Assembly (NCBI GenBank): GCA_913043005.1
Contig: CAJWKU010000019.1
Location: forward strand, 1 to 35,775
Source: an uncultured Cryomorphaceae bacterium
GTDB lineage: Bacteria; Bacteroidota; Bacteroidia; Flavobacteriales; Schleiferiaceae
DNA length: 35,775 nt
Reading direction: 5' to 3'
Under the pieces are notes generated by a model. The model was not told the DNA's origin. It was given only the letters and a program-made list of their open reading frames with translations, and made no database searches. The translations under genes were made by a program, and so were the position numbers. Positions 1-35,775 of this stretch are shown in pieces. Position 1 is the stretch's first letter, and each line of letters opens with the position of its first letter.

Positions 1-779
1 TGAAAAAAATCTTTACACTAGCGTTGGCATTAATGATGTCAACAATGGCCTATGGTCAAGTAGATGTCGTATATCATGTAGACGTAGCAGACTATGTTGC
101 TTCCGGAAATACGATTGCTGCAAATGGAATTCGTGTCGGCGGTAATTTTGCTGCTCAAGGAGGTACTAATGGATCTAACGCGATGTTAGATTGGAACCCA
201 ACGGATTCAAATTCTGCAATGATTGATCTAGGATCAGACGTATGGCAGATCACAGTAACTTATCCATCTACTTCAATTGGTGTTACGCAACTTTATAAGT
301 TTGTCAATGGAGATTGGGGAACTAACGAAGGAACGGATACATTAACATCTACTATTGCAAGTGATAATTGCGGTATCGATGATGGTGCAGGGAATATCAA
401 CAGGGAGCTTGTGGTGCCATCAGTGAATGGAACAATATTGAAATATTGTTGGGATAAATGCTATCAGTGCGATGGTTCAGCAGCTTCTATATCATTAGAT
501 GAGGTAATCTTAGAGGGCCTTTCAGTTTATCCTAACCCTTCTAATGGGCCAGTTTCTATAAGTTTTGATTCCAAGACAGAGGAGTCAGGAATGATAAATG
601 TTTATAATGTTTTGGGGCAGCGAGTGAATTCATTTAGTCATGATATTTCTGTTGGAAAAAACATTACAAATTGGAACTTGAATACTGCATCGGGAAAAAT
701 AGTTCCAAACGGAACTTATCTCGTTGAGGTAATTGTAAATGGTGAAAGATCAATCCAGCGAATTGCTGTGAGTATATAA
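1..779 (+). CDS. Secreted glycan-binding-like protein with T9SS type A C-terminal domain (5' end cut by one base)
   Basis: The frame is open from base 3 and reads KKIFTLALALMMSTMAYGQ. Bases 1-2 are TG, so the ATG almost certainly begins one base before the window; the full protein would be about 259 residues. Residues 1-20 are a signal peptide. The middle part (about 21-160) is a beta-rich domain containing YKFVNGDWGTNEG, which resembles the core of starch/glycogen-binding modules of the CBM20/CBM48 type, followed by a small cysteine cluster (CWDKCYQC). Residues about 170-259 are a type A T9SS sorting domain (YPNPSNG near 177-183, then INVYNVLGQRV and a GTYLVEV strand), which directs export through the type IX secretion system and surface attachment or release. 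The gene sits directly before a GH13 amylase, which supports a role in binding alpha-glucan, but that role is inferred. Secretion and sorting are well supported; the ligand is not. Confidence 0.8.
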   Translation, partial: KKIFTLALALMMSTMAYGQVDVVYHVDVADYVASGNTIAANGIRVGGNFAAQGGTNGSNAMLDWNPTDSNSAMIDLGSDVWQITVTYPSTSIGVTQLYKFVNGDWGTNEGTDTLTSTIASDNCGIDDGAGNINRELVVPSVNGTILKYCWDKCYQCDGSAASISLDEVILEGLSVYPNPSNGPVSISFDSKTEESGMINVYNVLGQRVNSFSHDISVGKNITNWNLNTASGKIVPNGTYLVEVIVNGERSIQRIAVSI

Positions 780-797
780 ATCTATCTCTGAATAACT

Positions 798-828
798 ATA
801 AAGGCCGGCATGTCCGGCCTTTATTTTT
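798..828 (+). terminator. Rho-independent terminator between the T9SS protein gene and the GH13 gene
   Basis: An 11-bp stem (798-808 with 814-824, core GGCCGG/CCGGCC) closes a five-base loop CATGT and runs into a T tract at 824-828. It ends only 14 bases before the ATG of the GH13 gene, so the downstream gene depends on read-through or on a promoter lying before the hairpin. Confidence 0.85.
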
Positions 829-842
829 AATAAATAATTCAT

Positions 843-2747
843 ATGAAATATTTCATTTGTCTCGCTATTTTACTATTGACTTTTTCTGGTTCCGCAAATG
901 AACCTTCGGAAATTAGAATTGACCCTCCCCATTGGTGGGCGGGAATGAATTATAGTTCTCTTGAATTATTAATAGAGATAAAGCTTAAGTCAAATGAAAA
1001 TTACATAATTTCAGAAGTAATAGGCAATGATATTTCGATGGTTAAAGATGAAGAAGCTCAGAATAGAGACTACCATTATGTGACTCTGAATATTGAACCT
1101 AATGCCCCTTCTCAGAAGTTAAAAATTATGGGCTGGCGAATGGGAGATAATTCTAGGGTCCCGATATCAATTACTTATGAGTTTAAGAGTCGAAGAAAAA
1201 ACCTTCATGAGTTTATTGGCTTAGACCAAAGGGACTTAATATATCTGGTTACACCGGATCGATTTGTAAATGGCAATAAAGACAATGACATAGTAAAAGG
1301 TTTGAGAGAAAAAACTATAAATCGTAATGAAGGGTTTTCTAGACACGGGGGTGACCTTCAAGGATTAACTAGTCACCTTGATTATATCAAATCTCTTGGT
1401 GCTAGCGCGGTGTGGACAAATCCTATACTAATTAATGATATGCCTGTTTATTCTTATCATGGGTACGCAATTACAGATCACTATAAGGTTGATCCTCGTT
1501 TTGGCGGAATGAAGGCTTACAAGAAATATTCAAGAGAATTGCATAAGCGAGAAATGAAATTAGTGATGGACGTGATTCCCAATCATATGGGCACGTATAA
1601 TAGATTATTTCAGGATCCTCCTGATTCCGCTTGGATAAATTCTTGGCCGCTTAATTCTGACTTAGATGAAAGAGGTGAGGTGGACAGCACAGCTTTAACG
1701 AATCATCGGTACACCTCAATTTTTGACCCATATGCTGCCCCCATTGATAAGAAGCAATTCACAGATGGTTGGTTTGTTCATTCCATGGTTGATATCAATC
1801 AAAGAGATCAAAGGTGTTCAAATTATTTAATTCAAAATAGCCTTTGGTGGATTGAAGAAGTTGGAGTTGATGCATTTAGGGTTGATACATGGGTTTATCC
1901 AGATCAAAATTTCATGGATAATTGGTCAAAACAGATTCATAAAGTTTTTCCGAATTTTTTTATTTTCAGTGAGGCTTGGGTGCATGATGGAAGCTCACAA
2001 AGATTTTATTTTAACGAAAATAAAACTTTGGACGGGGCAGCTGACTTTATGATGTATTCCTCATGGAAAGATGCTTTAGAAAATCCAACGACATGGAATA
2101 GTGGCTTGAACGCATTTTATAAAAATTTAGGCCTAGATTATCAATATAAGTCTCCTTCTAGGTTTATTACATTTTTAGATAATCATGACGAGGGAAGATT
2201 TTTCGGAAAGATTAAAGAGGACATGTCTCTTTATAAAATGGGTGTGGCCATGTTATACACAATGAGAGGGATACCATGCTTATTATACGGAACAGAAATA
2301 CTACTGAAGGAGCTTGATGATCATGGAAAAATTCGAGAAGATATGCCCGGAGGTTGGGTAGAGAAAAAGGGAGATCGGAATGCGTTTAACAATTCAGGTC
2401 TCAGTCAAGACGAAAGAGATGCTCTAAGTTTCGTTCGCGAAATGGCGCAAATTCGAGAATCATATCCCTTAATTAATACGGGATCTTTTAGACATTGGGC
2501 TCCTTACGATAAAGTATACGCATATTGCTGGTATGATGATAATGAGATTGTATTGATTTTGATGAATCGCAGTGACAGAGAAGAAATTTTTGACATGAAT
2601 AGAATGACCGAGTTATCTTTTAAGGATATCAAAATAATTTTGGATACTCAGCTTCAAATGGACTTTAATGAAAGTGAGAGAGTGTCTAAATTTAATAGAG
2701 TAGAGCTGGGGTCAAATGGATTAAAAATTCTCCATTTAACCCGATAA
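843..2747 (+). CDS. GH13 alpha-amylase family protein, cyclomaltodextrinase/neopullulanase-like (SusA type)
   Basis: Hydrolyses alpha-1,4-glucan or cyclomaltodextrin, probably in the periplasm. Residues 1-18 look like a signal peptide. An N-terminal beta domain (about 20-110) matches the Cyc-maltodext_N type, followed by the catalytic TIM barrel (about 125-540) and a C-terminal beta domain. All four GH13 regions are visible: region I DVIPNH near residue 242, region II FRVD with the nucleophile Asp348, region III SEAW with the acid/base Glu377, and region IV DNHD with Asp449. The length of 634 fits the cyclomaltodextrinase group of Bacteroidota. The neighbour upstream is a secreted protein with a starch-binding-like domain, which suggests a small alpha-glucan utilisation unit, although no SusC/SusD pair is in the window. 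Exact substrate preference cannot be told from sequence alone. Confidence 0.9.
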   Translation: MKYFICLAILLLTFSGSANEPSEIRIDPPHWWAGMNYSSLELLIEIKLKSNENYIISEVIGNDISMVKDEEAQNRDYHYVTLNIEPNAPSQKLKIMGWRMGDNSRVPISITYEFKSRRKNLHEFIGLDQRDLIYLVTPDRFVNGNKDNDIVKGLREKTINRNEGFSRHGGDLQGLTSHLDYIKSLGASAVWTNPILINDMPVYSYHGYAITDHYKVDPRFGGMKAYKKYSRELHKREMKLVMDVIPNHMGTYNRLFQDPPDSAWINSWPLNSDLDERGEVDSTALTNHRYTSIFDPYAAPIDKKQFTDGWFVHSMVDINQRDQRCSNYLIQNSLWWIEEVGVDAFRVDTWVYPDQNFMDNWSKQIHKVFPNFFIFSEAWVHDGSSQRFYFNENKTLDGAADFMMYSSWKDALENPTTWNSGLNAFYKNLGLDYQYKSPSRFITFLDNHDEGRFFGKIKEDMSLYKMGVAMLYTMRGIPCLLYGTEILLKELDDHGKIREDMPGGWVEKKGDRNAFNNSGLSQDERDALSFVREMAQIRESYPLINTGSFRHWAPYDKVYAYCWYDDNEIVLILMNRSDREEIFDMNRMTELSFKDIKIILDTQLQMDFNESERVSKFNRVELGSNGLKILHLTR

Positions 2748-2776
2748 TATCCTCTAATGGATAACAAAGAGCTTCG

Positions 2777-2784
2777 TATATTTG
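2777..2784 (+). promoter_or_regulatory. Bacteroidota -7 box for the suf operon
   Basis: TATATTTG matches the TAnnTTTG consensus exactly and lies 23 bases before the sufA ATG. I see no clear TTTG -33 element at the expected distance. Confidence 0.5.
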
Positions 2785-2807
2785 TAAATCAATTAGAATA
2801 CAATTAA

Positions 2808-3137
2808 ATGATCAATGTTTCCATTGAGGCCGCTAAAAAAGTGACATCTCTCATGAAAGAAGATGGTAAAAACACTGACTCTTCGTTTGTTCGAGTTGGT
2901 GTTAAAAGTGGTGGTTGTTCTGGATTGAGCTATGACATGGATTTTGTTGATCAAGCTAAAGATGGAGATCAACTCTTTCAAGAGAATGGCATTAAAGTTT
3001 TAGTTGAAAAAAAGAGCTTGCTGTACCTTATCGGAACGACATTAGAGTACAGTGGTGGACTTAATGGTAAAGGGTTTGCTTTTAATAACCCCAATGCCTC
3101 CCGAACATGTGGCTGCGGAGAAAGCTTTTCATTGTGA
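2808..3137 (+). CDS. sufA: SufA/HesB/IscA-type iron-sulfur carrier protein
   Basis: A-type carrier that receives Fe-S clusters from the SufBCD scaffold and passes them to apo-proteins. The 109-residue protein has the three conserved cysteines of the family: one in GGCSGLSY and two in the C-terminal CGCG motif (RTCGCGESF). It is the first gene of the suf operon, with a -7 box 23 bases upstream, and its TGA overlaps the GTG start of sufB (GTGA). The position before sufBCD is the usual place for this carrier in Bacteroidota. Naming it sufA rather than erpA or iscA rests on that context. Confidence 0.92.
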
Positions 3138-4573
3138 GCGATAATGATAAGATCATTGATGAGGTAACATCCAGTGATTACAAGTACGGTTTTTCGACAG
3201 AGATAGATTCTGACACAATAGATCCTGGCCTAAGCGAGGATGTTATTAGGCAGATATCTCTAAAAAAGGATGAACCACAATGGATGACGGATTGGAGATT
3301 AGATGCCTATAAGGTCTGGAAGGAAATGGATGAACCGGACTGGGCCAATGTGAGCTATTCAAAGCCTGATTTTCAAAATATATCTTACTATTCGGCTGTT
3401 AAGAAAAAACAATATGATAGTCTCGATGAAGTAGACCCTGAATTACTCAAAACATTTGAAAAATTAGGAATTAGCTTAGATGAGCAAAAAAGACTTTCTG
3501 GAGTTGCTATGGATATTGTAGTGGACTCAGTTAGCGTAGCTACAACATTTAAGAAAACGTTAAAGGAAAAAGGAATTATTTTTTGTTCTATGAGTGAGGC
3601 AATAAAGGAACATCCTGAATTGGTAAAAAAACACTTGGGAACTGTAATCCCGAAATCAGATAATTATTATGCCGCATTGAATAGTGCTGTATTTACAGAT
3701 GGGTCATTTTGTTACATTCCTAATGGTGTTAGATGTCCAATGGAACTTAGCACCTACTTCCGTATAAATGAAGCTGGGACAGGTCAGTTCGAGCGAACTC
3801 TGTTGATAGCGGACAAAGGGAGTTATGTTAGTTATTTGGAAGGGTGTACGGCACCGCAACGGGACGAAAATCAATTGCATGCTGCAGTAGTAGAATTAAT
3901 AGCTATGGACGATTCTGAAATCAAATATTCAACTGTCCAAAATTGGTTCCCAGGTGATTCTAATGGGAAAGGCGGGGTCTTCAATTTTGTCACCAAAAGA
4001 GGAATTTGTGAAACTCAAGCTAAGATATCATGGACTCAAGTTGAGACAGGGTCTGCGGTAACTTGGAAGTACCCTAGCTGTATTTTGAAAGGGGATAATA
4101 GCATAGGCGAATTTTATTCGGTAGCATTGACTAATAATTTTCAGCAAGCAGATACTGGAACAAAAATGTTACATCTTGGGAGCAATACCAAGAGCACAAT
4201 AATTAGTAAAGGAATAAGTGCTGGGAGAAGTCATAATAGCTACAGAGGTCTGGTTAGAATGGGGCCAAGAGCAAAAAATGCAAGAAACTTTTCTCAATGC
4301 GATTCTCTTTTGATGGGAGATAAGTGTGGGGCTCATACATTCCCATATATCGAAGTAAAAAATTCAACAGCTAAAACAGAACATGAGGCAACAACTTCAA
4401 AAATAGGTGAAGACCAAATTTTTTATTGCCAGCAAAGAGGTTTGAATCCTGAAGCGGCAATTGCCCTTATAGTAAATGGATATTGCAAAGATGTTTTAAA
4501 TCAATTACCGATGGAATTTGCGGTGGAAGCTCAAAAGTTATTAGCGATTAGTCTTGAGGGTTCTGTTGGATAA
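3134..4573 (+). CDS. sufB: Fe-S cluster assembly scaffold SufB
   Basis: Core scaffold subunit of the SufBC2D complex, which builds Fe-S clusters in the cytoplasm. The sequence follows the family throughout: an N-terminal [14 protein letters not shown] segment, [17 protein letters not shown], the beta-helix core, and the C-terminal [20 protein letters not shown] motif. An upstream in-frame ATG exists at 3107 inside sufA, but I chose GTG at 3134 because it gives the usual SufB amino terminus (VSDNDKI) and a four-base GTGA overlap with the sufA stop, the same coupling as sufC/sufD. This makes 479 residues, close to the normal length. sufC follows after 10 bases. Confidence 0.95.
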
Positions 4574-4583
4574 TTAAAATATT

Positions 4584-5333
4584 ATGTTAGAAATAGTTAA
4601 TCTTCATGCGAGCATTGATAATAAGGTGATTCTTAATGGAATTAATTTAAAAATCAACCTTGGCGAGGTCCATGCAATAATGGGCCCCAATGGATCAGGA
4701 AAGAGCACATTATCCAATGTTATAGCGGGACATGATGGATATGATATAATTAGTGGAGATATTCTTTTTGATGGTGATAGTGTGTTGGATTTTCCTCCAG
4801 AAAAACGGGCACATCTTGGCCTTTTCTTAAGTTTCCAATATCCAGTGGAAATTCCAGGAATTACGGTATCTAATTTTATCAGAACTGCGCTAAATGAAAT
4901 TCGTAAAGCTAAAGGTGAAGAGTCTTTAGGAGCATCACCTATGTTAAAACTGATGCGTGAAAAAATGAAAGTTTTAGAGATGGATAAAGGATTTTTAAGT
5001 CGGTCTTTAAATGAAGGATTTAGTGGCGGGGAAAAGAAAAGAAATGAAATTTTTCAGATGGCGATGCTAGAACCGAAAATGGCAATTCTTGATGAAACTG
5101 ATTCCGGACTGGATATCGATGCTCTAAGAGTTGTTGCTAATGGTGTTAACGCTTTGCGCAGTGATAGAAACGCATTCATAGTAATTACTCATTATCAAAG
5201 ACTCCTTGATTACATTATTCCAGATTTTGTTCATGTTCTATTTAATGGAAAAATCGTAAAGTCAGGAGGCAAAGAGTTAGCCATTGAACTGGAAAAACGG
5301 GGTTATGATTGGATCAAAAAGGAGCAGAAATGA
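4584..5333 (+). CDS. sufC: Fe-S cluster assembly ATPase SufC
   Basis: ABC-type ATPase subunit that drives conformational change in SufBC2D. The 249-residue protein has Walker A GPNGSGKST at residues 34-42, a Q-loop FQYPVEIPG, the ABC signature FSGGEKKR, Walker B MAILDETDSGLD and the switch His in VITHYQR. The ETDSGLD sequence and the signature with EKKR are typical of SufC rather than of transport ABC proteins. Its stop codon overlaps the sufD start (ATGA at 5330-5333), so the two are translationally coupled. Confidence 0.97.
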   Translation: MLEIVNLHASIDNKVILNGINLKINLGEVHAIMGPNGSGKSTLSNVIAGHDGYDIISGDILFDGDSVLDFPPEKRAHLGLFLSFQYPVEIPGITVSNFIRTALNEIRKAKGEESLGASPMLKLMREKMKVLEMDKGFLSRSLNEGFSGGEKKRNEIFQMAMLEPKMAILDETDSGLDIDALRVVANGVNALRSDRNAFIVITHYQRLLDYIIPDFVHVLFNGKIVKSGGKELAIELEKRGYDWIKKEQK

Positions 5334-6652
5334 AGGATCGTTTGTCCGCTTTTTATTGGTTAAATGAAACACAATTTGCCCAAGCATCAAGTGAACAGAT
5401 TACCTCTCAGCGCAGAAGTGCAATTGAAAAATTTGAGATTGAGGGATTTCCATCAGTAAAAGATGAGGAATGGAAGTATACTTCATTAAAAAAATTAATC
5501 ACCCCAGATTATCTTTTTCCTTCGCCATTTGTTCCCCTTGATCAAGAAGAACAAATTGATTTCAATGATATCAAGCAATTCCTTGTCAATGATATAGATT
5601 GCTACCAGGTAGTATTTATTAATGGACGTTATTCATCATGGCTTTCTGAGACAACGCATACTAATTATGATATATGTACTTTGGGAAGTGCATGGAAAAA
5701 GTATCCAGAGGTTGTTGAAAGTTATTTTAATAAACTAACAAAGGATGACGGCCCATTAGTTCAACTAAATACCGGTTTAGCCTGGGAAGGTTTATATATA
5801 AATGTCCCTAAAAATATAATTGTTGATAAGCCAATTCAAGTCCTTTACATTAGCACGGGAGATACTCCTGTATTTAATCAAACAAGGAGTTTGATCATTC
5901 TTTCAGAGGGTTCAAGTGCTGAGATAATTGAACGACATCATTCGTTGACAAATCATGAAACATGGACAAATGCTGTTGATGAACTTCATGTTGGTTCAAA
6001 TGCAAAAATACATTGGGTCAAACTTCAACATGATTCGTCTAATGCCTCTCTAACGCAACATAGTAAGATTCATCAAGAAAAGGATAGCACAGCAATAGTG
6101 CATACTATTTCAACTGGGGGAAAACTTATAAGAAATAATTTAGATTTTTCTTTGACTGGAAAAGGAGCTGAAGCGAGAATGTTTGGACTTTCTTTAGGTA
6201 GTGATCGTCAACTTGTTGATCATCATACGCGAGTTGATCATATTGCCCCAAATTGTTCTAGTCACGAGGCTTATAAAGGAATTTATGATGAATCTTCTCG
6301 AGGAGTTTTTAATGGGAAAATATATGTTCATATTGATGCTCAAAAAACACAGGCATATCAACAGAATAATAACTTAATTCTAAGCGAAAAGGCGACTATT
6401 GACACTAAACCTCAACTTGAAATATTCGCAGATGACGTAAAATGCACCCATGGCTGCACGATTGGCCAGCTTGATGAAGATGCTTTATTTTATCTAAGAG
6501 CTCGGGGCATAAGAAATAAAGAAGCAAAGGCATTATTAATGTTAGCTTTTGCAAATGATGCGATTGCGGATATTCAGCATCCAAGTTTAAGAGTTAAGCT
6601 TAGCCAACTGATAGGCCGTAAACTTGGAGTTGACATGAGCAATGCTCTTTAA
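5330..6652 (+). CDS. sufD: Fe-S cluster assembly protein SufD
   Basis: Partner of SufB in the SufBC2D scaffold. The 440-residue protein begins with MKDRLSAFYWLNE and carries the C-terminal family motif HGCTIGQLDEDALFYLRARG with the preceding conserved KCTHGCT. An ATG at 5309 also lies in frame inside sufC, but ATG at 5330 is preferred: it overlaps the sufC stop as ATGA and has a GGAG five bases upstream, a rare visible ribosome binding site in this window. sufD is the last suf gene here; no cysteine desulfurase (sufS) or sufE follows within the window, which differs from many relatives. Confidence 0.93.
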   Translation: MKDRLSAFYWLNETQFAQASSEQITSQRRSAIEKFEIEGFPSVKDEEWKYTSLKKLITPDYLFPSPFVPLDQEEQIDFNDIKQFLVNDIDCYQVVFINGRYSSWLSETTHTNYDICTLGSAWKKYPEVVESYFNKLTKDDGPLVQLNTGLAWEGLYINVPKNIIVDKPIQVLYISTGDTPVFNQTRSLIILSEGSSAEIIERHHSLTNHETWTNAVDELHVGSNAKIHWVKLQHDSSNASLTQHSKIHQEKDSTAIVHTISTGGKLIRNNLDFSLTGKGAEARMFGLSLGSDRQLVDHHTRVDHIAPNCSSHEAYKGIYDESSRGVFNGKIYVHIDAQKTQAYQQNNNLILSEKATIDTKPQLEIFADDVKCTHGCTIGQLDEDALFYLRARGIRNKEAKALLMLAFANDAIADIQHPSLRVKLSQLIGRKLGVDMSNAL

Positions 6653-6721
6653 CTCATATAAAGTTCATTGATCTAAGTCATAATAGTATCTTAGCGGTTC
6701 TATTTAATAATTTCAAGCTCT

Positions 6722-9700
6722 ATGAATCTCTCTTTCAAACAAGTCAATTCCCTTATGGGTTGGGTCACTTTCCTGATTGCATTATTCACTTACGTAAGTA
6801 CTTTAGAGCCTACGGTGAGTTTTTGGGATTGTGGTGAATACATTGCTACTTCAGTAAAGCTTCAAGTTGGCCATCCCCCTGGGGCTCCGGTGTTTCAATT
6901 AGTTGCAAATGTGCTTTCACAATTAGCCTTTGGAGATGTCTCAAGACAGGCTTTTTATGTAAATATGGTTTCAGGACTTTCTAGTGCATTTACAATTCCT
7001 TTTCTGTTCTGGACTATTACGATGCTTGGCAGAAAACTATTTGCTACAGTTGATATATCTAAAGGCCAAGAAATTATTTTGATAGGTTCAGGATTAGTAG
7101 GTGCTTTAGCATTTACATTCAGTGACTCATTCTGGTTTTCAGCTGTGGAGGGAGAAGTTTATGCAATGTCAAGTTGTTTTACAGCTATAGCTTTTTGGGC
7201 AGTTTTAAAATGGGAATCTGTCGTAGATTCAGACGAATACGCTAATCGTTGGTTACTCCTAATTGCTTACCTCACAGGGTTATCTGTCGGGATTCACATA
7301 CTGGTTTTCTTAACAATTCCATCAGTTGTAATGATCTATTTCTACAAGAAATTCCCTGAGGTGAATTGGAAGAAATGGGTTCTTGCTAATGCTGCCTCAA
7401 TAGGAATATTAGCGCTAGTTTTTGCAGTTATAATTCCTTTTGTTCTTTCGCTTTTTGGCTGGTTAGAAATCACTGCTGTGAATTCACTTAGTATGCCTAA
7501 AAATTCAGGTTCTTTTATTGCAGTCTTATTGTTAGGTGGGTTTATTTACTTTGGAATACGTTGGGCAAAGAGAAATAACCGGCCATTGATTTCACAAGGT
7601 ATTCATGCTTTAGTTTTTCTTCTTATTGGTTATTCTAGCTTTATCGTTTTAGCTGTCAGATCTAATGCAAATACTCCCATCGATGAGAATAATCCAGAAG
7701 ACGCCATGGCTCTTCTTTCTTATTACAATAGAGATCAATATGGTGATTGGCCTATTTTATTTGGACAAAGCTTTAATAGTCAGCTAGACAGTAAAAAGCC
7801 TTATACAGATGGACCTCCTGCATACGCGTTTAGTAAGGAGTCTGGTGAATATGAAATTACCAATAATGGAAAAGCATCAAAACCTAATTATTCAAAAAAT
7901 GATATTAGTTTCTTCCCAAGAATGTGGTCTGATCAGGCAAATCATGTTGAAAATTATCAAAAACTTATGGGGGTTAAAAAGACAGATAAACTGGAATTTA
8001 AAGACCATTTTAGATTCTTTATGGATTACCAGGTTGGTCAAATGTGGTTTCGGTACTTCATGTGGAATTTCTCAGGAAGACAAAATGATGATCAGAATAG
8101 ATATGAATTAACCAAGGGCAATTGGATTACCGGAATATCATTCATTGATAAGATGAGACTTGGGCCACAAGACAATTTGCCCGCACATTTTCTAAGTAAC
8201 CCCTCGCGAAATGTTTATTTTGGACTCCCCCTTATCCTGGGATTAGCGGGACTTTACTTCCAGGCTAAGCGCGATAAAAGGAATGCTTGGGTCGTTTCAT
8301 TATTATTCCTATTTACAGGGCTAGCTATTGTAGTTTATACAAATCATAAACCTTTTGAACCTAGAGAAAGAGATTATGCCTTTGTAGGATCATTCTATGT
8401 TTTTGCAATATGGATTGGTATAGGAGTTATTGCTATTTATGAATGGTTAGGTAAATACAGAAGCTCAATATCTGCATCAATAATAACGGTTATAGCATTA
8501 GCAATTCCTTCTCTAATGGCGGCTCAGAACTGGGACGACCACGACCGAAGTGATCGGTATACAGCCAGAGAGATTGCAAAAATGTATTTAAATAGCTGTG
8601 AACCAAATGCTATTCTTTTCACGAATGGGGATAATGATACTTTCCCGTTATGGTATGTTCAAGAGGTTGAGGGATATCGAACAGATGTAAGGATTGTCAA
8701 CTTGTCTTTATTAAATACCGATTGGTATATTGATATGATGAAGAGAAAATTTTATGATGGGGATGCTGTTCCTTTTACTTTAGAGAAAAAGGATTATGTT
8801 CAGGGGACTCGAGATGTTCTTTATTATCAAGATTTAAAAATATCTGGAAGATGGTACGCTCAAGACTTCATAGATTATGCTTTGCGTAATGATGATGGTG
8901 TTTTTTTCACAGCATTTCCAAACACTCAGAGTCCAAAAAAATTACAGTTTTTCCCGATGAAGAAATTTCGTATACCAGTTGACAAAAGTGCGGTTATTTC
9001 AAATGGTGTTGTGTTAGATTCATCAAAAATTGTCGATTTTATTGATTGGAATTGGAATTCCAATGTAATCTCAAAAAGAGATCTCATGTTGATAGATTTG
9101 ATTTCGAATAATAATTGGTCAAGGCCAATTTATTTTTCTACCACTGTGGGAAGCTCGGCTAGTTCTTTCTTTTGGCTGCAAAAGTATTTTCGCCTGGAGG
9201 GGCTTGCGTACAGGTTTGTTCCAGTAGTAACAGAAGGATCTGGAAATCAGTTTGATTTCGGCTCGGTAAATGCTGATAAAATGCTATCTGTAATGTATAA
9301 TCCTGAAGGCAATGAAAGTAAGTTCAACTTTGGGAATATGGAAAAGCCAGATGTATTTCTAGATGAGACAGTTAGAAGATCTAGTTTCAATTTGCGTATT
9401 AATTATGGGAGACTCGCTTCCGAACTTTCTAGTTTAGGAAGAACGGACGAAGCATTGAAAGTTTTAGATTTTGCTATGGAAAAAATGCCTGTGAATAAAT
9501 TGGGTTATGATTATTTCTTCCTGAACCTAATAGAAGGATATTACCAGGCTGGCGCTAAGGAAAGAGCTATGAATTACGTACAGGATTTTTCTAATGCAAT
9601 GGAAGAAGAATTGAGATACTATGCTCAGTTTAAGGGTTCGGATAAAAGAGCTATTCAAAATGAAATCCAGACCGATTTGCAATTCATGCAAATGCTTGCT

Positions 9701-9808
9701 AGAATGCTTATGCAATATGAATATAATAATGAGCCCTTGACTCAGGAAGAATATAAAAATGTTGAGTTGATCAGACTCTATGAGGAACTTGCTGAATTAT
9801 GCAGTTGA
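6722..9808 (+). CDS. DUF2723 multi-pass membrane protein, GT-C/O-mannosyltransferase-like, with C-terminal TPR-like region
   Basis: Large inner-membrane protein (1028 residues) of the DUF2723 family, which is related to protein O-mannosyltransferases of the GT-C fold. The first loop after TM1 holds EPTVSFWDCGEYIA (WDCGEY at 35-40) with an Asp/Glu pair, the kind of acidic residues used by GT-C enzymes, followed by HPPG at 51-54. Residues 1-320 and about 500-610 hold many hydrophobic segments. A soluble region follows, with TNGDNDTFPLWY, a family hallmark. The end, about 900-1000, is helical and TPR-like (LSSLGRTDEALKVLDFAMEKMP). It probably transfers a sugar from a polyprenyl-phosphate donor to an exported acceptor. 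The polyprenyl-P-mannose synthase at 23992-24717 could supply the donor. The acceptor is unknown; function is inferred from family membership. Confidence 0.85.
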   Translation: MNLSFKQVNSLMGWVTFLIALFTYVSTLEPTVSFWDCGEYIATSVKLQVGHPPGAPVFQLVANVLSQLAFGDVSRQAFYVNMVSGLSSAFTIPFLFWTITMLGRKLFATVDISKGQEIILIGSGLVGALAFTFSDSFWFSAVEGEVYAMSSCFTAIAFWAVLKWESVVDSDEYANRWLLLIAYLTGLSVGIHILVFLTIPSVVMIYFYKKFPEVNWKKWVLANAASIGILALVFAVIIPFVLSLFGWLEITAVNSLSMPKNSGSFIAVLLLGGFIYFGIRWAKRNNRPLISQGIHALVFLLIGYSSFIVLAVRSNANTPIDENNPEDAMALLSYYNRDQYGDWPILFGQSFNSQLDSKKPYTDGPPAYAFSKESGEYEITNNGKASKPNYSKNDISFFPRMWSDQANHVENYQKLMGVKKTDKLEFKDHFRFFMDYQVGQMWFRYFMWNFSGRQNDDQNRYELTKGNWITGISFIDKMRLGPQDNLPAHFLSNPSRNVYFGLPLILGLAGLYFQAKRDKRNAWVVSLLFLFTGLAIVVYTNHKPFEPRERDYAFVGSFYVFAIWIGIGVIAIYEWLGKYRSSISASIITVIALAIPSLMAAQNWDDHDRSDRYTAREIAKMYLNSCEPNAILFTNGDNDTFPLWYVQEVEGYRTDVRIVNLSLLNTDWYIDMMKRKFYDGDAVPFTLEKKDYVQGTRDVLYYQDLKISGRWYAQDFIDYALRNDDGVFFTAFPNTQSPKKLQFFPMKKFRIPVDKSAVISNGVVLDSSKIVDFIDWNWNSNVISKRDLMLIDLISNNNWSRPIYFSTTVGSSASSFFWLQKYFRLEGLAYRFVPVVTEGSGNQFDFGSVNADKMLSVMYNPEGNESKFNFGNMEKPDVFLDETVRRSSFNLRINYGRLASELSSLGRTDEALKVLDFAMEKMPVNKLGYDYFFLNLIEGYYQAGAKERAMNYVQDFSNAMEEELRYYAQFKGSDKRAIQNEIQTDLQFMQMLARMLMQYEYNNEPLTQEEYKNVELIRLYEELAELCS

Positions 9809-9960
9809 TCTTTAAGGAGATTAATTTTTGATTAGCTGAAAGTTGGGAATATATTATAACCAGATTCATGGTTTCAAGTATTCTTATCAAAGAATCCTTT
9901 TAATGGCTTATTGAGTTAGTAATTATAACTACTTTCGCGCGCTAACTAGTTTAAGGAAAA

Positions 9961-11568
9961 TTGAAATTAATCACTGAGTTTTTTCAAAGGTCTCAAGGGA
10001 CCATTAAGGATGACATTTTATCGGGGATAACAGTTGCTTTAGCTCTTGTCCCAGAGGCTGTTGCTTTTGCATTTGTAGCAGGGATACCTCCAGTAGTAGG
10101 CCTCTACGGAGCATTTATAATGGGAATTGTCACTTCGATATTTGGAGGTCGACCAGGTATGATTTCAGGAGCGACAGGAGCAATGGCTGTAGTTATGGTT
10201 CACTTGATCAATGAGGGTAACGCTTTGGCCTCGGGAGGGGAATTGATCGGATTACAATACTTATTTGCAACTCTTATCTTGACAGGAATTTTTCAGACTC
10301 TTGCTGGATTTTTAAAGATGGGAAAATTTGTTCGAATGATACCTAGTTCAGTAATGATGGGGTTTGTGAATGGTTTAGCGATTGTAATATTTTTATCTCA
10401 GTTAGAGATGTTTAAAACTCAGGGAGAATGGCTTACCGGACCCTCTCTTTATATTATGCTTGGACTGGTCATTCTAACAATGTTAATTATGTTTTTTTTA
10501 CCTAAACTGACTAAGAATATACCAGGAGCATTAACAGCTATTGTCTTCGTTTCATTAATAGTGATTCTCGGAGATATAGACACGTCATCAGTAAAGTCAT
10601 TTATTAATGAAGGCGGTGGTAAAGGAATTAAAGCAGGCTTGCCAAGTTTTAATATTCCTCTTATCTCATTGAATTGGCAGACACTGCAATTTATAGTTCC
10701 TTATGCTTTAATTCTTGCAGCAATAGGTTTAATCGAGTCATTAATGACACTGAATCTTGTTGATGAATTGACAGAGACCCGAGGTAGTGGGAATCGAGAA
10801 TGTATTGCTCAAGGTGGGGCAAATATTTTAAATGGACTTTTTGGTGGGATGGGAGGATGCGCCATGATCGGTCAATCAATAATAAATATTAAATCAGGAG
10901 GTCGAGGAAGATTGTCAGGTATTGTTGCAGCTTTGGCTTTATTATGCTTTATTCTTTTTGCTTCTGCATATATTGAAATGATTCCTATAGCAGCGTTGGT
11001 AGGGGTTATGTTCATGGTGGTTATTGGAACATTTGCATGGAATTCGTTAAAGATTTGGAATAAAGTGCCTTTGACAGATGTCATCGTAATTATTATTGTA
11101 ACCGCAATGACTGTGCTTTTTGATTTAGCCATTGCTGTAATTTCGGGAGTAGTTATTTCAGCATTGGCATTTTCTTGGCAGAATGCTTTAATGATAAGAG
11201 CAAGAAAACATATTGATAAACATGGAATCAAGCATTACGAAATTTTTGGTCCTTTGTTTTTTGGATCTATCAATTTATTTAATTCCAAGTTTGATGTTAA
11301 AAATGATCCTAAAGAAGTGGTAGTAGATTTTGCAGAATCTAAAGTTGTAGATCAATCAGCGATCGAGGCGTTAAATAAATTGGCAGATCGATACCTTAAC
11401 AATGGTAAGTCAATTCATTTACGTCACCTTTCTCCCGATTGCGTAAAATTGATTAAAAAAGCAGAAAAAATCTGTGATGTTAATGTATTAGAAGATCCAA
11501 ATTATTTTGTCTCGATAGACAATTATAGAAGGGCTATGACTAAAATACACTCAGAAAGTGATTTTTAA
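9961..11568 (+). CDS. SulP family inorganic anion transporter with STAS domain, bicarbonate-type candidate
   Basis: Inner-membrane SLC26/SulP transporter of 535 residues. The SulP signature is at about residues 31-52 (PEAVAFAFVAGIPPVVGLYG), followed by a membrane domain of about 14 helices to residue ~415 and a C-terminal STAS domain with DQS at 464-466, the position phosphorylated in some STAS proteins. The only in-frame start giving a full amino terminus is TTG at 9961, with AAGGA three bases before it. The next gene, 90 bases on, encodes an iota-class carbonic anhydrase candidate. Together with the known bicarbonate transport by BicA and DauA-type SulP proteins, this suggests bicarbonate or a related anion rather than sulfate. 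Substrate cannot be fixed from sequence. Two further SulP genes lie at 30960 and 33455. Confidence 0.92.
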   Translation: MKLITEFFQRSQGTIKDDILSGITVALALVPEAVAFAFVAGIPPVVGLYGAFIMGIVTSIFGGRPGMISGATGAMAVVMVHLINEGNALASGGELIGLQYLFATLILTGIFQTLAGFLKMGKFVRMIPSSVMMGFVNGLAIVIFLSQLEMFKTQGEWLTGPSLYIMLGLVILTMLIMFFLPKLTKNIPGALTAIVFVSLIVILGDIDTSSVKSFINEGGGKGIKAGLPSFNIPLISLNWQTLQFIVPYALILAAIGLIESLMTLNLVDELTETRGSGNRECIAQGGANILNGLFGGMGGCAMIGQSIINIKSGGRGRLSGIVAALALLCFILFASAYIEMIPIAALVGVMFMVVIGTFAWNSLKIWNKVPLTDVIVIIIVTAMTVLFDLAIAVISGVVISALAFSWQNALMIRARKHIDKHGIKHYEIFGPLFFGSINLFNSKFDVKNDPKEVVVDFAESKVVDQSAIEALNKLADRYLNNGKSIHLRHLSPDCVKLIKKAEKICDVNVLEDPNYFVSIDNYRRAMTKIHSESDF

Positions 11569-11592
11569 TTTTAGTAAATATTATAATGGTAT

Positions 11593-11600
11593 TATTTTTG
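11593..11600 (+). promoter_or_regulatory. Possible -7 box for the carbonic anhydrase gene
   Basis: TATTTTTG fits TAnnTTTG and lies 58 bases before the ATG at 11659, in a very AT-rich leader. It could allow expression apart from the upstream sulP. In such an AT-rich stretch a chance match is likely. Confidence 0.3.
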
Positions 11601-11658
11601 AATAAAAGGTAAAATCAAAATCTTAATTATATTTAAAAATAAAAAATAAAACTATATA

Positions 11659-12123
11659 ATGATAACTAAAGATGATGTAATTCAGGTCCAAAAATTATGG
11701 GGCGCAGGCGTTGTTAAAATAGGCTCATTAAAGGATCAAAGATCGAATTGTGAGGATTTTACAAGTGCGTTTTTAGATGATCTTTATGGTTTTGAGCTGG
11801 GAGCCGTTTTGTTTAAGCCAACAAAATGTGAAGTAGAGCAATTTAGACCTTCAAAAGCTGACGCTTTATCATACTTTATTGCTGGAGATAACCGTGCATG
11901 TAATGAAGATAAAGGGTTTGCAATCCAGCCATGGACGAACGTAAGATTTGAAAATTCAAACTTTATTTTGGAAGAGAATCGTGCAATTGCAATGGGGAAC
12001 TATTTTTTCACTGATCTCGATAATAACGAAGCTAAAGTTGAGTATACTTTTGGATATAAATTGGTTAATCAGAAGTTAAAAATTGACCTTCATCATTCAT
12101 CATTTCCCTATAGTCACAGTTAG
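11659..12123 (+). CDS. Iota-class (COG4337, SnoaL-like) carbonic anhydrase candidate
   Basis: Small cytoplasmic protein of 154 residues without signal peptide. It matches what I know of the COG4337 family, which includes the iota carbonic anhydrases described from diatoms, Anabaena and Burkholderia and which has a NTF2/SnoaL-like cone fold. Visible family features are WGAGVVKIG (14-22), FKPTK, ALSYFIAGDN, DKGFAIQPW, AMGNYFFTD, EYTFGY and the C-terminal HHSSFPY (145-151) containing the family hallmark HHSS. Some iota enzymes work without a bound metal and catalyse CO2 + H2O to bicarbonate + H+. Such proteins have often been mis-annotated as phosphoribosyl-AMP cyclohydrolase or as DUF4440/CaMKII-association proteins. 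The neighbouring SulP transporter fits a CO2/bicarbonate role. Family membership is firm to me; catalytic activity is inferred. Confidence 0.82.
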   Translation: MITKDDVIQVQKLWGAGVVKIGSLKDQRSNCEDFTSAFLDDLYGFELGAVLFKPTKCEVEQFRPSKADALSYFIAGDNRACNEDKGFAIQPWTNVRFENSNFILEENRAIAMGNYFFTDLDNNEAKVEYTFGYKLVNQKLKIDLHHSSFPYSHS

Positions 12124-12191
12124 TAATTTAAGTGCATATATCTCTTGTTAATTTAGTTGATCTTCAAAACATATCTATACTTGCTTGGATA

Positions 12192-12199
12192 TAAATTTG
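12192..12199 (+). promoter_or_regulatory. Possible -7 box in the gap before the DUF2490 gene
   Basis: TAAATTTG fits TAnnTTTG, 122 bases before the ATG at 12322. Just downstream an inverted repeat TGCTTG/CAAGCA (12202-12207 and 12216-12221, eight-base loop) would form a hairpin in the leader. Nothing else stands out in the 198-base gap between 12124 and 12321. Confidence 0.35.
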
Positions 12200-12321
12200 A
12201 GTGCTTGCACTGTGTCAAGCAGGATGTAGAGAAAGTCATTATTATATGTGATTGAGAACATCGAGTTAATGGTATCATTGACAACAACATTTTTAAGTCT
12301 GCTTTTCTAAAATTAAAAAGT

Positions 12322-12990
12322 ATGAATCTTAGATTAAGACATTTTTTTTGCGGATTAGCTTTTTTTTTAGCTCTGACGCCAAACTCTGCGGATGCTCAAG
12401 ATAGTGATCTTGGGAATTGGTTGATTTATATCGGAAGTAAAAAAATAAGTCAAAATTGGAATTGGCATCATGAAATCCAGAATCGAAACTACAATACTTT
12501 TGGCGACTTGGAGCAGCTTTTACTTAGGACTGGACTAGGTTATACTCTAAGAGATAAAAATCAAAATTTGCTTTTAGGCTATGGTTACATTTTATCTGAG
12601 AATTATAATGATTTAGATGAGAAAACTCCTATCAATGAGCATCGAATATTTCAACAATTTATTTCAAAACAAACAATTAACGATTTTAAGTTAGGTCATA
12701 GATTTCGACTAGAGCAGAGATTTATAGAGTCAGAATTTAAAATACGTTTCCGCTATTTTTTAAATGCAAGGCTTCCGCTCAAAATAGGTGGGAACAATAG
12801 ATTTTATTTATCAGGTTATAATGAATTTTTTCTCAGTTTTGAAGAGGATTTTTTTGATAGAAATCGACTTTATGGAGGCATCGGATATAAATTATCAGAA
12901 GGGATTAACCTCGAGTTAGGTTATATGAATCAATTTTTAGGGTTTTCCAGTCGTGATCAGTTAAATCTGATTATGTTCTTGAATCTATAA
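12322..12990 (+). CDS. DUF2490 family outer-membrane protein
   Basis: Protein of 222 residues with a signal peptide ending near residue 25 (ALTPNSADAQ). The mature part is a run of alternating beta strands with aromatic ends (GNWLIYIG, NWNWHHEIQNRNY, LLLRTGLGYTL, NLLLGYGYI, FRLEQRFIE, FRYFLNARLPL) and a final strand NLIMFLNL, the pattern of the DUF2490 family, which is predicted to form an outer-membrane beta barrel. It lies 198 bases after the carbonic anhydrase gene and is convergent with hppD at a gap of seven bases. Function of the family is not established; a channel or porin role is only a guess. Confidence 0.78.
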   Translation: MNLRLRHFFCGLAFFLALTPNSADAQDSDLGNWLIYIGSKKISQNWNWHHEIQNRNYNTFGDLEQLLLRTGLGYTLRDKNQNLLLGYGYILSENYNDLDEKTPINEHRIFQQFISKQTINDFKLGHRFRLEQRFIESEFKIRFRYFLNARLPLKIGGNNRFYLSGYNEFFLSFEEDFFDRNRLYGGIGYKLSEGINLELGYMNQFLGFSSRDQLNLIMFLNL

Positions 12991-12997
12991 ATCTGTT

Positions 12998-14137
12998 TTA
13001 TAGCGTTCCTCTATTTTCTTGTTCTCGTTCAATTGCTTCAAACAATGCCTTGAAATTCCCTTTCCCAAATGATTTGGCTCCTTTTCTTTGGATTATTTCA
13101 AAAAATACAGTTGGTCTATCCATTAATGGCTTTGTGAATATTTGTAATAAATACCCTTCCTCATCTCTATCAATTAAAATCCCTAAATCCCTAAGAGGAC
13201 TGAGTTTTTCATCAATTTCTCCAACTCTATCTATAACATCATCATAATACGATTTAGGTACTTGAAGGAAATCAACACCTCGATTACGTAATTCGGTTAC
13301 TGTATGAATTATATCGTCAGTAGCTAATGCTAAGTGCTGAACTCCAGGGCCATTATAGAAGTCTATGTATTCCTCAATCTGTGATTTTTTTCTACCCTCT
13401 GCTGGTTCGTTAATTGGGAATTTAATTCGACCATTTCCATTAGTCATAACCTTTGACATCAAGGCAGTATACTCTGTTGAAATATCTTTATCATCAAAGG
13501 ACACGAGTTGAGCAAACCCCATAACTTCTTTATAATACTTTACCCAAGTATTCATCTCATTCCATCCAACATTTCCAACCATGTGGTCGATAAACCTAAG
13601 TCCTGTACTGTTCGGATTATATTCTGAGGAATATTTAATAAAACCGGGTAAAAATGTGCCATTATAATTGGACCTTTCTACAAAAACATGGACGGTGTCA
13701 CCATATGTTTTTATGCCGGAAAGAATTACATAGCCTTGATCATCTTTTATTTTATAAGGCTCAAATGCAGACTCAGCGCCTCTGCTTGTAGTTTCTTTCC
13801 AGCTTTTTGTTGCATCATCAACCCAAATCGCCATATTTTTAACACCGTCACCGTGTTTGACAAGATGCTCGTTTATTTCATTTTCAGTAATTAGAGATGA
13901 GGTTAAAACTAAAATAATTTTATCTTGTTTCAAGACATATGAAGTTCTGTCTTTAAGTCCAGTTTCTAGGCCTGCGTATGCATAATCTTGAAATCCAAAT
14001 GCTGTCTTAAAATAGTGTGCAGACTGTTTAGAATTACCCACATAAAACTCAATATAATCGGTCCCATTTAAAGGAAGATAATCCTCAGCTTCAATATTTT
14101 CTATTGGTAGCTTCAAGGAAGTGTTATCGTAATTCAT
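12998..14137 (-). CDS. hppD: 4-hydroxyphenylpyruvate dioxygenase
   Basis: Converts 4-hydroxyphenylpyruvate to homogentisate with O2 and Fe(II), the second step of tyrosine catabolism. The 379-residue protein has two VOC domains. The iron ligands can be placed as His185 (FIDHMVGNVG), His268 (GVQHLALATDD) and Glu347 (FFEIIQR). The C-terminal GKGNFKALFEAIEREQ segment that closes the active site is also present. It lies 44 bases after hmgA on the same strand, giving the order trhO-hmgA-hppD, so HppD makes the substrate for the enzyme encoded just upstream. An AAGAAAAGA tract just upstream of the ATG may help initiation. Confidence 0.96.
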   Translation of the reverse strand: MNYDNTSLKLPIENIEAEDYLPLNGTDYIEFYVGNSKQSAHYFKTAFGFQDYAYAGLETGLKDRTSYVLKQDKIILVLTSSLITENEINEHLVKHGDGVKNMAIWVDDATKSWKETTSRGAESAFEPYKIKDDQGYVILSGIKTYGDTVHVFVERSNYNGTFLPGFIKYSSEYNPNSTGLRFIDHMVGNVGWNEMNTWVKYYKEVMGFAQLVSFDDKDISTEYTALMSKVMTNGNGRIKFPINEPAEGRKKSQIEEYIDFYNGPGVQHLALATDDIIHTVTELRNRGVDFLQVPKSYYDDVIDRVGEIDEKLSPLRDLGILIDRDEEGYLLQIFTKPLMDRPTVFFEIIQRKGAKSFGKGNFKALFEAIEREQENRGTL

Positions 14138-14181
14138 ATCTTTTCTTCGTTAATTATATATTATTCCTAATGTTTAGCATC

Positions 14182-15336
14182 TCAATCAAGCCAGGATTTC
14201 CAATATTCTTTAAGTTCAATGTCTAGTGCTGCCTGGGTCACTTTTAAGGGGTTAAAGGTATCAACCATAACCGCTAGTTCTGAGGTTTCTTTTTGACCAA
14301 TGGATCTTTCATAAGCCCCAGGGTGAGGACCATGAGGAATACCTCCCGGATGTAGACTGATATAACCATTCTCAACATGATTTCTTGACATAAAGTCACC
14401 ATCAACATAGTACAATACTTCATCTGAATCTATATTACTATGATTATATGGGGCAGGAATAGATTTTGGGTGGTAGTCGTAAAGTCTTGGTGCAAAAGTG
14501 CAGATTACAAAATTATTACCCTCAAACGTTTGATGAACAGGAGGAGGCTGATGAATACGTCCTGTTATTGGTTCAAAATTTAAAGCAGAAAATATATACG
14601 GAAAGCAATAGCCATCCCACCCGACAACATCAAAAGGGTGGCTTGCATAGCTTATGTCATGGAGAAGTCCTTCTTTTTTTATTTTAATAAGAAATTCACC
14701 CTTTTTATTATTTGTTTTCAGATTTTTAGGCAATTTTATATCTCGCTCACAAAAGGGCGAATTTTCAAGAAGTTGACCGAATTCATTCCGATATCTTTTA
14801 GGAGTAACGATGGGAGATTTGCTCTCGATAATGAATAATTTATTATGATCATTATCAAATTCAATTTGATAGATTGTCCCTCTCGGAATAATCACATAAT
14901 CTGCATATTTAAATCTTAATTCACCAAACATGGTTCTAAGAGTCCCCTCCCCTTTATGAATAAAAAGGACCTCATCACAGTCGGAGTTTTTATAAAAGTA
15001 TTCGGCTTGCCCTTTTTTCGGTGAGGCAAGATCTATTTGTACATCATTATTGAAAAGCATCGGGTCTCGCGACTCGATAAAATCTTCTTTTGGTTTAATA
15101 TTAAACCCTTGAAGCATCCTACTGACGATATTATTATTTATCGCTGACTTTGGATTTAGATCAATACTATCTCCTATTTTCGATACCATTGTTGGACGGT
15201 GATAGTGATAAAGAAGAGAGCTTACACCATGGAAACCTTCTGTTCCAAATAGTTGCTCGTAATAGAGGTCTCCATTTGATTTTTCGTGAATAGTATGTCT
15301 TTTCTCAGGTATGGAACCAAGTTTATGATATAACAT
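14182..15336 (-). CDS. hmgA: Homogentisate 1,2-dioxygenase
   Basis: Opens the ring of homogentisate to maleylacetoacetate. The 384-residue cupin-type protein has the family amino terminus (YHKLGSIPEKRH), the N-terminal cupin with VIIPRGTIYQIE, and the C-terminal metal-binding stretch HPGGIPHGPHPGAYE starting at residue 329, followed by SELAVMVDTFNPL. Length is that of the shorter bacterial form. The gene starts five bases after the trhO stop and is followed by hppD, so the tyrosine-to-maleylacetoacetate steps are encoded together. The later enzymes (maleylacetoacetate isomerase and fumarylacetoacetase) are not in this window. Confidence 0.93.
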   Translation of the reverse strand: MLYHKLGSIPEKRHTIHEKSNGDLYYEQLFGTEGFHGVSSLLYHYHRPTMVSKIGDSIDLNPKSAINNNIVSRMLQGFNIKPKEDFIESRDPMLFNNDVQIDLASPKKGQAEYFYKNSDCDEVLFIHKGEGTLRTMFGELRFKYADYVIIPRGTIYQIEFDNDHNKLFIIESKSPIVTPKRYRNEFGQLLENSPFCERDIKLPKNLKTNNKKGEFLIKIKKEGLLHDISYASHPFDVVGWDGYCFPYIFSALNFEPITGRIHQPPPVHQTFEGNNFVICTFAPRLYDYHPKSIPAPYNHSNIDSDEVLYYVDGDFMSRNHVENGYISLHPGGIPHGPHPGAYERSIGQKETSELAVMVDTFNPLKVTQAALDIELKEYWKSWLD

Positions 15337-15341
15337 ATGGA

Positions 15342-16385
15342 CTATTTTTTTAATGAATGTGATCGATAGAATCTCTTATCTCGTTTTTCTGTGCCTCTTT
15401 TGCGTCGAATTAATATCTGCTCTTCCTCCGGTAAATTAATAATTTTTTGACACTCGCTTGAGCAAGTTAATTCTGTTTCATCCTGACATTTCTTACATTG
15501 AATAAATAGTAAGTTACAAGACTTATTCGAGCAATTTACATGAGTGTCATTTGGCTCACCACATTGGTGACAGTTTGAAATCACATCTTTAGAAATAGCC
15601 TCACCAAGGCGTTCATCAAAGACAAAATTTTTCCCTTTAAATTTATTTTCAAGCCCTTCCTCATGAACCTGTCTGACATAATCAATAATTCCACCATGAA
15701 GTTGATTTACATCCTGAAACCCGTGATGCTTTAGAAAAGAAGATGTTTTTTCACATCGTATGCCACCTGTACAATAAAGAAGTACAGGGTTGTTTTCTTT
15801 ACCTTTTAGCATGTTCAAAACTTCCGGTAATTCCTCTCGAAATGTTTCAGATTGAGGAAGAATAGAGCCTGAGAAGTGACCTATTTCACTTTCATAATAA
15901 TTACGCATATCAACAACAATGCTTTTCTCGCTCTCCATAAGATCATTCCATGATTTCGCATTCAAATGTTTTCCAACATTGGTGACATCATAATCCTGCA
16001 TTGTTAATCCGTCAGCTACTATTTGTTTACGCACTTTAATGCTCAGCTTGAAAAATGATTTCCCATCATCTTCTATTGCGATTTTGAATGCAATATTTTT
16101 AAATTCTTCCCATTCTTCGAGCTGATTTATAAATTTCTGCCAATTATGCTCAGGGATACTCATCTGAGCATTTATTCCTTCATGAGCGATATAAATCCGT
16201 CCAAAGCATTTTAATGATATCCATTTTTCGTATACAGAATTGCGAAATTCTTCTGGATTTTTTATTTCTACATACCTGTAAAACGATAAAGTCTTTCTAG
16301 AGAAAGACTCCTCATTAAGTTTTCGAATTAAAGTATCACGATCTAATTTATTATGAAGGATTACTTTTGATGTTTTAATAGGCAT
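15342..16385 (-). CDS. trhO: tRNA uridine(34) hydroxylase, rhodanese type (TrhO/YceA)
   Basis: Uses O2 to make 5-hydroxyuridine at the wobble position of certain tRNAs. The 347-residue protein has the N-terminal YceA domain (FGRIYIAHEGINAQMSIP), a rhodanese domain with catalytic Cys205 in YCTGGIRCEK, and a C-terminal zinc-ribbon-like region with CxxC pairs at about 272-310. It is the first gene of the trhO-hmgA-hppD run, with only five bases to hmgA. A -7 box lies five bases before its ATG, so the transcript is probably leaderless. Its place ahead of tyrosine catabolism genes is unusual to me; sharing a promoter does not prove a shared role, though all three enzymes consume O2. Confidence 0.93.
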   Translation of the reverse strand: MPIKTSKVILHNKLDRDTLIRKLNEESFSRKTLSFYRYVEIKNPEEFRNSVYEKWISLKCFGRIYIAHEGINAQMSIPEHNWQKFINQLEEWEEFKNIAFKIAIEDDGKSFFKLSIKVRKQIVADGLTMQDYDVTNVGKHLNAKSWNDLMESEKSIVVDMRNYYESEIGHFSGSILPQSETFREELPEVLNMLKGKENNPVLLYCTGGIRCEKTSSFLKHHGFQDVNQLHGGIIDYVRQVHEEGLENKFKGKNFVFDERLGEAISKDVISNCHQCGEPNDTHVNCSNKSCNLLFIQCKKCQDETELTCSSECQKIINLPEEEQILIRRKRGTEKRDKRFYRSHSLKK

Positions 16386-16390
16386 GATTA

Positions 16391-16398
16391 CAAAGGTA
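16391..16398 (-). promoter_or_regulatory. -7 box of trhO, leaderless geometry
   Basis: On the minus strand TACCTTTG matches TAnnTTTG and ends five bases before the trhO ATG. Transcription would start at or next to the A of the start codon. Confidence 0.6.
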
Positions 16399-16486
16399 TA
16401 AATTCAATTCAGGAAAGAAATTAGAGAAATTGCATTAAGGTTTAAATAATAGAGATTATCTAAACCGATAGACACTGTTTCATCGG

Positions 16487-16494
16487 TACATTTG
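16487..16494 (+). promoter_or_regulatory. -7 box of the threonine dehydrogenase gene, leaderless geometry
   Basis: TACATTTG matches TAnnTTTG and ends four bases before the ATG at 16499. It is divergent from the trhO promoter in the same 113-base gap. No clear -33 TTTG is seen. Confidence 0.6.
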
Positions 16495-16498
16495 GAAA

Positions 16499-17419
16499 AT
16501 GGAAAAATGTCTTGTAATTGGAGCTGCTGGCCAAATTGGGACAGAGCTGGTATCTGCGCTGCGTTCAAAAAGAGGTATTGATAATGTTATTGCCGCTGAC
16601 CTTCGAGTAGATAATTTATCATCTCCATTCTATGAATTAGACGTGACAAATGAATCTGCTCTGCTAGATCTAGTTGTGAGTGAGGGAGTTACAGAAGTTT
16701 ATCATCTTGTTGCCATACTGAGCGCAACAGGGGAAAAGGCACCCAAAACAGCGTGGGAATTAAATATGAAAACATTATTGAATGTACTGGATTTAGCAAA
16801 AGAAGGTATAATTCAACGTGTTTTTTGGCCTAGTTCGATTGCTGTATTTGGCCCAAGCACCCCTCGGGAAAAGGCGCCCCAGTATACTGTAATGGACCCT
16901 AATACTGTTTATGGTATTTCAAAATCAGCAGGTGAACTATGGTGTCAGTATTATTTTGAAAATTATGGGGTTGATGTTCGAAGTATACGTTATCCTGGTT
17001 TGATTTCGTGGAAAACAATGCCTGGTGGAGGGACAACTGATTATGCTATTGAAATATTCCATTCTGCTCGTAAAGGAATTGATTTCTGCTCATTTTTAGC
17101 ACCAGATACACGCTTACCCATGATGTATATGGATGATGCTGTGCGGGCCACAATTGAAATAATGGAGGCAAAACAGGAATCTATAAAAATCCGAACAAGT
17201 TATAATTTATCAGGTGTAGACTTTACTCCAAGAGAATTATTTAATGAGATAAAGAAAATTTATCCAGAATTTAAGATCACATTTAAACCGGATTCAAGAC
17301 AAAAAATTGCTGATTCTTGGCCTGGAAGTATAGATGATAGTGAGGCTAAATCAGACTGGGATTGGAAGCATCGATTTGACACTAAATCTATTGTTAAACT
17401 AATGTCTGAAAATATTTAA
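16499..17419 (+). CDS. tdh: L-threonine 3-dehydrogenase, SDR type
   Basis: Oxidises L-threonine to 2-amino-3-oxobutanoate with NAD+. The 306-residue protein is an extended short-chain dehydrogenase: GAAGQIG nucleotide-binding motif at about 8-14, the catalytic YxxxK as Tyr138 and Lys142 (YGISK), and Ser112/113 ahead of it. The segments HLVAILSATGEKAP, YPGLISW with GGGTTDYA and DTRLPMMYMDDA are those of the GalE-like threonine dehydrogenase group described from Flavobacterium and Cupriavidus, not of the zinc-dependent Tdh. No kbl (glycine C-acetyltransferase) is nearby. It converges on the next gene with a five-base gap. Confidence 0.88.
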   Translation: MEKCLVIGAAGQIGTELVSALRSKRGIDNVIAADLRVDNLSSPFYELDVTNESALLDLVVSEGVTEVYHLVAILSATGEKAPKTAWELNMKTLLNVLDLAKEGIIQRVFWPSSIAVFGPSTPREKAPQYTVMDPNTVYGISKSAGELWCQYYFENYGVDVRSIRYPGLISWKTMPGGGTTDYAIEIFHSARKGIDFCSFLAPDTRLPMMYMDDAVRATIEIMEAKQESIKIRTSYNLSGVDFTPRELFNEIKKIYPEFKITFKPDSRQKIADSWPGSIDDSEAKSDWDWKHRFDTKSIVKLMSENI

Positions 17420-17424
17420 ATATA

Positions 17425-18435
17425 TCATTTGGTATATATTGATATTGACTTAGCTTGCTCAGCTAGAGTAATAATAGTCTTCCTCCAGGGTCGATACGTA
17501 AACCCAGTAGCTAAAGATTTTCCTGCATCATATTTTCTTTTCACTTTACTTGCGCGGATGGTATCAGCTGACAGTCTTTGCTTGTAAAGGGTAAATCTGG
17601 AATAAGCGGCTTCGATTAGAGAGACTGTTTTTAATAAAAAATATGGAATTTCCCATTTTGCAGGTTTACAGTTCATTTCCAAAGCAATGTCTTTGAAAAC
17701 CTCTTTAAAAGATCCATTATGGCCATTTAATATATACTTTTCTCCAGATATTCTTTGAGGCATTATTTGCAAGATAAAATCTGCCACATCCTGTGCATCA
17801 ACCCATCCAGTTTCTCCAGAAGGATAAAATGACAATCCTTTTTTTATTTTTTTTGGAATTAAGCTGGTTCCGTTTTCCCAGGCTGGACATCCAATTATAA
17901 CGCTCGGAGAGACTGTGGAGAGAGAAAGTCCTTCCGCTTGATATTTCCAAGCAATCAATTCTGAAGCCCATTTGCTTTTCCCATATGGGCTTAAGCTTGC
18001 TGGCTTAGTTTCAGATTTTTCATTAGTATAATCCTCATTTGGATTGTATGAAAATGTTGAAATACTGCTCACATGAACTCCATGGATAATTTTATTTTTT
18101 ATAGCGGCAGACCAAACATTTTCGGAGATTTCAGGATTAACTGTTAACATAGAATCGGCATCAGAAGTGTTAAGGGAGACAAATGCAGCGCAGTGGATAA
18201 TATACGTTGCTCCTTTGATTGCTTCTTCAGTTTCGAATGCATCTATTAAATCAGCTTGAACCCATTCTATGGATTCAAATTTGTCTTTTGCTCCTTGTGC
18301 TATATAACTGGTTTTAACAATTTCTAAAGATTTTGGATTTCGATAAATTCCTCGAAGAGACATATCTCCTTTCCTTGCGGCATTAAGTAATATTTGTGAT
18401 CCTAATAAGCCAGATGCTCCAGTAACTATTAACAT
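17425..18435 (-). CDS. Extended SDR: NAD-dependent epimerase/dihydroflavonol reductase-like protein
   Basis: The 336-residue protein has a Rossmann GASGLLG motif at residues 6-12 and the catalytic pair Tyr151/Lys155 in SPYGKSK. The text around it (CAAFVSLNTSDA, VSPSVIIG, GWVDAQDVADFI) resembles dihydroflavonol-4-reductase or 3-beta-HSD-like members of the extended SDR group. The substrate cannot be told; an alcohol or sugar-nucleotide oxidoreduction is likely. A -7 box lies five bases before the ATG. The gene is divergent from tyrS and convergent with the threonine dehydrogenase gene. Confidence 0.82.
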   Translation of the reverse strand: MLIVTGASGLLGSQILLNAARKGDMSLRGIYRNPKSLEIVKTSYIAQGAKDKFESIEWVQADLIDAFETEEAIKGATYIIHCAAFVSLNTSDADSMLTVNPEISENVWSAAIKNKIIHGVHVSSISTFSYNPNEDYTNEKSETKPASLSPYGKSKWASELIAWKYQAEGLSLSTVSPSVIIGCPAWENGTSLIPKKIKKGLSFYPSGETGWVDAQDVADFILQIMPQRISGEKYILNGHNGSFKEVFKDIALEMNCKPAKWEIPYFLLKTVSLIEAAYSRFTLYKQRLSADTIRASKVKRKYDAGKSLATGFTYRPWRKTIITLAEQAKSISIYTK

Positions 18436-18440
18436 GTGAA

Positions 18441-18448
18441 CAAATGTA
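18441..18448 (-). promoter_or_regulatory. -7 box of the extended-SDR gene, leaderless geometry
   Basis: Minus-strand TACATTTG ends five bases before the ATG (18433-18435). Confidence 0.6.
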
Positions 18449-18482
18449 CTTTTTAAATCGGTGTTCTGTCCTCCAGCTCTTG

Positions 18483-18490
18483 TAACTTTG
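18483..18490 (+). promoter_or_regulatory. -7 box of tyrS, leaderless geometry
   Basis: TAACTTTG ends five bases before the tyrS ATG at 18496 and is divergent from the box at 18441-18448 in a 60-base gap. Confidence 0.6.
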
Positions 18491-18495
18491 TATCT

Positions 18496-19761
18496 ATGAG
18501 TACTTCATTTATCGAAGAGTTACGCTGGCGTAAGATGTTACATAATATAACTCCTGGAGTTGAAGAGTTTTTAGCTTCAGGTTCAAGAAAAGGTTATATC
18601 GGCTTTGATCCCACAGCAGATTCTTTGGGAGTTGGAAATCTTGTCCAAGTAATGATGCTAGTTCATTTTCAAAGAGCAGGACACGAACCGGTAGCATTGT
18701 TAGGTGGAGCAACAGGAATGATTGGAGATCCTTCATTTAAAGCCGAAGAAAGAAAATTATTGAGTAAAGATATTTTGACCGAGAACCTCTCTTCTCAAAG
18801 GCTTCAAATCGAGAAATTATTAAACAATTCAGCAATTGTTTTAGATAATAATGAGTGGTTTAGAAATTTTAATTTTTTGGATTTCATAAGAGATGTGGGT
18901 AAGCATATCACTGTTAATTATATGTTGGCTAAGGATTCAGTTAAAAGTAGACAAGATTCAGGTATAAGTTTTACAGAGTTCAGTTACCAGTTAATACAGG
19001 CGTTTGATTTTCATTTTTTATCAAAAAATAAAAAAATTCGTTTACAAATGGGAGGTAGTGATCAATGGGGGAACATCACAACTGGCATAGAGCTTAACAG
19101 AAGAATGGGAGGAGAAAATTCATATGCAATAACAACTCCATTGATAAAAAAGGCCGATGGAACAAAATTTGGGAAAACGGAAAGTGGAAATATCTGGCTA
19201 GATCCAAAGCGAACTAGTCCTTATAAGTTCTATCAGTTTTGGTTAAATTCTTCAGATGAGGATTCCAGTGATTATATCAGGATATTCACAACTAAAAGTA
19301 AAACGGAGATAGAAGATATAGAGGAGAAACATAGAAAAGAGCCTCACTTAAGGATTCTTCAAAAAGAGCTTGCTCTAGATGTAACAAAAAGGGTTCATTC
19401 GGAACAAGATGCTAATAATGCGACAAAAACTAGTGAAATATTATTTGGAAAAGGGACAACGGAGATGCTCAAGGAGTTAAGTGAAAACGATTTATTAGAT
19501 GTGTTTTCAGGAGTGCCTATTATTAATGTTTCGTCCGAATTATTTAATCCTGGAATATCAGTTATCAATCTGGTAACTGCCAATAGCAGTCTATTCAAAT
19601 CTCGAGGCGAGGCAAAGAAATTGATTCAAGCCGGAGCTGTGTCCGTAAATAAATCAAAAGCATCGTTGGATGACTTTATAAATCAAACAGATTTTTTGAA
19701 AGATAAATATTTAGTCGTTCAAAAAGGCAAGAAGAATTACGCTTTAGTGATCTTAGAATAA
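18496..19761 (+). CDS. tyrS: Tyrosyl-tRNA synthetase with an altered HIGH motif
   Basis: Charges tRNA-Tyr. The 421-residue protein has the class I catalytic core (FDPTADS at 37-43, GGATGMIGDPS, the tyrosine-binding region SYQLIQAFDF and QMGGSDQWGNI), a KMSKS-type loop KFGKT at 224-228, and a C-terminal S4-like RNA-binding domain (SRGEAKKLIQAGAVSVN). The HIGH motif reads GVGN (45-48): the first His, His45 in Bacillus stearothermophilus TyrRS and nearly universal, is Gly here (codon GGA at 18628-18630). The numbering agrees exactly with the Bacillus enzyme, and Thr40 is kept. His45 helps stabilise the transition state for tyrosyl-adenylate formation. The rest of the gene is intact and its last nine bases overlap the convergent DUF2461 gene. 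Confidence 0.95.
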   Translation: MSTSFIEELRWRKMLHNITPGVEEFLASGSRKGYIGFDPTADSLGVGNLVQVMMLVHFQRAGHEPVALLGGATGMIGDPSFKAEERKLLSKDILTENLSSQRLQIEKLLNNSAIVLDNNEWFRNFNFLDFIRDVGKHITVNYMLAKDSVKSRQDSGISFTEFSYQLIQAFDFHFLSKNKKIRLQMGGSDQWGNITTGIELNRRMGGENSYAITTPLIKKADGTKFGKTESGNIWLDPKRTSPYKFYQFWLNSSDEDSSDYIRIFTTKSKTEIEDIEEKHRKEPHLRILQKELALDVTKRVHSEQDANNATKTSEILFGKGTTEMLKELSENDLLDVFSGVPIINVSSELFNPGISVINLVTANSSLFKSRGEAKKLIQAGAVSVNKSKASLDDFINQTDFLKDKYLVVQKGKKNYALVILE

Positions 19762-20421
19762 GGATTCCCCATTTTTATCGGTAGTTAAAATATCAGACAT
19801 ATAATCTAAGAACGGACGGATTTCTTTTATTGCAATTTCGATTTTATCGATAAAATCTTTTTGACAAACTTTCTGATCGGAGTAGGCAATTGAAAATATA
19901 AATTGCTTTTTCCGAATTAAACTAATGTCAGCATGAGATTTATCTACTCCTCTAGGGGCTGTTTTAAGTTCATTGCCTTTAAGTTCTCCCCAAATTTTTT
20001 TGATTGAGCTTGAGTTTATTAAATCTTTAAACTCACTTGAGTCTATAATTAGTTCTTCTCTAATTCTATTGAGGTCATTAGAATTAGGGTCCCAAAATCC
20101 ACATGCTAAAAAATTATTACCAGGGCTAATATGAAGATAATAACCGCCTCTATATTTTGGTTTTGTTCGTTTCCATGTCAGTCCAAAATGAATTTTATAG
20201 GGAGTTTTATCTTTTGAGAATCTTACGTCTCTGTAGATTCGAAATAACTTAAAGCTATCTATTTTATCACTTAAGTCAAGTCTGCTTTTCACATCTTCTC
20301 CAAATTCTTTTATATGTTTTTCTTGGGATTTAAAATTTAATTTGTTCGTTTGAAACCAATCCCTGTTATTGTTTAATCGTAGTTTTTTTAAGAATACAAA
20401 AATTTCATTTGATAATGTCAT
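19753..20421 (-). CDS. DUF2461 family protein (TIGR02453)
   Basis: The 222-residue cytoplasmic protein has the family landmarks NNNRDWFQTNK near the amino terminus, FRIYRDVRFSKDKTPYKIH in the first half and GGYYLHISPGNNFLACG after it. The family is widespread and has no settled function. It starts 21 bases after the stop of the unknown exported protein upstream on the same strand, so they probably share a transcript, and its 3' end overlaps that of tyrS by nine bases. Confidence 0.88.
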   Translation of the reverse strand: MTLSNEIFVFLKKLRLNNNRDWFQTNKLNFKSQEKHIKEFGEDVKSRLDLSDKIDSFKLFRIYRDVRFSKDKTPYKIHFGLTWKRTKPKYRGGYYLHISPGNNFLACGFWDPNSNDLNRIREELIIDSSEFKDLINSSSIKKIWGELKGNELKTAPRGVDKSHADISLIRKKQFIFSIAYSDQKVCQKDFIDKIEIAIKEIRPFLDYMSDILTTDKNGESLF

Positions 20422-20441
20422 AATATGAATAATGTTTTGCT

Positions 20442-21260
20442 TTAATCATAGAAGGGCATAAGGTCATAAGCCATGACTTCATAGCCTTCGGATTGATTCT
20501 TATTGGGTTTCCCAAAATGATAAAGCGATCCGTAAGGTTTTTCCTCAAAAAGTTTAATTTTTGGAAAATCTAATTTTTCTTTTTTTGAGTCAATTTTTGA
20601 GACAAGTACACATTGTATTGCAGAGGTTCCTCTCGTGAAAATTATCATCCGAAACCCTTGGTTTTCTTTGTTTAAATAATCCCGATAAGGCAAAACATAG
20701 ACATTTAGTCCTGCGTCTGAAATTTCTTCTGGCACACTACTTTTTTTGTAGTGAACAAAGTTAAATTTCTTTAAATACTCCTGAAGTGTAGGCCAAAATG
20801 CGCCGACTCTCTTTTGCTTCATGAGTCGAACTAAAGCTTTATCTGGCCATGAATTTCTTATGAAGGATGAGGAATTTACATCCCCTTTTATCAATATCGA
20901 GACATATTTTTTTGCTAGACGTCGAGTTGTGGGAGTAAATGAGTCTGTAAAAATCAAATCGTCAAGTGTTTTACCTATTTGAATACCCTTTGAATCAAGT
21001 AGTACGGAACCTTTTTGAAGAGAGTTATTTTGAATAGAGGACTTATTCACTAAAACTCTCTTGAAAATCGTAAAACCATTATTAGTTCTTTGTGCACGTA
21101 CAGTGGTACTATCAATGAATTGGAATGCTTGTCCACCATCAACATTAATTGCTGCCCAATCGTGAATCCATTGACCGTTTAAGGAACTTGAGCATAGGAA
21201 TGTGTTCAGTAAGAGAAAAAAAAAGCTAGTAGGTATTGAGATATTAAAAGGTAAACTCAT
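20442..21260 (-). CDS. Unknown exported protein, 272 residues
   Basis: I do not recognise this protein. The first ~29 residues look like a signal peptide (a hydrophobic SFFFLLLNTFLCSSS stretch followed by LNGQW). The mature part starts with HDWAAINVDGGQAFQFID, a mixed strand-rich segment, a basic middle (RLMKQKRVGAFWPTLQEYLKKF) and a second strand-rich part (YVLPYRDYL, FRMIIFTRGTSAIQC) ending in YEVMAYDLMPFYD. No T9SS domain or lipobox is seen, so a periplasmic or outer-membrane-associated place is likely. It sits 46 bases after the LuxE-like gene and 21 before the DUF2461 gene on the same strand. Confidence 0.6.
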   Translation of the reverse strand: MSLPFNISIPTSFFFLLLNTFLCSSSLNGQWIHDWAAINVDGGQAFQFIDSTTVRAQRTNNGFTIFKRVLVNKSSIQNNSLQKGSVLLDSKGIQIGKTLDDLIFTDSFTPTTRRLAKKYVSILIKGDVNSSSFIRNSWPDKALVRLMKQKRVGAFWPTLQEYLKKFNFVHYKKSSVPEEISDAGLNVYVLPYRDYLNKENQGFRMIIFTRGTSAIQCVLVSKIDSKKEKLDFPKIKLFEEKPYGSLYHFGKPNKNQSEGYEVMAYDLMPFYD

Positions 21261-21306
21261 GTTAGATTAAATATAATTGTATCAGTTGAATAAATAGGAT
21301 TTTTAA

Positions 21307-22281
21307 TCAGATTGAAAGAAGAGAGCAACCCCTTTTGTCAGATCCATCAATTCTTCCAATAACTTCAAAGCATCCATTTTCAAATACCTTGCCGATATCA
21401 TCTGTAGCAATAAAAGCACATGAGTCTGAATTTGCTAGGTCTATTATATTTAATCCTGAAACCTCATTTAGTTCTGAATTTATTAATGGTGTTTCAAGTG
21501 ACCTTGGGATAACATTCATTTGGGGTGGTGGACGAAATAGCCCGTCTCCAAAACTATAAGCTTGAGAGAGTAATTCAGTCATCCCGTATTCGGAATGAAT
21601 TTTATTTACACCAAAGAAAGAAGTCAATTTCTTATGAATTTCATTTCGAATTGGTTCTTTTCTTCGGCCCTTCATACCGCCAGTTTCCATAATTATAGTA
21701 TGACCTAGTTTCATTGGAGAAAGGGTTTCGGTTAGGTCTAGAAGTGCAAAAGTGACTCCAAGTAATATTGTTGGAATGCCATTTAATTCTAGTGTGTCAA
21801 GCCTGTACTTTAATTCATCTATTCCTTTAATAAAAAATCCACTTTCATCATGTTCTGATATTGATATAAAGTATTCTGCCATATCAATTAATGACGATCC
21901 ATCTCTTTCTAGATATCCTGGTAATAGGCATAACCAGGCATAATTTTTTGCTGGGCCATAAAATTTTTCAAAGCTTAATTGAGCATTTTTTAAATAAAGT
22001 TTTTTACTTGAAACCAGGTGCTTAGAATCTATGGCGCCACTCGAAGTATAAATAACTTCAGGAATGAAATCGCCAGTTACGACCTTATGAGTTTTAAATG
22101 CACTGACCGGAAGGAATGGTATTTCAGATATATTATTTGTACTCTTTATTTTATGTGTGTCCCAATTCAGAGATTTTAGCCATGAATTAAAAACTCGATT
22201 ATTTTCAGCCTGATATTGAAAAATAGTTAAAGCTAATTTTTCAAAACTTTCATCAATAAATGGGAAACGATCGGAGAGCAT
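21307..22281 (-). CDS. LuxE/PaaK-like acyl-activating enzyme
   Basis: The 324-residue protein belongs to the LuxE acyl-protein synthetase group of the adenylate-forming superfamily, which activates a carboxylic acid with ATP. Visible family pieces are FLPVSAFKTHKV near the start, VIYTSSG (the ATP-binding TSSG motif), METGGMKGRR, a conserved HSEYGMTELLSQAY, ATDDIG, and GRIDGSDKRGCSLL at the end. No luxC or luxD is in the window, so it is not a bioluminescence locus. In Bacteroidota such genes are common next to envelope or lipid genes and may transfer an acyl group to a protein or CoA. The start overlaps the DUF4296 stop by one base (TAATG). Confidence 0.82.
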   Translation of the reverse strand: MLSDRFPFIDESFEKLALTIFQYQAENNRVFNSWLKSLNWDTHKIKSTNNISEIPFLPVSAFKTHKVVTGDFIPEVIYTSSGAIDSKHLVSSKKLYLKNAQLSFEKFYGPAKNYAWLCLLPGYLERDGSSLIDMAEYFISISEHDESGFFIKGIDELKYRLDTLELNGIPTILLGVTFALLDLTETLSPMKLGHTIIMETGGMKGRRKEPIRNEIHKKLTSFFGVNKIHSEYGMTELLSQAYSFGDGLFRPPPQMNVIPRSLETPLINSELNEVSGLNIIDLANSDSCAFIATDDIGKVFENGCFEVIGRIDGSDKRGCSLLSI

Positions 22282-22643
22282 TATTCTCTTGGTCCATTTA
22301 ATTCGTAGACATCTTGGCGTAAACTATCAATTATCCACTGGTAGAATTGGGACATTTGCTCTGGATTAGAGTGATAATAGGAAAAACTATTTCTGACTTG
22401 TTCTTTTGTAACTCCCATCTTATGATAAAGATGTTCATAATAGTTCCGTAATGATATGGAATCTCCGAGAACCGTTGTACCTGTCCTTGCCCCTTCCAAT
22501 AATTGCATTTCGTAAAGGAGATTAACAAATTTTTTTTCTTGAATCAATTTTTGTGGAGTAGATACAGGACCTTGAACATCCATAGAGTTATTGCATGCGC
22601 AGAAAATAACGGGTAGGAATAAAAAATATTTAACTGCTTTCAT
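22281..22643 (-). CDS. DUF4296 lipoprotein
   Basis: Small lipoprotein of 120 residues. The signal sequence ends with a lipobox-like FCAC, giving a probable lipidated Cys17. The mature part has the DUF4296 pattern: VNLLYEMQLLEGA, then SLRNYYEHLYHKMGVTKEQ and SFSYYHSNPEQMSQFY, mostly helical. The family is restricted to Bacteroidota and has no known function. It overlaps pyrC by four bases upstream and the LuxE-like gene by one base downstream, so it belongs to a tightly packed transcript. Confidence 0.85.
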   Translation of the reverse strand: MKAVKYFLFLPVIFCACNNSMDVQGPVSTPQKLIQEKKFVNLLYEMQLLEGARTGTTVLGDSISLRNYYEHLYHKMGVTKEQVRNSFSYYHSNPEQMSQFYQWIIDSLRQDVYELNGPRE

Positions 22644-23995
22644 TTTCTCTCAAATTGCAATCGATGCCCATTTGTATTACCTAAAATCTCACCATATCGA
22701 TAATTCAAAACTCCATTTATAAAAGTGTGAGTTATTTTTGAGTTGAATGTTTGATTTTCAAATGGAGACCAAGAACATTTACTTAATATATTTTTTTCTT
22801 CTACGGTTGTAGAGTTTACTGGATCCAGGATAACAACATCAGCATGGTAGCCTTCGCGCAAGTAACCCCTTTTGTTAATTCTAAATAGATCTGCTTGATT
22901 ATGACACATTAACTGAACAACTTGGATAATATTCATATCTGTTTGTTTTGCGATCTCTACCATAGCTAAAAGAGAGTATTGAATTAATGGCCCCCCGGCA
23001 GGTGCCTTTGAGTATGGTCTCATTTTCTCCTTTAAAGTGTGCGGTGCGTGGTCAGTAGAGACTACATCAATTCGCCCATCTAATAAGCCTTTGCGCAAAG
23101 CAGTTCTATCAAAATCAGTCTTGACAGCTGGATTCCATTTTATTTTATTCCCAAGAGATTTGTAGTCTTCATCACAAAACCATAAATGATGGATACAAGC
23201 TTCTGAAGTTATCTTTTTTTCGTTTAAAGGAATTGAGCCGTTAAATAAATTCAATTCACTTGCAGTGCTAACATGATAAACATGGAATCTAGCACCAGTT
23301 TTTTTTGCCAGATTTATAGCTTTAGATGAGCTTAAGTAGCATCCTTCAGAACTTCGAATTGTAGGGTGATCAGATGGTATCAGTCCATTTTCTCCTTTTC
23401 TTCTAATTAACTCTTCTAAATTTTTTTTAATAGTTTGCTCATCTTCACAGTGGGCAATTAATTGATGATCTACCTCTGAAAATATTCGTTCAATAGACTT
23501 TTCGTTATCTACCAACATATTTCCAGTTGATGAGCCCATGAAGATTTTAATACCCGCAATATTTTTTTTAGATGCTCGCTTTAATTCTTCTATATTGTCA
23601 TTTGTAGCGCCTAAGTTGAAGCTATAATTTGCCCAAGAAACCTCAGAAGCACGTGAGTATTTTTTTTCTAGTTCAAGAATTGTTATTGCGGACGGAATGG
23701 TATTAGGTTGCTCGATATAACTTGTTACTCCTCCTGCGATGGCCGCCATCGATTCTGTTTTAATCTCTCCTTTATGAGTTAACCCAGGTTCACGAAAATG
23801 CACTTGGCTGTCAATTACTCCAGGCAAGACATAAGAGCCTTTTGCCTCAATAATATTTGTGAGCGTTTGATCTTGATTAATAGAACTATCAATTCGTTCA
23901 ATATGACCATTTTTAATTAGTAAGTCACATTCTTTAATTTCACCATCATTAACTAATGAGGCATTTTTTATTAAGTAATTTGATGATTTACTCAT
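22640..23995 (-). CDS. pyrC: Dihydroorotase (pyrimidine synthesis)
   Basis: Amidohydrolase that closes carbamoyl-aspartate to dihydroorotate. The 451-residue protein has the core LPGVIDSQVHFREPG at 57-71, IKIFMGSSTGNM with the likely carboxylated Lys150, AHCED near 181, HVYHVST near 238-244 and STDHAPH with Asp315. The usual DxHxH metal motif reads DSQVH, with Gln64 in place of the first His; I recall the same DxQVHFRE form in other Bacteroidota, so this looks clade-typical and not a broken gene. Four-base ATGA-type overlaps join it to the mannose synthase upstream and the DUF4296 gene downstream. Confidence 0.9.
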   Translation of the reverse strand: MSKSSNYLIKNASLVNDGEIKECDLLIKNGHIERIDSSINQDQTLTNIIEAKGSYVLPGVIDSQVHFREPGLTHKGEIKTESMAAIAGGVTSYIEQPNTIPSAITILELEKKYSRASEVSWANYSFNLGATNDNIEELKRASKKNIAGIKIFMGSSTGNMLVDNEKSIERIFSEVDHQLIAHCEDEQTIKKNLEELIRRKGENGLIPSDHPTIRSSEGCYLSSSKAINLAKKTGARFHVYHVSTASELNLFNGSIPLNEKKITSEACIHHLWFCDEDYKSLGNKIKWNPAVKTDFDRTALRKGLLDGRIDVVSTDHAPHTLKEKMRPYSKAPAGGPLIQYSLLAMVEIAKQTDMNIIQVVQLMCHNQADLFRINKRGYLREGYHADVVILDPVNSTTVEEKNILSKCSWSPFENQTFNSKITHTFINGVLNYRYGEILGNTNGHRLQFERK

Positions 23996-24717
23996 TTCCG
24001 AAATAAACTCGTAATTTTTAACAGAATAACTCCAAAAATCGCTTCTCGAATAATTCCGTTGGACATTTTACTTTGGCCTAATTTTCTGTCTGTGAAAATA
24101 ACCGGAACCTCAGTGAGATTGAACCCCTTTTTCCATGCACGAAACTTCATTTCGATTTGGAATGCATATCCTGTAAATCTTATTTTTTCGAAATCAATTG
24201 ACTCTAAAACAGATCTTTTATAGCATTTGAAGCCTGCTGTTGTGTCGTGAATTGGAATTCCTGTTATGAATCGAACATACTTTGATGCACAATAGCTAAG
24301 TAATACTCTGGACATTGGCCAATTAACAACATTTACACCACTTGAGTATCTTGACCCAATTGCTAAGTCTGCCTTATCAGTGACGCATGCATCAAGTAAT
24401 TCAGATAAGTCATTTGGATCATGAGAGAAATCAGCATCCATTTCAAATATAAAATCATAGTCTTTTTCAAGAGCCCATTTGAAACCATATATATATGCAG
24501 TCCCCAAGCCTAACTTTCCTTTTCTTGACTGTAAGTGTAATTTTCCAGAATGTCTGTTTTGAAGACCACGAACAATGTCTGCTGTTCCATCTGGTGAATT
24601 ATCATCAACAATCAATATGTGAAATTCATCATTTATATTAAAGACAGCCTCAATTATAGCGTCAATATTGTCGCGCTCGTTAAATGTGGGAATAATGATG
24701 AGACTTTTGTTAATCAT
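23992..24717 (-). CDS. Polyprenol monophosphomannose synthase (DPM1-like GT2)
   Basis: The 241-residue GT2 glycosyltransferase transfers mannose (or a similar hexose) from a nucleotide sugar to polyprenyl phosphate at the membrane. It shows IIPTFNERDN at 8-17, LIVDDNSPDGTADIV, FEMDADFSHDP with the metal-binding DAD, and GFKCYKRSVL, all typical of DPM1-like enzymes. It has no C-terminal membrane domain. It is the first gene of a tight minus-strand run with pyrC, DUF4296 and LuxE-like genes, and is divergent from polA. The product could be the donor for the DUF2723 GT-C protein at 6722-9808. Confidence 0.88.
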   Translation of the reverse strand: MINKSLIIIPTFNERDNIDAIIEAVFNINDEFHILIVDDNSPDGTADIVRGLQNRHSGKLHLQSRKGKLGLGTAYIYGFKWALEKDYDFIFEMDADFSHDPNDLSELLDACVTDKADLAIGSRYSSGVNVVNWPMSRVLLSYCASKYVRFITGIPIHDTTAGFKCYKRSVLESIDFEKIRFTGYAFQIEMKFRAWKKGFNLTEVPVIFTDRKLGQSKMSNGIIREAIFGVILLKITSLFRK

Positions 24718-24727
24718 ACCGTAACAT

Positions 24728-24735
24728 CAAAAGTA
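24728..24735 (-). promoter_or_regulatory. -7 box for the mannose synthase-pyrC run
   Basis: Minus-strand TACTTTTG ends ten bases before the ATG at 24717. It lies back to back with the polA promoter. Confidence 0.5.
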
Positions 24736-24749
24736 GCGGTTTAGGGCCG

Positions 24750-24757
24750 TATTTTTG
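24750..24757 (+). promoter_or_regulatory. -7 box for polA
   Basis: TATTTTTG fits TAnnTTTG and ends 19 bases before the polA ATG at 24777. Confidence 0.45.
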
Positions 24758-24776
24758 AAGAAATCTGATAATTAGT

Positions 24777-27602
24777 ATGACTCAACCTCGACTTTATTTG
24801 CTTGATGCTTACGCTCTGATTTTTAGAGCATATTTTGCATTTGCTAAAAACCCTAGGGTTACTAGTAAGGGGATGGAAACATCTGCTATTTATGGCTTTT
24901 TATTGGCTCTATTAGATGTTTTAGAAAAGCACAATCCGAGTCATATAGCTGTGGTATTTGATATCGGGGGAAGTGTTGCACGTGAAGAACTATTTTCCGA
25001 CTACAAGGGGAATCGTGATGAAACACCTGAAGGGATAAAGGTTGCAGTTCCATATATATATAAAATTTTAGAAGCTATGAAGATCTCTGCACTTGGGGTA
25101 AAGGGATTTGAAGCAGATGATGTAATTGGGACTTTGGCTAAAAAAGCAGAAAAATCTGGATATAATGTTTTTATGATGACTCCGGATAAGGACTTTGGTC
25201 AACTCGTAACAGATAATATAAAGATGCTTCGTCCAGGAAGAGGGGGCGATCCGGCAACAGTTTTAGGCCCAAAAGAGATTTGTGAAAAGTGGGGGATCTC
25301 AAGGGTAGAACAAGTGATAGATGTTTTAGGTTTAATGGGTGATTCTGCAGATAATATTCCGGGGATCCCAAGTGTAGGTGAAAAAACAGCAGCAAAATTA
25401 TTAGCTGAGTATGATTCGATGGAGGGAATTCTTAATAATGCTGATAAGATAAAAGGTAAGCTTGGTGAAAAAGTTCGTGAATTTGCTGATCAAGGAAGAA
25501 TGTCAAAAGTACTAGCTAGAATAATCACAGATGTTCCCATTGATCTCAATGAGGAAGATTTGATTCGTAAAGACGCCAATGAGACTGTATTAGGGGACTT
25601 GCTAGATGAATTGGAATTCAGGAGTTTATCAAGACGATTAATAAATAAAACAAAGGACTCATCACCAACGAAAAATATTAGCGTTGTAAAAGATCAAAAC
25701 CCTAAGGTCAAAGTTAAAAAAGACGGCCAGATGGATTTATTCAGCTCTTCTATTGATGCTGAAATCGAAGATATTTCATCCATCTCTAACAATACTTTAC
25801 ATGATAATGATTATGTTTTAATAGACTCTATTCCTGCTGCAGGTTTATTGAATCGAAAGCTTCTAGATCAAAATTCTTTTTGCTTTAGTTTTCAAATAGA
25901 ATCGACATCAACTATGAAAAATATAATCGTTGGATTGGCTTTTAGTTATTCTTCAAAACGTGCTTATTATGTACCACTATCAGATTACAAAGATGGGACT
26001 TCTAAATATTTAGAAATATTTAGAAATATTTTTGAAGATGAGACCATTAGAAAAGTCGCTCATGACATAAAAGAAAAATCAAAATATCTTTTGAAGCACG
26101 GTATTATACTTCGTGGAACTTTTATAGACACCATGATAATGCATTATTTGATAGAGCCAGATCAAAGGCATACAAAAGAGAAATTATTTGTGAATTATTT
26201 GTCTCACCCCGCTGAATCAAATTATTTATATTCTTATCATAAAACGGATAAAAAAACCGCGAATTTTTCAAACTTTTCAATAAAGGAGATAAGTCGGTTA
26301 AAGTGTGAAGAGGTCGATCTAGTTTTCCAGGTATCTCATATTTTACAAATTAAACTCAAAGAGTTAGAATTAGATAAACTTTATTATGATGTGGAATCAT
26401 ATTTAATTTCTGTTCTTTCAGATATGGAGTCATGTGGGGTGAGTGTTAACGAACAAGGTCTGAATAGTTATTCTAAAGAATTAGAAATAGAAATGACAAA
26501 CCTTGAGTTAGAGGTTCATAAAATTGCAGGGCGTGAATTTAATTTAGCCTCTCCAAAACAACTTGGCGAAATTCTTTTTGATGAGCTAAAAATCGGAAAA
26601 GGTAAAATCAAAAAAACAAAAACAGGTCAGTATGCTACTGGAGAAGAAGTAATTGAGAAATTATCTAAAGAGCACATAATTGTGAAAAAACTTTTAGAAT
26701 GGAGACAATTAGGGAAGCTAAAAAGTACATATGTAGATGCTTTACCGCAGTTGGTTAATTCTAATACTGGAAGAATTCATACTACATTTAATCAAGCTGT
26801 AGCTTCAACAGGAAGATTATCTAGCGCTAACCCTAATCTGCAAAATATCCCAATTAGGACACCAAGAGGGAGGCGGGTGAGAGAATTATTTGTTGCCAAA
26901 GATTTAAATCATGTTTTATTCAGCGCGGATTATTCTCAAATTGAATTAAGAGTTATTGCTTCGATGAGTCAAGATAAAGCGATGCAGGAAGCATTCTTAA
27001 GTGGTGAAGATATCCATGCTAAAACGGCATCTAAAGTCTTTAATGTCCCCTTGAATAGTGTATCACGAGAACAAAGAGGAAATGCAAAAACTATTAATTT
27101 TGGAATAATTTATGGAGTTTCTGCATTTGGACTTAGCCAACAGTCTAATCTTTCTAGAACCGAGGCAAAAGATGTGATTGAAAGTTATTTTTCGTCCTAT
27201 CCAGGAATAAAAAAGTATATTGATGAACAGGTGATTTTTGCGCGTGAAAAAGGTTTTGTAGAGACGTTAATTGGTCGTCGTCGATATTTAACTGAAATAA
27301 ATTCACCCAATAGGGTTATGAGAGGACACGCAGAACGTAATGCCGTGAATGCTCCTATTCAAGGGACCGCAGCTGATATTATGAAATTGGCTATGATTGG
27401 CGTTGATAATAGAATGAAAAAAGAGGGATTCCTTTCAAAAATGATCATTCAAGTTCATGATGAATTAGTTTTTGATGCTATTAAAAGTGAACTTGATGAG
27501 TTAAGGTTGTTAGTGACTCAAGAAATGGAAAACGCTTTTAAACTAAATGTTCCACTTATTGTCGATACTGGAGTTGGGAACAATTGGCTAGACGCTCACT
27601 AA
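24777..27602 (+). CDS. polA: DNA polymerase I with inactive-looking proofreading domain
   Basis: Repair and Okazaki-fragment polymerase, 941 residues. The N-terminal 5' nuclease is intact (YLLDAYALIFRAYFA, VFDIGG, GFEADDVIG, TPDKDFGQLV, GLMGDSADNIPG). The polymerase domain has motif A FSADYSQIELR, motif B RGNAKTINFGIIYG and motif C QVHDELVFD. The middle 3'-5' exonuclease fold is present (RKVAHDIK, FIDTMIMHYLIEPDQRH), but the metal and catalytic residues of E. coli Pol I are replaced: Asp355 by Ser371, Glu357 by Gln373, Asp424 by Lys434, Tyr497 by Leu508 and Asp501 by Glu512. Proofreading is therefore probably absent, as in Taq-type enzymes. The gene has its own -7 box and converges with the antiporter gene. 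Confidence 0.96.
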   Translation: MTQPRLYLLDAYALIFRAYFAFAKNPRVTSKGMETSAIYGFLLALLDVLEKHNPSHIAVVFDIGGSVAREELFSDYKGNRDETPEGIKVAVPYIYKILEAMKISALGVKGFEADDVIGTLAKKAEKSGYNVFMMTPDKDFGQLVTDNIKMLRPGRGGDPATVLGPKEICEKWGISRVEQVIDVLGLMGDSADNIPGIPSVGEKTAAKLLAEYDSMEGILNNADKIKGKLGEKVREFADQGRMSKVLARIITDVPIDLNEEDLIRKDANETVLGDLLDELEFRSLSRRLINKTKDSSPTKNISVVKDQNPKVKVKKDGQMDLFSSSIDAEIEDISSISNNTLHDNDYVLIDSIPAAGLLNRKLLDQNSFCFSFQIESTSTMKNIIVGLAFSYSSKRAYYVPLSDYKDGTSKYLEIFRNIFEDETIRKVAHDIKEKSKYLLKHGIILRGTFIDTMIMHYLIEPDQRHTKEKLFVNYLSHPAESNYLYSYHKTDKKTANFSNFSIKEISRLKCEEVDLVFQVSHILQIKLKELELDKLYYDVESYLISVLSDMESCGVSVNEQGLNSYSKELEIEMTNLELEVHKIAGREFNLASPKQLGEILFDELKIGKGKIKKTKTGQYATGEEVIEKLSKEHIIVKKLLEWRQLGKLKSTYVDALPQLVNSNTGRIHTTFNQAVASTGRLSSANPNLQNIPIRTPRGRRVRELFVAKDLNHVLFSADYSQIELRVIASMSQDKAMQEAFLSGEDIHAKTASKVFNVPLNSVSREQRGNAKTINFGIIYGVSAFGLSQQSNLSRTEAKDVIESYFSSYPGIKKYIDEQVIFAREKGFVETLIGRRRYLTEINSPNRVMRGHAERNAVNAPIQGTAADIMKLAMIGVDNRMKKEGFLSKMIIQVHDELVFDAIKSELDELRLLVTQEMENAFKLNVPLIVDTGVGNNWLDAH

Positions 27603-27607
27603 GTTAA

Positions 27608-27630
27608 AAATAATTTAATACTAATTATTT
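27608..27630. terminator. Weak AT-only hairpin between polA and the antiporter gene
   Basis: AAATAATT (27608-27615) and AATTATTT (27623-27630) form a perfect 8-bp inverted repeat with a seven-base loop between two convergent stop codons. It could act as a bidirectional terminator, but an all-AT stem is weak. Confidence 0.3.
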
Positions 27631-28902
27631 GATTCTAGATTCTCCTTCTAGCACCTCTGGGTCGATGCTACCAGTTTCTCTAATAACTTCCCCAAGGGTG
27701 CGATGATCATCTTTTTCTTGGTGGCGAACCATTCCCCAGGCCATTATACTACTGCTTACAAGTATTATATAGAGTAAAATCCCATTATCAAATTGAGTTA
27801 TGGTCATGTTTTCAGGGATTGCATAAAACAATAAAATTGTAATTAAACCTCTAGGAGCCAAATAGTTTAACAACAGGGTAGGCTTCGAAACAGTCCATGA
27901 TACTGCCATTTTACGAATTTGATAAATTCCAACTAATGAAAGAGCCGCAAAGAAAATAACAAGCGGATTCCCTAAAGAAGTTAGATCAATACTGTAACCA
28001 AAAACAACGAAAAAAAATGTTCTTACGATAAACGCAGTTTCCCTTGTGATTAATTTAAAATCCTTGAGAAGTGAATTGACTATATCAGCCTTGAGTAATC
28101 GTTGAAGTCTTCCCGGAAAGAAGAGCTTTGGATTATTGAGAATCATTCCGAAAATAAGGATTACTAGCAAAGAGCTTAAATGGAGTAATTTCCCAACTGC
28201 ATAAAGAAGGATTAAAACAGAAATTAAAAGAAATAATTTAAGTTGTGTTTTTATGTTTTGAAGTAGAAGAACGAGCAAGTAAGAAAAAACAGCAGAGACG
28301 ATAACACTAATTCCAAAAGACCATCCAAACTGCAATAACCACTCACTGACGCTACCGCTGGGGTTCTCAAATCCTTCGACAAGGAAATAAAATAGCATAA
28401 TTCCAATTATATCGCTGAAAGTGGATTGATATATCATGAACTCTTTTAAGTCTTTTTTGAAATATTCAATGCTAGGAATAACGATTGCAGAACTTAAAAT
28501 GCTTAAAGGAACCGCATACAGTAGAGCACTTTCCCATGTGGCATCCATACCTACATGAAATAGTCCTGCAAGAAATAAAACGGTGAATCCCATCTCAAAT
28601 AGTGTTAGCATCAGGCTCCTGCCTACGAGACTTCTTCTATCTCTACTAAATTCAAGATCTAATGCAGCTTCGAGAACTATCATTATTAGACCTATGCTTC
28701 CTAGGATCTCAAGTGAAGGTTGAACGTTAGGTTGGGGAACAGAAAAGTAGTTCCCGACAGTGCTTAGTATCATGCCCATTCCAAGAAGCATTAAAACACT
28801 TGGAACTTTCGTTCTCTTTGCGAGCAGATTAAATAGGTAAGACACTATAACAATTGCTGCTAGAGCGATAAGAACAGATGGAGTGTTGATTAAATTGCTC
28901 AA
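27625..28902 (-). CDS. Cation:proton antiporter (CPA family)
   Basis: Inner-membrane Na+/H+ or K+/H+ exchanger of 425 residues. About twelve hydrophobic segments are visible; key family spots are RTKVPSVLMLLGMGM near the start, LEAALDLEFSRD in the third helix region, SSAIVIPS and the ion-binding-helix region STFSDIIGIMLFYF, followed by APRGLITILLFYAIPE. The C terminus is a short polar tail with no TrkA_N or TrkA_C domain. The only full-length start is TTG at 28902. Which cation it carries cannot be told. It is followed upstream on the same strand by typA with a 92-base gap. Confidence 0.85.
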   Translation of the reverse strand: MSNLINTPSVLIALAAIVIVSYLFNLLAKRTKVPSVLMLLGMGMILSTVGNYFSVPQPNVQPSLEILGSIGLIMIVLEAALDLEFSRDRRSLVGRSLMLTLFEMGFTVLFLAGLFHVGMDATWESALLYAVPLSILSSAIVIPSIEYFKKDLKEFMIYQSTFSDIIGIMLFYFLVEGFENPSGSVSEWLLQFGWSFGISVIVSAVFSYLLVLLLQNIKTQLKLFLLISVLILLYAVGKLLHLSSLLVILIFGMILNNPKLFFPGRLQRLLKADIVNSLLKDFKLITRETAFIVRTFFFVVFGYSIDLTSLGNPLVIFFAALSLVGIYQIRKMAVSWTVSKPTLLLNYLAPRGLITILLFYAIPENMTITQFDNGILLYIILVSSSIMAWGMVRHQEKDDHRTLGEVIRETGSIDPEVLEGESRIK

Positions 28903-28994
28903 TATTTTGTTATTTAATATGAATGTACAAACTAATATTCATGCCATTAAATGGTGATGAATGTAATTTTTTAAATTCTATTAAATCTTAATTC

Positions 28995-30770
28995 TCAATT
29001 TTTATTTTTTTTAAGCTTTCTTAAGCGTAAACTTTTTGGAGTTATTTCAACTAACTCATCTGATTGAATGTATTCCAGAGCTTCTTCTAAACTTAGCTTT
29101 ATTGCTGGAGCTATTCGAACCTTGTCGTCTGTTCCAGAAGCTCTGACATTTGTTTGCTTTTTAGCTTTTGTTAGGTTGACATCTAAATCACTCCCTCGAG
29201 TGTGCTCGCCGCAAATTTGTCCTGCATAAATATCTTCTCCAGGCTCAATGAAAAATCGACCTCTATCTTGAAGACGGTCGATGGAGTATGCTATTGACAT
29301 TCCTTGCTCCATAGAAACTAGTGAGCCATTAGTCCTTCTTGGAAGATTTGGTTTTAATGGTTGGAATTCAATAAAACGATGATTCATGATTGCTTCACCA
29401 GAAGTAGAAGTCAAAAGTGAGTTTCGTAATCCAATCAATCCTCTAGATGGAATTTGAAATGTTAAAATCATGCGGTCACCTTTAGGTACCATATTTAGTA
29501 ACTCGCCTTTTCTTAGTGTTGCCATTTCTACTGCTGTTCCGCTCATGGTTTCGGGTAAGTCGATGACTAATTCTTCAACAGGCTCACATTTAACACCATC
29601 TATTTCTTTTATAATTACTTCAGGATTTCCAATTTGAAGTTCGTAGCCTTCTCTTCTCATAGTTTCAATTAAAACCGACAAATGAAGCACTCCTCTACCA
29701 AAGATTCTAAAAGTATCAGCGGAATCTGTTAATTCCATTTTTAAGGCTAAGTTTTTTTCTAATTCTTTTTCAAGTCGGTCTCGTAAATGCCTGGAGGTCA
29801 CATACTTTCCTTCCTTTCCAAAAAACGGAGAGTCGTTGATTGTAAATATCATGCTCATGGTAGGTTCATCAATAGATATTGGAGGTAGACCTTCAGGTGT
29901 TTCCCAGTCAGCTATGGTATCACCAATTTCAAACCCCTCGATTCCATTAAACGCACATATTTCTCCTACACCAACTTTCTCTGTTCGGACTTTACCTAGC
30001 CCCTCGAATATAAATAGTTCTTTAATTTTTGTTTTAATTTTTTTGCCATCACGTTTCACAAGACAAACAGGCATGTTTTCCGATAGTTCTCCTCTATGAA
30101 CTCGTCCAATTGCCATTCTTCCTGTATATGAAGAGAAATCTAATGAAGTTATCAGCATTTGGGGAGTCCCCGGATTTGCTTGAGCTGTAGGGACATACTT
30201 TAAAACCATATCAAGCAATGGTTCAATTGTATCCGTTCTCTCGTTCCAGTTATTGCTCATCCAATTTTGTTTGGCTGATCCATAAACACATGGAAAATCA
30301 AGTTGCTCTTCTGAAGCATCTAGAGAAAACATTAAATCAAAAACAGCCTCATGTGCAGATTCAGGATCACAATTTAGTTTATCAACTTTGTTTACGACTA
30401 CAATTGGCTTTAATCCTAATTGAAGAGCTTTTTGCAGTACAAAACGTGTTTGAGGCATCGGACCTTCAAAAGCATCTACAAGCAATAAAACACCATCTGC
30501 CATATTTAAAACTCTTTCAACTTCCCCTCCGAAATCGGCGTGTCCAGGAGTATCAATAATATTGATTTTAACATCTTTGTAAGTGACGCTTACATTTTTG
30601 GAAAGGATAGTTATTCCGCGTTCCCTTTCTAAATCATTACTATCAAGAATTAATTCACCCGTTTCTTGGTTAGATCGAAATAGCTGACAATAATGAAGAA
30701 TTTTATCAACCAGAGTAGTCTTTCCATGGTCGACGTGAGCAATAATTGCAATATTTTTTATTTCAGTCAT
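28995..30770 (-). CDS. typA: Ribosome-associated GTPase TypA/BipA
   Basis: Translational GTPase that helps 50S assembly and stress or cold adaptation. The 591-residue protein has G1 AHVDHGKTT at 11-19, G2 in RERGITI, G3 [16 protein letters not shown]4 NKVDK, an EF-G-like domain II, and the C-terminal TypA-specific part ([37 protein letters not shown]). The DFGGEVERV motif separates it from LepA. A -7 box lies 31 bases before the ATG. Confidence 0.97.
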
Positions 30771-30801
30771 AATCAGTGGCCTGAGATGTTATTCGGCCGC
30801 G

Positions 30802-30809
30802 CAAAAGTA
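30802..30809 (-). promoter_or_regulatory. -7 box for typA
   Basis: Minus-strand TACTTTTG fits TAnnTTTG and gives a leader of roughly 30 bases. The rest of the 189-base gap between 30771 and 30959 shows no gene, and I see no strong terminator for the sulP gene that ends at 30960. Confidence 0.45.
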
Positions 30810-30959
30810 CTCTTTTATTAAACTATTAACTCTTAATAAAAAAACAGTAGAGATAATAGTGATAAATCTTGTTTAAGAAGAACATTTTTTATCGTACAAT
30901 CTCAGATCAACGAACTAATAGTTTATTTGGAGATTTAATGATGATCTATGGTAAACCCT

Positions 30960-32543
30960 CTATTTAATTGTTTGAAAAAATTGATAAAAGCTTTCGGGAT
31001 TATCCATGACTCCTTTTGACCAGTTCACTCGAATGTTGATTTTTCTATCTTTAGATTTATCTAAAAAGTCTTCTAATATTTCTACAATATCATCATCAAT
31101 ATAAACGGTTTTTCTAACGTCTAATTCTAAAAAAGTATTATTTGGAAGATTGTCTAACTCTTTAAGAATTGCACCTTTATTAAAAAATGTCACTTCTTCA
31201 GCAAGAGTCATTTTTATTCTACTTGTCCCATTACTTTTATCTTCTAAATGTAAAAAATGGGAGTTTTGAAAACTTTTAACTATTACGATTAGAGCACTTA
31301 CTGCAAGACCAAACATTATCCCTAATAGTAAATTCGTAAAAACAATACCAATAATTGTTACAATAAAAGGCACAAATTGTTTCCACCCTTTTTCAAACAT
31401 AACTTTAAATAACGCGGGTTTTGCCAGTTTATAGCCCACAATGAATAGTATCGCCGCTAAAACAGATAATGGTATCTTATTTAAAAAAGTCGGGATTAAA
31501 ACAACAGAAATTAATAGCAAGAATCCGTGAAGTATGCTAGCCATTTTTGTTTTTCCTCCAGACTGAATATTAGCGGAGCTCCGCACAATTACCTGAGTAA
31601 TGGGTAATCCACCGATTAGACCGGAAATTATATTTCCTGACCCCTGAGCTAGTAATTCTCTATTTGTTGGAGTAACACGTTTTGTCGGATCTAATTTATC
31701 TGTAGCCTCAACACATAACAAAGTTTCAAGGCTTGCTACTAAAGCTATCGTGAAAGCAGTAATCCAGACTTGAGAGTTTGTAATAGCTTTGAAATTGGGA
31801 AAACTAAACTGGGAAAAAAACGAACTCGCATCTTCGGGCACTGGAACACTGACTAAATGGTTAGAAGAAATACTCCAAAAATCGTTTCCAGAGGTTATTA
31901 AGAAATAGATAATCCCAACCACTACAGCAACTAAAGGACCTTGAATAATTTGGAATATTTTACCTTTTTTTGAAAGTACATTTCCCCAGATTATCAAAAT
32001 AAATAAGCTAATCATACCAATGACTGCTGCGCCAGGGTTAATAAAACTAAAGGCATTGGTGATTCCTGAGAACGTATTTTCTCCATTTTCTTGAAAAAAC
32101 GCAAAGTCTCCTCCTGGATCAGTGTCATAGCCAAAAAAGACAGGGATTTGCTTTAGAATAATAATAATTCCAATACCAGTTAACATGCCTTTTATGACGG
32201 ACGAAGGGAAGTAGTATGCTATAAGACCCATTTGAAGTAATCCAAAAAGAATTTGTATTGCACCGCCTAAAACAACAGCTAACAAGAAGCTTTCAAATCC
32301 CAGATCGCCAATAGCTACTAATACAATGGCAGCAAGGCCTGCAGCTGGCCCGCTAACTCCTAGTGAAGATCCACTTAAGGTTCCTACTATAATGCCTCCT
32401 ACTATTCCCGCTATTAATCCTGAAAATAATGGGGCTCCACTCGCTAGTGCGATTCCTAAACATAAAGGGAGTGCTACGAAAAAGACGACAATACTTGATG
32501 GGATATCGGCTTTAAGATTTTTGAAAGGATTTATATTATTCAT
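30960..32543 (-). CDS. SulP family inorganic anion transporter, second copy, with Ser-less STAS domain
   Basis: SulP membrane protein of 527 residues. An in-frame TTG lies at 32558, but ATG at 32543 gives the expected start (MNNINPFKNLKADIPSSIVV). The transmembrane domain has ALPLCLGIALASGAPLFSGL and the second signature GLIGGLPITQVIVRSSANI. The C-terminal STAS domain is degenerate: where others have D-Q-S it reads IDDD (482-485), so the phospho-acceptor Ser is missing. This architecture resembles SulP proteins that in many marine bacteria sit beside a carbonic anhydrase gene, but here the partner is a TetR regulator 29 bases upstream. Bicarbonate is a plausible substrate; sulfate or others cannot be excluded. 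Confidence 0.9.
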   Translation of the reverse strand: MNNINPFKNLKADIPSSIVVFFVALPLCLGIALASGAPLFSGLIAGIVGGIIVGTLSGSSLGVSGPAAGLAAIVLVAIGDLGFESFLLAVVLGGAIQILFGLLQMGLIAYYFPSSVIKGMLTGIGIIIILKQIPVFFGYDTDPGGDFAFFQENGENTFSGITNAFSFINPGAAVIGMISLFILIIWGNVLSKKGKIFQIIQGPLVAVVVGIIYFLITSGNDFWSISSNHLVSVPVPEDASSFFSQFSFPNFKAITNSQVWITAFTIALVASLETLLCVEATDKLDPTKRVTPTNRELLAQGSGNIISGLIGGLPITQVIVRSSANIQSGGKTKMASILHGFLLLISVVLIPTFLNKIPLSVLAAILFIVGYKLAKPALFKVMFEKGWKQFVPFIVTIIGIVFTNLLLGIMFGLAVSALIVIVKSFQNSHFLHLEDKSNGTSRIKMTLAEEVTFFNKGAILKELDNLPNNTFLELDVRKTVYIDDDIVEILEDFLDKSKDRKINIRVNWSKGVMDNPESFYQFFQTIK

Positions 32544-32572
32544 AATTTTTTTTATCAATTCAAAGAGAAAAA

Positions 32573-33244
32573 CTACGTTATGATAGATTTGCGAACCAAG
32601 TCGGTATAAAATTGAACTATACTGTTCTCTCCATCTTCAACATCCGTTAAAGATGGAATATGCTTTTCGAAATATTTTTGATGATGAGCTCCTTCAATGA
32701 CTGTAGAGATAAGCATGTGTGGGAATTTAAAACTTGGATTGATTTCTAAAATAGTATCGCTTACACGTTCAACAACTCGTTTGTATGTTTTGTAGAACCC
32801 TTTTTCATTTTCAGTATCTATATCCTTTGTGTAGTATGCTTTTACAGATTCAGAGATTATAATCTTATTCAATAAGAACTCATTTATAAATAAATAATTA
32901 TCATCTTTTTCAACGGGTTCGGTAAAAAGTTGAATGGCATTATTGAGCCTGACATGAGGGGATGCTAGGTTATTATTTAGAAAAACCAGTTTATACTCTA
33001 TCCAACTCCAATACCAATTGATTAGATAAACTAATAGGGTATGTTTGCTTTCGAAATACCTGTAAATGGAACTTTCATTTGAACCTATGGATGCACCTAA
33101 TTTTTTGAAGGTGAACTTTTCAAAACCTAGATCATTTATCATTTCTATGCTCTTACAAACTATCTTTTTGCCTAATTCTGAAGATTCAGGGTTCTTAGTA
33201 TATAAATTAGGGCTTATAGAAATTTTTACAGATAAGTCTTTCAT
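32573..33244 (-). CDS. TetR/AcrR family transcriptional regulator
   Basis: The 223-residue protein has an N-terminal helix-turn-helix region at about 20-65 (KIVCKSIEMINDLGFEKFTF, then GASIGSNESSIYRYFESKHTL), which is the TetR DNA-binding pattern, and a helical ligand-binding half. I chose ATG at 33244 over an in-frame TTG at 33256, since the latter falls in the -7 box region. A perfect 19-bp palindrome lies 16 bases upstream of the ATG and is a good operator candidate for autoregulation. The sulP gene follows after 29 bases on the same strand, and another sulP diverges on the other side, so both are likely targets. The ligand is unknown. Confidence 0.87.
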   Translation of the reverse strand: MKDLSVKISISPNLYTKNPESSELGKKIVCKSIEMINDLGFEKFTFKKLGASIGSNESSIYRYFESKHTLLVYLINWYWSWIEYKLVFLNNNLASPHVRLNNAIQLFTEPVEKDDNYLFINEFLLNKIIISESVKAYYTKDIDTENEKGFYKTYKRVVERVSDTILEINPSFKFPHMLISTVIEGAHHQKYFEKHIPSLTDVEDGENSIVQFYTDLVRKSIIT

Positions 33245-33253
33245 ACGAAGTAA

Positions 33254-33261
33254 CAAATATA
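33254..33261 (-). promoter_or_regulatory. -7 box of the tetR-sulP transcript
   Basis: Minus-strand TATATTTG ends nine bases before the tetR ATG. Its upstream edge touches the palindrome at 33261-33279, so a bound repressor would block RNA polymerase. Confidence 0.55.
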
Positions 33262-33279
33262 TAATAGTATTACTATTAT
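33261..33279. promoter_or_regulatory. Perfect 19-bp palindrome, candidate TetR operator
   Basis: ATAATAGTA at 33261-33269 and its exact reverse complement TACTATTAT at 33271-33279 flank a single central T. Size, symmetry and place (between the -7 box and the -33 region of the tetR promoter) are what is expected of a TetR-family operator. That this TetR binds it is inferred. Confidence 0.6.
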
Positions 33280-33454
33280 TTAAGAACGTAAAGCTATGTT
33301 TTTAAAATATCAATATTGTTTTTAGTATTTAGGTAAGCTAATTTCTTGCTCTTTTGTTTAGAATAAACTTGTTTTTTTAATTAATACTCCGAATTGTAAC
33401 AAATGGCGAGAATTTCACGATGATGAATTGACTTTTGTTACCTTGAACTCTACT

Positions 33455-35272
33455 ATGAAAAATTTATTATCAAATTTTCGTGGAGATCTATTTGGAGGTA
33501 TTACTGCAGGCATTGTTGCTCTTCCTCTGGCTCTCGCCTTTGGAGTTCAATCTGGATTAGGGGCTACAGCAGGGCTCTACGGCGCTTTATTTATTGGTTT
33601 CTTTGGCGCTTGGTTCGGAGGCACTCCAACCCAGATAAGTGGTCCTACAGCTCCAATGACTGCTGTCAGTATGGGGGTTATTGCCACAATTATAGCTATG
33701 TTGGATGGTCAGCTAGATAAGGCATTGCCAATAATTTTATCAGTTTTTCTTTTAGCAGGAATTATCCAAGTTTTAATGGGAGTTTTAAAATTAGGCATAT
33801 ATGTAAAATATATTCCATATCCTGTTGTTTCTGGATTTATGACAGGGATTGGTGTAATAATATTAATTACACAAATATTCTCATTAGTTGGATATATGCC
33901 AATAAATGATAAGTCATTAATAGATTCATTTATACCTCAGGCTAAAGAGGTGATTCTTGAAAATATCTTGGCAGAAGAAATAGGTGAGGGACTGCAAGTA
34001 TTAAAAGATCTTGAACAAACGTCCTTAGTGGCAAAAAAAATTGGGCCGGATGAAATTTATATGGAGGCTCGTGCTTTAATGAAGAATGATTCATCTGGGG
34101 TTATCGGAAGTTTAAAGTATATGCCGCGTGCGCTTTCTAACATTGATAGATTTAATTTGATCTTGGCAATTCTTACTATTTTCGTTATTTACTCTTTTAA
34201 AAGGGTTACAAAAAAAATCCCAAGTACTCTAGTCGCACTCATATTAATCACCAGTTTGGCATATTTTTCGGGTCTGGAATATCAATCAATAAGTGATATT
34301 CCAAGGGGGTTCCCAGTCCCACAATGGACAATTTTTACTGATTTAAATGTATTTCTTATTTTACCTTTTATCGGTTCAGCATTTATGCTCGCAATTTTGG
34401 GAGCAATTGATTCTCTTTTAACTTCAGTAGTCGCAGATAATATGACAAAAACTCGTCACAGACCCAACAAAGAATTAATCGGTCAAGGCATAGGAAATAG
34501 CATTGCTGCAATTTTTGGAGGTATTCCTGGAGCAGGAGCTACTATTCGCACCGTAGTCAATATTAAATCGGGTGGCAAAACAAAAATATCAGGCGCAATA
34601 GCTTCAATTTTTTTACTCTTGGTTATTCTTTTAGTCGGTCCTTTTGCTGAGCAGATTCCGATGGCTGTTCTCGCTGGAATTTTATTTACAGTAGGAATTA
34701 GTGTTATGGATTTTAAGGGGCTGCATTCGTTAAGGTTTATACCAAGAACAGATGCAGTTGTATTGATCATAGTTTTTTTACTAACTGTATTTTGGGATTT
34801 AATTTTTGCAGTTGGAATAGGGCTGGTTTTATCATCGCTTTTTTTTATGGCAAAAATGGTGGATACGGTTTTGGATAACGCCAATGTTAAAGGTTATGAA
34901 GATCCATCAAATGAAAATGATCATTTATTTATTAAAACTATAGATGGGCCTATCTTTTTTGGCGCAACAAATGAACTTACTGCGCTTTCAAGAAAACTTC
35001 CAAATTCGGCAAAAACCTTATGTATTGACTTAACACGGGTGCCATATATTGATCAATCAGGACTATTTGCTATGGAAGACATTTTTCTTAGTCTCAATGA
35101 ATCTTCCATAGAGGTGCGCTTAATAGGGCTCAACTTGCAACCGGAAAACAGATTTAGAGATTTGAGGATAGTCCCAGACGCAGTTCCGGAGCATTTGATT
35201 TTTAATGATTTGGACTCCGCTATTACATATCAAGCCGATCGAGAGAAAACTATTGCCGAAGAAAGAAAATGA
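33455..35272 (+). CDS. SulP family inorganic anion transporter, third copy, with enlarged hydrophilic loop
   Basis: SulP membrane protein of 605 residues. TTG at 33428 is in frame but ATG at 33455 gives the normal beginning (MKNLLSNFRGDLFGGITAG). The membrane domain has ALPLALAFGVQSGLGATAGL and GGIPGAGATIRTVVNI, and the C-terminal STAS domain has YIDQSGLFAME with Ser535. Between about residues 145 and 232 lies a charged, probably helical loop (for example EVILENILAEEIGEGLQVLK) that is about 50 residues longer than in the other two copies of this window. It is divergent from tetR-sulP and may be under the same regulator. Substrate unknown; sulfate or bicarbonate are the usual choices. Confidence 0.9.
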   Translation: MKNLLSNFRGDLFGGITAGIVALPLALAFGVQSGLGATAGLYGALFIGFFGAWFGGTPTQISGPTAPMTAVSMGVIATIIAMLDGQLDKALPIILSVFLLAGIIQVLMGVLKLGIYVKYIPYPVVSGFMTGIGVIILITQIFSLVGYMPINDKSLIDSFIPQAKEVILENILAEEIGEGLQVLKDLEQTSLVAKKIGPDEIYMEARALMKNDSSGVIGSLKYMPRALSNIDRFNLILAILTIFVIYSFKRVTKKIPSTLVALILITSLAYFSGLEYQSISDIPRGFPVPQWTIFTDLNVFLILPFIGSAFMLAILGAIDSLLTSVVADNMTKTRHRPNKELIGQGIGNSIAAIFGGIPGAGATIRTVVNIKSGGKTKISGAIASIFLLLVILLVGPFAEQIPMAVLAGILFTVGISVMDFKGLHSLRFIPRTDAVVLIIVFLLTVFWDLIFAVGIGLVLSSLFFMAKMVDTVLDNANVKGYEDPSNENDHLFIKTIDGPIFFGATNELTALSRKLPNSAKTLCIDLTRVPYIDQSGLFAMEDIFLSLNESSIEVRLIGLNLQPENRFRDLRIVPDAVPEHLIFNDLDSAITYQADREKTIAEERK

Positions 35273-35315
35273 GCCCAGATGAGTTGCTTTTTAAAGCGAA
35301 CCTTGATTTATTCGT

Positions 35316-35775
35316 CTAGTTATTTGAATTTCTAGCAATTATCGTTGCAGAAGCTTGTTGGGTAGGCAGTATTAACACATCTGCAACGTTTACGTGCGAG
35401 GGTGTGTTTGATATATAATATATCAAATCAGCTATGTCATTTGCCTTGAGGGGACTCATATTTTTGTATACTTGTTGCGCCTTCTTTTTATCTCCGTGAA
35501 ATCGAACTTCAGAGAATTCAGTTTCTACCATTCCAGGACTTATCTGTGACACCCTGATTTGGTGTTGTGATAAATCTTGTCGCATGCCGCGAGTGAGAGC
35601 ATCAACTGCAAATTTTGTTGCATTGTAAACATTACCATCGGGATATGTTTCTTTCCCTGCAATACTGCCAATATTTATAATCTGTCCACTTTTTCTATTG
35701 ACCATTTCTGGACTTATTACTTTTGTTACGTAAAGAAGGCCTTTTAAATTTGTATCTATCATTTGCTCCCAATCT
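35316..35775 (-). CDS. SDR family oxidoreductase, YdfG-like (5' part outside the window)
   Basis: The frame stays open to the window edge: before the internal Met at 35762 it reads DWEQ, matching the DWExMIDTN segment of YdfG-like NADP-dependent 3-hydroxy acid dehydrogenases, so the amino terminus with the nucleotide-binding motif lies beyond base 35775. Visible parts are INIGSIAGKETYPDGNVY with the catalytic Ser, YNATK with Tyr and Lys, and RVSQISPGMVETEFSEVRF. The end carries DVLILPTQQASAT, also typical of this group, which oxidises L-allo-threonine, serine or 3-hydroxypropionate. It converges with the third sulP at a 43-base gap. Confidence 0.88.
   Translation of the reverse strand, partial: DWEQMIDTNLKGLLYVTKVISPEMVNRKSGQIINIGSIAGKETYPDGNVYNATKFAVDALTRGMRQDLSQHQIRVSQISPGMVETEFSEVRFHGDKKKAQQVYKNMSPLKANDIADLIYYISNTPSHVNVADVLILPTQQASATIIARNSNN

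Follow-up and report, generated by a model that had tools for sequence, protein, structure and literature searches.

The closest described relatives of the carbonic anhydrase (CA) discussed here are all2909 from Anabaena and Bn86287 from Bigelowiella, iota-class enzymes of solved structure (PDB 7c5v–7c5y); according to PMC8132391, residues T106, Y124, H197 and S199 of all2909 are essential or important by mutation, and metal-free iota-CAs are proposed to suit metal-poor oceans. As for transport, BicA is a cyanobacterial bicarbonate transporter of the SulP family with a STAS domain, and gene pairs are known in which SulP directly adjoins a beta-CA. A further point of comparison is given by the Zur-regulated zinc-sparing isozymes (the gamma-CA Cam, B. 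subtilis ytiB, folE2 and COG0523); the iota class is absent from those described in the accessible parts of PMC2770081 and PMC6103462. No test of the role of an iota-CA in bacteria was found in the literature examined, nor any published account of a zinc-type operon that includes an iota-CA, or of an iota-CA replacing a beta-CA, in a search that lay mostly outside subscription papers.

The window, that is, the whole stretch of 35,775 nucleotides analysed here, carries three adjacent open reading frames, all on the forward strand and at the positions given by the initial annotation: a SulP/SLC26-type anion transporter with a STAS domain (9961–11568), a COG4337 iota carbonic anhydrase of 154 aa (iCA, 11659–12123), and a DUF2490 protein predicted to be a secreted outer-membrane beta-barrel (12322–12990). 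SulP, the first gene of this cassette, has a TTG start and encodes 535 aa; iCA starts 90 bases past its stop, and a gap of 198 bases separates iCA from DUF2490. The site is bordered on the left by a TMEM260-like gene (6722–9808, forward strand) and on the right by HPPD, the 4-hydroxyphenylpyruvate dioxygenase (12998–14137, reverse strand, TIGR01263, 452 bits). The likeness to the SulP-beta-CA pairs lies in SulP directly adjoining a CA; unlike them, the CA is of the iota class, and in some cases DUF2490 joins as a third gene.

Regarding the identity of iCA, homology, fold and catalytic residues all agreed with the iota class, as had been claimed from its HHSS motif, which is present at residues 145–148. 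The protein matched the solved iota-CAs 7c5v (phmmer, 4e-28) and 7c5x (3e-79, summed over three repeats), as well as NCBIfam NF047901, "metal-independent carbonic anhydrase" (3e-30); its 105 bits fall short of the 350 bits required for the equivalog, to which it is therefore not assigned. Its AlphaFold2 model (pLDDT 92.6) is a predicted cone-shaped alpha+beta barrel of NTF2 type; the suggested comparison with solved iota enzymes gave TM scores of 0.92–0.93 against 7c5x and 7c5v at 37–40% sequence identity, with the active-site residues kept. These residues, T55, Y72, H145 and S147, map to T106, Y124, H197 and S199 of all2909, and are invariant in 35 of 35 aligned relatives. A domain of ∼155 aa, single in all2909, is common to the window protein, all2909 and Bn86287, together with the fold, the catalytic Thr/Tyr/His/Ser and HHSS; unlike the other two, the window protein belongs to a SulP-DUF2490 cassette, at a place where relatives of its host have a beta-CA. 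By analogy with these two homologues, 37–40% identical to it, iCA would hydrate CO2 without a metal. It might instead be a non-catalytic bicarbonate binder, a sensor or scaffold, given that the NTF2 fold serves many functions (PMC8425729, accessible part) and that the protein falls under the NF047901 cut-off, but the invariance of four mutation-tested residues and the occupation of a beta-CA's place render this very improbable.

As for the transporter, both SulP domains scored above gathering (PF00916, 6e-59 and 200 bits; PF01740, with STAS at 31 bits), and the protein was 91% identical to the SulP that precedes the beta-CA in the same-genus genome G010. Assignment to BicA was not borne out: it reached 200.5 bits against the 880-bit cut-off of the BicA model NF050096, and it was nearer to the SLC26Dg structure 5da0 (354 bits) than to the BicA structure 6ki1, whose title names a low affinity sulfate transporter (171 bits). 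What it shares with BicA is the SulP family and the STAS domain, and because of this distance bicarbonate is only its putative cargo. DUF2490 also scored above gathering (PF10677, 2e-52, 178 bits); its model (pLDDT 82.6) consists of an N-terminal helix and 11 strands, and its structural matches were weak and mostly to membrane beta-barrels, with NanC at TM 0.49–0.50; it is a predicted outer-membrane barrel, and a porin role is putative. The suggestion in the initial annotation that inorganic carbon enters through this barrel gained no support.

The cassette recurs in two genomes of the window's genus, G010 (locus L102) and G012 (locus L104, whose contig ends inside SulP), as SulP-betaCA-DUF2490 adjoining HPPD; since the same block, with beta-CA for iCA, occupies the same site, the grouping of the three genes is not due to chance. 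The flanks are 93.5% identical to the window in G012 and 86–89% in G010; identity declines from ∼11522, but the loss of similarity is confined to roughly 11603–12393, the replaced segment, which is unalignable against the beta-CA segment of both genomes while its two flanks align. The TMEM260-like gene directly adjoins HPPD, with a gap of 71–105 bp, in all 12 of the cassette-free genomes of the genus that were read. The sequences and models show the cassette, its site, the exchange of CA class, the catalytic residues and the fold. Very probably, then, in a SulP-CA-DUF2490 cassette inserted between the TMEM260-like gene and HPPD, a COG4337 iota-CA has taken the slot of the usual beta-CA, which belongs to a class of zinc enzymes.

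The exchange is likely to have run from beta-CA to iCA: collinearity between G010 and G012, at 87.9%, extends across the beta-CA, while the window is nearer to G012, so that beta-CA is the likely earlier state. In the more distant G016 this site holds iCA and DUF2490, with SulP absent, which would fit an older iCA state; the iCA of G016 has diverged from that of the window (78% on DNA) as much as the flanks have (73–78%). Both observations would fit the reverse order, a cassette that held iCA first and a beta-CA acquired by the lineage of G010 and G012, but this order is improbable: as those two genomes have the beta-CA in common and one of them is the window's nearer relative, iCA would have had to return in a further step, and in a second genus, g6, the beta-CA genomes share their beta-CA, yet the flanks of one of them, G026, are nearer to the iCA genome.

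Within the window's genus, beta-CA was present in 16 of 19 genomes without iCA and in none of the three with iCA (p = 0.013). The window's own genome, 93% complete, had no match to PF00484 (beta-CA), and PF00194 (alpha-CA) had none in any of the 22 genomes of the genus; iCA is the only alpha, beta or COG4337 CA found in its genome, where it seems to have become the housekeeping CA. Many of the compared genomes are MAGs or single-cell genomes, and G005, G014 and G015 matched neither iCA nor beta-CA, so that an absent CA may reflect loss in assembly or the use of another CA. Among 100 relatives, beta-CA occurred in 2 of 13 with iCA against 63 of 87 without it; the two genomes that keep both are a counter-point to replacement.

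In genus g6, a second and independent in-place swap has iCA at L116 against beta-CA at L110 and L111. At locus L165 (same genome as L047), a beta-CA tail alone lies between SulP and DUF2490; this remnant scored 38 bits against a profile of the compared beta-CAs (next best 1.6) and 20.5 bits, below the cut-off, against the Pfam beta-CA profile, and tblastn with single beta-CA sequences missed it. A third in-place swap, considered for genus g5, was not shown: a single CA-adjacent gene is common to the iCA genome G059 and the beta-CA genome G043 (70% over 1758 bases), with the CA on opposite sides of it, and the beta-CA genome G025 shares nothing.

Elsewhere, loci of close iCA relatives were sorted as box-bearing by weight-matrix scores of at least 19 for the pattern TGCAAC-N3-GTTGCA near iCA, accompanied by a CobW, FolE, MerC or Fur-family gene. 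Control of the window iCA by this box is ruled out, the best score in the whole window being 5.1; across the genome it comes from, allowing two mismatches at most, the pattern occurred at 34 places, none exact, against 21 for the reversed control. CobW matches in the genus were weak and uninformative, the best ones lying in reading frames roughly 1,100 residues long. Beta-CA was kept in 35 of 41 box-bearing genomes and in none of 33 box-free ones (Fisher 3e-15, counting genomes as independent of kinship). The box-free genomes are small (1.4–2.7 Mb), and SulP or DUF2490 was beside iCA in only 13 of the 33 box-free loci (SulP in 7, DUF2490 in 7), as would be expected from chance adjacency without joint function and a beta-CA absent only through streamlining or incomplete assembly. 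This explanation is nevertheless quite improbable, in view of the slot replacement in two genera, the unequal distribution of beta-CA within the window's genus, and the fact that, among genomes up to 2.7 Mb, beta-CA is kept in 9 of 13 box-bearing against none of 33 box-free.

A link of SulP and DUF2490 with iCA as such is ruled out, as neither adjoined iCA in any of 42 box-bearing loci. The beta-CA loci of box-bearing marine Bacteroidota, read in 20 of the 35 genomes that keep beta-CA, had SulP within two genes in 16 of 20 and DUF2490 in 6 of 20; being found beside box-free iCA and beta-CA and never beside box-bearing iCA, the two partners follow the housekeeping CA. The neighbourhood survey proposed in the initial annotation recovered the linkage in some of the box-free loci and in none of the box-bearing ones. 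Its inorganic-carbon unit is partly supported: that the CA works together with SulP and DUF2490 finds support in the beta-CA carried by the cassette of the relatives and in the same neighbours at beta-CA loci, while the linkage is to the housekeeping CA and not to iCA in itself.

In the iCA tree, loci with and without the box are interspersed (17 changes, against 25 in shuffles); its well-supported branches force one box change only, so that repeated loss of the box lacks firm support. A paired test had a single pair and was uninformative. The 170-aa gene that follows iCA in box-bearing operons was also considered as a decayed beta-CA, a proposal left unsupported by an hhalign probability of 0.3%.

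Regarding the signal behind the box-bearing operons, their regulator is assigned to the Fur family, with a weak Fur match among solved proteins. CxCC was present in 30 of 33 CobW/COG0523 copies, and the CEHH motif, presumably the zinc site of FolE, in 23 of 23 FolE copies. The exact box pattern occurred once per genome, at the iCA operon, in 3 of 3 genomes, and a broad box regulon was not found, relaxed matches in two genomes staying near background (11 and 16 against 8 and 7). A metal other than zinc, or another signal, would suit a regulator assigned to the Fur family only, a box confined to one operon and a FolE that keeps CEHH throughout, and zinc sparing would then be the wrong reason for the swap; this is somewhat unlikely, since COG0523/CobW with CxCC, GTP cyclohydrolase isozymes and DUF1826 are the company kept in Zur-linked clusters according to the accessible part of PMC2770081. 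As with the Zur-regulated isozymes in the accessible parts of PMC2770081 and PMC6103462, many box-bearing relatives have a CA beside COG0523, GTP cyclohydrolase and a Fur-family regulator; unlike them, iCA of the window lacks both the box and such an operon.

Retaining zinc sparing as the preferred reason, iCA would have begun as a regulated zinc-sparing spare, become a constitutive housekeeping enzyme, and been followed by loss of the zinc enzyme, beta-CA; this route is likely because, elsewhere, the iCA subfamily resembles a back-up beside zinc-starvation-type genes. In the present cell, iCA would hydrate CO2 in the cytosol without metal and supply bicarbonate to biosynthetic carboxylases, SulP would move bicarbonate or balance it, and DUF2490 may serve as the outer-membrane barrel. 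For pelagic Bacteroidota at large, the balance tips slightly toward a repeated process, in which an iota-CA of a Fur-family/CobW/FolE operon, at first accompanied by a beta-CA kept intact at another place in the genome, is freed of that control and takes the place of beta-CA (at least two same-slot cases), with loss of the zinc enzyme.

In conclusion, the data suggest that ocean bacteria swapped a zinc carbonic anhydrase for a metal-free one. The in-place exchange is strong natural evidence that iCA does the cellular job of beta-CA, and it places SulP and DUF2490 in a housekeeping CO2/bicarbonate unit, of which DUF2490 is a candidate part. It also yields a closely matched genome pair, through which the zinc-sparing idea becomes directly testable. 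If this reading is true, zinc scarcity in the ocean would have given rise to bacteria that depend mainly or solely on a CA free of metal.

The three genes that the initial annotation had read on the forward strand are all present as ORFs: a SulP transporter (9961-11568, TTG start; Pfam Sulfate_transp and STAS), a 154-residue protein (11659-12123) and a DUF2490 protein (12322-12990; Pfam DUF2490); HPPD (12998-14137) comes next, on the opposite strand. HPPD is adjoined by a homogentisate-dioxygenase-like gene (14182-15336, reverse strand), which at 57 bits falls far below the 511-bit hmgA equivalog cut-off. A Pfam scan of the window genes gave no match for the 154-residue protein; NCBIfam NF047901, "metal-independent carbonic anhydrase", matched it at 3e-30, below the equivalog cut-off, and solved iota-CA sequences did so at 4e-28 and 3e-79 (phmmer). 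Its AlphaFold2 model (pLDDT 92.6) had 7c5x, 7c5y and 7c5v, solved iota-CAs, as best PDB matches, with TM 0.92-0.93 normalised to the model. By our own mapping, a constant offset on the phmmer alignment, T55, Y72, H145 and S147 correspond to Thr106, Tyr124, His197 and Ser199 of Anabaena all2909; these four were invariant in 35/35 aligned sequences, and the second His of the HHSS motif was variable (His in 28 of the 35). PMC8132391 reports that alanine at any of the four abolishes all2909 activity, and that His and Ser changes in the Bigelowiella enzyme merely reduce it, 4- and 8-fold. The invariant catalytic residues and the structural matches thus uphold the iota-class reading: the protein is a COG4337 iota-CA (iCA), with predicted activity and metal independence.

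As for the beta-type enzyme (beta-CA), PF00484 had no match in the assembly that contains the window. Loci fetched from relatives comprised 20 with beta-CA and 12 with iCA, the script missing the CA of one beta-CA locus (L108) and one iCA locus (L117). In the same-genus genome G010 (locus L102), the order is TMEM260 - SulP - beta-CA - DUF2490 - HPPD - hmgA-like - trhO, that of the window with beta-CA in the iCA slot; a second, G012 (L104), has the same order from inside SulP, where its contig ends. The window flanks share 93.5% DNA identity with G012 and 86-89% with G010; alignment to them stops at 11601-11602 and resumes at 12394, sliding identity dropping from about 11522, and the first 24 codons of DUF2490 lie inside the replaced stretch. 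Because the window is nearer to G012 while G010 and G012 are collinear through beta-CA (87.9%), the simplest history would be beta-CA first, then iCA; the reverse order, with iCA preceding beta-CA in the cassette, is possible given that G016 carries TMEM260 - iCA - DUF2490 without SulP. The cassette looks like an insertion between the TMEM260-like gene (6722-9808) and HPPD, since the two abut, 71-105 bases apart, in the 12/12 other genus genomes read (the reading did not include G017 and G021); HPPD occurs in 18 of 22 genus genomes and the cassette in 4 of those 18. Genus g6 offers a second case: in locus L116 (G052) a 313-aa gene and an aldose-epimerase-like gene enclose iCA, at the position that beta-CA takes in L110 (G026) and L111 (G060); the flanks of L116 match G026 at 84% and 68%, and its CA segment had no similarity above background.

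A genome-contig scan gave at least 551 iCA relatives. The best 80 were kept; judged by their titles, they are all Bacteroidota and mostly marine. Their neighbourhoods followed two patterns: iCA with MerC, GTP cyclohydrolase I, CobW/COG0523, a 170-aa gene, PhoX, DUF1826 and a Fur-family regulator, the set differing from locus to locus, or iCA with other genes, among them SulP, DUF2490 and an S9 peptidase. A dyad, TGCAAC-N3-GTTGCA (at most one mismatch per arm), was found in 35/77 upstream regions and in none of five shuffles. After a weight matrix was built from such sites, sorting the 80 loci by hand gave 42 box-bearing, 33 box-free and 5 unclear or truncated loci (L018, L019, L051, L053, L059). 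Among the box-bearing, 37 score at least 19 directly before the operon, with region bounds set by us, and in the other 5 the box precedes a nearby gene instead; 30 of the 33 box-free have at least 100 bases upstream, where the best score is 3.4. The best score in the window is 5.1, and its iCA therefore belongs with the box-free loci.

Beta-CA was found in 0/33 box-free genomes vs 35/41 box-bearing ones above cut-off, plus one remnant (L025 left out; Fisher p = 3e-15, which ignores kinship). Of the unclear genomes, L059 has one beta-CA and the others none; counting these four as box-bearing gives 35/45. Genome size confounds the comparison; restricted to box-bearing genomes of at most 2.7 Mb, it stands at 9/13 vs 0/33. 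Among 100 relatives, a set sharing at least two genomes with the 80 loci (L014 = G016, L052 = G052), iCA occurs in 13, and beta-CA in 2 of these vs 63 of the 87 others (p = 1.3e-4). Within the genus the figures are 0/3 vs 16/19 (p = 0.013), one of the three, G020, having as its sole iCA a diverged copy (41% identity) near a contig end; neither enzyme was found in G005, G014 and G015, nor alpha-CA in any of the 22 genomes.

The remnant lies in L165, from the genome of the box-bearing locus L047, between SulP (1143-2687) and DUF2490 (2977-3588), where PF00484 has its only match in the genome (2712-2906; 20.5 bits, below cut-off, one stop). Single beta-CA queries did not find it; a profile of 39 fetched beta-CA frames aligned a 53-residue piece (2757-2915) to its positions 159-208 with 38 bits, vs 1.6 for the next best of 232 pieces, so the slot keeps a beta-CA tail. 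The box-bearing iCA sits elsewhere in the genome. L165 is a possible intermediate in beta-CA replacement.

Counting same-strand genes within two genes of the CA, the linkage of iCA to SulP and DUF2490 that the initial annotation proposed occurs in some box-free loci (7/33 each) and in no box-bearing one (0/42 each); 20 of the 33 box-free iCAs adjoin neither. Box-bearing vs box-free counts are 29/42 and 0/33 for the ~170-aa gene, 19/42 and 0/33 for MerC, 16/42 and 0/33 for FolE, and 12/42 and 1/33 for CobW. One representative of the ~170-aa gene (L025 6462-6971) had no Pfam match, and no relationship to beta-CA was detectable. Beta-CA loci were also fetched from 20 of the 35 box-bearing genomes with that enzyme: SulP is near it in 16, a 17th (L134) overlapping its neighbour and escaping the rule, and DUF2490 in 6. 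SulP and DUF2490 thus go with the housekeeping CA, whatever its class.

The suggested BicA-type character of SulP was not borne out by the NCBIfam BicA model; of two solved SulP-family entries, SulP is nearer to that of SLC26Dg than to that of BicA. Since SulP often accompanies CA, there is an even chance that its substrate is bicarbonate, or an anion that is exchanged for bicarbonate. The matches of the DUF2490 model, an N-terminal helix followed by 11 strands, were weak, and most were membrane beta-barrels (NanC, for example); a pore role would be a guess, and admission of inorganic carbon is very unlikely. Two further SulP genes lie at 33428-35272 (forward) and 30960-32558 (reverse), the latter directly before TypA (28995-30770) and a Na/H exchanger (27625-28902) and 46% identical to that of the same-genus locus L094; as L094 reads SulP - beta-CA - TypA - Na/H exchanger, the window may lack a beta-CA at this place as well.

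Finally, the back-up operon of box-bearing iCAs may respond to zinc, its genes resembling the company of Zur clusters: PMC2770081 ties COG0523, GTP cyclohydrolase isozymes, gamma-CA and DUF1826 to such clusters in proteobacteria. Against the zinc reading count the FolE copies, which keep CEHH in 23/23, and the weak likeness of the Fur-family regulator to solved Fur proteins. So does the exact box, TGCAACNNNGTTGCA: it occurs once per whole genome, at the iCA operon, in 3/3 genomes (L040, L035, L055), which points to local control and not to a broad regulon. That the swap followed from zinc scarcity is slightly favoured; iCA probably works without metal, and it is very probably an active CA that performs the job of beta-CA.
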